Both the position numbers and the translations under genes were made by a program. 64,000 nucleotides of DNA from contig CP013614.1 of the NCBI GenBank assembly GCA_001465115.1, positions 2,914,001-2,978,000 of the forward strand, given 5' to 3'. Origin of the DNA: Enterococcus silesiacus. Lineage in GTDB: Bacteria; Bacillota; Bacilli; Lactobacillales; Enterococcaceae. Within the stretch, counting starts at the first letter, position 1. Each line of letters begins with the position of its first letter. Of this stretch, positions 1 to 64,000 are shown in pieces. Under the pieces are notes generated by a model. The model did not search any database and was not told the origin of the DNA. It saw only the letters and a program-made list of their open reading frames with translations.

Positions 1-311
1 CTGGAGGCGAAAAAGTTCGTGTAATGCTTTCTAAATTGATGCTTTCTAAATCAAACGTGCTTGTGTTAGATGATCCTACAAATCACTTAGATTTAGAATC
101 GATCACTGCTTTGAATGATGGCTTGATGGCCTTCACTGGTGCCATTTTATTTGCATCACATGACCACCAATTTATTCAAACATTAGCGAACCGCATTATT
201 GCTGTATCTGATAAAGGTGTAGTTGACCGTGCGGATACAACGTATGATGAATTCTTGGAAAATAAAGATGTTCAAAAACAATTGGATGAATTGTTTTCTG
301 GTGAATATTAA
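1..311 (+). CDS. ABC-F family ATPase, C-terminal part (cut by window edge)
   Basis: The reading frame is open from the first base, where it gives the end of an ABC signature (SGGEKVRV at bases 1-26), so this is the 3' end of a longer gene whose start lies outside the window. It continues into a Walker B region (VLVLDDPTNHLDLES) and the switch histidine motif (ASHDHQF). The DDPTNHLD form, with no membrane segments, is typical of ABC-F proteins that act on the ribosome rather than as transporters. The ending resembles the YbiT/YkpA branch, but the subgroup is an inference from about 100 residues. Confidence 0.85.
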   Translation, partial: GGEKVRVMLSKLMLSKSNVLVLDDPTNHLDLESITALNDGLMAFTGAILFASHDHQFIQTLANRIIAVSDKGVVDRADTTYDEFLENKDVQKQLDELFSGEY

Positions 312-336
312 TAAATCATTTTATCTATAATTAAAT

Positions 337-381
337 AAGGTGCGACTAAAGGAAAAAAGTCCTTTGGTCACACCTTATTTT
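337..381. terminator. bidirectional intrinsic terminator
   Basis: A 17-bp stem (arms 337-353 and 360-376, G-U pairs included) has a short loop and T-rich runs on both sides. It sits between the convergent ABC-F and DUF421 genes and probably ends both transcripts. Confidence 0.8.
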
Positions 382-1022
382 TATAAATTCTTCTCATACC
401 CATATAGCTTTAGTTTCCCTGAAAGATACTCACCTAAATAAATTTCGTTGATTCCTTTATACGCTTCACTTTGGACTTGTTCAGATAACCAATCAATATC
501 CTTATCGATCAATTCCAACACGTCATAATTAGCTTGCCCATCTACAATGATCGGATATCTAATATTTTCATCACCGAATTCTATGATCGTTAATTGGCCA
601 TTTTGTTCTAAAACAGCTCTTTTTACATTTTCAACTTCATAAATAGCATTTGCTCTTAGTTTAAACATTAATTCATTGGCTGAAATGCCGCATCTTAAAC
701 ACTCACCCACATCAACTTTTCCATCTTTGATCAACGTAACCGGTTTACCATCCACAATATACTTCACATATCGATTATGCTCTTTAGCAAACTTGACAGT
801 CAATACCAGCAAAGTCCAAATGATCAAAACTAAAATAAACTGTAAAACACTGATCGAATCATTATAGATGACGCCTCCGATAATACCACCAAGTACATAG
901 TTTTGAACTTGATCCATCGCCGAGGAAGGCGCTAGATTACCTTTTCCCATTAGATTAATTTGAATGATTAAGCAAATAATTCCCAAGCCAAGTTTGATGA
1001 TAATTGGACTGTACAGTTGCAT
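381..1022 (-). CDS. DUF421 (YetF-like) membrane protein
   Basis: 213 residues. The first ~80 residues hold three hydrophobic segments, and the rest is a soluble domain with the pattern KYIVDGKPVTLIKDGKV...ANELMFKLRANAI...VENVKRAVLEQNGQLTI seen in DUF421/YetF proteins. A good ribosome site (AGGAAGG) precedes the ATG. It lies 23 bp after the DUF3290 gene on the same strand, and DUF421 and DUF3290 genes are commonly paired in Firmicutes, so they are likely co-transcribed and may form one membrane complex. The molecular role of the family is not settled; none is proposed here. Confidence 0.85.
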   Translation of the reverse strand: MQLYSPIIIKLGLGIICLIIQINLMGKGNLAPSSAMDQVQNYVLGGIIGGVIYNDSISVLQFILVLIIWTLLVLTVKFAKEHNRYVKYIVDGKPVTLIKDGKVDVGECLRCGISANELMFKLRANAIYEVENVKRAVLEQNGQLTIIEFGDENIRYPIIVDGQANYDVLELIDKDIDWLSEQVQSEAYKGINEIYLGEYLSGKLKLYGYEKNL

Positions 1023-1045
1023 GGTACCTTCCTTTCTATTCTCAT

Positions 1046-1504
1046 TTATTTTGTAATGGTAATTTCAGGATTCATCAGATGTGCTTCTTCTAAAACATAA
1101 GACGTTTGATCCCCGCTTAAAGTCGTTTTATAATAACTATCTTCGATTTTTACAAGTGTGCCATCAACTAATTGCGTTGAATTTACAAGAATCTCCTCCT
1201 GATCCACACCCTTTTCTTTCGCTATTTGCTTCACAAAATTTACCATTTGAGAAGATTGCGAATTTTTATTTTGGTTTTGTGTGTAATCAGAATACTGAAC
1301 GCCAAGTAAAAATAGTAGCAGCAAAAAAGTAATAATACTTAAATCACGATACTTTGTTTGAATCCGGTGGCGCATATACAGACTGAACGCAACAATCAAT
1401 ACGATCAATGCACTAAAAATAAAAAAATATTTGATATAATCATTTAAATTTGACTGTGATTCCAAGTAGTCTATACCATAAAAATTCAATAGAAACTCCT
1501 CCAT
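1046..1504 (-). CDS. DUF3290 membrane protein
   Basis: 152 residues with two hydrophobic segments near residues 25-45 and 55-70, followed by a ~75-residue extracytoplasmic tail. The organisation and the DUF421 partner directly downstream match the DUF3290 family. It is the first gene of a two-gene operon. No catalytic motif is visible, and no function beyond a paired membrane role can be supported. Confidence 0.8.
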   Translation of the reverse strand: MEEFLLNFYGIDYLESQSNLNDYIKYFFIFSALIVLIVAFSLYMRHRIQTKYRDLSIITFLLLLFLLGVQYSDYTQNQNKNSQSSQMVNFVKQIAKEKGVDQEEILVNSTQLVDGTLVKIEDSYYKTTLSGDQTSYVLEEAHLMNPEITITK

Positions 1505-1613
1505 ATACCATTAGTCTTTCGGATAAATAGTATTATATCACGTTCAATAAATTCAAAGTATTGTAATACTTACTTAGACAATAAATCATCCACCGTGAAA
1601 ACCTAACGAAAAA

Positions 1614-1671
1614 ATGTGATTGAGATATGACTCTTTCAGTCACATCCCAATCACATGTAATCCGTATAAAC
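1614..1671 (-). repeat. family A hairpin-terminator repeat, copy A1
   Basis: An 18-bp stem (arms 1614-1631 and 1639-1656) is joined to a short conserved tail (TAATCCGTATAAAC). Read on the minus strand, the tail lies between the degV-family stop codon and the hairpin, and the hairpin is followed by a T run, so it doubles as that gene's terminator. It shares tail and layout with copies at 6362, 27904, 30063, 33108 and 46633. Confidence 0.7.
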
Positions 1672-1712
1672 TATAAACTTTATTGAGCTGTAGAATAACT
1701 AGTATTTATATT

Positions 1713-2579
1713 TTATCGCTTTTTCCCTCTCGAAAATACCGCAATACAGCCATTCCCCGTGTGACTAGTGATCGTTGGTCCTAATGGATGTAAGCGAATC
1801 TCTTTGACTTGAATTTTTTCTTCAATCAACGCTTTGACTTTCTCCGCACTTTCTAAATCACCAGCATACGCAATAAATATCGTTTGTTTTAATGGTTCAA
1901 CCATGCCTTGAACCGTTTCATCTGACAGCTTTTTCAATGCTTTGCCGCGACCACGAACTTTTCCGATATTTTTTAGTTTTCCCTGTTCGTCTACTATAAT
2001 AATTGGTTTAACATTCATTAAGCCGCCAATTGCAGCGGCTGTCTTGGAAATTCGACCGCCACGTTCTAAATGCTTTAAATCGTCAACCGTAACCCAAGAT
2101 TGCACAGTCATTTTATTTTCGGATAACCATAATAAGATCTCGTCTAAGGAATGGCCTGCTTCTTTTAACTGAATCACTTCACTAACTAGTAAACCTTCTC
2201 CTAAGCTAGCAGCTTTTGTATCAATCACATAAATTTCTGCATCGCCATATTCTTCCTTCAGTATTTCAACAGCTTGTATTGCGCTTTGATAAGAGCCACT
2301 TAAACCAGAAGAAAAAGCTAAATACAATATCGGCGTTTTAGTTTCTACCCATGGTCTGAAAAATTCAATATAACTCCCAACATTTACCTGTGAAGTCGTT
2401 GGCATACCACCTGTTTTTATTTCATGTAAAAACCAATCATAGTCAAAGGTTTTTCCCAAATCATCAATCAGTTCTTTGCCATTTAATTGAATCGTCATAC
2501 TAATAAAATCAACATCGTTTGCTTCTAAATATGTATATGGTAAATCACAGCATGAATCTGTCATTAATTTAAATGTCAT
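1713..2579 (-). CDS. DegV family fatty-acid-binding protein
   Basis: 288 residues, the usual family length. The N-terminus (KLMTDSCCDLP) and the central TSQVNVGSY and SSGLSGSYQSA segments are DegV signatures that hold the fatty-acid head group. Characterised homologues (FakB) present fatty acids to the kinase FakA for incorporation of exogenous fatty acids into phospholipid. No FakA gene is near, which is normal because fakB paralogues are scattered. The gene is monocistronic, with a family A terminator downstream. Which fatty acid it binds cannot be read from the sequence. Confidence 0.9.
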   Translation of the reverse strand: MTFKLMTDSCCDLPYTYLEANDVDFISMTIQLNGKELIDDLGKTFDYDWFLHEIKTGGMPTTSQVNVGSYIEFFRPWVETKTPILYLAFSSGLSGSYQSAIQAVEILKEEYGDAEIYVIDTKAASLGEGLLVSEVIQLKEAGHSLDEILLWLSENKMTVQSWVTVDDLKHLERGGRISKTAAAIGGLMNVKPIIIVDEQGKLKNIGKVRGRGKALKKLSDETVQGMVEPLKQTIFIAYAGDLESAEKVKALIEEKIQVKEIRLHPLGPTITSHTGNGCIAVFSRGKKR

Positions 2580-2685
2580 TTTTAAATCCTCCCTAGCTGT
2601 TTTCTATTTTAACACACAATTGATGGATACTCATGCTTTATTAAAGGCATAAATAATCAAAAAAAGCTATTATTTGGAGAAAAAT

Positions 2686-2724
2686 GAAAAAAAAGCGAGA
2701 GACACTTTTTACGTTGTCTCTCAC
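2686..2724 (-). terminator. purA intrinsic terminator
   Basis: The stem GAGAGACA/TGTCTCTC (2696-2703 with 2715-2722) is followed on the minus strand by a run of eight T. It lies 12 bp after the purA stop codon. Confidence 0.8.
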
Positions 2725-2736
2725 CTACTTTAAGAT

Positions 2737-4029
2737 TTAAATTTGTGCCCAAACGCTTTCTAATACATTTGTTTGGTTACGGTCTGGACCTACTGAGAAT
2801 GTTGAAATACGTACGCCAACTAATTCAGAAATACGGTGGACATAGTTTCGTGCATTTGCTGGTAGATCAGCTAATGTTTTGCATCCTGTAATGTCTTCTG
2901 ACCAGCCTGGTAACTCTTCATAGACTGGTTTACAGCGGCTCAACTCTTTCAAGCTAGCTGGATAATGATAAATCAATTCACCATCTAATTCATAGGCAGT
3001 ACAGATTTTCACTGTGTCTAAACCACTTAAAACATCGATAGAATTCAATGATAGGTTCGTAATTCCTGACACACGTTTAGAATGACGCATCACAACAGTA
3101 TCAAACCAACCCACACGGCGTGGACGGCCTGTTGTTGTACCATATTCTTTCCCAACTCTGCGAATTGTTTCTCCTGTTTCGTCAAACAATTCTGTAGGGA
3201 ATGGGCCATCGCCAACACGTGATGTATAGGCTTTACAAACACCCACGACCTTATTGATCTTAGAAGGACCAACACCGCTTCCGATCGTAACGCCTCCAGC
3301 AACTGGATTTGATGATGTTACAAATGGATACGTTCCTTGATCGATATCTAGCATAACGCCTTGGGCGCCTTCAAATAATACACGTTTGCCAGCGTCTAAT
3401 GCGTCATTTAAAATAACAGAAGTGTCTGTTACGTATTGTTTGATTTGTTGACCATATTCATAATATTCTTCAAAAATATCTTCAAATGCAATTGGTTCGC
3501 TGTCAAACATTTTGACAAATTGACGATTCTTTTCTTCTAAATTGATTTTTAAACGTTCTTCAAAGATTTCTTTATCTAATAAATCTGCCACACGAATCCC
3601 TACACGAGCAGCTTTATCCATGTATGCAGGACCGATCCCTTTGATCGTTGTCCCAATTTTGTTCTCACCTTTAGCATCTTCTTGTAATTGATCCAATTGG
3701 ATATGGTAAGGTAAAATCACGTGAGCACGGTCAGAAATACGTAAGTTATCTGTTGTGACATTGTTATCTTTTAAATATGCTAGTTCTTTTACTAATGATT
3801 TCGGATTGACTACAACGCCATTTCCGATCACACTGATTTTGTCTTTGTAAAAGATACCTGAAGGAATCAAGTGTAGTTTATAAGTAACACCATCAAATTT
3901 AATGGTATGACCTGCATTATCTCCGCCTTGATAACGTGCGATGACCTCAGCATTCTCACTTAAAAAATCTGTGATCTTTCCTTTTCCTTCATCGCCCCAC
4001 TGCGTTCCGACTACTACAACTGATGACAT
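2737..4029 (-). CDS. purA: adenylosuccinate synthetase
   Basis: 430 residues, full length. It catalyses the GTP-dependent condensation of IMP with aspartate, the first committed step to AMP, in the cytosol. The N-terminal phosphate loop WGDEGKGK (residues 11-18), the NAGHT segment with the catalytic histidine near residue 40, and the C-terminal VGPDRNQT are all present. It is monocistronic, with its own promoter (4066-4094) and terminator. It keeps its conserved place next to dnaB in the origin region, although a GNAT gene sits between them here. Confidence 0.97.
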
Positions 4030-4065
4030 TCGAACACCTCGTTCTAAATTATTTTGTCCTGATTC

Positions 4066-4094
4066 ATTGTACCAAGAAAGCAGAACGCTTTCAA
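4066..4094 (-). promoter_or_regulatory. purA promoter
   Basis: On the minus strand TTGAAA (4089-4094) and TACAAT (4066-4071) are separated by exactly 17 bp, about 40 bp upstream of the purA start. Two PurBox-like sequences lie further upstream (see findings). Confidence 0.7.
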
Positions 4095-4203
4095 GGAAAA
4101 ATCGAATATTGTTATTTTGAAGATAAGAAAAAGGAGCAAAACACGAACTTTATTTTAAAAATCATTTTACAACAGATAAAAAAACGAAAATTTATTCATT
4201 CTC

Positions 4204-4231
4204 TTGTAAAGAGATTTCATTTTGTTATAAT
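4204..4231 (+). promoter_or_regulatory. promoter of the GNAT gene
   Basis: TTGTAA (4204-4209) and TATAAT (4226-4231) are spaced 16 bp apart, followed 45 bp later by an AGGAGG ribosome site and the GNAT start codon. Confidence 0.7.
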
Positions 4232-4275
4232 CATAAACAATATATTATAAACTTACTAGGAGGTACATTCGGGAT

Positions 4276-4824
4276 ATGAAACATTCTTTTTGTTTAGCGA
4301 TTGACGAATCTTTATCTTTAGTCCAGCCAACACTTGAGATGGCACAGGAACTTTTTGAAGTTGTTGACTCAGATCGGGATCACTTAAGGAGATTCCTTGA
4401 TTTTGTGGATTCTTCAACCTCTTTTGAACCGCAAGAGCAATATATCAAGATGAAATTAGAAGGCTATATCAAAGGGACAGATCGCTTATTTATCATTGCT
4501 TTTGATCAGAAAATAATCGGCTGTATTGATTTACATTTTATTGATACCACTAATAAAAAAGCTGAGATCGGTTATTGGCTTCATTCGTCCCAAACCAATA
4601 AAGGTTTTATGACGAAAGTTGTTAACAAAGTTTGCGCGATTGCTTTTGAAGACATGGGCTTAAATAAATTAAGTATTCGAGCAGATGCTGAAAATAACCC
4701 TAGCAATGCAGTTGCGATCAAAAATGGCTTCTCTTTTGTTGGAACGGATAAATCAGAGTTTCTTATGTATGGTGAATTTAGAGACCTAAATAAATATTCT
4801 CTGCTAAAAGCAGATTTTAACTAA
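4276..4824 (+). CDS. GNAT acetyltransferase, RimL/RimJ-like
   Basis: 182 residues. It has the fold pattern of ribosomal-protein-serine acetyltransferase-like enzymes: LQPTLEMAQELFEVV at the N-terminus, then EIGYWLHSSQTNKGFMT (acetyl-CoA pyrophosphate loop) and ADAENNPSNAVAIKNGF near residue 145. The likely activity is N-acetylation of a protein N-terminus or small amine using acetyl-CoA. Start: ATG 12 bp after AGGAGG. It is a single gene transcribed against its neighbours, inserted between purA and dnaB. The substrate is unknown. Confidence 0.85.
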   Translation: MKHSFCLAIDESLSLVQPTLEMAQELFEVVDSDRDHLRRFLDFVDSSTSFEPQEQYIKMKLEGYIKGTDRLFIIAFDQKIIGCIDLHFIDTTNKKAEIGYWLHSSQTNKGFMTKVVNKVCAIAFEDMGLNKLSIRADAENNPSNAVAIKNGFSFVGTDKSEFLMYGEFRDLNKYSLLKADFN

Positions 4825-4876
4825 AAAGATAGCCCAAGTAAGTTTTCAGTAGTCACTTACTTGGGCTATCTTTTTA
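4823..4876. terminator. bidirectional terminator between GNAT gene and dnaB
   Basis: A ~20-bp perfect stem (AGATAGCCCAAGTAAGT and its complement) carries A and T runs on either side, between two convergent genes. Confidence 0.85.
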
Positions 4877-4879
4877 CAA

Positions 4880-6250
4880 TTAGAACTCTTCTCTTGGCGA
4901 TAGTGAAGCGAATTTATTAAACTCTTTAATAAACAACAGTTCCACAGTTCCACGAGCACCACTACGGTTTTTCTCGATGATAACTTCAATCACGTTGTCA
5001 ATCTCAGGTTCTTCACGAGCGCCATCTTCACCTTCCTCACCACGATCATAGTAATCATCACGATAAAGAAAAGCTACGATATCCGCATCTTGCTCGATTG
5101 ATCCAGACTCACGGATATCACTCAAAACAGGACGTTTATCCTGACGTTGTTCTACTCCACGAGATAACTGAGACAAGGCGATAACAGGAACTTTTAGTTC
5201 TTTTGCTAGTTTCTTCAATTGACGGGAAATTTCAGATACTTCCTGTTGACGACTTTCGCGACCGGTTCCTTCAATCAATTGTAGGTAATCGATCAAAATC
5301 AAGCCTAGATTGCCACGTTCTTGCGCTAGTTTACGACATTTTGCTCGGATTTCTGTAATTTTAATACCAGGCGTATCATCAATATAAATTTGCGCTCTGG
5401 ATAAGCTACCCATCGCAATAATAAGATTTTGCCATTCCTCTTCTGATAACTGACCTGTCCGTAAATGCCCCGCCTCAATCGAACCTTCCGCGCAAAGCAT
5501 CCGGTTTACAAGCGATTCAGCTCCCATTTCCAAACTAAAAATCGCGACCGAACGATCTGTCTTAGTTCCGATATTTTGGGCAATATTTAAAGCGAAGGCT
5601 GTTTTACCTACGGCAGGACGAGCTGCTAGAATAATTAGTTCCTCTGCCTGAAGTCCAGCTGTCATTTTATCTAATGCTGGGTACCCAGTGGGTAACCCTG
5701 TGATTTCTTCGTCGTTTTGATAAAGCTGATCAATATTAGCGATCGAAGTATTCAATACATCGGCGATCGATAAAAAGCCGCTGCGATTTCTTTTTTCTGA
5801 AACTTCTAATATACTACGCTCTGCGTCATCTAAAATTGTTTCAACATCTTCACCTTGTTCAAATCCTTTAGTAACAATTTCTGTCGCGGTTTGAATCAAG
5901 TTGCGAAGCAATGATTTTTGTTCGACGATTTTCGCATAATAAACAATATTAGCCGCTGTTGGTACAGCTAAAGCTAAATCTGATAGATAGCTTAAGCCAC
6001 CCACGTCTTCTAATAAATTTTCCTGCTCCAATCGATCTTTGATCGTGATTACATCAATCGCTTCATTTCGATCATTCAAGGTAAGCATAGTCTGAAAAAT
6101 CAATTGATGATTACGGCGATAAAAATCTTTTGGTTCTATGTATTCTAAAGCATCGATAATAACCTCAGCATCTAAAAAAACCGACCCTAAAACGGCCTGT
6201 TCTGCTTCCATACTTTGGGGCGGTACTCGATCTTGCCATACTTCATTCAT
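4880..6250 (-). CDS. dnaB: replicative DNA helicase
   Basis: 456 residues. This hexameric 5'-3' helicase unwinds DNA at the fork and is the partner of DnaG and of the loader proteins. The N-terminal primase-interaction domain (PPQSMEAEQAVLGSV) is followed by the RecA-like domain with Walker A ARPAVGKTAF near residue 210 and Walker B LILIDYLQL near 310. Start: ATG after AGGAGA. It lies downstream of rplI on the same strand, but a family A hairpin stands between them, so the two may be largely uncoupled. No intein is present. Confidence 0.97.
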   Translation of the reverse strand: MNEVWQDRVPPQSMEAEQAVLGSVFLDAEVIIDALEYIEPKDFYRRNHQLIFQTMLTLNDRNEAIDVITIKDRLEQENLLEDVGGLSYLSDLALAVPTAANIVYYAKIVEQKSLLRNLIQTATEIVTKGFEQGEDVETILDDAERSILEVSEKRNRSGFLSIADVLNTSIANIDQLYQNDEEITGLPTGYPALDKMTAGLQAEELIILAARPAVGKTAFALNIAQNIGTKTDRSVAIFSLEMGAESLVNRMLCAEGSIEAGHLRTGQLSEEEWQNLIIAMGSLSRAQIYIDDTPGIKITEIRAKCRKLAQERGNLGLILIDYLQLIEGTGRESRQQEVSEISRQLKKLAKELKVPVIALSQLSRGVEQRQDKRPVLSDIRESGSIEQDADIVAFLYRDDYYDRGEEGEDGAREEPEIDNVIEVIIEKNRSGARGTVELLFIKEFNKFASLSPREEF

Positions 6251-6361
6251 TTTTTTCTCTCCTATAGCTCAAATTACGCTTTTCAGTCTTTCTATTTTAA
6301 CAAGAAACAAGCGAAATGTACAATGACATATCGTATCATTTCTGCTTAGTGATAAGCAAAA

Positions 6362-6538
6362 GTGGCTAGGACATAACTCTGCGAGTCACATCCTAGCCAC
6401 ATAAAATCCGGATAAACGGCGGAAGCAGGAGCAACTCTTTCGGAAATAAGTTGAAATTCACAAAAATTTGAAGAACAATTTTCGTGAATTTCCTCTTATT
6501 TCTCAGAGTTAAACACTCCTATCCCAACCTCTTTTACC
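6362..6538 (-). repeat. family A hairpin-terminator repeat, copy A2
   Basis: The hairpin GTGGCTAGGACATAACTC.../...TCCTAGCCAC (6362-6400) is followed by the conserved tail (ATCCGGATAAACGGCGGAAG) and ends in TCCCAACCTC. A second inverted repeat is embedded at ~6460-6515 (GAAATAAG...GAAATTCAC with its complement). On the minus strand it starts immediately after the rplI stop and ends in a T-rich stretch, so it should terminate rplI transcripts. Confidence 0.75.
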
Positions 6539-6540
6539 AA

Positions 6541-6993
6541 TTATTCTTCTACTACGTGAACTTTAATCGTTGCTGTTACTTCATGATGCAATTTCACCGG
6601 AACTTTTGTAAAACCTAAAGCACGAATCGGTTGCGATAATTCTAATTTACGTTTATCTAATTTGACCTTATACTGCTTGTTTAAGGCCTCCGCGATTTGT
6701 TTCGAAGGAATGGATCCAAAGAGACGTCCATCCTCACCAGCCTTCGCTTTAAGCTCTACAACTGTTTCTTCTTTTTCCAAGAACTCCTGCATTTTTTTAG
6801 CTTCTGCGAGAATTTCAGCTTCATGCTTATCTTGCGCTTTCTTTTGACCAGCAAGAGCACTGATACTACCTTTATTGGCTTCTTTAGCGTAGCCGTTTTT
6901 GATTAGGAAATTTTGTGCATAACCTGCAGGTACTTCTTTAATTTCCCCTTTTTTTCCTTTACCTTTGACATCTTGTAAAAAAATGACTTTCAT
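6541..6993 (-). CDS. rplI: 50S ribosomal protein L9
   Basis: 150 residues from the ATG at 6993, which is preceded by AGGAGGA. The open frame runs 60 codons further upstream, but those residues do not match L9, so the shorter start is chosen. [18 protein letters not shown] and the [14 protein letters not shown] segment are the L9 N-terminal RNA-binding domain; a long helix and the C-terminal domain ([16 protein letters not shown]) follow. It is downstream of gdpP on the same strand, the usual Firmicute order, and is terminated by a family A hairpin. Confidence 0.96.
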
Positions 6994-7184
6994 ACGATTA
7001 TTCCTCCTCATACTAATTAATGATCCATCGCTTTTTTGAAACACTCGTACTTTTAAGCAACAACACAGAAATGTGTCGTATTTATTGACGTGCTTCAAAG
7101 TAAAACATGATAAGCCTAATAGCTCCGAATGAAAATAAGAAACAACAGATGTAGTATTTTTTTCTATTTTCATTGAAAGCGAAA

Positions 7185-9161
7185 CTATGGAATTTGATCA
7201 TACATTACATCTATATTTTGCTGGATCACTTTCAGCAGCTGCTCTTTTACCTCAGCTACCGTTACATTAGCTAATTGTACCGCAGCATTGGTAAAATGAC
7301 CACCTCCGCCCAAATTTTCCATAATTAGTTGGACATTTATCGACCCGTTACTACGCGCACTGATACCAATTTGCTTATCTGTGCGTTTTGTTATTACAAA
7401 AGCTGCATTGATTCCTACCATTGATAATAGTGTGTCCGCTGTTTTAGCTGCTGTTACACTGTCGTATTCCTTTTCTTCGCTACCAGTAACAATGACCGTA
7501 TCTGGTGTGACGTACTCGCTTTTGGCAATCAAACTGTTCATTTCCAAATAACTGGTTAAATCAGAGCTTAATAAATATTGTACTAAAGATGCATCGGCAC
7601 CACAAGTTCTTAAATAACTCGCCACATCAAATGTTCGAGCCGTTGTGCGCACACTGAAACTTTTCGTATCCACGACGATCCCAGCTAAAAGTAAGGTTGC
7701 TTCAAGCTTGTCCAACTGTTTTTGTGTATTACTTTGATATTCGATCAATTCTGTCACTAACTCTGATGCTGATGACGCTGATGATTCAATATAAGCAAGC
7801 AACGGTTTAGCTGGAAATTCATCGCCTCGGCGATGATGGTCAATGATCACGACTTTATCAAATTGCTCATATAGCTCTTGCGAAATTGAAAGTGACGGTT
7901 TATGGTAATCAACCATGATCAATAAACTACTGTCAGTTTTTCTTTTCATTGCTTCCTTTGGTGTGATGATCTGTTTTGCCAGTTCAGGATAATTCTCTAA
8001 TTCAGCCATTACTCGTTCAACATCAGGAATACTTTCATTCCTATCTAAAACGACCCAAGCTTCTTTTCCATGAAATTTAGCTAAACGTGCCATACCAAAT
8101 GCCGAACCAATTGCATCCATATCAGGGAAACGATGCCCCATGATATACACATCCGAAGACTCAGATAATATCCCTTGGATTGCCGTACTCATTGCACGAG
8201 ACCGAACGCGTGTTCTTTTCGCAACAGAAGCTGTTCTACCACCATAGAAAACCGGTTTAGCATTATCTTTAGCTTCTTTAACAACGACTTGGTCACCACC
8301 CCTTACTAATGCTGTATCCAAATTGGTTTGAGCCGTGTTACCTGTCTGACTTAATGTTTCCCCGCCGTAAGAAATTCCCATACTTAATGTAATCGCTATC
8401 TCTCTGTTACTGGATTCTTTTCTAATTTTATCCAAGATTTGAAATTTTGAATCCATCATCTTTTTTACATCTTCCAACTGAGCAATGAAAAAGTAACGTT
8501 CTGCATTTAGCCTTTTATAAAAAACGTGATATTCATCCATCCAATCGGAAACCATTGTGGTAATAAAACTATTCAAGTAAGAAATTTCTTTCTCATCCAT
8601 ATTATCTGTAATATCATCATAATTATCGACTGAAACAATTCCAATGGCTGTTTGCATATCTAATTTTTCATGATATAAGTTACTTTCTTCTGTGATATCT
8701 TTAAAAGTGATTGTATGCTGATTTGTGTCAACATTAAAACGGAAAACATGATCGCCGACTTTAAAAAAATCTTTGCCTTTTTCAGCAAGTGTTACATAGT
8801 TATTTATTAGTTCTGGGCTAATAAGTGATTGCCCATCTTTACAAAAAATTGCTTCTGCAAAGGGATTTAACCACTTAGCTTCTTTTGTACCAGAATCATA
8901 GTTTATGATTCCAACAGACACTTCATTGAAAGCATAGTCCAATGATTTTTCAGCAATAGTGCTTGCTTCTCTAATTTTTTCTGCATTCGATATCTCAATT
9001 TTTTTAATTAAATCAAAGATTCGATTAATCAAGATAAGATTAAGTATTAGTAATCCAGCAATATATATATATTGATTGGATATAAAGAAAAATAGTATTA
9101 CTTCTAATAAAAAGAGAACGAATACAGAATCCAAAATCCGTTTCATTCTAATCTTTTTCAT
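7185..9161 (-). CDS. gdpP: cyclic-di-AMP phosphodiesterase
   Basis: 658 residues, the usual family length. Two N-terminal membrane segments (residues ~10-50) are followed by a PAS-like domain (~70-150), a degenerate GGDEF domain (~160-300) and DHH/DHHA1 phosphoesterase domains. The metal ligands are visible in [18 protein letters not shown] and [12 protein letters not shown], with the C-terminal [10 protein letters not shown]. Characterised homologues cleave c-di-AMP to pApA and so control potassium and osmolyte balance and beta-lactam tolerance. It lies between rpsR and rplI, as in other enterococci. The active-site residues look intact. Confidence 0.96.
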
Positions 9162-9234
9162 TATTAAGGCTCCTCCATTATTCTACAGATAAGTTTATTT
9201 TATCATAAAAAAGCTATTTCTGCGAACAGCAAAA

Positions 9235-9250
9235 TGTTTCACGTGAAACA
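9235..9250. other. parS site 1 (ParB/Spo0J binding)
   Basis: The 16-bp palindrome TGTTTCACGTGAAACA, the exact Firmicute parS consensus, lies in the gap between gdpP and rpsR. It is flanked by further symmetric bases (AAA...TTT). Confidence 0.9.
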
Positions 9251-9384
9251 TTTGAATATGTAAATTGAACGATTAGCTCTACTAGAGTATAATACCAGCT
9301 ATTGATTTGGTCTTACCCTCATCATTCCTCATCTTGCTTAAAATTCATTAACTTATCCTCTATATAATTACTCATAACAAGAAA

Positions 9385-9420
9385 CAAAAAAGAGATCAAA
9401 GAACTAATCCTTTGATCTCT
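9385..9420 (-). terminator. terminator of the rpsF-ssb-rpsR operon
   Basis: The 11-bp perfect stem AGAGATCAAAG/CTTTGATCTCT is followed on the minus strand by TTTTTTG, 15 bp after the rpsR stop. Confidence 0.85.
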
Positions 9421-9434
9421 AAGTAAATGCTATA

Positions 9435-9674
9435 TTATTGCTCTTCACCAACAAATGGTAATAAGCCCATGATACGTGCACGTTTGATTGCAATTGTTAA
9501 TTTGCGTTGATTCTTAGCGCCAGTACCTGTTACACGACGTGGCAAAATTTTCCCACGTTCAGAAATGAATTTTTTTAGTAATTCGATATCTTTATAGTCA
9601 ATATATTCAATATGGTTAGCAGCGATATAATCGACTTTACGACGTTTACGTCCGCCTCTTCTTTGTTGTGCCAT
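9435..9674 (-). CDS. rpsR: 30S ribosomal protein S18
   Basis: 79 residues. The core [28 protein letters not shown]...[17 protein letters not shown] is the S18 signature. It binds with S6 to the 16S platform. It is the third gene of rpsF-ssb-rpsR, the conserved operon, and lies 25 bp after ssb. Confidence 0.97.
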
Positions 9675-9699
9675 TCTTATTCCCTCCTATCAAATTCGT

Positions 9700-10251
9700 T
9701 TAGAATGGTAAATCATCATCTGAAATGTCAATAGTCGAACCTGAACCACTAAATGGATCAGAATCTCTATCGAAATCAGGCATACCGTTATTGCTAGACT
9801 GAGAGGATGATTGATTAAAATTGTTTTGTCCTGAAAAATTATTATTCTGTGGTTGTTGGAAACTTCCGCCACCAGCATTATAAGTTGGTGTTGAATCTGA
9901 TCCATCTGTTGTCTGTCTTTGTTCTGATGCAGAACGAGACTCTAACAACTGGAAATTCTCACAGACAACTTCAGTCACGTATACACGTTGACCTTGTTGA
10001 TTCTCGTAATTTCTAGTTTGAATACGACCAGTTACGCCTAATAAGGTACCTTTACGCGCATAGTTTGCCATTGTTTCAGCAGGTTTACGCCAAATCACAC
10101 AGTTAATAAAATCTGCTTCACGATTTCCATTTGCATTCGTAAAGTTACGGTTTACCGCTAAGGTAAAGGTCGCAACCGCTGAACCACTAGATGTATATCG
10201 TAAATCGGGATCTTTTGTTAGTCTTCCAACTAATACAACGTTGTTAATCAT
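9700..10251 (-). CDS. ssb: single-stranded DNA-binding protein
   Basis: 183 residues. The N-terminal OB fold ([20 protein letters not shown]...[19 protein letters not shown]) covers about 110 residues, followed by a Gln/Asn/Ser-rich linker and the acidic C-terminal tail DISDDDLPF that recruits replication partners. It coats single-stranded DNA at the fork and forms homotetramers. It lies between rpsF and rpsR, the standard housekeeping ssb position. Confidence 0.97.
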
Positions 10252-10278
10252 TTAAACATCTCCTTTCGTCAATCCAAA

Positions 10279-10294
10279 TGTTTCACGTGAAACA
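10279..10294. other. parS site 2
   Basis: A second exact TGTTTCACGTGAAACA lies in the 48-bp gap between rpsF and ssb, extended to a 24-bp palindrome (CCAAA...TTTGG). It is therefore inside an operon, between two ribosomal/replication genes. Confidence 0.9.
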
Positions 10295-10299
10295 TTTGG

Positions 10300-10602
10300 T
10301 TATGCTTCTTCCTTGATAATCATGTGACGGATAATATCGTCATTGATTTTAGCAAGACGATCAAATTCATTGATTGCTCCTGCAGTTGATGGAGAAGATA
10401 CTTTAACGATATGATAGATGCCTTCACGGAATCCGTTCATTTCATATGCTAAGCGGCGTTTTTCCCAATCTTTTGATTCGATAACTTCTGCTCCGTTATC
10501 TTTTAAGATTGTGTCGAAACGTTCTACTAAAGCAGTTTTTGCTTCTTCATCAATGTTCGGACGAATAATATACATAACTTCATAATTCGTAACTTGACTC
10601 AT
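10300..10602 (-). CDS. rpsF: 30S ribosomal protein S6
   Basis: 100 residues. [15 protein letters not shown] at the N-terminus and [21 protein letters not shown] are S6 signatures. First gene of rpsF-ssb-rpsR. The start codon follows AGGGAGGTG. The leader between promoter and start contains a small hairpin (GCTCTTAG...CTAAGAGC) that could be the S6:S18 autoregulatory element known upstream of rpsF, but I cannot confirm its defining loop motif. Confidence 0.97.
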
Positions 10603-10691
10603 TGATTTTCACCTCCCTATGGACTTTAGGCTCTTAGATTGCTAAGAGCAAGGAGAGTTATCTAAAATATATAGACTACTCACAATGTTTC

Positions 10692-10720
10692 ATTATACAG
10701 CTAAAAGCTGATAAAATCAA
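10692..10720 (-). promoter_or_regulatory. rpsF-ssb-rpsR promoter
   Basis: On the minus strand TTGATT (10715-10720), a 17-bp spacer and TATAAT (10692-10697). The ~80-nt leader that follows has a stem CTCTTAG/CTAAGAG at about 10628-10647, a possible S6:S18 leader. Confidence 0.75.
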
Positions 10721-10825
10721 GTGTTCTTAGCAATTTTTGATCATTTTTTTTAGCAATCATTTTTCCTCTCAGGTCTTACTTTAAATATACGTATAAATCA
10801 GCTAGTTTCATTTTTTTACTTATAA

Positions 10826-10854
10826 TTCAGGTTATTTATTTTTCATGGTATACT
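10826..10854 (+). promoter_or_regulatory. promoter of the AMP-forming ligase gene
   Basis: TTCAGG, a 17-bp spacer and TATACT, with an extended -10 (TGG before TATACT). It is divergent from the rpsF promoter within the same 309-bp gap. Confidence 0.6.
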
Positions 10855-10911
10855 TACCCTTGTTCGAAATTACACAAATAACTTAAAGTAGTTTGAAAGG
10901 ATGCTGTCACA

Positions 10912-12438
10912 TTGAATCAATTGTTAGAATACCAACCACTTAACTTGTACACGAACTATCTTGAGGCTGCAAGTAATACTCCAGAAACTGCCATTATCCA
11001 TGATGAACCTTTACCTGCTTTTCCTGAACTTGGAACTAGTTACACATATCAATTAAGTCATGAGGCGATTTTAAATCGTGCTTATCAACTAGCTAGCTTG
11101 GGTGTTAAGGCTGAAGATAAAATCATTATATTCAAAAGCTCAAAATTCGATACTTATTTGTTGGCGGTTGCTGCTTCTTATTTGGGTGCTGTTCCGGCGA
11201 TGATTTCTTATCATTTTCCGGCTGAAACGATTGAGGTTTTTGTTGATCGATTAGAAGATCCGTTTATTCTTTTTGATGATGAAACGGCAGAAAAAATAAC
11301 TAACGTAACAAATAGTTCACCAGAAAAGCAAATTTCAGTGACCAGACTTTTACAAGCACCTGCTAATGAGGTACCTCAGGTGGAATTACCTAAAGATATG
11401 ATTGCTTATATGACACACACCTCTGGAACAACTGGGATTCCTAAACTAATTTGTCACTCTGCCAATTCTATGGGTTGGCGTACAAAGTGGCAAAAAACGA
11501 TTTTCACAAAAATTGCTGAGAAAAAACTGGTTGGATTTCATATTTCACCAGTTCACTCTCGCTTTAATATTGGAATCTCTTCTTTAATGGCAATGGGTTT
11601 CCCAATGATGCCATTATCGATATCAAATAGTGACTCTGTAGCTGGAATGCTCTTAAAGCATGAGCCGATTGCTCTTGAAACTCACCCAAACAATTTTGTT
11701 CAGTGGACCTCTTTGGCTAAAAGGTTGCCAGCAGCTTTTGCAAGTGTTCGTTATTACCATTCTACTTTTGATGCTATCAACAATGCTACAATGGCGAGCT
11801 TCTTAAACGCTTCAGAAAAAAATGAGCCCATTTTCCTTCAAGTTTATGGACAAAGTGAATGTGGTCCGATGATCTTAAAAGCTCATACTTTAGAATCGCT
11901 TAAAACTTCGGATGCACGTGATATGGGGGTTGGTTTAGAAGGCTTAACTGAAGCACGAATCGCAGATAAAGAAGGGAATGTGCTACCTGCTATGACGGAT
12001 GGACACATCCAATTTTTATCTAAAGGACGCGCGTTAACCTACTATAAAGAAGATGATCGCTTCCAAGCAACTGTTTTTGGCCCTTGGTGGGATAGCGGTG
12101 ATTATGGCTTTATGGATGAAAACGGGCATTTATTCCTTAAGGATCGTCAAGTAGATTTGATTGATAAAATTGATAGTAATTTAGCCATCGAGGATCATTT
12201 ATTGGATGCTCTTGATTTTCTTCAAGAAGTAATCATCGTTAGAGCAAAAGACAATTCTCCTCAACCGATCTTAGCAGTTGATCCAAAACAAGGGATGGAT
12301 TGGGATGCTTGGTGGGAACAAGTGACTGACTTGCCTCATTTAAATAAACCAATCATTATGGATTGGGACGAGATTCCTCGTACAGCTACGATGAAGGTAC
12401 AACGACTACAGATTGAAAAATCGTTGAAAGAAGACTAA
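10912..12438 (+). CDS. AMP-forming acyl/aryl-CoA ligase-like enzyme
   Basis: 508 residues from a TTG codon; the nearby ATG at 10901 is out of frame and closes at once. The nucleotide loop MTHTSGTTGIPK lies near residue 165, the YGQSECGP motif near 320 and WDSGDYGFMDENG near 395, so it belongs to the ANL superfamily that activates a carboxylate as an acyl-AMP. The GAGAG-type motif differs from menE in the same window, so it is not a second OSB ligase. It is monocistronic and transcribed against the men operon. The substrate is unknown: fatty acid, amino acid or aromatic acid are all possible. Confidence 0.75.
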   Translation: MNQLLEYQPLNLYTNYLEAASNTPETAIIHDEPLPAFPELGTSYTYQLSHEAILNRAYQLASLGVKAEDKIIIFKSSKFDTYLLAVAASYLGAVPAMISYHFPAETIEVFVDRLEDPFILFDDETAEKITNVTNSSPEKQISVTRLLQAPANEVPQVELPKDMIAYMTHTSGTTGIPKLICHSANSMGWRTKWQKTIFTKIAEKKLVGFHISPVHSRFNIGISSLMAMGFPMMPLSISNSDSVAGMLLKHEPIALETHPNNFVQWTSLAKRLPAAFASVRYYHSTFDAINNATMASFLNASEKNEPIFLQVYGQSECGPMILKAHTLESLKTSDARDMGVGLEGLTEARIADKEGNVLPAMTDGHIQFLSKGRALTYYKEDDRFQATVFGPWWDSGDYGFMDENGHLFLKDRQVDLIDKIDSNLAIEDHLLDALDFLQEVIIVRAKDNSPQPILAVDPKQGMDWDAWWEQVTDLPHLNKPIIMDWDEIPRTATMKVQRLQIEKSLKED

Positions 12439-12450
12439 ACAGCTAAAATA

Positions 12451-12497
12451 AAACAGCACCACAGACTAACATGAAAATTAGTTTGTGATGCTGTTTA
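12451..12497. terminator. bidirectional terminator, ligase gene and menC
   Basis: A 19-bp stem with G-U pairs (AAACAGCACCACAGACTAA and complement) overlaps the last codons of menC and carries A/T runs on both sides. Confidence 0.8.
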
Positions 12498-13610
12498 TTT
12501 TATGAATAAAGTATCGTAAATGCCATATTTCACTAACTTTTCTTGCGATAAAGAAACACCAATTCCCAAACCATCAGGCACAATGAGTTCGCCATTTTGA
12601 ATTTCAAAAGGATCTGTAATGATGTCCTCATGATAATAACGGTCAGAAGCTGAAATATCTCCTGGAAAAGTGAAAATCTTTTGAGAGGCAAATTGTAAGT
12701 TTAAAGCTCTTCCCACGCCAGATTCAAACATTCCACCCAACCAGACCATTAATCCCTTTTCTTCACAAAAATCAACGATCTTCATTGCTTCTGTAATGCC
12801 ACCTACTCTAGGAATTTTCAAATTAATACTCCGACAACTGCCCAAATAAAAGGCTAGCTCACAATCTTTAACTGTCCGGATATTTTCATCCAGACAAATA
12901 TCTGTTTTCAATTCTTTTTGTAATTGTGCGTGATCAAGGAAATCATTCGCTGCAAAGGGTTGCTCAATCATAGCTAAATTATACGCATCTAATTGGATCA
13001 AATGAGGAATATCCGCAATGGTATAAGCCGAGTTAGCATCCACCATCAGAGGTATATCAGGAAATTTATTTCGGATAGCGTCGATTGGCTTTAGATCATA
13101 CCCTGGACGAATTTTTAATTTAATGCGCTGATATTCTAACGTTACATACTCTGTAATTTGATCCAATAGCTTGGCTAAATCAGTCTGTATACCAACGCTA
13201 ACGCCAACAGGAATTTGTGCTCTCGTGTTATTAAAGTAAGCTTTTAAGCTTTTACCATTACGTTTAGCATATAAGTCCCAAATCGCTGTTTCAAGGCTTG
13301 ATTTAGCCATCTGATTCCCTTTTACTTCATCAAAGAGAAGCGATACTTCTTTAGGATGTTGAATATCTGCATTTTTCAATAAAGGCAGCAAATGTTTTTC
13401 AATAATGACTCGAGCTGTCTCAATGGTCTCTTCTATATAATCTGGCTGTTCAAAAGGAACCAACTCTCCCATACCTTGATTCCCCAGTTCATCGGTCACT
13501 AATAAAATGTCAAAGGCTTTCTCTGTCAAACGCCCATAACTAGTTTCAAATGGAATCCTTAGAGGCAGTCGAACACGATAGCGGTCAATACGGTTAATTT
13601 TCAACGCCAT
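12495..13610 (-). CDS. menC: o-succinylbenzoate synthase
   Basis: 371 residues, enolase superfamily. The RIKLKIRPG motif (near 162-170) carries the catalytic lysines, and VDANSAY, EQPF and DENI provide metal ligands. It dehydrates SHCHC to o-succinylbenzoate in menaquinone synthesis. Last gene of menB-E-F-D-H-C, 30 bp after menH. The length and the GGITEAMKI and GLGIGV segments fit the divergent Gram-positive MenC/NAAAR group; the operon context favours MenC over an N-acylamino-acid racemase. Confidence 0.93.
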   Translation of the reverse strand: MALKINRIDRYRVRLPLRIPFETSYGRLTEKAFDILLVTDELGNQGMGELVPFEQPDYIEETIETARVIIEKHLLPLLKNADIQHPKEVSLLFDEVKGNQMAKSSLETAIWDLYAKRNGKSLKAYFNNTRAQIPVGVSVGIQTDLAKLLDQITEYVTLEYQRIKLKIRPGYDLKPIDAIRNKFPDIPLMVDANSAYTIADIPHLIQLDAYNLAMIEQPFAANDFLDHAQLQKELKTDICLDENIRTVKDCELAFYLGSCRSINLKIPRVGGITEAMKIVDFCEEKGLMVWLGGMFESGVGRALNLQFASQKIFTFPGDISASDRYYHEDIITDPFEIQNGELIVPDGLGIGVSLSQEKLVKYGIYDTLFIK

Positions 13611-13640
13611 TTCCTCCTTAAGGTTTTATCTTTTTGCCAA

Positions 13641-14456
13641 CTAACTACACACAAATGACACAACGATTGTCTCAAACACCTGTGGTTTTTCTAAATGGAT
13701 ACAATGACCTGTATCGTTAACAATTTCAATAGAAAAATCAGGCTGCATTTCTTGCATTTTTTTGGCAATTTGTTGAAATTTAACATCTAATTCTCCAACG
13801 ATCAATAGCGTGGTGGCTTTTACCTTAGCTAATTCTTGCCAGAAATCTGGTTGAACACCTGTCCCCATAAACCACAAACTACACGCCAAACCAAAGCCTC
13901 GTTGTGAGAGCCGTTCTTTTCGAAGTGTCTGCTGAACCTTATGAGACACTCTTTTTTGGCTCTCGAAAAGCGGGAGGTTTTCCCATTTTTCAACAAAGGT
14001 TTCAATGGGATGACTCATAATAAAACCAGCTAATTGTTCATCAGAACGTTTACGCATCATTCGCTCTGTCTGTCCCTTTAAGCCAGGAGAACCGCTTTCT
14101 AAGATCAAGTGTCGAACCTTTTGAGGAAATAGACACGCAAACCCTAAAGCTGCTCTAGCGCCCATTGAATAGCCTAATAAAGAAAACTCAAAAATGCCCA
14201 ATCGTTCAGTCAACAATGCAACATCTTGGCATAGACACTCCATCTGATAACGGTACGGATGGACATAGCAATCAGTTCTTCCATGACCGATCAGATCAAT
14301 CGCTAAAATATTGAGCTCTCTTTCCTTTTGAAAAACAGGTGAAAATGTCTGACTAGTGCCTGTAAATCCATGAAAGCAAACCAATGTTGGCCGGTTTGGT
14401 TCATAGGCTGAAAGCCACTCATAATAATAATTTACGCCATTTATTGTCGTATTCAT
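13641..14456 (-). CDS. menH: SHCHC synthase (alpha/beta hydrolase)
   Basis: 271 residues. HGFTGTSQTF near residue 30, nucleophile elbow GYSMGARAAL with Ser near 98, late Asp in VGELDVKF and His in TGHCIHLEKP complete the triad. It removes pyruvate from SEPHCHC to give SHCHC. The start codon overlaps the menD stop by 4 bp, which indicates translational coupling. Confidence 0.92.
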   Translation of the reverse strand: MNTTINGVNYYYEWLSAYEPNRPTLVCFHGFTGTSQTFSPVFQKERELNILAIDLIGHGRTDCYVHPYRYQMECLCQDVALLTERLGIFEFSLLGYSMGARAALGFACLFPQKVRHLILESGSPGLKGQTERMMRKRSDEQLAGFIMSHPIETFVEKWENLPLFESQKRVSHKVQQTLRKERLSQRGFGLACSLWFMGTGVQPDFWQELAKVKATTLLIVGELDVKFQQIAKKMQEMQPDFSIEIVNDTGHCIHLEKPQVFETIVVSFVCS

Positions 14457-16189
14457 TTATTTTTCTCGAACTTTTTTTTTAATCCTGCAATTACTTTTTC
14501 GTACAGTTTGACATTGTCCTGACGGTCGCCGACAACTTCGATTATTTGGAATTTAGGTTGTTTCTGGGTTGCTTCCAGCAATAACCCTAACTGTTCTAAA
14601 CTCTCGGCTTTTACATATGTTGCATTGTATAACTGAGCAACTAAAGAAAAGTCTAAATCGATCGGCGTTCCGAAAATTGGTTCAAAATCATCGGCTGCTA
14701 ACTGACGTTGTGACAGAAAAGAGAAAATACCGCCACCATTATTATTTAGTAAAACAATTGTTAATGGTAAATTGTAACGTTTAGCCAATAATAAGCCATT
14801 CATATCATGATACAGCGCTAAATCACCGACTAACAAGACATTCTGACGATTCGGATTGGTCGCACACATCCCTAAAGCCGTTGAAACAATACCATCAATG
14901 CCGTTGATTCCACGATTACCAAATAGCTGATAGTAAGTCGTTTCAGCTGTTGAAAAGCGGTCTAAAAAGCGAATCGCATTACTATTTGAAACAAACAACT
15001 GACCGTTTTCCGCCATTTTTTTATGGACAAGAACACTTGCTGAGGTTTCATTTAATATCTTCATTTCACTCAGTTCATTTAATAGTTGTTCAGTTGTTAC
15101 CTGCCAGTGGATCCACTGACCGCACCACGTATCTAACGTTTTCACTTTAACCTTGTCTATGATTGCTTGAGCAAAAGTTTGTTCTTCTACTTGAATGGCA
15201 ACTTGCGTTTGTTTTAACTGATCTTGCCATTGACCTGTTTCATCAACGAAGTAGATTGTTGTTGGATCATTAAGTGATTGCAACCAGAACATCGTATTTT
15301 TAGAAATAGGTAGCATGCCAAAGCGAACTATAACTTCTGGGTGTTGGATCATGTCAACTTCTTGGATAAACAGGTCAGCATAACTCATGATCAAGGGACT
15401 ATCTTTGCCGCATGATGTGATGTTTGCCAGTGGATCACTAATGATCGGCCAATTTAAGGTTTCTGCTAACTTGATAAATACTTCTGCTTCTGCTGGCGTG
15501 TGACTTCCACCTACAACTAAAACACCTTTTTTTCCTTGCCAGTCCCAAACACATTTAATCAGTTGTTCTTCTGATAATTGCTTTTTACCTACCAAAATTT
15601 CAGTTGTTTTTTCAGCGGTCAAGGTTCGATCTAAATTTGGTAGTAACGGTTCTCGCAGTGGAAAATTCAAATGAATAGGACCTTTAGGTGTTTGACACGC
15701 AGTATCTGCAGCACGCATTCCTTGCCAGTAAGCATAGTCCAACATCGTCTTCGTACCTTCTGGAATTGCCATCTCGATAAATTCTTTTACATGCCCTTGA
15801 AATAAGTGAAATTGGTCCATTGCTTGTGGCGCACCGACTTGCCGTAATTCATGTGGCCGATCAGTCGTCAAAACGATTAACGGAATATGACTAGCATACG
15901 CTTCACAAATTGCTGGGTAGTAATTCGCCGCGGCGGTTCCTGATGTACACAATAAAGCAACCGGCTTACTGCTAGCTTTGCTTAGTCCTAAAGCAAAGAA
16001 AGCTGCTGAACGTTCATCAACTTCAATAAATGTCTCAATTTTCTCTTGTCGATGTAATAATAACGCGAGTGGTGTGGAGCGAGAACCTGGACTTATCACA
16101 GCCTGCTCTACTCCACTGCTGATCATTCCTTCAACAAAGGTTTGTAAATAGTTTGTCATATCACTTTGATTTGTCATGATCTTCCCCAC
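14453..16189 (-). CDS. menD: SEPHCHC synthase (ThDP enzyme)
   Basis: 578 residues, full length. It condenses isochorismate and 2-oxoglutarate. ISPGSRSTPLALL near residue 35, DERSAAFFALG with the ThDP-activating Glu, LCTSGTAAANYYPA, and the C-terminal ThDP/Mg motif GDLALYHDMNGLL...NNNGGGIF are seen. The first Met is MGKIM; the second Met (4 residues on) is equally possible. It overlaps menF by about 30 bp, so the men genes are tightly packed. Confidence 0.95.
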   Translation of the reverse strand: MGKIMTNQSDMTNYLQTFVEGMISSGVEQAVISPGSRSTPLALLLHRQEKIETFIEVDERSAAFFALGLSKASSKPVALLCTSGTAAANYYPAICEAYASHIPLIVLTTDRPHELRQVGAPQAMDQFHLFQGHVKEFIEMAIPEGTKTMLDYAYWQGMRAADTACQTPKGPIHLNFPLREPLLPNLDRTLTAEKTTEILVGKKQLSEEQLIKCVWDWQGKKGVLVVGGSHTPAEAEVFIKLAETLNWPIISDPLANITSCGKDSPLIMSYADLFIQEVDMIQHPEVIVRFGMLPISKNTMFWLQSLNDPTTIYFVDETGQWQDQLKQTQVAIQVEEQTFAQAIIDKVKVKTLDTWCGQWIHWQVTTEQLLNELSEMKILNETSASVLVHKKMAENGQLFVSNSNAIRFLDRFSTAETTYYQLFGNRGINGIDGIVSTALGMCATNPNRQNVLLVGDLALYHDMNGLLLAKRYNLPLTIVLLNNNGGGIFSFLSQRQLAADDFEPIFGTPIDLDFSLVAQLYNATYVKAESLEQLGLLLEATQKQPKFQIIEVVGDRQDNVKLYEKVIAGLKKKFEKNK

Positions 16190-17543
16190 CTATTCCTCTT
16201 AACATCGGTTGAAATTTGATTTTTGTCTCGATTCTTTCTTGTTCTGCTTGAGAATCTTTAACGATCCCGCAGCCCGCATATAAGTAGCCCACATTTCCAG
16301 AAAATACTGCTGAACGAATCCCTACTGCAAACTCTCCAACATCTTCTTTAATAGCGATCCAGCCAATTGGAGCGCCGTATAGTCCTCGGTCTAACTGCTC
16401 ATGTTCTTTGAGCCAAGTCAAAGCCAACTCTTTTGGTTCTCCACCTAATGCTGGTGTCGGGTGTAACTGCTGGATTCCGTTCAAGAAACGATACTCTTTT
16501 TGACGTTGTCCTTCAATCGGTAGATAAAGATGCTGAATATCGCGATTTTTTAATAATTTCGGTGTTCGAGCTTGAATCGTCGTTCCTGTCATCTGTTCTA
16601 ATTCCTTAATGATTCTATCCACAACGATTTTGTGCTCTTGCTTATTTTTCATATCATTCAATAAATAATTACCAAGCTCATCGTCTTCAATCTCCGTTGT
16701 TCCACGTGAAACAGAACCAGCAATACTAGCCGTTGAAAACGTCTCTTTGGAGGCTTTTAATAAGCGTTCTGGCGTAGCGCCGATAAAGAGTTGTTCCTTC
16801 GCTTCTAAAACAAAAAAATAAGTATTTGTTTGCTGTTGTTGCAAGTTTTGTAAGATGACCTCTGCTTGGAAGGGCTGATCGCTCTTAACTTCCATCCGTC
16901 TAGCTAAAACAACTTTTTCTAGCGGTCCTACTTCTCGTAATTTCGCTACAGTGTCATCCACGACTGCCATCCACTCTGACACTGCGATTTCTTTCGCGGT
17001 TATTTGCGCGATATCATTTTTATTTATTAGCTCAGCATTCGTTAATTCTGCGAACTCTTCTGTAAGTTTTAACCATTTTTGCTGTAATATTTCTTTATTT
17101 GCAGCACTGAAATTTATCGAAAGGTATTGTTTTCCTTCGGTTTCTGTAAGTAGAAAGGTCGGCAAATAAAACAGCCCTTGTTCCATGCAACCCCAATCGT
17201 TTTGCCCAGTGTGTTTGCTATCAAAGGCAAATCCACCAACCAACATAGCCCCTGTACCTGTAATAGAACTATTTTGATAGATTTTCTCTTTTTCTTCTAA
17301 AATAAAAGCATCAACTTGTTCAAAGGATGCTTGATCATATGTTAATTCTTGCTCTTTGCCAAACCCAACTAGCGTAAAATTTTTCTCAGGTGTCTGCCAA
17401 TAAAAACGCTCGCCTTTGAATTTTTTTTGCCCCTTCTCAAAAGAAGTACGCAAAAAATCAGGCTCTTCATTTATTTCTTTGACCCAGCTAAATTGACGGT
17501 ACCCTTGTTCATAAGCTTGATCTAACTCTTTAGGAATGCTCAT
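16161..17543 (-). CDS. menF: isochorismate synthase
   Basis: 460 residues from the ATG at 17543, which overlaps the menE stop as ATGA; an upstream in-frame start at 17627 would extend 28 residues into menE with no family match, so it is not preferred. The chorismate-binding domain is recognised by KVVLARR, IAGSVSRGTTEIEDD, the HLYLPIEG segment, LHPTPALGG and the C-terminal AGCGIVKDS. It converts chorismate to isochorismate, the entry step of the pathway. A perfect parS sequence lies within the gene (16698-16713) and encodes part of the conserved region around GSVSRGTTE. Confidence 0.94.
   Translation of the reverse strand: MSIPKELDQAYEQGYRQFSWVKEINEEPDFLRTSFEKGQKKFKGERFYWQTPEKNFTLVGFGKEQELTYDQASFEQVDAFILEEKEKIYQNSSITGTGAMLVGGFAFDSKHTGQNDWGCMEQGLFYLPTFLLTETEGKQYLSINFSAANKEILQQKWLKLTEEFAELTNAELINKNDIAQITAKEIAVSEWMAVVDDTVAKLREVGPLEKVVLARRMEVKSDQPFQAEVILQNLQQQQTNTYFFVLEAKEQLFIGATPERLLKASKETFSTASIAGSVSRGTTEIEDDELGNYLLNDMKNKQEHKIVVDRIIKELEQMTGTTIQARTPKLLKNRDIQHLYLPIEGQRQKEYRFLNGIQQLHPTPALGGEPKELALTWLKEHEQLDRGLYGAPIGWIAIKEDVGEFAVGIRSAVFSGNVGYLYAGCGIVKDSQAEQERIETKIKFQPMLRGIGGEDHDKSK
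16698..16713. other. parS site 3, inside menF
   Basis: TGTTCCACGTGAAACA, an exact match to TGTTNCACGTGAAACA, is embedded in the menF coding sequence. parS sites inside genes are common in Firmicutes. Confidence 0.85.
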
Positions 17544-19018
17544 TTGCTTAAAAAAGCCTCCCTTTCTATTGTTGTTAAGCGGTGTTTCGCTAATTTTCCA
17601 CTTGCTGTTTTGGGTAGCGAGTGACACAAATAAATTCGTTTAGGCAGTTTATATTTTGCTAAATAAGTTTTCGCAAAAGTATTTATTTTTTCCACTGTGA
17701 TCAGCGGATCTCCAACGATATAAGCGACCGGAACAGCTCCCCATTTCTCGTCTGTTTCACCAACTACCGCTACTTCTTTTACACCAGGAAACTCTTGTAA
17801 TACGTGTTCGATTTCTGTAGGATAAATATTTTCGCCGCCTGAAATGATCAATTCACTTAAGCGACTGACTAAATAAAGATATCTCTCTTCATCCAAATAA
17901 CCCATATCTCCTGTTTTAAACCAGCCATCTATTGTCCATTTCACTTTTTGCCACTTCTCGCCATTTAAATACTGTGAAACAACATTTTTTCCTTTTAATA
18001 GGATTTCCCCGACTTCATTTTCTTGCAACTGTTTTTGATCAGCATCAACGATTTTGACATGCATGCCTAACAAAGGTTTACCAGCAGAGCCGATCTTTAG
18101 CGCAGCATCTTCAAAGCTCAACGCAACGACTTGGGAGCAAGTTTCAGTCATTCCGTATGATTGGATAACAGGAATTCCATAATGCTCACATTGTTCTAAT
18201 GCTTTTGGTGAGATCGGGCCACCACCAAGCAACATTGCTTTGAAACTTGAACTATAGCCTTTCTTTGGATATTTTTCCAGTAATTCCTGCAACATAATTG
18301 CGACAACAGAAATCACGGTTCCACGTCCTTCAGCTAAATCTTCTGTTACTATCGTTGCATCAAATTTACTATATAAACGCAAGCTACATCCTAAGACTAG
18401 CTGCCGAACTACAATGGATAGACCACTAATATGAAATAGTGGAACTGGACAAAGCCAGCAGTCACTAGGTAAAATATTCATATTTTCTTGCGTTGCCAGA
18501 GCACTGGCAAGATGGTTGCTAAAACATTGCATCACACCTTTAGGTTTACCTGTTGTGCCTGATGTATACATGATTGAAGCTGTTGCTTCCCCTTGATAAA
18601 GCGAATGCGGTTCAATTAGCGATTCTTCTACACCATTTGATTTTGACATTTCAATACTCGTGATTTGAGTCAATTCTGACAGAAAAGGTACACTTTCAGT
18701 AGAAACCACTACCAGATTCACCTCAGCATCGGTCAATTGGTAGTGGAGTTCTTGTAAACTTAAATGTGTATTTAGCATAACTAGTTCTTTACCTAACTCC
18801 CACAAAGCTAAAATCGAAAAATACATTTCTTTTGAATTTCGGCTAAATAGAGCCACTCGTTTTTCCTCGTATGGAATCTTTGAAGAAAATGTTGCTGCCC
18901 AATGTTTAACTTCTCGTCCAACGTCAGCAAATGACCATGCTTCATCCTGCCAGTAAAAAGCAGGATGATTCGGTCTTTCATTTACTTGTTTTTGCAGCCA
19001 ACTACTCATATTTGTCAC
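17540..19018 (-). CDS. menE: o-succinylbenzoate-CoA ligase
   Basis: 492 residues, ANL superfamily. The ATP loop MYTSGTTGKPKGVMQ near residue 152, the QSYGMTETCSQ motif, the hinge GWFKTGDMGYLDEE and the C-terminal catalytic lysine region PKTASGKLAKH are all intact. It activates OSB to OSB-CoA. Second gene of the operon, 3 bp after menB. Confidence 0.95.
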   Translation of the reverse strand: MTNMSSWLQKQVNERPNHPAFYWQDEAWSFADVGREVKHWAATFSSKIPYEEKRVALFSRNSKEMYFSILALWELGKELVMLNTHLSLQELHYQLTDAEVNLVVVSTESVPFLSELTQITSIEMSKSNGVEESLIEPHSLYQGEATASIMYTSGTTGKPKGVMQCFSNHLASALATQENMNILPSDCWLCPVPLFHISGLSIVVRQLVLGCSLRLYSKFDATIVTEDLAEGRGTVISVVAIMLQELLEKYPKKGYSSSFKAMLLGGGPISPKALEQCEHYGIPVIQSYGMTETCSQVVALSFEDAALKIGSAGKPLLGMHVKIVDADQKQLQENEVGEILLKGKNVVSQYLNGEKWQKVKWTIDGWFKTGDMGYLDEERYLYLVSRLSELIISGGENIYPTEIEHVLQEFPGVKEVAVVGETDEKWGAVPVAYIVGDPLITVEKINTFAKTYLAKYKLPKRIYLCHSLPKTASGKLAKHRLTTIEREAFLSK

Positions 19019-19021
19019 CCT

Positions 19022-19837
19022 TTATGGAAATTTAGGAAATTGATCGAAATCAGGATCACGTTTTTCTTTGAATGAATCGCGTCCTTCTTTGGCTTCATCC
19101 ATTGTGTAATAAAGCAGTGTTGCGTCTCCCGCTAACTGCTGAATTCCAGCTAATCCGTCTGTATCGGCATTTAAAGAAGCTTTGATCATACGTAATGCAA
19201 GCGGACTTTTCTTCAACATTTCTTCTGCCCATTCCATCGTTACATCTTCAACTTCAGTTAAAGGTACAACCGTATTGATCCAGCCCATATCCAATGCTTC
19301 TTCTGCTGAATACTGTTTACATAGGAACCACACTTCTTTAGCTTTTTTATGACCAACCACACGAGCTAAATAACCAGAACCATACCCACCATCAAAACTT
19401 CCCACATTCGGTCCTGTTTGACCGAATTTTGCATTGTCTGCTGCAATCGTCAAATCACAAACAAGCTGAAGAACATTTCCGCCACCAATCGAATAGCCTT
19501 TGACCATTGCAATAACTGGTTTTGGGATCACACGAATCAAGCGTTGTAAATCTAATACATTCAAACGAGGAACACTATCCTCACCTACATAACCACCATG
19601 TCCGCGAACCTTCTGATCTCCACCAGAACAAAATGCTTTATCGCCTGCACCAGTTAAAATAATCACACCGACATCTTGCTTATCACGGCTAATGTTAAAT
19701 GCATCGATCATTTCCATAACAGTTTTCGGTGTAAAAGCATTATGCACTTGAGGTCGATTAATCGTGATTTTCGCCACTTTACCTTCTTGTTCAAATAAAA
19801 TTTCTTCATACTCTTTGATCGTTGTCCAGTTTCTCAT
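19022..19837 (-). CDS. menB: 1,4-dihydroxy-2-naphthoyl-CoA synthase
   Basis: 271 residues, crotonase fold. [13 protein letters not shown], the oxyanion-hole region [16 protein letters not shown] and the C-terminal [15 protein letters not shown] are MenB hallmarks. It closes the second ring to give DHNA-CoA. First gene of the operon; the ribosome site AGGAGG is 8 bp upstream, and three tandem family B repeats (19861-20180) lie directly before it in the presumed leader. menA, the methyltransferase gene and a thioesterase are not in this cluster. Confidence 0.96.
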
Positions 19838-19860
19838 GAGGAAACCTCCTTATAATTTTA

Positions 19861-20180
19861 AAAGCTGAGCAGGCTCATTCAGCCTCGACAGGAAAATAGG
19901 AAATTATGACTGAGGTGTTTTTTGCCTCATTCATAATTTATCTTTTTCCCGAGAGGTTAGCCTGCGAAGCTAGATAGCATAAAAGCGGAACAAGCCGTTT
20001 AGCTCTGACAGAAAAATAGGAAAATATAACTAAGGTGTTTTTTGCCTTATTTATATTTTATCTTTTTTCCGAAGAGCTGGCTTGTGCAGCTAGATAGCAT
20101 AAAAGCGGAACAAATCGGTTAATCCTGTAGAAAATTAGGAAATTATAACTAAGGTGTTTTTCTTTATCTTCTTCCCAGAA
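19861..20180. repeat. three tandem family B palindromic repeats
   Basis: Three units repeat at an exact 120-bp period (near 19861, 19981 and 20101). Each holds an inner inverted repeat (GGAAAATATAACTAAGG...CCTTATTTATATTTTATC type) with a short T-rich loop and an outer stem (AGCTCTGAC...GAAGAGCTGG). Units 1 and 2 end with the same GCTAGATAGCATAAAAGCGG. The third is degenerate at its right end. A single further unit sits upstream of dnaA (43083-43195). The rest of 19838-20397 holds only AT-rich sequence. Confidence 0.85.
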
Positions 20181-20397
20181 ACTAGTCCGCAAAACTAATT
20201 TAGTTTTCAATGCTTCTATTATACACAAATATAGAAAATTTAAAATGGTAGGCGGTTTAGAGAGCGGTGAAAGATTGTCTGAAGTAGGATCAGAAGTAAT
20301 TACAATTTTTTTAAATTGAACATAAAAAATCAATTATTTGCAGTATTTTATCATGTCGCCTTTTCTTACAGTTTGGTGACTGGAAGGATGTGTTTTA

Positions 20398-20514
20398 ATG
20401 ATCGACATGTTATTTGCTCCCCTTGTTGTTGCTATAATTGCTGGTGTTGTTGTTGTTTTATTTGAACATTGGCTAAAAATCAAAACAATAAGTAGCTGTT
20501 CCAACGACATTTAG
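20398..20514 (+). CDS. Fst-family small membrane toxin (type I toxin-antitoxin)
   Basis: 38 residues: MIDMLFAPLVVAIIAGV, more hydrophobic residues, then FEHWLKIK and a short polar tail. A single membrane helix with an N-terminal AP(L/I) and a charged H-W-L end is the pattern of Fst/Lpt-like toxins of enterococcal and lactobacillar par loci, which disturb the membrane. The ATG follows GGAAGGATG. The gene is followed by a bidirectional terminator, and a short convergent antitoxin RNA can be modelled. Assigned from sequence pattern and layout; too short for certainty. Confidence 0.75.
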   Translation: MIDMLFAPLVVAIIAGVVVVLFEHWLKIKTISSCSNDI

Positions 20515-20520
20515 CCCAAA

Positions 20521-20560
20521 AGAACACCTCACGGCTCCAATTCGTGGGGTGTTTGTGTTT
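20521..20560. terminator. bidirectional terminator shared by toxin mRNA and antitoxin RNA
   Basis: The stem AACACCTCACG/CGTGGGGTGTT (20523-20533 with 20543-20553) has T-rich runs on both strands. A shared terminator between convergent RNAs is the standard layout of Fst/par loci. Confidence 0.75.
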
Positions 20561-20580
20561 TAATAACCGATACGTCTGAT
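20521..20580 (-). ncRNA. candidate antitoxin RNA (RNA II-like)
   Basis: A minus-strand promoter can be drawn (TTGCAT at 20612-20617, TATAAT at 20587-20592, spacer 19 bp, somewhat long), giving a ~60-nt RNA ending at the shared terminator. Its 5' part carries the complement of a 20-bp direct repeat (20556-20575) of the toxin start region (20391-20410), 16/20 identical with only transitions, so it could pair over the toxin start codon. Inferred from layout. Confidence 0.45.
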
Positions 20581-20638
20581 TACATTATTATAAAAACATA
20601 ATTCAGACCAAATGCAAATTGTATAAGTATTAACTTTT

Positions 20639-21055
20639 TTAATTCTGTTGTATCCATTGATCCATTGTTGTACACATTTCTTCTAGAAATTGCTGATCCT
20701 TTTGAATTCTACCAATTAAATGCATCATCTTTTTTCGTGCAAACATTTCATCATGAAAGTATCTATGATTTTCTACTGTAGAATTGCTAAATTGAGTTTC
20801 TAAACTTTCAAGTAACGCTTCAACAAAAAATAAACTACTGATTTCTTCGTCTATAGTCAGTGTTAAATGTTCGATTTTTTCCACTAACTTTTCAAATTTT
20901 TGTTCATAATGATCTACCAATAAATACTCATTCCAAGTAATTTCTTCAACATTGCCATCACAAGGGAACTGAAATCCTTTGATTGTTTTTACGATACTTT
21001 CTGCTCTTGCCCAACTTTCTTGCTCTGATAACTTTTGGTTTTTCATTTTTAACAT
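20639..21055 (-). CDS. uncharacterised 138-aa protein
   Basis: 138 residues, no motif that I recognise. It is charged, predicted to be largely helical, with Glu/Lys-rich segments (EQKFEKLVEKIEHLTLTIDEE) and no signal peptide or membrane segment. ATG follows GAGGAG by 7 bp. Its promoter (TTGTTC-17-TAAAAT on the minus strand, 21251-21279) is back to back with that of the HTH gene, giving a ~190-nt leader fully overlapped by an opposite-strand small RNA (21117-21188). The context suggests a regulated partner of the HTH protein; function unknown. Confidence 0.7.
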   Translation of the reverse strand: MLKMKNQKLSEQESWARAESIVKTIKGFQFPCDGNVEEITWNEYLLVDHYEQKFEKLVEKIEHLTLTIDEEISSLFFVEALLESLETQFSNSTVENHRYFHDEMFARKKMMHLIGRIQKDQQFLEEMCTTMDQWIQQN

Positions 21056-21116
21056 TTTATTCTCCTCTTTTCTCTTGATTGTTGATTTTCATCTTCTTTA
21101 GTGAGATAATGAGGAT

Positions 21117-21188
21117 ACAATGCCTCGTATCGGTAGATTTCAGGCTAGTCTTTGCTTAGGTCGTCAAACTGAAGCAAAGACTTTTTTT
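21117..21188 (+). ncRNA. candidate small RNA, antisense to the leader of the 138-aa gene
   Basis: A good promoter (TTGATT 21082-21087, 17-bp spacer, GATAAT 21105-21110) is followed about 72 nt later by a strong terminator (11-bp stem AGTCTTTGCTT/AAGCAAAGACT then seven T). No start codon with a ribosome site lies inside. A second hairpin (GATAC...GTATC, with GAGG...CCTC) forms the 5' half. Length and shape resemble type I antitoxin RNAs. Confidence 0.6.
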
Positions 21189-21250
21189 GTATCCAAACAT
21201 CAAACGTCCATAAAAATGAACAAAAAAAACATTATTTGTTCACTAAAATC

Positions 21251-21279
21251 ATTTTATCATATTTTTATATATTGAACAA
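21251..21279 (-). promoter_or_regulatory. promoter of the 138-aa gene
   Basis: On the minus strand TTGTTC (21274-21279), 17-bp spacer, TAAAAT (21251-21256). The -35 contains a GAACA/TGTTC half-site shared with the divergent promoter. Confidence 0.55.
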
Positions 21280-21288
21280 CTTTTTTTA

Positions 21289-21317
21289 TTGATGTTCATT
21301 AAAAAGAACATTATACT
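21289..21317 (+). promoter_or_regulatory. promoter and likely operator of the HTH gene
   Basis: TTGATG (21289-21294), 17-bp spacer, TATACT (21312-21317). The spacer contains the inverted repeat TGTTC-N8-GAACA, and further GAACA/TGTTC half-sites occur at about 21215, 21237 and 21274. This fits autorepression by the HTH protein. Confidence 0.6.
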
Positions 21318-21334
21318 TAATTTGGAGGTGCTAT

Positions 21335-22210
21335 ATGAAAAATAAACTCTATACTTTATTAAAAGAAAAAAATGTTAGTATTAGTGAGCTTAGTAATAAA
21401 ACAGGACTATCACGTACCACACTTACTGCATTAACCAAAGATGATATTTTATTAAGCAAAACAAAAGTTGGAACTTTAGAAACTATCGCTAAAGCTCTTA
21501 ATACATTTGTTTGTGATATTACTAATGAGAATTTTCAAGTTAAGATAGAACATCTATTAAGAGTAAGTCAAGATGACTTTCTAAAATTTTTTTCTAAAGA
21601 ACCTAATTTCAAACATGTAGATGATTTAGCTTTTATCTATGTCGTAAAATTAGCCGTTTACACAGAAAGTGCAAAAAAAATTCTATATTTATCACTAAGT
21701 ACTTACTATTTGCGTTTTTCTGAAATAGCAGAAATTTGGGATAGTTTAGATAATAATTATAGAAAATCAGATTGTCCTCAAACATTCTCCGTTAATATTA
21801 TGGATGATATTGACTTTTTACTTTTGAAAAAACAACATTCCAATTTTATTAAAGATTTAAATATCAATCCCTCTCAAGATTTAATTACAGAATATGATTT
21901 AATAAAATATAATCTTTTTCCTGTTATATTTGAATCGTTAGGAGAACGATTAAAAAAAGAATTCCTTTCTTTAAATAAAGAAATCTTAAATTACTATAAA
22001 AACGATGAAATTTGGATGCCAGATCTTGTCATTTTTAACTTGGAAACAATAGTAAATGGATGTGACATTGAAATTAATCTCTTACCTAACTATGAAATAG
22101 AGGTCCCTTTCATTTATGGATATTCTTTCTCTTCAAAGAAAGTTATCCAACCAAAGATTTTAAAAAATACGATCTTGACTGGATATGATGGTTGGAAACA
22201 TAGACGGTAA
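21335..22210 (+). CDS. XRE-type helix-turn-helix regulator with unknown C-terminal domain
   Basis: 291 residues. Residues 1-65 are a Cro/CI-like HTH (LLKEKNVSISELSNKTGLSR...TVGTLETIAKALN type). The remaining ~220 residues are hydrophilic, AT-rich coded and match no family that I know. ATG is preceded by GGAGG. It is divergent from the 138-aa gene with a shared operator region, and followed by a strong bidirectional terminator. Likely a repressor of itself and of the divergent gene; what its large C-terminal domain senses is unknown. Confidence 0.75.
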   Translation: MKNKLYTLLKEKNVSISELSNKTGLSRTTLTALTKDDILLSKTKVGTLETIAKALNTFVCDITNENFQVKIEHLLRVSQDDFLKFFSKEPNFKHVDDLAFIYVVKLAVYTESAKKILYLSLSTYYLRFSEIAEIWDSLDNNYRKSDCPQTFSVNIMDDIDFLLLKKQHSNFIKDLNINPSQDLITEYDLIKYNLFPVIFESLGERLKKEFLSLNKEILNYYKNDEIWMPDLVIFNLETIVNGCDIEINLLPNYEIEVPFIYGYSFSSKKVIQPKILKNTILTGYDGWKHRR

Positions 22211-22262
22211 AAAAATTCCTTGATACAAGTAAAAAACTTAACTTGTATCAAGGAATTTTTAT
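22209..22262. terminator. bidirectional terminator after the HTH gene
   Basis: A 20-bp stem (AAAAATTCCTTGATACAAGT and complement) around an AAAAAACTTA loop, with A/T runs on both sides. Confidence 0.85.
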
Positions 22263-22360
22263 CAATTAAAATACAGAAATTAAGCGATAAATCATACAAA
22301 CAACACGGAATTCGGACATAAAAGGTATGAATAACTTATCCAATATTAAGTCTTAGCTAT

Positions 22361-22831
22361 TTATTCATAACTTTTCATGATCTTCTCGTGTTGCTTATAG
22401 GCTTTTAGTATCTCTAGCTTTAGCGACTCATCTGAACCATAATCACCATTAAGCATACTAACTATTATCTTTTTACACAAATCTACTGACATAGCATTCG
22501 AAGCCACTAACACAACAAATCGCTCCATTTCTATTACAAATTCTGCTACAATTCCACTATAACCATTAAAAATTAAAAATGCTGTTGATAAAGCAATAGC
22601 ACTCCTCTTATTTCCATCTTGAAAACAATGAAATTTGGCTATACTTAGAAATAAGTGAGTTAATTTGTCTTCAAATTCTGGATAATATAAATCATTTTGT
22701 ATATGCTCTAATACACTTTGGAGCGATCCTGGATTTATAACCCCATTGTATGTATTATCACTGATTTTCATTGTATTATTATATATTTCATGAACTGCCT
22801 TCTCATCTAAATACCACAAACAATCTTTCAT
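22361..22831 (-). CDS. Fic/Doc-family toxin-like protein
   Basis: 156 residues. The Fic motif HCFQDGNKRSA spans residues 68-78 (H-x-F-x-D-G-N-K-R), preceded by the typical helix KLTHLFLSIAKF. It has the size of Doc but keeps the Gly of AMP-transferring Fic enzymes instead of the Doc-type Ala, so either nucleotide transfer or kinase activity is possible. It starts 1 bp after the RhuM-like gene, so the two are translationally linked. No inhibitory (S/T)xxxE(G/N) motif is evident within it, so the partner protein could be its antidote. Confidence 0.85.
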   Translation of the reverse strand: MKDCLWYLDEKAVHEIYNNTMKISDNTYNGVINPGSLQSVLEHIQNDLYYPEFEDKLTHLFLSIAKFHCFQDGNKRSAIALSTAFLIFNGYSGIVAEFVIEMERFVVLVASNAMSVDLCKKIIVSMLNGDYGSDESLKLEILKAYKQHEKIMKSYE

Positions 22832-22832
22832 A

Positions 22833-23843
22833 TCATCTATCCTTCAAGCGCTTGAAGACATCCTGCATTTTGTCTAGTCTTTCATTTAGTTCCATACTTT
22901 TTTCTCCAATAAACCGTTCATATTCTCCCTCATCAATCGGAACAATATAATCTTCAAGAGACTCATGCATTGCATTTCTAAAAACAAAATCCCTACTAGC
23001 CATCTTCATTCTTGCCTTTGCAATTAGAGGTTTCCATAAAGGCATACTACTAAATTCTTTTATAATTTCATTCAATTCTTGCGGTGTAATTTTTTGATTT
23101 CCTTTTTCTAAATATTTCCTTTTCATACAATCTGCTAAGCCACTTTCATATGATGAGACTAAATCAATTATCTCCGAGTACATTGTCTCTCTTACCCTAT
23201 CATTATTACTAAGTTTTAATATCTTCTTGTATTCTTTTGCACGCTCTTTAAATATCGATTGATATATTTTATCTGTGTACACAGCATATTTTACTGGCCC
23301 CATTTCCAAATAATTATTTAATGCATCTGTATATTGTTTACGATAATTTTCGTTAATAAAAGCGGATTTAATATAATCTTCATCTCGTTGATTGATATAT
23401 TTTGTATTCCCACCAACTTGTTTATTCATCACGTCAATCACGATATCTAATATTGTATTTCTTACAGCTTTAGCTTGATCACTATTTTGAAGTAGCATTG
23501 CATAGTTGAGCAACGTTCGAAAGCTTGACACGCTTAGGTTCACCACTTTGTGACCGACATCAATGTCGGTCACTTCAGCAGCGTTCTTCTTAAACTCTTG
23601 TAGTTTTTTCCCAGATAACATTTTTAGGTCATTACCTTCTAGCTCTTGCCTATTATCTTCTGTAACTCTTTCAATAGTTCTTATATCAACATCAAAAAAA
23701 GACGATACCTGTTGTCTTGTATAATAAATGATACCGTCCATTTCAATGCCAGATAAATTGAACTGCTTTTCTGCTTCTTTCATCGCTAATCTATTGTTTA
23801 AAATATTTTGTCTTTCTAATTTAGAATCTGATAATTCAGCCAT
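22833..23843 (-). CDS. RhuM-like DNA-binding protein, partner of Fic
   Basis: 336 residues. The segment IIYYTRQQVSSFFDVDIRTIERV...NRQELEGNDLKMLSG...LNYAMLLQNSDQAKAVRNTILDIV is characteristic of RhuM-type putative DNA-binding proteins found in islands and phages. ATG is preceded by AGGAGG and a TATAAT box lies about 30 bp upstream. RhuM homologues are often encoded just before Fic/Doc proteins, and the likely role is antitoxin or autoregulator. The second half is helical and of unknown function. Confidence 0.75.
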   Translation of the reverse strand: MAELSDSKLERQNILNNRLAMKEAEKQFNLSGIEMDGIIYYTRQQVSSFFDVDIRTIERVTEDNRQELEGNDLKMLSGKKLQEFKKNAAEVTDIDVGHKVVNLSVSSFRTLLNYAMLLQNSDQAKAVRNTILDIVIDVMNKQVGGNTKYINQRDEDYIKSAFINENYRKQYTDALNNYLEMGPVKYAVYTDKIYQSIFKERAKEYKKILKLSNNDRVRETMYSEIIDLVSSYESGLADCMKRKYLEKGNQKITPQELNEIIKEFSSMPLWKPLIAKARMKMASRDFVFRNAMHESLEDYIVPIDEGEYERFIGEKSMELNERLDKMQDVFKRLKDR

Positions 23844-24024
23844 AAGTATACCTCCTCGTAATGTATTATAACGAAACTACTTGAATTTTTTAATTTCAAT
23901 TACTTGCAATTTTATTTAGATGGTAATTATCTTAATTCTAACACAGCAAAGCTCAACTACAACATTCCACTTGTTATGACATATTATCTTCAATATGTTA
24001 ACAAGATAAAATCAACTAACTTCT

Positions 24025-24426
24025 TTAAAGTCTTTCCGCCATAGAAGATAATGGCATAACCTCTAATCTCAACTGACTCATCGCTTGAGAGTATATTTTG
24101 CCACCATTACCTTCAATCATTTTACCTGCACTTCCCGTAATCTTCTCTAAATGAACTGTTGCACCAAAAAATTTCTCTACGGCTTGCCTTTTTACTTGAT
24201 CTAATTCTGGCTGTAATTCATTCTTCTTACTCACGCATTTAGCACGTAATGCAACTAACTGTAATCTTTTTTTCTCTTTCTTTTGATAATCTGCTAACTG
24301 CATTTTATACAACGTCAGAACAGCAGTATTTGGTTCTTTCAATCCAGATTCAAACGTAATTTTTTGTTGCAGGTTTGAAATCGTATCACCATACGACTCG
24401 CCACCTAAATTTAATAAATCATCCAT
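24025..24426 (-). CDS. 133-aa helical protein downstream of the lipase (possible secretion helper)
   Basis: 133 residues from the ATG at 24426 (9 nt after AGGAG); the open frame begins at a GTG that overlaps the ribosome site and is less likely. Mostly helical (QKITFESGLKEPNTAVLTLY, then a Lys/Glu-rich helix at ~45-95), with no signal peptide or Cys. Small helical helper proteins accompany LXG- and lipase-type substrates of the type VII secretion system, and this is my best guess from position. No sequence motif proves it. Confidence 0.55.
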   Translation of the reverse strand: MDDLLNLGGESYGDTISNLQQKITFESGLKEPNTAVLTLYKMQLADYQKKEKKRLQLVALRAKCVSKKNELQPELDQVKRQAVEKFFGATVHLEKITGSAGKMIEGNGGKIYSQAMSQLRLEVMPLSSMAERL

Positions 24427-24437
24427 ACATAACACTC

Positions 24438-24509
24438 CTAAAAAAATACTTTATCGAACATACCTCTCGTGTAGGCATCAGCTTCTTCCGCTATTTTTGC
24501 TGACGACAT
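24438..24509 (-). CDS. 23-codon open frame between lipase and helper gene
   Basis: MSSAKIAEEADAYTRGMFDK and three more residues, then a stop. It begins 6 bp after the lipase stop, with AAGG a few bases upstream. It could be a real short peptide, or the 5' remnant of a WXG100-like or other helper gene, since the composition resembles the start of such proteins. Weakly supported. Confidence 0.3.
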   Translation of the reverse strand: MSSAKIAEEADAYTRGMFDKVFF

Positions 24510-24515
24510 TAATTG

Positions 24516-25553
24516 TTACGCCTTTTCTTCTATTTTCATAGATACAGTATCGATTGATTGAAATAATTCTTCCGCAATACTTTCATCTATCAAAGAAACA
24601 TTCATTCCGCTTCCATGAGGAAAAATTGATTTTAAGACATCTTCAATTTCATGATGCTCCAACTCAGAAAACTCTTCATTTCCGATAATTTCACTTCTCA
24701 TTCGTTCTATTTCATCTACTTCAAAATCTATGTATTTCAACAAAATACGCTTCATATCTTGGTACTCTTCCCCAATCAATCCGTGAATACCAGCAGTATC
24801 TCGCATAAATTCTGGGGAAAACATGACATTAATTGCACCATCTTTCCTGAAAATATTTCTAAATGTATTCGTCATATGACTAGCAATTAGCACATCTAAT
24901 GATTCGCTATCGACTAAAAAGCATTTCCCAATTCGCTTGCCTTTTGGTATATAACCAACAGGATCCCAAGAATGACGGTAATCAACAATTTTATTGTCAT
25001 AGTAACCAGTATCAACTTTCACTTGATAATCTTTTGGTAATAGTCGATAAGCTCTTGCAGAAGCATAGGTCACTGCTTGTTTATCTTTTAAGACAGCCAT
25101 GTATTGTGCTAAAGCACCACCTAGACTATGACCTGTAAAATCATAACTTTTTGTCTCGTTATCCCGTAAAGTTTCATCAACAAAGTTTTCATACCCTAGA
25201 AATTGATTACTTACTCTATTTGCTAGTGAGTCATTGGCGTCTTTAATTTCAGAAGGTTTGAAACCTATTCCCAATGTAGAAAGATTTTGTTCCCAATCAA
25301 TTGCACTACTTGTTCCTCTTGAAACAAAAGTTATATTTGTATACTCCTTTATTTTTCCTGATAGCATGTCTTGGTATTCTTTATCTGAAACAACTGCGAT
25401 TCCTTGAAGATCACTTACTGAATGATCGACTGAGTTTATAACTCGCCAAATGGTATTATCTGACAACCTGATAGGACTTCCAATTTTCAAACTCTCATTA
25501 TCGTAGGCTTTTTCTGATAAACCAAAATATTGTTCATCTGTTAGTTGTACCAT
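24516..25553 (-). CDS. class 3 lipase-like toxin, probable type VII secretion substrate
   Basis: 345 residues from the ATG at 25553 (AGGAGG 7 bp upstream); the longer frame adds 46 residues through the promoter region and is rejected. The nucleophile motif GHSLGGALAQ places Ser at 143; Asp197 (SWDPVG) and His226 (ASHMTN) fit a class 3 lipase triad. There is no signal peptide. About 110 residues at the C-terminus are helical. S. aureus TslA is a T7SS lipase with a lipase domain first and a secretion domain last, and its immunity proteins are DUF1433 proteins; the divergent gene here encodes such a protein. Confidence 0.75.
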   Translation of the reverse strand: MVQLTDEQYFGLSEKAYDNESLKIGSPIRLSDNTIWRVINSVDHSVSDLQGIAVVSDKEYQDMLSGKIKEYTNITFVSRGTSSAIDWEQNLSTLGIGFKPSEIKDANDSLANRVSNQFLGYENFVDETLRDNETKSYDFTGHSLGGALAQYMAVLKDKQAVTYASARAYRLLPKDYQVKVDTGYYDNKIVDYRHSWDPVGYIPKGKRIGKCFLVDSESLDVLIASHMTNTFRNIFRKDGAINVMFSPEFMRDTAGIHGLIGEEYQDMKRILLKYIDFEVDEIERMRSEIIGNEEFSELEHHEIEDVLKSIFPHGSGMNVSLIDESIAEELFQSIDTVSMKIEEKA

Positions 25554-25573
25554 ATCCCGACCTCCTGTATAAT
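25545..25573 (+). promoter_or_regulatory. promoter of the immunity-like gene
   Basis: TTGTAC (25545-25550), 17-bp spacer and TATAAT (25568-25573). It overlaps the start of the divergent lipase gene, so the two genes may be regulated together or interfere. Confidence 0.65.
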
Positions 25574-25605
25574 TAAATCGACTAATAGTATAACATGGGG
25601 TGGCT

Positions 25606-26013
25606 ATGAAAAAGAATAAAATTACTATTTTAATTTTAATAATTTTAATTTTGATAACAGGGGGGCTCTTTATGGGGAAAAATAAAGACATCGATATACA
25701 AAAAAAAAGAATCGAAGAATATGTACGGTATAATTACAACAATATTGAATCAATAACATTCACAGATTCAAAAAAAGTGCCAACTGGTAGTACGTATGTT
25801 CATGGTTACATAAATGAAAAAAAGAATTTAAGTTTCTCTGCTTGGCTGACACCAAATACGTTTGAAGGAGAATTTACTAATAGCCCGGAGCTCGATCAAT
25901 TAAGTAAATATGAAAAGAATAAACTTCCAAACGAAATTGAAAAAGAACAACAAGTAGAAGAAAATAACATAAATCAATCCTCCACTTGGTTTTCTGATAA
26001 ATATAGTCAATAA
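25606..26013 (+). CDS. DUF1433-like membrane-anchored immunity protein
   Basis: 135 residues from the ATG at 25606 (a GTG two codons earlier is possible). An N-terminal hydrophobic segment (residues 7-24) anchors the protein; unlike the staphylococcal DUF1433 lipoproteins there is no lipobox Cys. The following QKKRIEEYVRYNYNNIESIT...STYVHGYINEKKNLSFSA is the DUF1433 pattern. The tail is rich in Glu/Asn/Gln. Its placement divergent to the lipase gene suggests that it protects the producer from the lipase outside the membrane. Confidence 0.7.
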   Translation: MKKNKITILILIILILITGGLFMGKNKDIDIQKKRIEEYVRYNYNNIESITFTDSKKVPTGSTYVHGYINEKKNLSFSAWLTPNTFEGEFTNSPELDQLSKYEKNKLPNEIEKEQQVEENNINQSSTWFSDKYSQ

Positions 26014-26024
26014 GGTTATTATGA

Positions 26025-26072
26025 AAAATAAAAGTAGCTAAGCTTACGATCCAGCTTAGCTACTTTTATTTT
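26025..26072. terminator. bidirectional terminator, immunity gene and YccF gene
   Basis: A 20-bp perfect stem (AAAATAAAAGTAGCTAAGCT and complement) with an 8-nt loop between two convergent genes; it overlaps the 3' end of the YccF gene. Confidence 0.85.
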
Positions 26073-26454
26073 ATTCCATGTAAGTGCTATTTGTAGGTAC
26101 CACTTGCGCTCCAAACGGCATCAATGCTAGCTTAGCTAGTTTAAATGATTGCATCCCAAATGGTATTCCGATAATTGTCACACATAAAATAACTCCGCTG
26201 ACGCAATGTCCTACCGCCAACCAAAAACCACTGAAAACCAGCCAAAGGATATTCACTAAAAACGAGGTTGTACTCGTGCTATATACAACTCTTTTTCCAA
26301 ATGGCCAAAAGCTCAACCCTGCAAGCTTGAAACACTGTAACCCAATCGGAATTCCAACAATTGTAATACACCAAAAAATTCCAGCTAAAAGCCATGTCAA
26401 ACCACCAAAGAAGCCTCCAAAAATAAACCAAATAATATTACCTAGACAACCCAT
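26071..26454 (-). CDS. YccF domain membrane protein
   Basis: 127 residues. Two internal repeats, each with a membrane segment followed by CITIVGIPIGLQCFKLA / CVTIIGIPFGMQSFKLA, are the YccF signature. The ends face the cytoplasm by charge (WPFGKRVV, MPFGAQVV). Members occur widely, sometimes with DUF-type stress genes, and the function is unknown. Monocistronic. A good, full-length family member. Confidence 0.9.
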   Translation of the reverse strand: MGCLGNIIWFIFGGFFGGLTWLLAGIFWCITIVGIPIGLQCFKLAGLSFWPFGKRVVYSTSTTSFLVNILWLVFSGFWLAVGHCVSGVILCVTIIGIPFGMQSFKLAKLALMPFGAQVVPTNSTYME

Positions 26455-26657
26455 TCTTAATTCCTACTTTCTTCTTAATTCATTATAAAAATAAATTATA
26501 CTACAAAATTAGAAATTAAACCTTCGCTTTATGCATAAAATTATCTGTTCTTTTTTCGAAAGACTCTCCTGCAAACTATTGATAAAGTAGCTGTATTGAA
26601 TAAAAAAATACACAGTCTTTATTCAATAGAATTGTAGATAAATAGGAGCTGGATAAG

Positions 26658-27422
26658 ATGAAAAAATTAACGAACAAAATAGCTTTAGTCACGGGAGCAA
26701 GTAGAGGGATCGGTCGTAGCATTGCGCGACGTTTAGCAAAAGAAGGGGCATTTGTCATCGTTCACTATGCGAGAAAAGAAGATGAGGCAAAAGCAGTTGT
26801 TCAACAAATTAAACAGGAAGGTGGTGAAGCTTGCCTGATTGGAGCAGATTTTAGTACACTAGCTGGGATTCAAACATTTTATGAAACATTGGATCGAACA
26901 CTTTATAAAAATAAAAATACGCAAAAAATCGATATTCTTGTCAATAATGCTGGAATTGGTCAAGTAGTGGGTTTAGAAGAATCCACTGAGAGCTCTTTCG
27001 ATGAAGTGATGCAGTTAAACGTTAAAGCACCCTTTTTTGTTACACAAGAAGCTTTACCTCGATTGAATAATAAAGGACGCATTATTAACATTTCGTCCTT
27101 TGTTACACGCGTAGCTTCTCCGGACGTATTTACTTACAGTATGTCTAAAGGAGCGATTGATACATTTACCCTTCTTTTAGCTAAGCAATTAGGATCTCGT
27201 GCCATTACAGTCAACGCAATTCAACCTGGTATTATCAATACTGAAATGAATGCTGACACCTTAAAAAATCCCGAAGGACAAAAATATGTATCCAGTTTAT
27301 CCATCTTTAATCGTTTGGGTGAACCAGAAGATATTGCTGATATTACAGCATTTTTAGCTTCTGATGATAGTCGCTGGGTTACAGGACAGCTAATAGATGC
27401 AAGTGGTGGAACGCATTTATAA
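26658..27422 (+). CDS. short-chain dehydrogenase/reductase
   Basis: 254 residues. TGASRGIGRSIARRLAKEG is the nucleotide-binding loop (residues ~14-32), NNAG and YSMSKGAID (catalytic Tyr-x-x-x-Lys, near 165) are intact, with Ser in NISSFVTR. The end SDDSRWVTGQLIDASGG is the classic SDR C-terminus. Likely NADP-dependent from the R after GAS, but the substrate is unknown. It is followed by the thioesterase gene after ~100 bp. Confidence 0.9.
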   Translation: MKKLTNKIALVTGASRGIGRSIARRLAKEGAFVIVHYARKEDEAKAVVQQIKQEGGEACLIGADFSTLAGIQTFYETLDRTLYKNKNTQKIDILVNNAGIGQVVGLEESTESSFDEVMQLNVKAPFFVTQEALPRLNNKGRIINISSFVTRVASPDVFTYSMSKGAIDTFTLLLAKQLGSRAITVNAIQPGIINTEMNADTLKNPEGQKYVSSLSIFNRLGEPEDIADITAFLASDDSRWVTGQLIDASGGTHL

Positions 27423-27526
27423 TTTATAATAATGATTAGTTGCACGATTAAAACGGCTAGCATATACGATCCATAATTCACCTATGGTATACTTAAATAA
27501 CAAAGATAAGGAAAGGATCGATTTTA

Positions 27527-27898
27527 GTGCATTTACTAGACTATCTAAAAATCGAAACAACTGAACTATCAAAAGAAAAAGTTGTCTTAACAATGAAAAT
27601 AGAAGATTATCATAAACAACCTTATGGCGTTTTGCATGGAGGAATGAATGGCATTTTGATTGAAACAGCTTGTAGTTTAGGTGCCAATGAGCAGCTAGAT
27701 CAGGATTCATATGCAGCTGGTATCGATCTTCAAATCAACCATCTAAAAAGTGTTGCCGATGGAGCGTTGACTGTAGTTGCTACAGCTGATCGCATTGGGC
27801 AAGCCATCCAAGTTTGGGAAGGTAAAATCTTTAATGCTTCTGGGGAATTGACTGCTGTTGGCCGTTGTACATTAATGAGTCGTAAAATAAAGAAGTAA
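27527..27898 (+). CDS. PaaI-type hotdog thioesterase, candidate DHNA-CoA thioesterase
   Basis: 123 residues from a GTG codon after GGAAAGGA. HGGMNGILIETACSLGA with the catalytic Glu/Asp region is the PaaI/YdiI hotdog pattern, and DLQINHLKS is the second conserved block. The menaquinone pathway requires hydrolysis of DHNA-CoA, and no other thioesterase is seen near the men operon 8 kb away, so a MenI role is possible but unproven. Other short acyl- or aryl-CoA substrates fit equally well. Confidence 0.8.
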   Translation: MHLLDYLKIETTELSKEKVVLTMKIEDYHKQPYGVLHGGMNGILIETACSLGANEQLDQDSYAAGIDLQINHLKSVADGALTVVATADRIGQAIQVWEGKIFNASGELTAVGRCTLMSRKIKK

Positions 27899-27903
27899 TA
27901 ACC

Positions 27904-28018
27904 AAGGGGTTGGAACAAAAGCCTGTCTCTAAGGGAGCTGTTTTTTAAACCACCGTTTATGCGAATTTTAAAGGTCTGTGACATCATAACGCTAAGTGTT
28001 ATGATGTCACAGACCTTC
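27904..28018 (+). repeat. family A hairpin-terminator repeat, copy A3
   Basis: The element is read on the plus strand after the thioesterase stop: GGGGTTGGAACAAAAGC..., the tail CACCGTTTATGCGAATTTT, then a 20-bp perfect hairpin (27971-28018), which also terminates the convergent 57-aa gene. Same order (tail, then hairpin) as at other genes. Confidence 0.75.
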
Positions 28019-28029
28019 TTTGTTATCTT

Positions 28030-28203
28030 TTAAAAAATCGTTCTTGCTAATCCAATCAGCATTCCCATCACTGGCACTAATACCCAGATCCATGAATTCC
28101 AATCATTTTTATTCTCTTCTTTCATTGTTGCTAAACGTAATCTCAAGTTTTCATTTTCTAATTTCAATGCTTCGATTTTTTCATTTTGGTTTGTCAATTT
28201 CAT
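28030..28203 (-). CDS. 57-aa coiled-coil/membrane small protein
   Basis: 57 residues: MKLTNQNEKIEALKLENENL and more heptad-like residues, then a C-terminal hydrophobic helix WIWVLVPVMGMLIGLA. ATG follows TAGGAGCG. Too short for a standard ORF cut-off, and overlapped by a longer frame on the other strand that has no ribosome site. It looks like a tail-anchored coiled-coil protein; no family assigned. Confidence 0.7.
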   Translation of the reverse strand: MKLTNQNEKIEALKLENENLRLRLATMKEENKNDWNSWIWVLVPVMGMLIGLARTIF

Positions 28204-28324
28204 CCGCTCCTAAATTAGTTGATAAACTTATTATGACGGATTCTACAACAGAAAAATAGACGCTTTTGTCAGGAATCAACATGACAAATGTCATCCTTTT
28301 TTCAACATAAAATTTAGCCTTAAA

Positions 28325-28759
28325 CTAGATTATTTCCCCTGTAATAACTTTTAAATTCATTAGTAAAGAGGTCATTACCTCTAATTCTCTTTGATCCACC
28401 TCTGAATATTTTTGATTCATGATTTTTTCTCTTTCTTTTTTGACAAGTAAATACATTACATTTAATTCTTCTGAGGTTAGATTTGATAAGTAAACGTGAT
28501 TCGGTTCTGAATAGGCAAAAGCTTCTATTTCAAATGTTTCTGGATTTCTTTTCAAACTTGTTCTGATCTGAAAACCATTTGAAAAGGTGATCATCTCGAC
28601 ATAAAGATACTCTGAAAAGGTGATTGGTCTACGCTCATAAATAGTCGTTTTTCCTCCGAATATTTCCAGTATGTTTTCAAGAAAGTTTGATAATGCCGTT
28701 CCAATATTTAATTGCTTTGAAAAAGTTTTTGATAGTAATAATTTCTCTTGTGTCATCAT
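28325..28759 (-). CDS. uncharacterised 144-aa protein
   Basis: 144 residues; no recognised domain, no signal peptide. It has alternating charged segments and a central beta-like stretch (FSEYLYVEMITFSNGFQIRT). Start: MMTQEKL, ATG after a purine-rich AGAGGTAAAA. It is isolated between a small membrane protein gene and the WxL locus. I do not recognise it. Confidence 0.6.
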   Translation of the reverse strand: MMTQEKLLLSKTFSKQLNIGTALSNFLENILEIFGGKTTIYERRPITFSEYLYVEMITFSNGFQIRTSLKRNPETFEIEAFAYSEPNHVYLSNLTSEELNVMYLLVKKEREKIMNQKYSEVDQRELEVMTSLLMNLKVITGEII

Positions 28760-28911
28760 TTTTACCTCTCACTTCTTATTACCCTTTATTATAATCATAC
28801 TTTTTTCCAAAACAAAGCAAAACGATATTTCATTTTTTTATATTTTAAATTATAATGTCAAATTTCAGTAATTTTCACCTCAATATCGCTTGATAATTTT
28901 GTTTCTTTAGA

Positions 28912-28949
28912 CTAAAAGCCGCACATTTTCTGCAATGTGCGGCTTTTAG
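28912..28949 (-). terminator. terminator of the DUF916 gene
   Basis: The palindrome CTAAAAGCCGCACATT/AATGTGCGGCTTTTAG, 17 bp after the stop codon. Confidence 0.85.
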
Positions 28950-28966
28950 GGAGATTTTAATAAATT

Positions 28967-29983
28967 TTATTGTTCTTTTTTTACTTGCTGAAACTTCCAT
29001 AATGTATAACCTAATATCAATAAAAGAATTAAAATAACAATTCCCATGATCACAATGATATATAGCCATGAAGAATGTTCTGGCGCTTCGTCAACAGATT
29101 TTTTGTTTAAAGTATTCGCTTCTTTTTGATCAATTGAAAAATCTTCGCTAAATGTCCACGTTCCCTCAGCATTGACTAATTTTATTGTATAAGTATATTC
29201 TCCTGATTTAAATTTATCATTCAACATAGTAAATAAAGAAAATTCACTATTGGGAGCAAAGCTCATACCGTTTCGTTTTTCTTGGACGATAGCTGTTTTT
29301 TGCCCTTTTTTTGTAATAGTGAAAGTTCCTTCCACTTGCTTCATTACTTTCGGTTGAGGATTTTTAACTAGCATTTGAACGGCATTTCTTTTATTGATTT
29401 GTGTTAATTGGACTGGACCACCTTGCAAATTTGGTGTGATGTCTTGATCGTTTTCTGACAGTTGAACTGCAATGGCATATTGAAACTCATTTTTAATCAT
29501 TTTTTTTGAGTCGTCTTTATCGTCTTGCTTTTTAGCAATCGTTATGCCGCCTAAAATCACGCCATCAAAAGAATTTTTTGGTGCAGTTAATGCTATGTAG
29601 ATGACTTTTTCTTCCCCACTTGCAATGGAAATCGTCTGTTCTCGCTTTTCAACTAAATCCGAAAATTGTTGCTTTGATTCAATTGATTTTACACTTGGTT
29701 GGCTATAATCTACAATTCCGTTCATATTTGTTGTCGCTGAATTTACGCTGACTATGTACTCTGATGTTTTATTTGCATAATTCGTGATTTTGATAGGCAA
29801 TTCTTCTTTTTTTTCTGAGGAAGTACGGAGATTAAAATAACTGTTATTATCACCGATTTGACTCCCCGTTATCTGAGGTTTAACTGTAAAATCGATACTT
29901 TCCTCAGCCTTAGCAATAGTTGGACTTAGACTCAAGAAAATGGAAAGTATACTTAGAAACAATAGAATCGATTTTTTTTTCAT
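28967..29983 (-). CDS. DUF916/DUF3324 WxL-interacting surface protein
   Basis: 338 residues. A signal peptide ends near AKAEE (residue ~28). DUF916 (FTVKPQITGSQIGDNNSYFNL) covers ~30-150 and DUF3324 (EFQYAIAVQLSE...LQGGPVQLTQINKRNAVQ) ~165-290, followed by one membrane helix (~309-330) and a basic tail (KFQQVKKEQ). It anchors to the membrane and is thought to bind WxL proteins and peptidoglycan. Last gene of a three-gene WxL locus. Confidence 0.93.
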   Translation of the reverse strand: MKKKSILLFLSILSIFLSLSPTIAKAEESIDFTVKPQITGSQIGDNNSYFNLRTSSEKKEELPIKITNYANKTSEYIVSVNSATTNMNGIVDYSQPSVKSIESKQQFSDLVEKREQTISIASGEEKVIYIALTAPKNSFDGVILGGITIAKKQDDKDDSKKMIKNEFQYAIAVQLSENDQDITPNLQGGPVQLTQINKRNAVQMLVKNPQPKVMKQVEGTFTITKKGQKTAIVQEKRNGMSFAPNSEFSLFTMLNDKFKSGEYTYTIKLVNAEGTWTFSEDFSIDQKEANTLNKKSVDEAPEHSSWLYIIVIMGIVILILLLILGYTLWKFQQVKKEQ

Positions 29984-30062
29984 ATTTTTAAATTCCTTTG
30001 CTATTTATTCAATTAGTAAGAAAAGAGAGCGAACTCTTTATTTTTCATCATTCAAGAGAATG

Positions 30063-30142
30063 AGACAGAAAGGTTTAGCATCATTTGTTCGGATTTTAAG
30101 GGTCTGAGATATAACTCGACGAGTTATTCTCAGACCCTTTGT
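30063..30142 (+). repeat. family A repeat, copy A4 (inverted relative to the gene)
   Basis: The order on the plus strand is tail (GAGACAGAAAGG...TTCGGATTTTAAGG) then hairpin GGGTCTGAGATATAACTC...(30099-30142). Here the hairpin is adjacent to the stop of the minus-strand WxL gene and the tail points away, the one copy in this window with reversed order relative to its gene. The stem can still terminate that gene. Confidence 0.7.
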
Positions 30143-30152
30143 TTCATATTTC

Positions 30153-30650
30153 TTAATTCCCCTCTGGACCGCTTGTTAATGTCCATTTTAGTGTTGTGCT
30201 GTATGTTGCTGCTTTTACACTGTTTGGAACATTCAAGGTTGCTTCAAAAGATTTATCCTGTACTAATTCATAACTATCTGCTTTGGCTTGTGACGCAAAA
30301 GGTTGAGAAGCGGTATTTACTGCGTTAGAGACACTTGAAATATCAATCGTCATTGCATCATCCCACGTTGCAACAGTTGCTTTGGCTAGAGATACATCCC
30401 ACCCTACATAACTTCCTCTATAATCAGTAACAGTGATTTCACCAGGTTTCTTAATCGTTTTCGACGCTGTACCATCTAATGTCAGTGTACCAAAGTTAAT
30501 TTCATCTGTAGCTGAAATCAACAATTCGCCACCTTCGACAGTCGTCTTAGCAACGGTTTCACCTTCTAATACGTCTGCTTGTGCTGGCATTGCAACCAGC
30601 ATTGTTCCTAACAAAATTCCTGTTACTCCACTCATTATGACACGTTTCAT
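30153..30650 (-). CDS. small WxL-domain surface protein
   Basis: 165 residues. A signal peptide ends at PAQADV (residue ~25). Nearly the whole mature protein is a WxL domain: the first motif is WDVS (Trp near 82, with Val instead of Leu), and the C-terminal motif is YSTTLKWTLTSGP. WxL domains bind peptidoglycan and other wall components non-covalently. It is the middle gene of the WxL locus, with a clear hairpin downstream. Confidence 0.93.
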   Translation of the reverse strand: MKRVIMSGVTGILLGTMLVAMPAQADVLEGETVAKTTVEGGELLISATDEINFGTLTLDGTASKTIKKPGEITVTDYRGSYVGWDVSLAKATVATWDDAMTIDISSVSNAVNTASQPFASQAKADSYELVQDKSFEATLNVPNSVKAATYSTTLKWTLTSGPEGN

Positions 30651-30787
30651 ATATTCTTCTCCTTTTTATTTCACTTATGCTAGTAAAATATTTTTAATAA
30701 ATTTGTTGTTTACTTTTTATTGAAACCTCTAATAATTTGAAGAGAAATTATTTTGTTAAACCAATCTTCTCATCGTTCGTTTAGCAT

Positions 30788-32593
30788 TTATGGTCCTGCA
30801 GTTAACGTCCATTTTATTGTTCCTGTATATGTTTGAGCTTTCAGTGGTTCATTGGCTGGAATACTTAAGAATAAGCCACTTTTTGAGTCCCATGTCTGCA
30901 AGGGAGTCGTTTCAGACGGTGCGTTAGGATCATCTTCAAGCGTTGAATTAAAAATTGGCACCGCGGAATGATTCAAAAATTGTTCCTGTGCATTATCTGA
31001 GTCTTTATAGACGACGTATTGACTTAATAAGCTGCTATCATCCATAGCTAAACTTAATGCATAATCTCCTTGCAAACCAGCGCCACGGCTATCTTCGATG
31101 GACAATCCCGAAAGATCATTAATTTTACTATTTCTGCCAACTAGTTGCTTCTCTGGACGGAGTGTAAAATCATCAAAAGTAAGAGATTGCGGCACGGATA
31201 GATTTAGTGCTCCTTCTTCCACCAGTACAGTAACTGGATAATCATACTGAATTTTTTTTCCGGAACTAATTGTTTGTTCTACTCTGATTATCGCTTCTTT
31301 TTTGCCGAAACTAGTGGCATCAGGATACGATACAAATTTCTTCGATACATTAGACAGACCTTTTGAATCAAGAAGGTCATCAATATGTTCATCAAAATAA
31401 CTTTCGCTTGTATAGATCGGAACGCTTATCTCGGTCGTTGAAAAAGTAGTCAATTGGATTAAATTTAACCCTTCTTCAGTGACTTCATAATAGACGTCAT
31501 TTAAGCCGCTAGTGTCATCTGAAAAATACTCATTTCCAACGAAATACAGCCACGCTCTTTCGTATTTTTCGCCGGTTTTTCGCCCGTGCCAGACTTGAAC
31601 AATATCGCCTACCTCAATACTCGCACGTTCTCCTATTTCATTGTTCCATGCTTCTTTGATTTGTGTAGGTGTATCTTTAGAGTTTAAAGAAAACTGGCGA
31701 CTAGGAGATAAATTTAAGTTCAAAATACCTAAGTCATCTGCCTGATAAAATGAAACCGTAGAAAAAATTGAATTACCAAATGTTGGCAATGAGCCATAGG
31801 TTAAACTACTTGCTCCTTGGCCAGGCTCCATTGATAAACTCGGACCTGCTTGAAGCGTTAATACCGATACGATTCTTCGAGTACTTGTTTCTGTCCATTC
31901 GCCACTGATCGCAATGCTGTTGCCCCAGCGCACATTTATTGGGACTTGTACGTCTATCATTTTTGAATTATCTGCGTTTAGGACTATTTGAACAGTTACT
32001 CTTTTTTGCCCTGTTGTATCAGTAGGTAAAGAATCTTTGAGTACAACTGTATACTCATCTTCTGTTAAATTTTGCTCTCCCAACTTCACATCCTGGACAA
32101 ATGTATACAAATCATATTCATTGTCCTTTGTACCTAAAGTAGTTGTTACTGTATTAGGTTTAGCTGTGAGTTTAACCTCTTCAAACGTTATTTTCAGATC
32201 TTTTTGAATCACAAATTCTTCACTATCCCATGTATTTTGCGAAAATGCACCCGACAATGAATATGTAACTTCTTGTTCATTAACCGTAGGAAAGAATCGA
32301 TTTAAAATAACAACATCTACTTGATCTTTCGCTATTTCATCATCTGCTATTGTTATTTGTTCAATCACTTTTTCTTTAATAAATGCTTCATCAATGACTG
32401 TTTCTTTTTCTACAACACACTCTGCTTTTGCCGCCACAACTACATTAGGAGATGCCAGTATCGGAAAATTTTCTTCTACTTCTTGAGCATCATTGAAGGT
32501 ACCTTCCCGGTATTCTAATGCATTAACATAATTTGGACATACTAAGCCAACAAAAAAGAGGAAAGCACTTGTTTTATATAGTATTTTTTTCAT
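30788..32593 (-). CDS. large WxL-domain surface protein
   Basis: 601 residues from the MKKILYK start at 32593 (GGGAATTAAAAAAC upstream, as at the DUF916 gene); a start 7 residues earlier has a poorer ribosome site. Signal peptide to about residue 25, then ~420 residues of beta-rich repeats of unknown type, and a C-terminal WxL domain ending YTGTIKWTLTAGP. Such large proteins are the effector partner of the small WxL/DUF916 set, probably acting in adhesion or wall binding. Confidence 0.88.
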   Translation of the reverse strand: MKKILYKTSAFLFFVGLVCPNYVNALEYREGTFNDAQEVEENFPILASPNVVVAAKAECVVEKETVIDEAFIKEKVIEQITIADDEIAKDQVDVVILNRFFPTVNEQEVTYSLSGAFSQNTWDSEEFVIQKDLKITFEEVKLTAKPNTVTTTLGTKDNEYDLYTFVQDVKLGEQNLTEDEYTVVLKDSLPTDTTGQKRVTVQIVLNADNSKMIDVQVPINVRWGNSIAISGEWTETSTRRIVSVLTLQAGPSLSMEPGQGASSLTYGSLPTFGNSIFSTVSFYQADDLGILNLNLSPSRQFSLNSKDTPTQIKEAWNNEIGERASIEVGDIVQVWHGRKTGEKYERAWLYFVGNEYFSDDTSGLNDVYYEVTEEGLNLIQLTTFSTTEISVPIYTSESYFDEHIDDLLDSKGLSNVSKKFVSYPDATSFGKKEAIIRVEQTISSGKKIQYDYPVTVLVEEGALNLSVPQSLTFDDFTLRPEKQLVGRNSKINDLSGLSIEDSRGAGLQGDYALSLAMDDSSLLSQYVVYKDSDNAQEQFLNHSAVPIFNSTLEDDPNAPSETTPLQTWDSKSGLFLSIPANEPLKAQTYTGTIKWTLTAGP

Positions 32594-33107
32594 GTTTTTT
32601 AATTCCCATTTCAAATTAAACCGTTAGTAATAATTTTTACCTACTTCATAAAAAGTCATATTATATTTCTTGCTAGTTTCAAAAAATAGTCACTCTATTT
32701 TTATGTAATTAGTTACTGCCTTGATCTCTACGATCTAAATAAAAATTCTAACCGAAATCTCATTTAACTTTTTTTTACACGAGCCTCCTCTTCATTATTA
32801 TTTTCAGTTTACTTTACAAAAGGTAACAATACCTAAGTTAACACAGCATTAATTCATATTCAATAACTATTAAAAAAAAATTAGAGAAAAAAGTTTTTAT
32901 TTCTTTTTTTTATATTTATATTTTTTAATATCATCAAAAAAACAACGAAACATAAAATATGACTACCACTATCTTGATTCTTTTCCGATACTTATTGAAA
33001 CCATTCACTTACTTTTTATTTTACTAATTATAGAAAATATATGTTGGACAAAGATTCCACTTTTTTCGTTCACTTCATCCTCTACTGTAAGCTTAAGAAT
33101 AAGAAGA
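32594..33107. other. AT-rich intergenic gap upstream of the WxL locus
   Basis: About 500 bp without a gene, 75-80% A+T. It should hold the WxL promoter (a TATAAT lies about 70 bp upstream of the start, with a poor -35 box). I see no protein-coding or RNA gene in it. Confidence 0.5.
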
Positions 33108-33200
33108 AGAGCCTGAGACAAAACTAAAAATCAGTTTTATCTCAGGCTCTAAATCCGAATAAGCGGCGAGACAAAAGCAGCTAATACGCTCCGCTTCGAT
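33108..33200 (-). repeat. family A hairpin-terminator repeat, copy A5 (gyrA terminator)
   Basis: The stem AGAGCCTGAGACAAAACT/complement (33108-33150) is followed by the tail CTAAATCCGAATAAGCGGCG. On the minus strand, gyrA stop, tail, hairpin, then TTCTTCTT; it is therefore the terminator of the gyrase operon. Confidence 0.75.
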
Positions 33201-33223
33201 CACATCAAATTCTTAGTGCACTT

Positions 33224-35743
33224 TTATTCCTCTATTGTTGTATCTGTATCTGGTGTTTCAGTTTCAACAACTGGTGTTACCTCACCTTCAACTTCTTCAA
33301 CGATTTCAGCTGGCTCAGGCTCTACAACGGCCATCGTCACAACTTTTGCATCATCTTCCATTCTCATCAAACGAACACCTAATGTCGCGCGTCCTGTTTG
33401 AGAAACTGAATCGACGTTGAAACGAATAATGACCCCTTTATTGGTGATCACTAGAATATCTTCATCCCCACGAACAGTCGTAAGTCCTGCTAGCGGACCA
33501 TTTTTCGCTGTGATATTAGCTGTCTTGATCCCTTTACCGCCACGACCCTTCACAGGGTACTCAGAGGCTTTTGTGCGTTTACCGTAACCATTTTCCGTCA
33601 ACACTAGAACTTCCGTGTCAGCGTCCAGTAAAGAGGCTCCTACGACGTAATCTTCTTCTCTTAGACGAATACCACGCACACCAGATGCTGTACGGCCCAT
33701 ATCACGAACGGCTGTTTCAGCAAATGTCACAGAATAACCATTATGCGTTCCGATGATCATGTTTTGTTCGCCGTTGGTTAAAACAACATTGACTAATTCG
33801 TCATCTTCTTTCAAACCAATTGCGATCAAACCGTTACTTCTAATGTTAGAAAAAGCTTTAACCGCTGTACGTTTAACAGTACCTTTACGAGTCGTAAAGA
33901 ATAAATAGTGCCCTTCTTCGGCTTGTCCTTCGACAGCGATGATTGCTTGGATCTTCTCACTAGAGTCGATACCTAGCATGTTGATCACAGGGATTCCCTT
34001 CGCTGTTCTGCCGTATTCAGGAATTTCATAGCCTTTAGCACGATAAACTTTACCGTTATTCGTAAAGAATAATAAGGTATCGTGAGTTGAACAAGAAACA
34101 AGGTTTTTCACGAAGTCATCATCATGAACGCCCATTCCCTGAACACCACGACCGCCACGGCGTTGTGCTCTAAATTCACTGTTCGCTAAACGTTTAATAT
34201 AGCCATTGTTTGTCAGTGTAATAACAACTTCAGCTTCTTCGATCAAGTCTTCATCTTCTAAACTTAGGACTTCACCAACTAATAATTCTGTACGGCGAGC
34301 ATCGCCATATTTATCATGAATCTCACCTAACTCTGTTTTGATGATCTCAATGACACGTTCTGGTCGAGCTAAGATATCATTCAAATCAGCAATGAATTTC
34401 AATAATTCTTGGTATTCATTTTCGATCTTATCACGTTCTAAACCTGTTAAACGGCGTAAACGCATATCCAAAATCGCTTGTGCTTGACGATCAGAAAATT
34501 CAAAGCGTTCGATCAAAGAAGCTTTTGCTTCATCATCTGCTTTTGAATTTCGGATAATTGCAATAATCTCATCAATGTGATCTAAGGCAATTCGCAAACC
34601 TTCTAAGATATGCGCACGTGCTTCAGCTTTTTTCTTATCAAATTCTGTACGGCGTGTAATAACTTCTTTTTGGTGCTCGATATAATTTTCAAGAATTTCT
34701 TTCAAGCTTAAAATCTTAGGAATCCCTTTTTCGATTGCCAGCATATTAAAACCAAAAGAGGTTTGTAATGCTGTCATCTTATACAGATTATTCAAGATAA
34801 CAGAAGCACTCACATCACGACGAACATCAATGACGATCCGCATACCTTCACGAGAAGACTCATCACGTAAATCAGTGATTCCTTCAATCCGTTTTTCACG
34901 ATGCAATTCTGAAATTCGTTCAATCAAGCGCGCTTTGTTGACCATATACGGCAGCTCAGATACTAAGATACGTTCTTTACCGTTCGGCATATCAACGATC
35001 TCAACTTTCGCACGAATCGTGATCGATCCTCGACCTGTTTCATAGGCGCGGCGAATACCTGATTTACCCATCACTAAACCACCTGTAGGGAAATCTGGTC
35101 CAGGTAATACTTCCATCAATTCATTGGTTGTTGCATCTGGATTTTCCATCAATAGACTAGCAGCTTCGATTACTTCCGCTAAATTATGTGGTGGAATATT
35201 CGTTGCCATCCCTACAGCAATCCCTGTCGTCCCGTTCACTAAAAGGTTAGGGAAACGTGCTGGTAGTACATCTGGTTCTTGTTCTGAGTCATCATAGTTT
35301 CCATGAAAATCAACAGTATTTTTATTGATATCACGCAGCATTTCCAAAGCAATCTTACTCATTCTAGCTTCGGTATAACGCATAGCAGCAGCACCATCAC
35401 CATCGACAGAACCGAAGTTTCCGTGTCCATCAACTAGCATACTGCGATAGCTAAACGGTTGAGCCATCCGCACCATTGCTTCATAAATGGATGAATCACC
35501 ATGTGGATGGTACTTACCCATAACATCCCCAACGATACGAGCTGATTTTTTATGTGGTTTATCAGGTGTTACACCTAACTCATTCATCCCATATAAAATA
35601 CGACGATGAACCGGTTTTAACCCATCACGAACATCCGGTAATGCACGAGCCACAATAACGCTCATTGCATAATCAATGAAGGATTCTTTCATTTCACTGG
35701 TCAGATTGACGTCTTGAATGTTCTCTTTGATTTCTTCACTCAT
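33224..35743 (-). CDS. gyrA: DNA gyrase subunit A
   Basis: 839 residues. The winged-helix catalytic domain carries Tyr123 ([11 protein letters not shown]) and the quinolone-resistance region [11 protein letters not shown] with Ser84 and Glu88, the sensitive-type residues. The C-terminal wrapping domain has the GyrA box QRRGGRG. The acidic C-terminal tail (about 30 residues rich in Glu/Pro/Val/Thr) is longer than the core needs. Together with GyrB it introduces negative supercoils. 19 bp after gyrB. Confidence 0.98.
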
Positions 35744-35762
35744 GAATCTATCTCCTTCTTAA

Positions 35763-38821
<3,059 letters not shown>

Positions 38822-38835
<14 letters not shown>

Positions 38836-39064
38836 CGACTACCTCGCCTTTTTTGACCATAAAAAAAGTACCTTCTTCAGGTATCTCGAGCATCATACCG
38901 GCATATAGTTTTCTGCCGCGGCGATTCTCTAGTTCCCCATCTACGAAAACACTATTTTCAGCTAAGTACCATTTGGCAGCGCCGCCACTGCTGATAACAT
39001 CGACTTCTTTTAAGACTTGACCGAGTGTCATGTAATCAGTTTCTAAAACAATCGTCTTTTTCAA
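38822..39064 (-). CDS. yaaA: S4-domain RNA-binding protein YaaA
   Basis: 80 residues. TDYMTLGQVLKEVDVISSGGAAKWYLAENSVFVDGELENRRGRKL is an S4 RNA-binding fold. It is the small protein conserved between dnaN and recF in Firmicutes, thought to affect ribosome assembly. First gene of the operon with recF, gyrB and gyrA. Confidence 0.93.
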
Positions 39065-39102
39065 AATGCATCCCTCTTTTTTGTTTTCACTTTTACTCTT
39101 AT

Positions 39103-39131
39103 ATTATACTCTTTTTTACGTCAAAAAACAA
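39103..39131 (-). promoter_or_regulatory. promoter of yaaA-recF-gyrB-gyrA
   Basis: On the minus strand TTGTTT (39126-39131), 17-bp spacer, TATAAT (39103-39108), about 40 bp upstream of yaaA. Confidence 0.65.
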
Positions 39132-39296
39132 ATTTATCCGTCTAATTTTGTTTCTAAGCAATTTTGAATGCAATCGACAAAAAATATTCTAATGATTAAA
39201 AAAGGCTTAAAATGCATTTTAAGAAGAAATTCGCATGTTGTGGCTCTTGAAATATTTTTCATTGTTTTTCAGTAGGAAAATCTAACGAACTAAAAA

Positions 39297-39350
39297 TTGA
39301 CTTATACAGTCTGACGATATACAATCAACATATACAGTCAAACTGTATAT
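39297..39350 (+). promoter_or_regulatory. PadR promoter and operator
   Basis: TTGACT (39297-39302), 17-bp spacer, TACAAT (39320-39325). The perfect palindrome ATATACAGT-CAA-ACTGTATAT (39330-39350) follows, and a similar TATACAGT half-site occurs between -35 and -10. PadR proteins bind such sites, so autorepression is likely. Confidence 0.7.
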
Positions 39351-39377
39351 AATAATTCTATAAAAGGTGTACGATAA

Positions 39378-39686
39378 ATGACTATTAATAAGATCTTACC
39401 TCTAACAGAAACAACGTTTTATATTATGATGGCCCTAATTGAACCTTCTCATGGATATGCCGTCATGCAAAAAGTGGAGGAAATAAGTAACGGACGAGTA
39501 CGTATTGCAGCTGGCACAATGTATGGCGCAACGGAAAATCTATTAAAACAAAAGTTGATTTGTGAAGTTCCCGGAGAAGATAAACGTCGACGCGTATACA
39601 AATTAACAACTGCTGGCAAAAAAGTTTTAACCCTTGAAGTCGAACGATTAAAAGAATTAGTGACACTTGCTGATCATTTATTATAG
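39378..39686 (+). CDS. PadR-family transcriptional regulator
   Basis: 102 residues. The winged helix is recognised by TTFYIMMALIEPSHGYAVMQKVEEIS...RIAAGTMYGATENLLKQKLI...RRRVYKLTTAGK. The gene is preceded by a clear palindromic operator and followed 9 bp later by a DUF2812 gene, the standard PadR-DUF2812 pair, which is often linked to membrane stress or antibiotics. Effector unknown. Confidence 0.92.
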   Translation: MTINKILPLTETTFYIMMALIEPSHGYAVMQKVEEISNGRVRIAAGTMYGATENLLKQKLICEVPGEDKRRRVYKLTTAGKKVLTLEVERLKELVTLADHLL

Positions 39687-39695
39687 GAGGAGCCA

Positions 39696-40298
39696 ATGAA
39701 AAAACTAAAATTATTTATTGATATAAAAAAAGAAGAACAGTATTTAAAAGAAATGGCTGAACAAGGCTGGGCGCTGGTAAAATATAGCATTTGGGGAATC
39801 TATACATTTGAAAAAATAGCTCCAAAAACACTGAATTACAGAATTGATTATCAGACATTCAAAAAGAAAGCTGATTATGTTGCTTATCTGACTTTATTTG
39901 AAGATGGTGGTTGGCAGCAGATCAGTGGGACGAAAAATAGTGGATTTCAATTTTTTTCCCCACTGAACAGTAAAAATCAAGAGTTAGATATATTTTCAGA
40001 TACTTCATCAAGTAATGAACGTTATAAGCGTTTATATGATCAAGCTATTATATGGGCGACATTGATGATTCTTTATTTTTTTATGCTGCAACCTTCTTTT
40101 GAAAACATATCCTCATGGTACTTAACTTCTAGTATCTGGGCATATACAGGGCTACAATTGTTTGGAATGATCATTATGCAGACGTTCTTTTTGATCATCC
40201 AGATAATGCCAATGATGTTTTTCATATTTGGAGCAGTCTACTTTACAATTATGGGGACAAAAACAAAAAAGCTTATAAAGAAATATGAGACTGGATAA
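39696..40298 (+). CDS. DUF2812 membrane protein
   Basis: 200 residues. The N-terminal ~90 residues are soluble and match DUF2812 (KEEQYLKEMAEQGWALVKYSIWGIYTFEKI...YRIDYQ). Two or three membrane segments follow (residues ~110-130, 145-190). Co-transcribed with the PadR gene, likely the target of its control. Function unknown. Confidence 0.88.
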   Translation: MKKLKLFIDIKKEEQYLKEMAEQGWALVKYSIWGIYTFEKIAPKTLNYRIDYQTFKKKADYVAYLTLFEDGGWQQISGTKNSGFQFFSPLNSKNQELDIFSDTSSSNERYKRLYDQAIIWATLMILYFFMLQPSFENISSWYLTSSIWAYTGLQLFGMIIMQTFFLIIQIMPMMFFIFGAVYFTIMGTKTKKLIKKYETG

Positions 40299-40320
40299 GA
40301 TTCCTATCTACAAAATATGA

Positions 40321-40374
40321 AAAAGAGTGAGCGAACAACTGAATTTCAGTCGTTCGCTCACTCTTTTTTTAGAT
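40321..40374. terminator. bidirectional terminator, DUF2812 gene and dnaN
   Basis: The 16-bp stem AAAAGAGTGAGCGAAC with complement at 40352-40367, with A/T runs on both sides. Confidence 0.85.
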
Positions 40375-40377
40375 ATT

Positions 40378-41508
40378 TTAATTCGTACGAACTGGCGTAA
40401 TCAACTGAATAAAGTCTAAATCTGTTTCAGTTGGTTCTAACGTAAATGGACGAATCGCAGAAATAAATTTAACTGTAATACTCATATCTCCAAATGCCCG
40501 TAGTGCATCTTTCATATAATCTGGGTTGAAAGAAATTTCTAAGGGGTCACCTGTCACTTTTTCATAATTTAGCGGTTCTTCTACTTTACCGATTTCTGGA
40601 GAATTACCGTACAGGATAACTGAATCAGACGCAATCGCTAAACGAACAATGTTATTACGGCCTTCATGTGATAATAATGAGGCACGATCGATGGCTGATA
40701 ATAATTCTGGTACATAAAAATCGATTTCTGTATTAAAGCTTGTAGGAATCAAACGATTCGTGTCAGGATAATTTCCTTCTAGCAAACGAGAATAGAAATA
40801 CATATTTTGTGTTTTGAATAATACTTGATTTTCCATGATGCTGATCTCAACCATTTCTTCTTCGTTTGTGAAAGAACGAGAAAGCTCCGTTAAACTTTTT
40901 CCTGGTATAACAATATTAAAATCTTCAGCTGCTTGTTCGATTGGAATGATTCGTTGACTTAAACGATGTGAATCTGTTGCAACAGCTAATAATTTTTGAT
41001 TTTCTAAAATGAAATGAACTCCTGTAAGAATTGGTCGGCTTTCATGAAGCGAAACTGCAAATCCTGTCTCGTTGATGATTTTTGTCAACAGATGAACTGG
41101 TAATTGGATTTGATTTTTAGCATCGATAACCGGAAGGTGTGGATAATTATCTGCATCCAATCCATTAACTGTAAAATCAGCTTTGCCTGAGGTGATCGCT
41201 ACTTGGTTATTGTCTAAGACTTCCAAGGTAAACATATCTTCAGGTAATTTACGGATGATTTCTCCAAAGAATCGTGCTTGTAAAACGATACTACCGGTTG
41301 ATTCAATGGTCATTTGAGCTTTTTCATCATCTTTAGTTAGAAAACTTTCAATAGAAATGTCGGCATTGCTACCTGTTAATGTTAACCCTTCATCATTTAG
41401 AACAATTTTTACACCTGTTAAAATGGGGATCGTGGTTTTTGAAGAGATAGCTCTTTGAACAGTTTGTAATTCTTGTAAGAATATACTTCTTTTTACAGTT
41501 AATTTCAT
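40378..41508 (-). CDS. dnaN: DNA polymerase III beta sliding clamp
   Basis: 376 residues, three repeated clamp domains; MKLTVKRSIFLQELQTVQRAISSKTTIPILTG and the C-terminal end IQLITPVRTN are typical. It forms a dimeric ring that tethers polymerase. Lies 199 bp downstream of dnaA in the conserved order. Confidence 0.98.
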   Translation of the reverse strand: MKLTVKRSIFLQELQTVQRAISSKTTIPILTGVKIVLNDEGLTLTGSNADISIESFLTKDDEKAQMTIESTGSIVLQARFFGEIIRKLPEDMFTLEVLDNNQVAITSGKADFTVNGLDADNYPHLPVIDAKNQIQLPVHLLTKIINETGFAVSLHESRPILTGVHFILENQKLLAVATDSHRLSQRIIPIEQAAEDFNIVIPGKSLTELSRSFTNEEEMVEISIMENQVLFKTQNMYFYSRLLEGNYPDTNRLIPTSFNTEIDFYVPELLSAIDRASLLSHEGRNNIVRLAIASDSVILYGNSPEIGKVEEPLNYEKVTGDPLEISFNPDYMKDALRAFGDMSITVKFISAIRPFTLEPTETDLDFIQLITPVRTN

Positions 41509-41599
41509 AATGATTGAACTCCTTTTTAATTGAATTTAAACGCATAAATTTTGCGAAAACAGTTTTGTATTTATATATAAATAAATAATAAAAGTAGTA

Positions 41600-41707
41600 G
41601 GTCCTGTTAATTCTGTGGAAAAGTCTGGAAATGAAATGAAATAGGAGTTTTCCACCTGTGTATAACCTGTGGAAAACTTTTTGCTTTTTCGCTTTTTTAT
41701 CCACAGG
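41600..41707. other. dnaA-dnaN intergenic DnaA-box cluster (second part of oriC)
   Basis: The 199-bp gap carries TTATCCACA (41697-41705), TGTGTATAA (41657-41665) and two TGTGGAAAA sites (41612-41620, 41668-41676). Together with the upstream cluster this is a bipartite origin layout, as in B. subtilis. Confidence 0.7.
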
Positions 41708-43051
41708 CTACGAATTAAGCAAGTTTTTGATTTCGCCAACTTCTTTTTGAATCGTGGGATCTTTTTCCATTAGTTGTTGAATTTTTTCATGCGCATGAAT
41801 CACTGTAGTATGATCTTTTCCGCCAAATTCTGCACCAATTTTTGGTAAAGAATTTTCGGTCATCTCTCTAGATAGATACATCGAGATCTGTCTAGGAACC
41901 ACGATTGATTTAACTCGTTTTTTACCTTTTAAATCTTTTAATTGAATATGGTAATACTTTGCCACTTCTTCTTGGATTTGTAAAATCGATAGATGATTTT
42001 GACTACCGACAGATTTTAAAGATTTCAGTGCATCAGCTGCCAAACTAGTGGTAATATCTTCTCCATTGATCGTAGCGAAGGCTTGAACGCGGACTAAGGC
42101 TCCTTCTAATTCTCGAATATTGGAATCGATTTGGCCTGCGATGTAGCTCAGTGTATCGTCAGGAATCTCTAAGCGTTCAGCATCGGCTTTTTTCCGTAAA
42201 ATGGCAATTCGTGTTTCCAAATCTGGTGGTGTGATGTCAACCGATAGCCCCCAAGCAAAACGAGAAACCAAGCGTTCAGGAAGCTTGGGAATATCATTAG
42301 GTGGCCGATCACTTGTAAGTACGATTTGTTTGTTTTCATTATACAAATCATTAAACGTATGGAAAAATTCTTCCAAGGTTGCTTCTTTCTCTGCTAAAAA
42401 TTGAATATCATCAACTAACAGCAAATCAACATTTCGATACTCTTTTCGGAACTGTTCTGAATTTTTCGTTTGGATCGAATTGATAAATTCATTTGTAAAA
42501 GTTTCACTGCTGACGTATTTTACTTTAGCATCCGGTCGATTTTGCAGCATTTGATGACCAATAGCGTGCATTAAATGGGTTTTACCAAGTCCAACGCCGC
42601 CATAAAAAAATAGCGGATTATAGATAGAACCAGGATCTTCTGCTACAACTAAAGCTGCAGCATGCGCCATTTGATTTCCTTTTCCGATAACGAATGTGTC
42701 AAAAGAATACTTTGGATTCAATAAAGCTTTTTTGCCGTGTTCGGCAATTTTTTCTTGCGTTACAGGGGCTTTTTTTTCTTCTTGAACCGCCATCGTCTCT
42801 TTTTCGCCAGTAACAACAAAATGAGGCATGACTTCAGCACCAGTTAATTTAAAGCCGGTTTCGACGATTTTTGCGGCTAAATTCTTTTCCCAATAGTCTT
42901 TATGAACAGCAGATGGAACCTCTAACCATAATTGGTTATTCTCCAACTTTAGCGGTTGCGTTGTTTTTATCCAAGCATCAAAACTTGGTGCAGATAAAAC
43001 AGATTGGTAAGTATCTTCTAGATCTTTCCAGAAACTTTCCATATCGGGCAT
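41708..43051 (-). CDS. dnaA: chromosomal replication initiator DnaA
   Basis: 447 residues. Domain I (MPDMESFWKDLEDTYQSVLS), a short variable domain II, AAA+ domain III with Walker A GGVGLGKTHL and Walker B LLLVDDIQFL, and domain IV with the DNA-binding signature GGKDHTTVIHA. The ATG follows GGAGG. It binds the DnaA boxes on both sides of its own gene to melt the origin, and a family B repeat lies in its leader. Confidence 0.98.
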   Translation of the reverse strand: MPDMESFWKDLEDTYQSVLSAPSFDAWIKTTQPLKLENNQLWLEVPSAVHKDYWEKNLAAKIVETGFKLTGAEVMPHFVVTGEKETMAVQEEKKAPVTQEKIAEHGKKALLNPKYSFDTFVIGKGNQMAHAAALVVAEDPGSIYNPLFFYGGVGLGKTHLMHAIGHQMLQNRPDAKVKYVSSETFTNEFINSIQTKNSEQFRKEYRNVDLLLVDDIQFLAEKEATLEEFFHTFNDLYNENKQIVLTSDRPPNDIPKLPERLVSRFAWGLSVDITPPDLETRIAILRKKADAERLEIPDDTLSYIAGQIDSNIRELEGALVRVQAFATINGEDITTSLAADALKSLKSVGSQNHLSILQIQEEVAKYYHIQLKDLKGKKRVKSIVVPRQISMYLSREMTENSLPKIGAEFGGKDHTTVIHAHEKIQQLMEKDPTIQKEVGEIKNLLNS

Positions 43052-43082
43052 ATGGTGACCTCCTTAATTTAATAGGGGAAAA

Positions 43083-43195
43083 ATTCAGTTAATGCTGTAG
43101 AAAAATAGGAAAATATGAGGGCGGGATTTTTTTACCACAATCATATTTTTGTCTTTTTTCTGAGAAATAAGCTCGTGGAACTAAATACAAAATTT
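43083..43195. repeat. family B palindromic repeat upstream of dnaA
   Basis: One unit: TGCTGTAGAAAAATAGGAAA, then ATATGAGGGCGGG, a T-run loop and the complement CACAATCATATTTTTGTC. Same design as the tandem units upstream of menB and placed at a similar distance from the start codon. Confidence 0.7.
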
Positions 43196-43259
43196 TCTAT
43201 ATAAAAAAGCAGAGCAAATATAAATTGATAAGCAAATAGAATTTTAGCATTTTTTTCAA

Positions 43260-43570
43260 ACTTTTTCCACAGGCAAATTGTTAATTGTGGAAAAAAAATT
43301 CACAGAGGGTGATAAACTTATCCACAGAGAGGGAATAAACTGTGGATTTATCTAAGTTATTTTATTTATCCACAGCAAGTTCTGTAAAACAAAGCTCGAT
43401 ATTAATGGTTTTTTGAGGAGTTATACACAACTGAAAAACAATATGTGCATAACTTTTTAACACCCTGTTTTTTTGTGCAAAAGTGTGAAGAAAATTAAAA
43501 ATGAAATGTGAGGACTAAAAAAACTATCCACAAGCTATCCCTATTTTTTTCTCATTTGTGGATAACTTAT
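43260..43570. other. replication origin oriC (main DnaA-box cluster)
   Basis: About 300 bp upstream of dnaA has at least seven DnaA boxes: TTATCCACA (43318-43326, 43366-43374), TGTGGATTT (43341), TTATACACA (43421), TGTGCATAA (43444), CTATCCACA (43524) and TGTGGATAA (43557), plus partial ones near 43263 and 43287. The A+T content is very high. Gene orientations diverge from this point. Confidence 0.93.
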
Positions 43571-43605
43571 TTGGTTAGGTGGAAAAAATAATTCCTGAAA
43601 ATTTA

Positions 43606-43635
43606 TTGACAAATATACCCAATACTAGTTATACT
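43606..43635 (+). promoter_or_regulatory. rpmH promoter
   Basis: TTGACA (43606-43611), 18-bp spacer, TATACT (43630-43635), 57 bp before rpmH. Confidence 0.75.
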
Positions 43636-43692
43636 ATCAAAGTATGTCTATGTATTGATGGATAGTTACAATTTCAGGAGGTGGAACAAGAG

Positions 43693-43827
43693 ATGAAAAG
43701 AACGTATCAACCAAACAAACGCAAACGTCAAAAAGTTCACGGTTTCCGTAAACGCATGAGCACAAAAAATGGTCGCAACGTATTAGCGAGCAGACGTCGT
43801 AAAGGCAGAAAAGTTATTTCAGCATAA
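43693..43827 (+). CDS. rpmH: 50S ribosomal protein L34
   Basis: 44 residues: [20 protein letters not shown] then [20 protein letters not shown] and VISA, the universal L34 sequence. The gene is below usual ORF length cut-offs. AGGAGGTGG upstream. It stands directly right of oriC. Unlike the usual compact arrangement, rnpA begins ~610 bp downstream, behind a terminator and a repeat element. Confidence 0.98.
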
Positions 43828-43864
43828 TCTATGTTGACTTTAAATAACGAATTAAGTTCAAACT

Positions 43865-43918
43865 AAGAACCCTTTATTATCTTCACAATGTATGTGTGGA
43901 AATAATAAAGGGTTCTTT
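43865..43918 (+). terminator. rpmH terminator
   Basis: A stem AAGAACCCTTTATTAT with its complement, interior GTGTGGAA-type pairing, followed by TTTTG. Confidence 0.85.
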
Positions 43919-44361
43919 TGTTGTGAATCACCACGACTGGCTTCGCCAGAGTGGATGATGAACAATACTTGGCGAACGAAGTGAGAGAAGTTACCTTACT
44001 AGTGAATCACGATCAAGTTACTACTTAACAAAATAGAGAGAAGTACCTTCAAAAAACTAGTAAGATAAGATTTTTCAGAACTACAAGACGTACAAAAGGA
44101 GAAAAGCTACCTCATTAATAAATCGCCAAACATCTAACTACTAAAAAATAGCAACAATGAAAGTCGCAATATTAATTAACTGAAAGAAACGGTCAGTTTT
44201 AGAATTACGCTCATTTTGTTCCGACATCACCAATTTCTATAAGCTAACTACCCCCAAAATTCTCTCAATCCTACAAAATAAAGTGAAAAAAAACCAAAAA
44301 AATGATAATATATGAAATTAGAGTCATTATCACCAAAATCTCTGGTAATTTTCCATCAAAT
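43919..44361 (+). repeat. family C repeat copy between rpmH and rnpA
   Basis: 43919-44012 holds the ~95-bp core (TGTGAATCACCACGACTGGC to TTACTAGTGAATCAC), with the small hairpin CTGGC-TTCG-CCAG. The remaining ~350 bp (44013-44361) is AT-rich, with degenerate echoes of the same words (GAGAGAAGT, CTAGTAAG), and no gene. The core also occurs at 55137, 60772 and 60899. Confidence 0.65.
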
Positions 44362-44392
44362 TTGGAAAAAATTGGCTAAGATATGCTATTAT
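44362..44392 (+). promoter_or_regulatory. rnpA-yidC-jag promoter (extended -10)
   Basis: TTGGAA (44362-44367), 19-bp spacer, TGC before TATTAT (44387-44392). The extended -10 compensates for the long spacer. Its presence fits the separation of rnpA from rpmH. Confidence 0.55.
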
Positions 44393-44439
44393 TGTAGAGT
44401 GAGCAAAAAAGAAAGATAGAAAGAAACAAAGGGATGCAG

Positions 44440-44778
44440 ATGAAGAAATCCTATAGAGTAAAAAAAGAGAAAGAATTTCAAGCAGTATTTGAACATAAGC
44501 AGTCTTGTGCGAATCGCAGATTTGTTGTCTACGTCTTGGACAAACCGGAACAAAAGCATTTCCGGGTTGGAATTTCCGTAGGGAAAAAAATTGGGAATGC
44601 AGTTGTTAGAAATGCTGTAAAGCGTAAAGTTCGTACGTCGATCTACCAATTAAAAGAATCAATCGATCCAACTTGTGATTTTATTATCATCGCAAGACCT
44701 GGTGTTGACAAGTTAACATCTGAAGAAATTCACAGTAATGTGACGCATGTTTTAAAGCTTGCAAAAATTTTGAAATAA
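44440..44778 (+). CDS. rnpA: ribonuclease P protein component
   Basis: 112 residues from the ATG at 44440, six bases after AAAGGG; the Met two codons upstream (44434) is a weaker alternative. MKKSYRVKKEKEFQAVFEH, FRVGISVGKKIGNAVVRNAVKRKVR (the RNR motif) and DFIIIARPG are conserved. It assists the RNase P RNA in tRNA 5' maturation. First gene of rnpA-yidC-jag. Confidence 0.97.
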   Translation: MKKSYRVKKEKEFQAVFEHKQSCANRRFVVYVLDKPEQKHFRVGISVGKKIGNAVVRNAVKRKVRTSIYQLKESIDPTCDFIIIARPGVDKLTSEEIHSNVTHVLKLAKILK

Positions 44779-44793
44779 GAGAGGAACAGTTTT

Positions 44794-45621
44794 GTGAAGA
44801 AGTATAAACGCCTATTATTAATGGCAGGACTAGTGACACTTGTTTTAGTATTGTCTGCCTGTGGAACCGCCCCGATTAACGAAAGCAGTACAGGAATTTG
44901 GGACCGCTATATTGTCTATTATTTTGCGGAAGCAATTAAATTCTTATCCATTTCAGCAAATACTGGTATTGGGATCATCCTATTTACATTAGTAATTAGA
45001 ATCATTTTATTACCATTGATGCATTTCCAAACGAAAAGCATGCGTAAGACCCAAGAATTACAACCAAAATTAAAAGCGCTACAAAAACAATATTCATCAA
45101 AAGATCCAGAAACACAACGCTTATTCCGTGAAGAACAGCAAAAATTATATGCTGAAAACAATGTGAATCCATATGCTGGGTGTTTGCCGTTATTGATTCA
45201 AATGCCGATCATGATGGCGCTGTATCAATCGATTTCACGTGTACCTGAATTGAAGCAAGGAAGCTTTATGTGGCTTAATTTAGGTCAACCCGATCCATAC
45301 CTGATTTTACCGATTTTAGCGGCAGTCTTTACATTTGCCAGCAGCTATTTGACTAGTATGAGTCAAATCGAATCAAATGCTTCATTAAAAATTATGAACT
45401 TTGTGATGCCAGTTATGATCTTTGTAATGGGTATGAGTTTAGCTAGTGGATTGTCACTTTACTGGGTAGTTTCTAATGCCTTCCAAGTGGGTCAAACCCT
45501 ATTGATCAATAATCCATTCAAAATCCGTAAAGAGCGTGCTGAAGCTGAACGACAAGTGAAAGAGCGCGAACGAGCATTGAAGAAAGCAATGAATCCTAAG
45601 AAAAAAAATAAGAAAAAATAA
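44794..45621 (+). CDS. yidC: membrane protein insertase YidC/OxaA
   Basis: 275 residues from a GTG codon. A lipoprotein signal ends at LSAC (Cys23), as in Gram-positive YidC1/SpoIIIJ types. Five hydrophobic segments follow, with the conserved NPYAGCLPLLIQMPIMMALYQS loop and the basic C-terminal tail. It inserts and folds membrane proteins with SecYEG. 15 bp downstream of rnpA. Confidence 0.96.
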   Translation: MKKYKRLLLMAGLVTLVLVLSACGTAPINESSTGIWDRYIVYYFAEAIKFLSISANTGIGIILFTLVIRIILLPLMHFQTKSMRKTQELQPKLKALQKQYSSKDPETQRLFREEQQKLYAENNVNPYAGCLPLLIQMPIMMALYQSISRVPELKQGSFMWLNLGQPDPYLILPILAAVFTFASSYLTSMSQIESNASLKIMNFVMPVMIFVMGMSLASGLSLYWVVSNAFQVGQTLLINNPFKIRKERAEAERQVKERERALKKAMNPKKKNKKK

Positions 45622-45636
45622 AAGGAGGTTTTCCAG

Positions 45637-46404
45637 ATGCCGGTTTATGAGGGAAACACAATTGAAGAAGCAACAACTAAAGGGTTGGACGCACTGAATT
45701 TGTCAAAAGAAGAAGTAGAGATCAATGTAATTGCAGACGCTAAAAAAGGTTTCTTGGGTTTTGGTAAAAAGCTAGCTCAAGTATCGATCGAACCTACTGT
45801 CAGCGAACAAATCGCAGAAGCAGTTACAGAGACAGTCGAAGATGTCATTGTGACAGATGAGGAAGTCAAAGTAGAGACAGCCGTTGAAGAATTGCTAGCT
45901 ACTAAGTCGGATTCTTCTGAACCAAAAGTCTTGGAAAACCTTGCAGATGAAGAAGCAATCACTGAATTGGCGTTGTATTTGACAACAATTTCAAAAGAAT
46001 TGAACGCGCCAGCTCTAGTCCGTTTGGAACGCAAAGATGGCTTGTTGATTTTCCATCTAGATACCGAGAAACAAGGAATCTTAATCGGGAAACATGGCAA
46101 AGTTTTAAATGCTATGCAATATTTAGCTCAAGTATTTGTTCATCGCGTTGCAGAAAACAAATTATCTGTTGTGGTAAATGTTGGTGATTATCGTGAAAAA
46201 CGTCAAGCAATCTTACAACGTTTAGCAGAAAGAACAGCAGAAAAAGTTAAGCAAACTGGTCGTCCAGTTTTTCTAGAACCAATGCCTGCATTTGAAAGAA
46301 AACAAATTCACTTTACTTTGAGTAAAGACGATCACATCAAAACACATTCAGAAGGCGATGAACCTTACCGCTATCTAGTTGTTGAGCCAGTGAAAAAATA
46401 TTAA
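45637..46404 (+). CDS. jag: RNA-binding protein Jag (KhpB/EloR)
   Basis: 255 residues. The Jag-N domain (MPVYEGNTIEEATTKGLDAL, KKGFLGFG) spans residues 1-52, then an acidic, Val-rich linker (~52-110), a KH domain with ILIGKHGKVLNAMQYLAQ and an R3H domain near the C-terminus (PAFERKQIHFTLS...THSEGDEPYRYLVVEP). Homologues bind RNA and influence cell elongation with KhpA. The ribosome site is strong (AAAGGAGG). Third gene of the rnpA operon. Confidence 0.95.
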   Translation: MPVYEGNTIEEATTKGLDALNLSKEEVEINVIADAKKGFLGFGKKLAQVSIEPTVSEQIAEAVTETVEDVIVTDEEVKVETAVEELLATKSDSSEPKVLENLADEEAITELALYLTTISKELNAPALVRLERKDGLLIFHLDTEKQGILIGKHGKVLNAMQYLAQVFVHRVAENKLSVVVNVGDYREKRQAILQRLAERTAEKVKQTGRPVFLEPMPAFERKQIHFTLSKDDHIKTHSEGDEPYRYLVVEPVKKY

Positions 46405-46413
46405 TAAAGACTT

Positions 46414-46452
46414 AAATGTCCCTTTAAAAAGTATTTTTTTAAAGGGACATTT
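46414..46452 (+). terminator. jag terminator
   Basis: The stem AAATGTCCCTTTAAAAA with complement at 46434-46452 and a T run inside the 3' arm. Confidence 0.8.
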
Positions 46453-46488
46453 ATTGTTTAGATCAAGTCAATTCTATTAAAAAATGGA

Positions 46489-46517
46489 TTGACAAATGCC
46501 GTTAAACAAAGTATATT
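46489..46517 (+). promoter_or_regulatory. promoter of the small RNA at 46524
   Basis: TTGACA (46489-46494), exact 17-bp spacer, TATATT (46512-46517), a near-consensus promoter with no start codon of any gene downstream. Confidence 0.75.
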
Positions 46518-46523
46518 TTAAAC

Positions 46524-46617
46524 GAAATCATTCTTATCAACGTACAAAATACGATGATAAAGTAGTTGGAGCATTCGTGCTTCTTCCAGCCTGGTTCTTT
46601 TAGAATCAGGTTTTTTA
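46524..46617 (+). ncRNA. candidate small RNA between jag and the YbjQ-like gene
   Basis: A consensus-like promoter and, ~94 nt later, a clear terminator (CCTGGTTCT/AGAATCAGG and six T). The 5' half has a small hairpin (CGTA...TACG), and a second stem has a TTCG loop (GAGCA-TTCG-TGCTT). No ORF with a ribosome site lies in it. Other parts of 46405-46732 hold the jag terminator and a family A repeat. Confidence 0.65.
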
Positions 46618-46632
46618 TTTTACCAAAAATAA

Positions 46633-46721
46633 CGTGGCTAGGACATAACTCTGCGAGTCACATTCTAGCCACGTAAAATCCAGATAAACGGTGGGAGCAA
46701 AAGCAACTCTGTCCCAACCTC
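46633..46721 (-). repeat. family A hairpin-terminator repeat, copy A6
   Basis: CGTGGCTAGGACATAACTC hairpin (46633-46673) with the tail ATCCAGATAAACGGTGGGAG and TCCCAACCTCG. Nearly identical to A2. It lies immediately after the YbjQ-like gene, tail first, followed by a T run on the minus strand. Confidence 0.8.
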
Positions 46722-46732
46722 GTTAATCCTAT

Positions 46733-47077
46733 TTAGCCAATATTTGTTTGCGTAAACTGAACCACTGTTCCATAAGCAAAGATCTCCACGACCCATTTTC
46801 CTTGATATTCCACATATTTTTCTTCAAAATGACAGTTGATCACAGCATCTGCTTCATATTCAAAGGCGATCATTTTTAGTTGTCGATACACACCACTGAA
46901 GACTTCATTTGGATTGACATCAGGTGAAAATAGATCTGTCTCAATTCGATCTGTTGCAAAAACAATATCCCGAACGATATACTTTTTACTAACATTTCCT
47001 GTAGATAATGTGATTCCACTTAAACGATTTTCTAATTCTTGTTCATCGAATTTATCTTTTTTTGTTCGTTTCATCAT
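46733..47077 (-). CDS. YbjQ-like (heavy-metal-binding domain) protein
   Basis: 114 residues. The central IVRDIVFATDRIETDLF and AFEYEADAVINCHFEE...VEIFAYGTVVQF segments match the YbjQ/PF01906 fold, a pentameric beta-sandwich protein of unclear function sometimes called metal-binding. The N-terminal 30 residues are a charged extension. It points against the surrounding plus-strand genes. Start codon: MMKRTKK, ATG after GGAGG. Confidence 0.75.
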   Translation of the reverse strand: MMKRTKKDKFDEQELENRLSGITLSTGNVSKKYIVRDIVFATDRIETDLFSPDVNPNEVFSGVYRQLKMIAFEYEADAVINCHFEEKYVEYQGKWVVEIFAYGTVVQFTQTNIG

Positions 47078-47165
47078 AGGAACCTCCTTGCTTTATATAA
47101 ATTTATTTTAAAGATAAAGCAGAAGAAATGCAAAGTTAACGAATGCTTTTAGTAAATAAACAATC

Positions 47166-47194
47166 TTGCGAAAAATATAAAAATATGCTATTCT
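47166..47194 (+). promoter_or_regulatory. promoter of the small RNA at 47201
   Basis: TTGCGA (47166-47171), 17-bp spacer, TATTCT (47189-47194). Confidence 0.5.
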
Positions 47195-47200
47195 ATGTCA

Positions 47201-47277
47201 AGAAATTAATAGGAATTGATGCAGTGAAAGTGCTAGATCCAACCTGAAAAAATAGGGGTGGAGTGGGCGCTTTTTTT
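47201..47277 (+). ncRNA. candidate small RNA or attenuated mnmE leader
   Basis: About 77 nt run from the promoter at 47166 to a terminator-like stem (47229-47245 with 47254-47271, several G-U and a few unpaired bases) and seven T. It has no ribosome site with a usable ORF. As mnmE starts 110 bp later, it could be an attenuator for mnmE instead of a separate RNA. Confidence 0.5.
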
Positions 47278-47328
47278 GTAGCCAAAAATCCATTTATACA
47301 TATGTTAAAAAAGATAGAAGTTGTTTAA

Positions 47329-47344
47329 CGTAATAATTATTACG
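47329..47344. promoter_or_regulatory. 16-bp palindrome upstream of mnmE
   Basis: CGTAATAATTATTACG, a perfect palindrome between the candidate terminator and mnmE. The half-site CGTAAT resembles Zur-type sites, but the spacing is 4 bp instead of 1 bp, so the regulator is unknown. Confidence 0.35.
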
Positions 47345-47387
47345 CGAAAAACAGCTTAATCCATTAGCGAAAGGAAGTCAGTCAAAC

Positions 47388-48785
47388 ATGCAACAAATAA
47401 CCTTAGAATTTGATACAATTGCCGCAATTTCAACGCCTCCTGGCGAAGGCGCAATCAGCATTGTTCGCCTAAGTGGCGATGAAGCAGTTGCGATTGCAGA
47501 TAAAGTGTACCGTTCCGGTAGTAAACAACTGTTAGATGTGCCGTCCCATACAATTCACTATGGTCATATCCTTGATCCTAAAGATGACAGCTTGCTAGAT
47601 GAAGTGATGGTTTCTGTGATGCGGGCACCGAAAACTTTTACCAGAGAAGATGTCGTTGAAATCAACTGTCATGGCGGAATCGTCGTTGTTAATCAGTTAT
47701 TGCAGCTATTATTAAGAGAAGGCGCACGTTTGGCTGAGCCTGGTGAATTTACGAAAAGAGCTTTTTTAAATGGTCGCATGGATCTATCTCAAGCAGAAGC
47801 TGTGATGGACTTGATTCGGGCGAAAACGGATCGAGCGATGCATGTTGCGTTAGATCAATTAGATGGGAATTTATCTTCTTTGATCCGCTCATTAAGACAA
47901 GAAATCTTAGAAACTTTGGCGCAGGTCGAAGTTAATATCGATTACCCAGAATACGATGATGTAGAGGAATTAACGACGAAATTATTACTTGAAAAAGCTG
48001 GATTTGTCAAAGCCCAGATCGAAGGATTATTGACGACCGCTAAACAAGGAAAAATTTTACGTGAAGGCTTAAGCACAGCAATTATCGGTCGTCCAAACGT
48101 TGGAAAATCCAGTCTACTGAATCATTTACTACGTGAAGAAAAGGCCATCGTAACAGATATTGCCGGAACGACACGTGATGTTATTGAAGAATACGTCAAT
48201 GTCCGCGGTGTGCCTTTGAAATTGATCGATACAGCTGGTATCAGAGAAACAGAAGATATCGTAGAAAGAATCGGTGTAGAACGTAGCCGTAAAGCATTAG
48301 CGGAATCCGATTTAATTTTGCTCGTTTTGAATCAAAATGAGCCACTGACAGAAGAAGATCGCCAATTATTAGTAGCGACAGACGGATTAAAACGCGTGAT
48401 TCTACTAAATAAAATGGATTTACCTTCTCAATTAGATCGAGAAGCATTAAAACAGCTCGTTAATGATGAAGAAATATTACCCGTATCGGTTTTATCCAAT
48501 ACAGGGATGGAACAATTAGAACTAAAAATCGCAGACTTATTTTTCGGTGGTCAAACTGGGGAAAAAGATGCCACATATGTATCCAATACCCGCCACATCG
48601 CCTTACTAGATCAGGCAGCAATAGCGCTGGATGAAGTGATTCGCGGAATCGAAGCTGGAATGCCAGTTGATCTCGTTCAAATGGACATGACACGCTGCTG
48701 GGACTTTTTAGGTGAAATCGTCGGGGATAGTGTTCAAGACGAACTGATCACCCAATTATTCAGTCAATTTTGTTTAGGAAAATAG
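47388..48785 (+). CDS. mnmE: tRNA modification GTPase MnmE
   Basis: 465 residues. The N-terminal tetrahydrofolate-binding domain, helical domain, and G domain with [11 protein letters not shown] (near 228), [15 protein letters not shown] and LNKMD are all present. It ends in CLGK, the essential C-terminal Cys motif. With MnmG it installs the cmnm5 group at U34 of tRNAs. Followed 13 bp later by mnmG. Confidence 0.97.
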
Positions 48786-48798
48786 AGAGGAAGAGTCG

Positions 48799-50697
48799 AT
48801 GAATCAATTTAAAGCAGAATCTTATGATGTAATCGTAGTCGGAGCAGGTCACGCAGGTTCAGAAGCAGCCTTAGCATCCGCTCGTATGGGCAGTAAAACA
48901 CTGCTTCTAACAATCAATTTAGATATGGTGGCCTTTATGCCATGTAACCCATCTGTGGGCGGTCCAGCTAAAGGCGTCGTGGTGCGAGAAATCGATGCAC
49001 TAGGCGGCGAAATGGGTCATAATATAGACAAAACATACATCCAAATGCGGATGCTAAACACAGGAAAAGGTCCGGCCGTTCGCGCCTTGCGCGCCCAAGC
49101 GGACAAACACGCGTATGCTACTGAAATGAAGCACACAATCGAACGTACCGATAACTTAGCTTTACGTCAAGGAATCGTGGAACGCTTGATCGTAGAAGAT
49201 GGTATTTGTAAAGGTGTCGTCACAACAACAGGTGCACAATACCAAAGTAAAGCCGTGATTATTACAGCTGGAACAGCACTTCGTGGAGAAATCATCATTG
49301 GTGAATTAAAATATTCTTCAGGTCCCAATAATTCATTGCCGTCCATTGGTTTAGCCGATCACTTGAAAGAATTAGGCCTTGAAATGGACCGTTTCAAAAC
49401 AGGAACACCGCCTCGCGTGAAGTCTAGCACGATCGATTATTCTGTCACAGAAGAACAACCTGGTGATGAACAACCAAATCACTTTAGTTTCAGTACGCCG
49501 GATAGTGCTTATAATTTAGATCAACGCTCTTGTTGGTTGACTTATACAAATGAAGGAACCCATGAAATCATTCAAGGCAATTTGCATCGTGCACCGATGT
49601 TTACAGGAATCGTTGAAGGAGTAGGTGCTCGTTATTGCCCATCGATCGAAGATAAAATCGTTCGTTTCTCTGACAAACCTCGTCATCAATTATTCTTAGA
49701 GCCAGAAGGATTGAACACAGAAGAAGTATACGTTCAAGGACTATCTACTTCATTACCAGAAGATGTCCAAACAGATATCCTACATTCAATTGCTGGTTTA
49801 GAAAAAGCTGAAATGATGCGCACAGGTTACGCGATTGAGTACGATGTCGTCGTACCGCATCAATTACGCCCAACCTTAGAAACAAAAGTGATCGACGGCT
49901 TATTTACAGCAGGCCAAACTAACGGGACTAGCGGCTATGAAGAAGCAGCAGGCCAAGGTCTGATTGCAGGAATCAATGCCGCACTTAAAGTGCAAGAGAA
50001 AGAACCGTTCGTAATGAAACGTAGTGATGGCTACATCGGTGTGATGATCGATGACTTAGTTACTAAAGGAACGAATGAACCGTATCGTTTACTAACATCA
50101 AGAGCTGAATACCGCTTGATTTTACGTCATGATAATGCGGATCTACGTTTAACTGAAAAAGGGCATGAAATTGGTTTAGTCAAAGAAGACCAATATACAG
50201 CTTATCTTGAAAAGAAAAAAGCAGTCGAAGCAGAAATTGCCCGTTTAAGTTCAGTCAGAGTGAAGCCTACAACGGACGTACAAGCGTTTTTAGAAGAGAA
50301 AGGCTCTGTTCCGTTGAAAGATGGGGTCTTAGCTAGCGACTTCTTAAAACGCCCAGAATTGACCTATCATGAAGTCACTCAATTTATCCCAGCAGCAGAT
50401 ACGCAATTGGATGATAAAGTCATCGAACAAGTAGAAATTCAAATTAAATATGAAGGCTACATCAAAAAAGCTTTGGAAAAAGTCGATAAACTAAAACGCA
50501 TGGAAGCCAAACGAATTCCAGAAAATATCGATTATGAAGCAATCAACGGATTAGCAACAGAAGCGAAACAAAAATTGCAAAAAATCCAGCCAGAAACCAT
50601 TGCCCAAGCAAGTCGGATCAGTGGAGTGAATCCAGCAGATGTGTCGATTTTGATGGTGTATATTGAGCAAGGGAAGATAGCAAAGGTTAAGCCTTAG
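48799..50697 (+). CDS. mnmG: tRNA uridine 5-carboxymethylaminomethyl modification enzyme MnmG
   Basis: 632 residues. FAD-binding [19 protein letters not shown] near residue 13, [13 protein letters not shown], and the C-terminal helical domain that contacts MnmE. It is the partner of MnmE. In many Firmicutes rsmG and parAB follow, but here the conserved run stops and an accessory region begins. Confidence 0.97.
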
Positions 50698-50757
50698 AAT
50701 GTTTATGTACCAAAGATTTATATAGATATTGATTCTCATTTGTTAATACAGAATTAC

Positions 50758-50830
50758 AAAAAACTACATTTTCTTTGAAATTTTGATCTCGAATACCGAG
50801 TCTCAATTTTTCTTGGAGAATGTAGTTTTT
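50758..50830. terminator. long imperfect hairpin after mnmG
   Basis: A ~33-bp imperfect stem (AAAACTACATTTTCTTTG... with ...CTTGGAGAATGTAGTTTT) around a CGAATACCG apex, A/T-flanked on both strands. Acts as a likely terminator for mnmG and for the convergent gene; unusually long. Confidence 0.6.
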
Positions 50831-50930
50831 CCATTATTTAAGCCTAGTAAAAGCTATAACGTAAAAAAATATAGGTTCGTTGGCCTGTTAAATAAATGGT
50901 AAGCGACTTTAAATGAAATAGAAACTACAG

Positions 50931-51326
50931 TCACTCACTTTTTTTCTCATAGGCAATTCCTTCACCAAAAGACCAATTTTCTACAGAAACTTCATTAAAA
51001 AGAATGAATACATTTTCTTTTTTTATCGTCGTTTGTTCGTCTATACGATCTGCAATTTTTTGATAAGAAACTTTTTTTTGCTCGCTTGTTCTACCTGGAA
51101 AACAAAATATTTCCAAATAAATGAACTGATTCGTTCTGCTATTTTTATTCAGTGGGTACTTTTCATCAACGAAGCTAGTATTCTTAGTTAAAGGAACCCA
51201 AATTTGAAAAGAATCATTTTCTGGAACATCAAAAGATTCTACCAACGCCGTATGAATACTTTCGTTTACTTTTTGGACTGTGAGCACATCAAAATCAAAT
51301 TCATGAAAAACTTTTATAAAAGCCAT
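50931..51326 (-). CDS. tautomerase-family-like protein lacking the catalytic Pro1
   Basis: 131 residues. The fold pattern (FIKVFHEFDFDVLTVQKVNESIHTALVESFDVPENDSFQIW...YLEIFCFPGRTSEQKKVSYQKIADRI) matches the tautomerase_2/MIF-like family. In those enzymes the residue after Met is Pro and acts as the general base; here it is Ala (MAFIKV), so the usual chemistry should be lost. Divergent from the broken LysR gene, its probable regulator. Confidence 0.7.
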   Translation of the reverse strand: MAFIKVFHEFDFDVLTVQKVNESIHTALVESFDVPENDSFQIWVPLTKNTSFVDEKYPLNKNSRTNQFIYLEIFCFPGRTSEQKKVSYQKIADRIDEQTTIKKENVFILFNEVSVENWSFGEGIAYEKKSE

Positions 51327-51432
51327 TGTAATTCCTCCTTGCTGTTCTATTCTTTTAGTATATCGGTGTTGAAGGGTTATAGATAATTCATTTTTGGGTG
51401 TATAATTATGCTAAAAAGTGATGGAGGTGGAC

Positions 51433-52321
51433 ATGATTGATATAAAAGAATTGGTAACTTTCAAAACGGTTGTTGAACAACAAGGCTTTTCAGCGGCAGC
51501 AGATTTTTTAGGTTACTCACAACCCAACATTACAAAACATATAAAAAAGATAGAGGAATATGTTGGGTTTGAACTCTTTGTTAGAGGGTGGTTTTCATCT
51601 TTGACAAAGCAAGGAGAACTTTTTTTATAGAGAAGTGGATGACTTGTTGGATCACTGGAAGAGTGTATTAATTATTTCTGATGAAATAGCGAATGAACAG
51701 ATAGGGGAAATTCGAATAGGAATCACAGAATCTTTGGCTAAAAAAATCATTCCTAAAATCATAGAATGGTTGGAGGTATACAGACCAAAAATGATTGCTG
51801 AGTTTGATATGGGGAATACGAAGCGAATGTATGAACTTGTTCAAAGCAATAAAGTAGACATGGCTTTTTGTGGAGAAGATGTTGAGTCGGCTTATCATTT
51901 GGAGTTTAAGAAATTTGCAGAGGAAAGGATTTTATTTGTCGTCTATGCAGATCATGCACTGTTAAACAAAGACACGTTGACATTAACAGATATTCTTGAG
52001 TATCCATTAGTCATGGGAGATAAAACGTGTATCAGTAATCGGAAATTTATGAAGGTGTTAGAAAAAAATAAATTATTACATAGGTTAAAAAAACAGTATG
52101 TCTGCTCAAATCCGATGTTAATTCCAGATATCTTACCAGCTAATTATGTTGGTATATTAACGAAATCAAATATGACTGAGAAAACAGGTGACATTGAAAT
52201 ATTAGAGTATGAGGATAGTGAGCTAGAAATGATATACGGTATTATTACAAAAAAGAGAGAACATGATTATCTAGAAAAGACAACAAAAAAGCTGATTGAA
52301 TTATTAAAATATGAATTTTAA
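51433..52321 (+). pseudogene. LysR-family regulator with a frameshift in a T7 tract
   Basis: The first part (from ATG 51433, GGAGG upstream) is a LysR winged helix (ELVTFKTVVEQQGFSAAADF...GYSQPNITKHIKKIE) that hits a stop at 51630. Removing one T from the run of seven at 51620-51626 restores GELFYREVDDLLDHW and continues, in frame, through a full effector domain to 52321. So one intact LysR gene has been broken by homopolymer slippage, by an assembly error, or carries a phase-variable tract. It is divergent from the tautomerase-like gene. Confidence 0.85.
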
Positions 52322-52493
52322 GAACTGGGGATGTAAGTTCCAGGTGAAATAAAATAGAAGACTGAAGATTGTACCGATCCTAAAAATGATTTTTAATCTT
52401 TTATTTTTTAGATAATTGGAAGAATATTCTGTATTCATCTGCTTGTTGAACAATATTTCTGATACACCTATTTATCAATAAACGAACATCGAA

Positions 52494-52518
52494 AAGGCTT
52501 GATACCAAGTCTTTTTTT
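52494..52518 (+). terminator. terminator after the LysR pseudogene
   Basis: The stem AAGGCTTG/CCAAGTCTT followed by seven T. Confidence 0.6.
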
Positions 52519-52533
52519 GTTTCATGTGAAACA
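52518..52533. other. parS-like site with one change
   Basis: TGTTTCATGTGAAACA differs from the consensus by one central base (C to T). It may be a weak ParB site. The remainder of 52322-52661 carries only the terminator and an AT-rich promoter region. Confidence 0.5.
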
Positions 52534-52661
52534 TTTTGTGTTTCTCAGACTTAAAATCAGCCTTTTTAGGGAGACTTTCAACAGTAAATCAACAGTTAAT
52601 AAGCACAAATGTAGAGTAAGATCGAAGTATAAATAAAAATCAAAACAAAGGAGTGAAAACA

Positions 52662-53006
52662 GTGCGGACAATAAAAACCATCACCGATTTTTGGGAAGTA
52701 ATTGATGAAATAAGAATAAAAAAAGAACTAAATTGGTCAGATCTAGTTGGTGGCAAAGCTAAATTAGCGACTAGTCAACGATGGAATCTACCGCTAACGT
52801 ATATTCTTCAAATACAAAATAAATTGGACATGAATATTTTGAATACGATTGTTTATGAGTTATCTGAATTGGAACAAGTGGTTAGTAAAAATCCAGAAAC
52901 ACCAAATAAAATGAAGCTGATCCATAAATGGATTCAATCAGATAAGTGGATGGAGGATGAAGAAATCGTCAAAACAGTGCAAGACATAGCCAAGACGATT
53001 CTTTGA
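52662..53006 (+). CDS. uncharacterised 114-aa protein, possible HTH
   Basis: 114 residues from the GTG at 52662 (8 nt after AAAGGAG); a GTG three codons earlier overlaps the ribosome site. The N-terminal TITDFWEVIDEIRIKKELNW...GGKAKLATSQRWNLPLTYIL could be a short Cro-like DNA-binding helix pair but the match is weak. No signal peptide. It lies 26 bp upstream of an endolysin-like gene and may be co-transcribed. Confidence 0.5.
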   Translation: MRTIKTITDFWEVIDEIRIKKELNWSDLVGGKAKLATSQRWNLPLTYILQIQNKLDMNILNTIVYELSELEQVVSKNPETPNKMKLIHKWIQSDKWMEDEEIVKTVQDIAKTIL

Positions 53007-53032
53007 TAAAAACAAATTAAAGGAGCTAAAAA

Positions 53033-53797
53033 ATGAAAAATGTAGAAAAAATGATTCAATGGATGACAGACCGAAAAGAAAAAGTTACCTATTCGATGAA
53101 TGCTCGGCTAGGACCTAACAGCTATGATTGCTCGAGTGCAGTCTATTTCGCTTTGATTAATGGAGGTTTTCTTACTAGTGGGATGATGGGCAATACAGAT
53201 ACTCTGTTCTTACATTTAGAAAATGCAGACTGGACTCAGATACAAGCAGATGAAACTGGAAATTATCCGGCTAAAAAAGGAGATATTTTTATCTGGGGAA
53301 ATCGTGGAGCATCAGGAGGAGCGGCTGGTCATACGGGAATTTTCGTAGATGATCAAGATCGAATCATCCATTGTAATTACGGCTATAATAGCATTACGAT
53401 CAATGATCATGATACGATTTGGAGAGTAAATGGATGCCCTGTGATAACGATTTACCGCTATAAAAAAAGTGAAAGTAATCAGCCGAAACCGCAGCCAAAC
53501 AAGCCCATCCCTCAACCCGAATCACAAAAGCAGTCATCAAATTTGATTTCCATGACGGGAACATTCCATCCAGATCGAAAACTAGCGGTCAGTCGGGATA
53601 CTGATCCAGACGATCATACTAGTCCAGCACTCGATTATTATTTATCTGGTATGGCAATCAACTATGATCACTATATTCATAGTAATGGCTATGTTTGGAT
53701 CAGCTATATCAGTCATGGTGGTGCGCGCCGTTATGTCGCGGTAGGACCAGACGATGGTCGGACAGATACGACCTGGGGAACTGGTTTTTTTAATTGA
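53033..53797 (+). CDS. peptidoglycan hydrolase, phage-lysin type (amidase_5 plus SH3)
   Basis: 254 residues. The first ~145 residues match amidase_5/Pal-type cysteine hydrolases (MIQWMTDRKEKVTYSMNARL, GPNSYDCSSAVYFALI with the catalytic Cys; GHTGIFVDD with His). A Pro/Gln linker (~155-175) leads to a C-terminal SH3_5 domain (GTFHPDRKLAVSRD...YVAVGPDDGR). There is no signal peptide, as in holin-dependent endolysins. No phage structural gene is nearby, so it may be a prophage remnant or a bacteriocin-like lysin. Confidence 0.85.
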   Translation: MKNVEKMIQWMTDRKEKVTYSMNARLGPNSYDCSSAVYFALINGGFLTSGMMGNTDTLFLHLENADWTQIQADETGNYPAKKGDIFIWGNRGASGGAAGHTGIFVDDQDRIIHCNYGYNSITINDHDTIWRVNGCPVITIYRYKKSESNQPKPQPNKPIPQPESQKQSSNLISMTGTFHPDRKLAVSRDTDPDDHTSPALDYYLSGMAINYDHYIHSNGYVWISYISHGGARRYVAVGPDDGRTDTTWGTGFFN

Positions 53798-53903
53798 TCA
53801 ACTAAGAGATAATTTAGATATTAAAGGAAAGAGTCTTGCCTATAAAAAACAGCAGAATCTTGCTATAATGATGAAAAAGTAATGCTAGAGGGAGTGCCAA
53901 TTA

Positions 53904-54878
53904 ATGAAGACCAATTTTGTAGAAAGTGAATTTGCTCCGTTAAAAAGAGTGGTTTTAGCCCAATCACAATTTTATCTGCCAGAAGAGGAAAATGAATTAG
54001 ATACAAGTTTTTTATCTGAAAAGAACCTCGATCTTTTTGATCATAAAGTTGGCGATGTAGCTGATCTTTACCCGGATATGCAAACAAAATGGGAAAATGA
54101 AAAAGTGCAGATGGCTCAATTATTAACTTCATATGGTGTAGAAGTTATCCGGCCACGGATGCTAACAGAATTTGAAAAAGAATCAGGGAAACAGAGCGGA
54201 CGCGGCTATGCCAATTTCTTTTCAAGAGATCCATTTTTCACAATCGGTCATTTCGTCATTGAGGGGAATTTGAGATTTCCTCATCGACGTTTGGAAGTCT
54301 TACCAATTCGAGCTATTTTAATTGAGGAATCTAAACATCCAGAAGCGATTTATGTAGCAACACCACAGCCAGATATTTCACAAGGATCAGCAAGTGAAGC
54401 AGGGCCGTTTCTAGAAGGTGGCGATGTTTTAGTGTATGGTAAAACAATATTTGTTGGGTATTCAGGTTTAGCGAGTAATTTAAACGGCATCAGCTGGTTG
54501 AAATCACTTTTAGAGCATTGGGATTACAATGTCGTACCTGTACGTTTGCATCCAGATATCTTGCATTTGGACTGTGCACTGAGTATGGTAAAAGATGGTT
54601 TGATGATATACTGCGAGGAAGCATTTTTGGATGGTGTGCCTCGAGAATTAAAAAACTGGGACAAAATCAATGTTTCGTTAAAAGAAGCTTCTTTATTGAT
54701 GACAAATGGCCTGCCACTGAATGAATCTGTCTATATCACTGACCAATCATTTACAAAATTGATAGCAGAATTAGAAAAATATGGAATGAAGGTCGAAACA
54801 TTAGACTATGAAGTCTCAATGACCTTTGGCGGTTCCTTCCGCTGCACCACGCAAGCATTATTAAGAACAACTAACTAG
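53904..54878 (+). CDS. amidinotransferase/arginine-deiminase-family enzyme
   Basis: 324 residues. FLEGGDVLVYG, HLDCALSMVK with the catalytic His, and GGSFRCTTQ near residue 315 with the nucleophilic Cys place it in the guanidine-modifying superfamily (dimethylarginine hydrolase, glycine amidinotransferase and relatives). Which guanidino compound it acts on cannot be decided. ATG after GAGGGAG. No arc operon genes are next to it. Monocistronic by spacing. Confidence 0.8.
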   Translation: MKTNFVESEFAPLKRVVLAQSQFYLPEEENELDTSFLSEKNLDLFDHKVGDVADLYPDMQTKWENEKVQMAQLLTSYGVEVIRPRMLTEFEKESGKQSGRGYANFFSRDPFFTIGHFVIEGNLRFPHRRLEVLPIRAILIEESKHPEAIYVATPQPDISQGSASEAGPFLEGGDVLVYGKTIFVGYSGLASNLNGISWLKSLLEHWDYNVVPVRLHPDILHLDCALSMVKDGLMIYCEEAFLDGVPRELKNWDKINVSLKEASLLMTNGLPLNESVYITDQSFTKLIAELEKYGMKVETLDYEVSMTFGGSFRCTTQALLRTTN

Positions 54879-54906
54879 CTGATAACTTTAAAAAAACGAA
54901 AAGAAG

Positions 54907-55395
54907 TTCAGATTTTTACCAAATAATTGTAATAAAGAAGCCAATTTTTCAACATAAAAAAGTCACAATTTCGGGTTATTATATATTCATACCAAACAAC
55001 CCTAACAAAACACTTTTTCATTTTTTAACTCCTTTTCCCACTCTCCCCCAAAGAGTGGGTTATTTGTTGTTCATCACTCCACTTCGTTTCGATCTCATCA
55101 AACTCTAAGTGCTGAAGCACTAAGAATTGAAGGACTACGACTGGCTCCGCCAGAGTAGATGATGAACAATACTTGGCGACCGAAGGGAGAGAAGTTACCT
55201 TACTAGTGAATCACCTAACGCCTAACGCCAAAAAAAGTAGTATAGTAATAATGATAAGTAACAGTTATTAATCAAACGAAGATAACAGGCACGTTCGGAA
55301 TTACGAAGAACAAAGTGAGTAGATGATGAACAATACAAGGCATGCAAAGAGAGAGAAGTTGAATCACCAAAAATCTAAACCTAAAAAAATAGACC
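54907..55395 (+). repeat. family C mosaic repeat, left copy flanking the surface-protein gene
   Basis: 54925-55070 is almost identical to 60596-60756 (AATAAAGAAGCCAATTTTTC, GGTTATTATATATTCATACC, the CCCACTCT/AGAGTGGG terminator stem at 55037-55059). The similarity continues through the core (CACTCCACTTCG...TTACTAGTGAATCACC) to about 55291 (AAACGAAGATAACAG). It is in the same orientation as the right copy. Confidence 0.8.
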
Positions 55396-55493
55396 TTACA
55401 CAACCAGAATCGTTATATTTCGTTAAAATCCAATCAAAATAGGAACCCGAAACCCCTTTTTAAAATAAGCTGAAACCACAAAAATGTTTTTTT

Positions 55494-55836
55494 GGCTCTA
55501 TACTTTCTGATGTTGGTGAGAAATCACCGGCATCTTTTTTAATGCAAAATAATAGAAAAGACACCCTGATATCCTTTAGAATTAAGTCGACGAAAACCAA
55601 TCAAAAGGGGAAATCAAGATGTCCTATACAAATCTTATCAAAGAAACCATTAAAGTGTTGAAGAGAAATGCATACGGCTTTCGTAACTTTTACAATTTCA
55701 AGTTGAGAATTTCTTTATGTTTTGGTACGATTCTTTTTCAAGAAAATAAAAAACCTAGAGAAAAGTTCCTCTAGGAATCATACTAATCGATTTAATTCTT
55801 TGGTTTTTCTTTACCAACATTAGTTGACAAAGAGCC
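55494..55836. mobile_element. 343-bp internally deleted ISL3-like element
   Basis: The ends are related inverted repeats: GGCTCTATACTTTCTGATGT then TGGTGA on the left, and its imperfect complement (ACCAACATTAGTTGACAAAG then AGCC) on the right. An 8-bp direct duplication GTTTTTTT (55486-55493 and 55837-55844) flanks it. Inside is a 51-codon frame with the C-terminal end of an ISL3-type transposase. It is a non-autonomous derivative that inserted into a terminator loop. Confidence 0.8.
55619..55774 (+). pseudogene. ISL3-family transposase, C-terminal remnant
   Basis: 51 residues, MSYTNLIKETIKVLKRNAYG followed by FRNFYNFKLRISLCF; the LKRNAYGFRNFYNFKLRI end is the characteristic close of ISL3 transposases. 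The N-terminal ~380 residues and the catalytic DDE triad are missing. Confidence 0.75.
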
Positions 55837-55897
55837 GTTTTTTTGTGGTTTCAGCTTATTTTTTATAATTTTATCTTGCTGCATAGAAAACAAGGGT

Positions 55898-58800
55898 TTA
55901 TTTATGGTGTTTTCCTTTTCGTTTCTTCCAGAAAAGAAGTGATCCAGCTGCTCCAGCCATAAATGTACCCATTCCTTGGCCTAATAGAGAAGCTTCTGTT
56001 CCGGTGTTAGGAAGTCTTCTTTCAGAACGAGTATTTGGTAGTTTATTGCTCGAAGGATCAGTTGTTGTATTTATTTTTTTGGTACTTGTAACAACAGCTG
56101 TTCCTTTTTCTTCTGTTTTCTTCTTAGGATCTACTAATGCTACTGGTGCCTCGGCTAAATTGGCTGCGATAGGCGCGTCTAGTGTATTAGGTTCAATTGG
56201 TGCAGTAAGCTCGATCGGTTGTTCTACCGGTGGTGTTACTGGATCAACTGTTTCTGGTGCTATAACTTCAGGAATAACGGGTGCTTCAACGATTGGTGCT
56301 TCTTCTAACTCCTTAGGTTGATCTAAAGGGTCGACATCTGTAACATCGTCTAAATCGTTTAGCTCAACAGGAGCGTTAGGTTGAATGCTTTCCTCAACCT
56401 CTTCACTATCTAATTCCACATCAGTTACATTTTCAGAAGTATCTAACCCTACAATTGAATTAGGAGGAGTAGAGGCACGCTCTTCTGTTAACGTTGGTAG
56501 ATTGATTCCTGTGATTTCATCAAGTATTTTTGTTGAAGCAGCAGCTGGTGCAAGAGTCGGATTGGTTGGTTCTGTTATATTTTCAACCTTTTTAGGGATA
56601 TTGAGAACAGCTGGTTTTATAGGCATCATTGGCAAATCTGGTACTGACGGAATAACTGGCGGATTGATCTTTTTGAGTTCTAGTTGACCTAAATTCGGTT
56701 CGGAGACTTCAAATTTCAATTCTGGAAGTTCAGAAATAGGATCTTCTACTGTTTGTCCAGCTAAATATCTTGTGTATCTTAAAAAATTTCCAAATGAATT
56801 TATCCATGCATAGATTGAGGATTTTTTTGTAATAGCCATATAGGCTGTATATTCATCTACATTATCGCGTAGAGCATTTTTAACTCTTGTCATCATATTC
56901 TTTGCATTGATAGGAAGTGGATTCGTTTCTTCAGTCATTGTAACGTTACTTTGAGTCGCCTCATTAAACTCTTTTATAGATTCAGACATTACTGCTTTAG
57001 CCTGATCCCACTTTTCAGCTACTTCATTCAAATATACAGCCAAGGTTTCAAAATTTTCAAGTTGTTTTTCACCAAATTTACTATAAGTATCTATAATTAG
57101 ATTTCGATTTTCTGGAGTATCCTCCATATTTAACAGTATTTCATCAGTATATCCAATAAGAGCATAAGTTTTATCAACCGGAACGTTTACAATATCAACC
57201 CATTTTGGCATCTCATTTTGATATGGGTTATTATAATCCCATTCAGCTGTATATTTTTCAAAAGCCACTTGATAATCCGAATAACTTTTGTAATATGCTT
57301 GGTATGCAGCAGCCTTAACAAGGTTTTGTTTTAGTGTAGCATCCGTCTCTTTATTAAAATCAATTATATCACCTTTAAAATTTGCTGGATCGTAGACAAC
57401 CTCTACTTTATTAATTGGTGCAATTGAACTACTATTATAAGCATCGTTCTTGGCCTGATATTCTTCAATGATTGGCCATGATGTTGTTAGGGACGTGTCT
57501 AAATTTGACTTAGCAACATCATATTTTATTTGCCATGCTGCTAAGTCAGCTAGAATATTTTCAAGATTTGCTTCTGTGATTTTATCATTTGGAAATTCAG
57601 TAAGAATGTTATTCATACCAGTAATAGCAGTATTGATTTCACTTTCAGCAACAACCGCCTTCTCATAAGCAGCAACTGCATCTTCATATGGTTTTCCAGC
57701 AGTAGCGAAACTTTCTGTTGCAAGATCGTACTTAGTTTTTAGATCGGTAAAGAGAACAAGTACTTTATCATGGTCGACGGTAAGAATTTTTAATTTTTCG
57801 TTTGCCTTTTGATAGTCAGTGTCCGCCGCTTTCCACGCATCGTTTGCAGCGGTATATGCTTTGTCAATGTCCTTATACTGTCCGTGAAGCTTTTTAAAGG
57901 AGTCTGTTATGTCTGTGTATTCTTTTGAAACAGCTGCGAACTCTGCTTCATGAGTGTTTTGCTCAGCTGTCACTTCGCCTAATTTAGTCGAAGTCGTATT
58001 ATATAGTTTCAAGGTTTCGTCATATTTCGTTTTTAGACCAACATAGTAAGCCGCTAAATCAGTATATTCTTTCTCGCGAAGTACAAAAGTTTCTTTCGCA
58101 TTGGAGATGGCTGTTGCTGCTGTTGTATACGCTGTTTCGGCGATAATATATTCGGCATCTAAATCAGCAAATTGTTTCGTTATTTTATCATAATTTACTT
58201 TTGTTTCAGCATATTGTGTTTCTAAAGCTGTGTATTGTTTTTTGGTTCCCTCTAATGTTTCGCCTAATTTAGTAAAGGATGTTTCAGCTGTAGCCAATTC
58301 AGATTTTAGCTTTGTTAATTCCTCTGCCAGTACTTGATATTCCGGTAAAAGACGGTCATATTCGATACGCGCTTTTTCATATTTTTGGTTAGCAGCCTCG
58401 TATGTTTTGTTTGCCTCGATATATTTCGCATCTATGATATCAAAGGCTTCGGATCCGCTTGTAAATTTCGCAGATACAGCGTCATAGGATTCTTTTAACA
58501 GGTCATACTGGATTTTTACTTCAGCAGACTCTGTGATTGCTGCTTGATGAGCGGTTTCTGTTTCTGCGTAGAGCTTCATGACTTGAGTATAGTTGGTGCT
58601 GATAGTTTGATAATCTATCTCCAATTGTAGGAAATCACTTTTCGCTTGCTCATATTGTGCAACAAGAGAGTCGTATTGTTGTTTGACAGACTGATAGGAG
58701 GTAACCATTTTTTGATAATCAACTGTTGCAGTTTCATATGCGGTTTGAACCTCCTTAAACGTTGTGGTGAGTAAATCTGTCTGCTCTTTTACTTGTTGAT

Positions 58801-60184
58801 ATTCTTTGTTTACTTCGTTATAGCGATCATTATTTTCATTGTAGGCAGCTAAAGCTGTTGAATATTCTACAGTACCTTCTTCATACTGCTTTAGAATCAT
58901 TTCCGCGGCGGTTCTTTTTTCATTATAGGCATTTAAATCTGTTTCATAAGCAGTAAGTTTAGTATCGTATTCAGCTTTTTGTTGATCATAGGCTGTTTTA
59001 TCTGTTTCATATGCTTTAGTTTTCAGGTCAAAGGCCGTTTTTTCAGTTTCGTAGGTTGTACGTTCCGTTTCATATTGAGTTGCAAATTCATTTAATTGAC
59101 TTGATAGCGTATCATAGGTTGTTTTTGCTTCATCATACGCTTGTTTGGTAGTGATATAATCTTCTTTGATTTTATTATACTCAGCAAGTTTATGCGCATA
59201 ATCGGTTATTGATACTGTCAACTCTGATAAACGTTTTTCATAGGTTGTTTTATCAGTTACATAACTTACTTTAGCTTCGTTATACTCAGTTAACAGTACG
59301 TTATATTCTTCAAGTGCTTTATCATAGTCTGATTTCACTTCAGTGTAGCTAATTTTTGCTGTTTCAAGTTCAGTTTTTAAGGTATTGTATGACTCAGTAG
59401 CCAGATTGAATGCTGTAGCTTTCGTATCATACGCTGTTTTTTTTGTATTATAATTGTTAAGTAGAGTTTCGTAAGCAAGTTTTTGTGAATGATAGTCCGT
59501 CAATTGGGTATTGTATTTACTTTTAGCTTCGTTGTAGGCTGTTTGAGCGATTCTATATGCTGTTGCGGCATCTTCATAAATTTTTCGATTTTTTTCGTAC
59601 TCTATTCTTAAGTTTTCGTAGAGTGTTCTTTTTTCTTCCGCATCTTTGTTCAAGGTTTCATATTTCGCTTGAGCGTTTAAATACTTCGTCTGCATCTCTA
59701 TAAAAGTTGATTCTGTATCATTGTAAAGAGTTTGTTCTGCTTCGTAAGCCGCTTTGGTTTCATTGTAAGTTTCAATATGTGCTTCGTAGTTAGACTTATT
59801 TGTTTCATATGTAGCTTTATGTGTGTTATACGTTTTAGTCGCTTCATCAAAAAGGGTTGATTGTTTTTGATAGGTTTCTTTTAATCCCTCTAAAGTTGTT
59901 TTAAGTTTATCCGCAGTTTCATAGGATTTATCCGCGTCACTTTTGGAGGTATTGTAGTCTTCTAAAGCAGCATTGTATTTTTTTGTAGTCTCGTCGTACT
60001 CTGTTTTAGCTGTTGTATATTCCTCTAATATACTCGTATAATCTTTTGCTGACGTTTCTTTAGTTGGTTGGTTTATCTGCGCTACGGTTGTAGCTAATAC
60101 TTGTATAGGACTACCAGATCCTACCAGAAATACACTTGAAAACAATAAAAATTTAAACGAACCTTTTCTCCATGAGTCATTCAT
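55898..60184 (-). CDS. giant tyrosine-heptad coiled-coil LPNTG surface protein
   Basis: 1428 residues from the ATG at 60184 (AAGGAAGG 13 bp upstream); a longer frame starts at 60223 before the ribosome site. Signal peptide to about residue 32 (ends IQVLATTV). Residues ~50-900 repeat Tyr every 7 positions (Y-x6-Y-x6...), a regular heptad with no Pro, likely a long coiled-coil rod. Then a globular region (~900-1200), a Pro-rich wall-spanning stretch and LPNTG (1391-1395) with membrane helix and basic tail; another LPNT precedes it (LPNTRSERR). Sortase substrate, probable adhesin; no ligand known. Confidence 0.88.
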   Translation of the reverse strand: MNDSWRKGSFKFLLFSSVFLVGSGSPIQVLATTVAQINQPTKETSAKDYTSILEEYTTAKTEYDETTKKYNAALEDYNTSKSDADKSYETADKLKTTLEGLKETYQKQSTLFDEATKTYNTHKATYETNKSNYEAHIETYNETKAAYEAEQTLYNDTESTFIEMQTKYLNAQAKYETLNKDAEEKRTLYENLRIEYEKNRKIYEDAATAYRIAQTAYNEAKSKYNTQLTDYHSQKLAYETLLNNYNTKKTAYDTKATAFNLATESYNTLKTELETAKISYTEVKSDYDKALEEYNVLLTEYNEAKVSYVTDKTTYEKRLSELTVSITDYAHKLAEYNKIKEDYITTKQAYDEAKTTYDTLSSQLNEFATQYETERTTYETEKTAFDLKTKAYETDKTAYDQQKAEYDTKLTAYETDLNAYNEKRTAAEMILKQYEEGTVEYSTALAAYNENNDRYNEVNKEYQQVKEQTDLLTTTFKEVQTAYETATVDYQKMVTSYQSVKQQYDSLVAQYEQAKSDFLQLEIDYQTISTNYTQVMKLYAETETAHQAAITESAEVKIQYDLLKESYDAVSAKFTSGSEAFDIIDAKYIEANKTYEAANQKYEKARIEYDRLLPEYQVLAEELTKLKSELATAETSFTKLGETLEGTKKQYTALETQYAETKVNYDKITKQFADLDAEYIIAETAYTTAATAISNAKETFVLREKEYTDLAAYYVGLKTKYDETLKLYNTTSTKLGEVTAEQNTHEAEFAAVSKEYTDITDSFKKLHGQYKDIDKAYTAANDAWKAADTDYQKANEKLKILTVDHDKVLVLFTDLKTKYDLATESFATAGKPYEDAVAAYEKAVVAESEINTAITGMNNILTEFPNDKITEANLENILADLAAWQIKYDVAKSNLDTSLTTSWPIIEEYQAKNDAYNSSSIAPINKVEVVYDPANFKGDIIDFNKETDATLKQNLVKAAAYQAYYKSYSDYQVAFEKYTAEWDYNNPYQNEMPKWVDIVNVPVDKTYALIGYTDEILLNMEDTPENRNLIIDTYSKFGEKQLENFETLAVYLNEVAEKWDQAKAVMSESIKEFNEATQSNVTMTEETNPLPINAKNMMTRVKNALRDNVDEYTAYMAITKKSSIYAWINSFGNFLRYTRYLAGQTVEDPISELPELKFEVSEPNLGQLELKKINPPVIPSVPDLPMMPIKPAVLNIPKKVENITEPTNPTLAPAAASTKILDEITGINLPTLTEERASTPPNSIVGLDTSENVTDVELDSEEVEESIQPNAPVELNDLDDVTDVDPLDQPKELEEAPIVEAPVIPEVIAPETVDPVTPPVEQPIELTAPIEPNTLDAPIAANLAEAPVALVDPKKKTEEKGTAVVTSTKKINTTTDPSSNKLPNTRSERRLPNTGTEASLLGQGMGTFMAGAAGSLLFWKKRKGKHHK

Positions 60185-60589
60185 TAAAGAACACTTACCT
60201 TCCTTTTTTTGTAATAATATCAATATAGTAAAAATATAAAATCTTTAAGGAATTTATATTTATATAAATGTAAGTATACAATATTTTCAAGTTAGTTATT
60301 TATCATGTTTTTCTATGTGGTTACAATTTTTTGATAATCATATTTGGATAATAATAAATAAAACTGTTTATTAAAAAAGATTCATTGGAATAAAATGTAT
60401 ACATTAGTAGGGAAATAGAAAAATTATACGAAATATGAATTTCATAGAGTGAATGGTGAAGATCGGTTGTATCTACACTATTAGATTTTATAGTTTTACT
60501 GACAATCAAGAAAAAATAAACTAAAAGTAGGAATATGAAAAAACAGTAATCTGACTGTTAGCATAATACATAAATGAAACGAAAACTTC
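60185..60589. other. AT-rich gap upstream of the surface-protein gene
   Basis: About 400 bp with the gene's ribosome site and a candidate minus-strand promoter (TTGAAA with an 18-bp spacer and TATATA near 60260-60295). I see no gene or RNA in it. Confidence 0.5.
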
Positions 60590-61280
60590 GGATTTTCGCC
60601 AAACAATCATAATAAAGAAGCCAATCTTTCAACATAAAAAAGTCACACTTTCGGGTTATTATATATTCATACCAAACAAACAACCCTAACAAAACACTTT
60701 TTCATTTTTTAACTCCTTTTCCCACTCTTCCCCAAAGAGTGGGTTATTTGTTGTGAATCACCACGACTGGCTTTGCCAGAGTGGATGATGAACAATACTT
60801 GGCGACCGAAGGGAGAGAAGTTACCTTACTAGTGAATCACTCCACTTCGTTTCGATCTCATCAAACTCTAAGTGCTGAAGCACTAAGAATTGAAGGACTA
60901 CGACTGGCTCTGCCAGAGTAGATGATGAACAATACTTGGCGACTGAAAGGAGAGAAGTTACCTTACTAGTGAATCACCAAACGCCCAAGGCCAAAAAAAG
61001 TAGTATAGTAATAATGAAAAGCAACAGGTATTAATCAAACGAAGATAACAGTCCACGCCACTTCATTCCGATCTCATTGTTGTAAATCACGAAGAACAAA
61101 GTGATTCGATGATGCACAATACAACGTGTCTGAAAGACACATTGCTTCCTTTATTTTCTAAGTGCTGAAGCACTAAGAATTGAAGGGCCATGACTGGCTC
61201 AGCCAGAGTAGATGATGAACAATACAAGGCCGTGTGCAGCAAGAGAGGTACCTTTAACTAGTGACTTACCAGAAGACAAA
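60590..61280 (+). repeat. family C mosaic repeat, right copy flanking the surface-protein gene
   Basis: 60596-60756 matches 54925-55070; next come two tandem family C cores (60765-60842 and 60890-60978) separated by the ACTCCACTTCGTTTCGATCT to GAATTGAAGG segment, then a degenerate core near 61187-61262 (ACTGGCTCAGCCAGAGTAGA). The hairpin stem GGC...GCC is kept while its loop varies (TTTG, TCTG, TCAG). Direct repeats of the left copy bracket 5.2 kb. Confidence 0.8.
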
Positions 61281-61405
61281 ACCTAAAAAAGTAATAGAAG
61301 CACAGGTCAACCTATCAAAAATAAAAAATTGATGTTCATTTTTCGAAAGAACCTTCTGTCAATCCGCAGTACACTAAAGAAACAAGATGAAGGGATTGAT
61401 GATCA

Positions 61406-62233
61406 ATGAATGAAACTAAAACAGCGTATTTTAGAAAGGCTCACCGAAAGGATAAGCCACTTATTTTACTAAATATTTGGGATGTAGCTAGCGCAGAGGA
61501 ACTGACAAGGAAAAAAATCAATTTGATTCCGACTGGCAGTTACGCAATGTCTGATTATTATGGCTATCAAGATGGTGAAAATATGCCTTTCGATGAACTG
61601 TTAGATTACATAAAACAAATGGACGCAAAAACCAACTATATCACCGCAGATATCGAATCCGGCTATGCTGCAAATACAGCAGACCTAGCAAAGAATATTG
61701 AAGCGCTCATAGACAGTGGTGTCATCGGTATCAATATTGAAGATAGACAACCAAATACCGAGACCTTGTATTCTATAGAAGAACAAAATGAGCGGCTATT
61801 GTGTATCAAACAAACATGTAACACTATGAAAAAGGATCTATTTATCAATATAAGAACGGACACTTATTTTGTTGGAGATGTCACCGCAAATAACCAAGAT
61901 GAACAAGTGTTAAATCAAACCATTGCTCGAATCAAAGCCTATGAAAAAACTGGGATTGATGGTATTTTTATTCCAGGTTTGAAAAACCAAGAACATCTCC
62001 AGCAAATAGCTGCACAAACCAATTTACCGATCAATATAATGCTAGATATTCAAAAAGATTCAATCTCAGACTATCTACATACTGGGATTTCAAGAATCAG
62101 CTTTGGTCCTTCGACCTATATGCTTTATAATGAAAGTGAAAATAACGATTTAGATGAATTTTATACGTCCTTACTAGCAGATCTAGCTCAATATGAGAAA
62201 CAAGAGCGTATAGAATTATTCAGAATAAAGTAG
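61406..62233 (+). CDS. isocitrate lyase/PEP mutase-family protein
   Basis: 275 residues. LNIWDVASAEELTR...LIPTGSYAMSDYYGY, ITADIESGYAAN and GINIEDRQ (the metal and substrate loop) place it in the PEPM/ICL superfamily, whose members make or break C-C or C-P bonds alpha to a carboxylate. The usual KKCGH of isocitrate lyases is missing, so true isocitrate lyase activity is unlikely. It is followed 15 bp later by the ada-like gene and is likely co-transcribed. Confidence 0.8.
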   Translation: MNETKTAYFRKAHRKDKPLILLNIWDVASAEELTRKKINLIPTGSYAMSDYYGYQDGENMPFDELLDYIKQMDAKTNYITADIESGYAANTADLAKNIEALIDSGVIGINIEDRQPNTETLYSIEEQNERLLCIKQTCNTMKKDLFINIRTDTYFVGDVTANNQDEQVLNQTIARIKAYEKTGIDGIFIPGLKNQEHLQQIAAQTNLPINIMLDIQKDSISDYLHTGISRISFGPSTYMLYNESENNDLDEFYTSLLADLAQYEKQERIELFRIK

Positions 62234-62248
62234 AGAGGGGAATGCCCA

Positions 62249-63298
62249 ATGATCGGTGAAAAGGAAAAAAAGCACTACTACCAAGCACTGCTTGCAAAAG
62301 ATTCCACCTATGACGGAATTTTCTTTGTTGGCATCAAATCAACCGGTGTTTTTTGTCATGCTACATGTCCGGCAAGAAAACCAAAGTATGAAAACTGCAC
62401 CTTTTACGAAACAGCAGAAGAAGCCCTTTTATCTGGCTATAGACCATGCAAACGATGCAAACCATTATCTTTTCCAAGAGAAATCCCGCCACTCGTTCAA
62501 AAAATGGTGGAGTTAGTAGAAGAAAATCCTGAAAAGCGTTGGAAAGACCAAGATTTCGCTGAATTGGGCATTCACTCGATGACTGCCAGAAGACAATTTA
62601 AAAAAGTCTATGGTATGACGTTTGTTCAATATGCGCGCTCAAGAAGGATGGGGATGGCCTTGAAATCAATCAAAAATGGGGAAAAGCGAATCGATACCCA
62701 GCTAGATGTCGGCTACGATTCACCCAGTGGATTCTATGATGCCTTTTCAAAAATCATGGGGAGAAATCCGAAGCAGTCAAAAGAGATCAAAATATTATCG
62801 GCAGATTGGATTGATACGATTTTAGGACCGATGATGAGTATTGCGGATGACGACTATTTATATTTATTAGAATTTGTCGATCGGCGTGGCTTGGAAAGAG
62901 AAATTGAGCGATTACGGAATCGAATGAACGCTTCGATCGTTCCAGGAAAAACCAAGATCAACGAGCAGATCAAAGAGGAGCTGGATTTGTATTTTGAGAA
63001 GAAACTGGATGAATTTAGAACACCGTATCTGTGTTTAGGTTCTGATTTTCAGAAAAGCGTTTGGCAAGCGTTGACGGAAATCAAGCGTGGTGAAACTTCT
63101 TCCTATAAAGCATTAGCGCAAGCAATCGGAAATCCGAAGGGGATGCGAGCAGTTGGGAATGCGAATGGCGCGAATCAATTGGCGATCATTATTCCATGCC
63201 ATCGAGTGATTCAGACAGATGGTAGTCTGGGCGGCTATGGCGGCGGTGTGGAACGGAAGAAGTGGTTGTTGAAGCATGAACGGGAGTATGATTTGTGA
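62249..63298 (+). CDS. ada: Ada-type DNA repair methyltransferase and regulator
   Basis: 349 residues. N-terminal metal-binding domain with the four Cys (FCHATCPARKP...GYRPCKRCKP; first Cys near 31), AraC-type HTH (QFKKVYGMTFVQYARSRRMG), and the C-terminal O6-alkylguanine transferase with IIPCHRVI. It repairs methylphosphotriesters and O6-methylguanine and, once methylated, activates the adaptive response. Full three-domain form. SD GAGAGGGG. The PEP-mutase-like gene just upstream may be part of its regulon. Confidence 0.92.
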   Translation: MIGEKEKKHYYQALLAKDSTYDGIFFVGIKSTGVFCHATCPARKPKYENCTFYETAEEALLSGYRPCKRCKPLSFPREIPPLVQKMVELVEENPEKRWKDQDFAELGIHSMTARRQFKKVYGMTFVQYARSRRMGMALKSIKNGEKRIDTQLDVGYDSPSGFYDAFSKIMGRNPKQSKEIKILSADWIDTILGPMMSIADDDYLYLLEFVDRRGLEREIERLRNRMNASIVPGKTKINEQIKEELDLYFEKKLDEFRTPYLCLGSDFQKSVWQALTEIKRGETSSYKALAQAIGNPKGMRAVGNANGANQLAIIIPCHRVIQTDGSLGGYGGGVERKKWLLKHEREYDL

Positions 63299-63305
63299 GC
63301 GGCAT

Positions 63306-63350
63306 AAAAAGAGCGATAACCACTGCTAAGATGTGGGTATCGCTCTTTTT
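63306..63350. terminator. bidirectional terminator after ada
   Basis: A stem AAAAAGAGCGATA...TATCGCTCTTTTT with inner CCAC/GTGG pairing, between convergent genes. Confidence 0.85.
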
Positions 63351-63363
63351 CTATAAACTGTAT

Positions 63364-64000
63364 TCACCAACCGCCAGAAAAACCGCCACCGCCTGATGAA
63401 CCACCGCCACCAGAACTTCCTCCTCCGCCACTGGATGAACCACCGGAATCGCTACTGTGATAGCTTGAGGTACTGAAATGCTGTAACGTTTGATATCTAG
63501 CAAAATGGATTCCTGGTATTGCTCCTAAAAATAAACATTTATCAAGATCCATGATGGCTTTTTGATAATAGTCCGATTCAATTTTTTTAAAATCCTTCTC
63601 ACCTTTTTTAAAAGCTTTAGGCAATTCGCTTTCAAAGTTACCAGCTTCTTTAAAAAAATCTTCTTTACTGGTATCTTGACCTTTTAGCAGGTGATAGGAA
63701 ACGAGTAAAACCAGTAATTTTTCTTTTTGTTTTGTGTAAAATGATTTTGCTACATGCTCTTTTACATAGACTTGCACAATATTTCTCGTTTGCATGAACG
63801 CAACTCTAGCTTGAATGATTTTTTGTAAAATTTCTAAGTAGTCATTATCTGATTGCTTCAGTTTTGCTTGTAGTTGTTTTGTTGCTTGAGTGATGTTCTG
63901 TGGCTCTGTGAGGAAATCGCCTAAACTTTGGGCATACTCTTCATAGTAGCGCTCACTGATTTCCAAGCATAAGGTGCAATACGTTAGCTTGTTAGCTTCG
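63364..64000 (-). CDS. protein with a Gly/Ser-rich C-terminus (start outside window)
   Basis: The frame stays open to the window edge: before a TTG at 63966 it reads EANKLTYCTLCLEISERYY, so the gene begins beyond 64000 and the Met assigned at 63966 is not needed. At least 211 residues are seen. Most of it is helical and charged; the last 35 residues are (S/G)-rich, with GGGGSSGGGGFSGGW at the end, a tail known from TPM-type and YgcG-like membrane-linked proteins. The CTLC pair could bind metal. Family not identified. Confidence 0.6.
   Translation of the reverse strand, partial: EANKLTYCTLCLEISERYYEEYAQSLGDFLTEPQNITQATKQLQAKLKQSDNDYLEILQKIIQARVAFMQTRNIVQVYVKEHVAKSFYTKQKEKLLVLLVSYHLLKGQDTSKEDFFKEAGNFESELPKAFKKGEKDFKKIESDYYQKAIMDLDKCLFLGAIPGIHFARYQTLQHFSTSSYHSSDSGGSSSGGGGSSGGGGSSGGGGFSGGW

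Follow-up and report, generated by a model that had tools for sequence, protein, structure and literature searches.

A Tyr-striped, wall-anchored stalk protein of Enterococcus silesiacus, probably a fibrillar adhesin

The window, a stretch of 64,000 nucleotides from Enterococcus silesiacus, encodes a sortase-anchored protein that is probably a fibrillar adhesin. We propose that a long alpha-helix with a Tyr heptad is zipped to an antiparallel polyproline-II (PPII) arm, which would run from the tip of the protein back to the wall. The Tyr rings would sit in pockets between prolines, as in the antigen I/II (AgI/II) proteins. The helix has about twice the length that the arm could match, and its N-terminal half would therefore most likely fold back near Gly437, which would yield an alpha-alpha-PPII bundle ~60 nm long. 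This stalk would present a variable, all-helical tip, and ligand binding by the tip is probable.

A more detailed picture, which we consider plausible but a little short of probable, is a monomeric alpha-alpha-PPII mast of fixed length. Two antiparallel Tyr-striped helices, each of ~400 residues, would meet at an invariant Gly joint and share one PPII clasp. The all-helical tips would be exchangeable, and the gene would often be bracketed by direct repeats.

The gene and its tyrosine stripe

The open reading frame on the minus strand, taken from a TTG, spans 55898-60223. The ATG at 60184 gives a protein of 1428 amino acids, and residue numbers count from this ATG. The gene, its parts, and the flanking repeats are as follows.

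55898..60184, minus strand: gene for the wall-anchored stalk protein, 1428 amino acids, ATG start, stop included
60092..60184, minus strand: putative signal peptide region, residues 1-31, as judged from the sequence
58877..60049, minus strand: first half of the stalk helix, residues 46-436, with the Tyr stripe and a second conserved face at +4
58865..58885, minus strand: heptad YEEGTVE, residues 434-440, with the sole invariant stalk Gly (437); proposed fold-back
57587..58873, minus strand: second half of the stalk helix, residues 438-866, with the Tyr stripe and A/L/V/I at +3
56735..57586, minus strand: tip domain, residues 867-1150, predicted all-helical, rich in indels, with a tree unlike the stalk's
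56114..56674, minus strand: proline arm, residues 1171-1357, with a 3.00-residue period; proposed PPII return strand
55901..56014, minus strand: sortase signal, with LPNTG (residues 1391-1395), a hydrophobic stretch, and a basic tail
54904..55078, plus strand: direct repeat E175, ~175 nt, on one side of the gene
60584..60761, plus strand: second copy of E175, 91% identical, beyond the opposite end of the gene

At the C terminus, the protein matches the anchor model TIGR01167 (18.8, cut-off 15.9), and Gram_pos_anchor scores 18 bits (cut-off 20). Just ahead of the LPNTG, there is also an LPNTR (residues 1382-1386). No RNA families were found at gathering scores in positions 44000-64000 of the window.

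A single heptad phase takes 79 of the 81 tyrosines in residues 46-866 (the exceptions are at 88 and 713). In 2,000 shuffles, the best phase never took more than 24. Within residues 46-920 there are also 57 instances of the spacing Y-x6-Y, versus 8.0 expected. A first-pass annotation of this gene had described recurrent Tyr heptads along a very long helical rod that is displayed via a sortase motif, and our results support this description, including the motif, with its hydrophobic stretch and basic tail. Its coordinates for the gene correspond to the ATG start. Its count of about 120 tyrosine heptads is right for the heptads (there are 117 stripe positions), but only about 80 of these are Tyr: we found Y at 79 positions and Y or F at 94, and Y/F runs unbroken for at most 12. 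Three features went beyond that annotation: a second hydrophobic position (+3, mostly in the second half of the helix), the separate tip domain, and the proline arm with its 3-residue period.

It had also been proposed that the stripe is exposed and that it may cross-link, bind carbohydrate, or stagger filaments. The stripe itself is real, but it is the most conserved position of the heptad (majority fraction 0.90) and is 95% hydrophobic, as a core would be. A PPII-periodic arm also accompanies it. Because of its conservation, we set aside the exposed stripe, which we consider very improbable. Instead, the Tyr row is most likely the buried zipper of the stalk.

Conservation of the helix, the arm, and the tip

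Among 17 intact homologs, indels are absent from the helix, nearly absent from the arm, and numerous in the tip. Specifically, when we compared 16 homologs to the protein from the window, we found no indel events in residues 41-866 and just 3 in residues 1193-1357. The same comparison gave 87 events in residues 867-1150, 16 in residues 1151-1192, and 25 in residues 1358-1390.

The proline arm is periodic as well as nearly indel-free. In residues 1171-1357, Pro and Pro plus hydrophobics each peak at a period of 3.00 residues in the family average (0/500 permutations each), and PxxP is present. This period is like that of a PPII helix. Within residues 1261-1357, the period of Pro alone is not significant (67/500).

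The helix changes character at the heptad that contains Gly437, where its second conserved face moves from +4 to +3. The invariant positions at +3 and +4 number 4 and 19 in residues 109-434 versus 16 and 3 in residues 441-860 (Fisher's test, 2.9e-5). An unsupervised split of the heptads from 49 on also placed the best boundary at heptad 434 (0/2000 permutations). Gly437 is the only Gly of the stalk that is kept in 17/17 homologs; Gly577 is kept in 14/17.

These results bear on a rival explanation, in which two or three chains form a straight coiled coil, ~120-130 nm in length, around a Tyr core, and the proline region is only a disordered, wall-spanning linker. One point against our preferred explanation is that, in single-profile searches, much of the helix resembles a generic coiled coil: NCBIfam's SMC model matches the protein (70.1 bits, cut-off 567; E = 9.1e-20). 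Other coiled-coil models match below their cut-offs, and AlphaFold gives long helices with a disordered proline region. However, a free linker should not show a hydrophobic period of 3.00 residues, nor should it be nearly free of indels between indel-rich neighbours, and a uniform rod gives no reason for the face switch at 434. Profile alignment with hhalign also favours AgI/II: the family aligned to three AgI/II-type proteins with a probability of 95.5, on the A-region, versus 3.3 for the genome's own SMC and 0.1 for its EzrA (each as a single sequence). Overall, a straight coiled coil seems unlikely.

The tip has a separate history from the stalk it would sit on. The trees of the tip and of the stalk differ, and tips have apparently been exchanged between Enterococcus species, judging from their sequences. 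(One tree test, which took a four-protein group without L028, is not counted as support.) The apparent exchange suggests selection on the tip's ligand. There is a paralog that carries a signal peptide and the tip but neither the helix nor the arm. Among the genomes searched, the tip was seen in one genus only, and it matched no known family over its cut-off. We rejected plasmid carriage: none of 72,556 plasmid records was matched in a tblastn search with the tip region (residues 780-1200).

Structure predictions and the site of the proposed fold-back

An AlphaFold model built with three sequences had a mean pLDDT of 51.2 and a pTM of 0.26, and this confidence is too low to judge alpha-alpha hairpins. 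In this model, the arm has a pLDDT of 22-34. The stalk helix breaks at 307-311, 574-578, 700-703, 800-804, and 828-833, with no break at 437. Confidence dips to 33-39 around residues 426-455, and it falls under 50 at 694-709 and 746-840 too.

Two of these breaks (307-311 and 574-578) fit a different folded helical bundle, with or without the arm, that turns elsewhere, such as near 302-311 and 576. Charge pairing does not single out 437 as a turn (z = 0.71); the best local turn centre is 302 (z = 2.77), and 309 has z = 1.82. The conservation of Gly577 in 14/17 homologs also fits. But the confidence of the model is low, the high local charge scores are spread over 197-393 and do not mark a single site, and 576 scores -0.21. 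Furthermore, both the face switch and the sole Gly kept in 17/17 homologs lie at 434-440. We consider this other bundle somewhat less likely even than the straight coiled coil, and we still prefer a fold-back near Gly437.

For the tip region, AlphaFold was run on residues 780-1200 (mean pLDDT 60.8); the tip is all-helical in the model, and Foldseek with this model returned nothing from the PDB at E ≤ 0.001. A single-sequence search found no solved relatives up to E = 1; searching the solved structures with the family profile gave four matches, all weak (E = 0.0084 to 0.056).

Because length and register are invariant across the 17 proteins, the proposed pairing of the helix with the PPII arm could be tested by simple truncation.

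Comparison with AgI/II and other known systems

Like the stalk protein, PrgA is enterococcal and wall-anchored and has a long stalk with a distal domain. PrgA is a surface exclusion protein of Enterococcus that displays a protease domain (PMC10588982). The stalk protein, tip included, matched no protease family, and its match to TIGR04320 (PrgA / SEC10) is weak (16.3 bits, cut-off 70), so we rejected membership in this family. PrgB and other proteins with polymer adhesin domains are also wall-anchored and hold a tip domain far out (PMC7726212). The stalk of PrgB is made of Ig-like domains (PMC10588982). The stalk protein has no GbpC match. In the human acetylcholinesterase tetramerisation motif, alpha-helices pack around one PPII helix (PMC8409303). 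That motif joins four chains; for the stalk protein it is a precedent for the fold only.

There is a close likeness to the streptococcal AgI/II proteins, in which a Tyr-heptad helix interlocks with a PxxP arm (PMC7732690). AgI/II (SpaP, SspA/B) and the stalk protein share the order helix, tip, proline arm, and LPXTG anchor. They also share tyrosines at seven-residue gaps (7 is the commonest Tyr gap in the controls) and a PxxP arm with a period of 3.0, which we found in all three AgI/II-type controls (0/300 each). The Tyr spectra of the controls peak at 6.3, 6.3, and 3.55 residues and not at a clean 7; the stalk protein, unlike AgI/II, keeps one heptad phase throughout. Its ratio of helix length to arm length is 4.39, versus 2.11, 2.48, and 2.68 for the controls, whose helix and arm boundaries were set by hand.

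In two-sequence BLASTP, AgI/II gave E = 1e-4 and SMC gave 0.092. For the AgI/II A-repeat (PF06696), scans of the protein gave 17.7 and 18.5 bits, and a six-frame search gave 26.0 bits, a score flagged as over the cut-off of 26; at E = 0.001, this six-frame search matched only 3 genomes of the genus. The P1 N-terminal domain (PF18652) scored 16.6 bits, below its cut-off of 27.1. The tip of AgI/II is a GbpC/V domain, whereas the tip of the stalk protein is predicted to be all-helical. At E up to 10, neither the GbpC/V domain (PF08363) nor the C-terminal domains PF17998 (AgI_II_C2) and PF16364 (Antigen_C) were found, and all three are present in both of the controls that we scanned. Given the absence of the AgI/II tip and C-terminal domains, we rejected membership in AgI/II.

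The first-pass annotation knew of no named family with this layout. Interlocking of Tyr heptads with PxxP pockets is described for AgI/II stalks (PMC7732690), so the principle of the zipper was already known from streptococci. The layout and the tip do look new, and in a literature search of open-licence papers, we recognised no paper that describes the stalk protein. It probably works like AgI/II without being a member. If so, the alpha/PPII hybrid stalk of streptococcal AgI/II extends to a chromosomal family in Enterococcus, in a form that is longer and perhaps three-stranded.

Layout of the protein and its tyrosine stripe

Residues of the putative wall-anchored stalk protein are numbered from its minus-strand ATG (window position 60184), which gives 1428 amino acids with these features:

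Before residue 46: signal peptide, at the N-terminal end
Residues 46-866: stalk helix
Residues 867-1150: tip domain
Residues 1171-1357: proline arm
Between the proline arm and LPNTG: short variable linker
C-terminal end: LPNTG and tail

The first-pass annotation had described a tyrosine recurring every seven residues, and this was borne out: 79 of the 81 tyrosines in residues 46-866 share one heptad phase, and residues 46-920 contain 57 Y-x6-Y pairs versus 8.0 expected. In 2000 shuffles of residues 46-866, no phase contained more than 24 tyrosines. At this heptad position (the stripe), 94 of 117 residues are Tyr or Phe. The tyrosine spacing is irregular before residue 109.

The proline arm includes runs such as PVIPSVPDLPMMPIKP. 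A polyproline-II (PPII) helix repeats every three residues, and the arm, averaged over 17 homologs, has a period of 3.00 residues both for proline and for proline plus hydrophobics (0/500 permutations were as strong). For proline in the window protein alone, 1/300 permutations were as strong. Within residues 1261-1357, the arm's second half, the period is not significant for proline alone (67/500 permutations) but is significant for proline plus hydrophobics (0/500). The rise per residue is 1.5 Å in an α-helix and 3.1 Å in PPII; with these nominal values, the helix would span ~123 nm and the arm ~58 nm.

Homologs in Enterococcus and the separate history of the tip

A search for related loci pointed to two relatives: Enterococcus ureilyticus, with 60% identity in its best-matching segment, and E. 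crotali, with 69%. At a threshold of E 1e-5, the window's own genome has one copy of the gene. Searching with a 400-residue query (roughly residues 829-1228) gave matches in 18 of 22 Enterococcus genomes and in 18 of 105 genomes from the family, all 18 of them Enterococcus. We also searched 395 genomes from the order, covering 80 genera, with a profile of the tip (A4). All 16 genomes with a match belong to a single genus, so within this sample the tip is known from one genus only. No Pfam family scored over its cut-off. An AlphaFold model of residues 780-1200 was all-helical in the tip (mean pLDDT 60.8, pTM 0.46), and a Foldseek search of the PDB with this model gave no match at E ≤ 0.001.

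We aligned 17 intact full-length proteins (the window protein and 16 others, 38-68% identical to it). We left out L002 (the same record as L028), L041 (tip only), and two loci whose stalk gene is broken across two frames, L003/L037 (a single locus, in E. crotali) and L040 (in genome G002). Relative to the window protein, the 16 other rows have 0 indel events in residues 41-866 and 3 in residues 1193-1357; the counts are 87 for the tip (867-1150), 16 for residues 1151-1192, and 25 for 1358-1390. Length this constant is not what a disordered tether should show, so we read the helix and arm as a single register-locked unit.

Pairwise identities of the first half of the helix, its second half, and the arm correlate at 0.93-0.94, versus 0.21-0.24 between the tip and these regions. 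In the tip tree, the window protein pairs with L024 (support 100/100). This pair is rejected by the stalk tree (p-AU 1.1e-56) and by the arm tree (p-AU 0.0017), although these p values are optimistic, as the pair was chosen after the identities were seen. Other tip pairs are also missing from the stalk tree (L033/L039, L034/L038, L025b/L031, and L025a/L030), whereas L026/L027 pair in both. Genome G001 has two intact copies, whose tips sit in different clades. These sequence comparisons suggest that tips have been exchanged between species on a conserved stalk. A paralog in genome G015 (L041, 9472-10737) has a signal peptide and tip without the helix, arm, or anchor, and we saw no arm remnant in any of the three forward frames within 530 bases downstream. 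Its product is possibly a free secreted tip.

Repeats around the gene

In the window, the gene has a deiminase-family gene on one side and a PEP-mutase-family gene on the other, and these neighbors recur at several homolog loci. It is also bracketed by ~175-nt direct repeats (E175), each followed by a ~140-nt interspersed repeat:

54904-55391: E175 (direct repeat) and ~140-nt interspersed repeat
60584-61293: E175 (direct repeat) and ~140-nt interspersed repeat

The E175 bracket is present in the window and at 8 of 18 fetched loci, of which L028 has one partial copy. A 387-base query covering E175 and the ~140-nt repeat had 56 matches in the window's genome and matched 22 of 22 Enterococcus genomes.

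The 400-residue query found no stalk gene in genome G017, which has one E175 copy between the same two neighbors (L077, 7791-10257), apparently an empty site. At this locus, the PEP-mutase-like gene is seen as two ORFs. In genome G012, which had no match to the stalk query, two E175 copies bracket a different protein, of 1559 amino acids with SdrD_B and Cna_B domains (L075, 2815-8024). Elsewhere in the window's genome (L074, 1418-2820; ~3.274 Mb on C1), partial copies bracket a secreted-type EndoS-like GH18 gene. E175 may mark exchangeable genes for secreted proteins, and recombination between its copies could account for losses, duplications, and exchange.

Nearby, a LysR-type ORF (51335-52321) matches the substrate-binding domain only. 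With several in-frame stops upstream, this regulator looks degraded.

A possible fold-back and the comparison with antigen I/II

The helix-to-arm length ratio is 4.39 in the window protein, versus 2.11, 2.48, and 2.68 in three proteins of the antigen I/II type (with hand-set boundaries). The two halves of the helix differ. Three residues after the stripe (+3), 26/55 positions are hydrophobic in residues 46-436, versus 52/61 in 439-866 (Fisher 2.2e-5). Invariant positions at +3 and +4 number 4 and 19 in residues 109-434 (starting at 109 because of the irregular spacing before it), versus 16 and 3 in 441-860 (Fisher 2.9e-5). Without supervision, the +3/+4 contrast (heptads from 49 on) splits best at heptad 434 (YEEGTVE), and +3 hydrophobicity alone splits at 458 (0/2000 permutations for each). 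Gly437 is the only stalk glycine present in 17/17 proteins. A reversal of direction would make a +4 face a +3 face, and we therefore infer from these statistics and geometry that the chain may fold back near Gly437 into an α-α-PPII bundle.

Two results count against the fold-back. First, an AlphaFold model of residues 166-1365 from three sequences (mean pLDDT 51.2, pTM 0.26) has long helices and an unstructured arm, with breaks at 307-311, 574-578, 700-703, 800-804, and 828-833 but none at 437. Confidence drops to 33-39 at residues 426-455, with flanks mostly at 67-84, which may reflect uncertainty over a turn; values under 50 also occur at 694-709 and 746-840. Second, charge pairing for a turn at 437 is low (z 0.71). 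It is best at residue 302 (z 2.77), close to the model's first break, with high values across 197-393.

In streptococcal antigen I/II (AgI/II), the A- and P-domains of SpaP from S. mutans interlock through heptad tyrosines of the A-domain and hydrophobic pockets of PxxP motifs, according to a review (PMC7732690) that cites Larson 2010. Passages of two other papers list PPII stalks of bacterial adhesins (PMC13243192, citing the same work) and the AgI/II repeat among stalk domains (PMC8286594). With hhalign, our family profile matched three AgI/II-type proteins from two genomes in their A-region (probability 95.5, E 1.5e-8), versus probabilities of 3.3 for SMC and 0.1 for EzrA from the window's genome; this contrast is indicative, as each control is a single sequence. 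Against a likeness to AgI/II, the NCBIfam SMC model hit the single window protein (E 9.1e-20; 70.1 bits, cut-off 567), and the tyrosine spectra of the three AgI/II-type proteins peak at 6.3, 6.3, and 3.55 residues, because their heptad runs shift phase. The protein is not an AgI/II member, because the tip and C-terminal domains of that family are absent. Most likely, the tyrosine stripe is buried and forms the zipper of an AgI/II-like stalk, possibly with a three-stranded layout.
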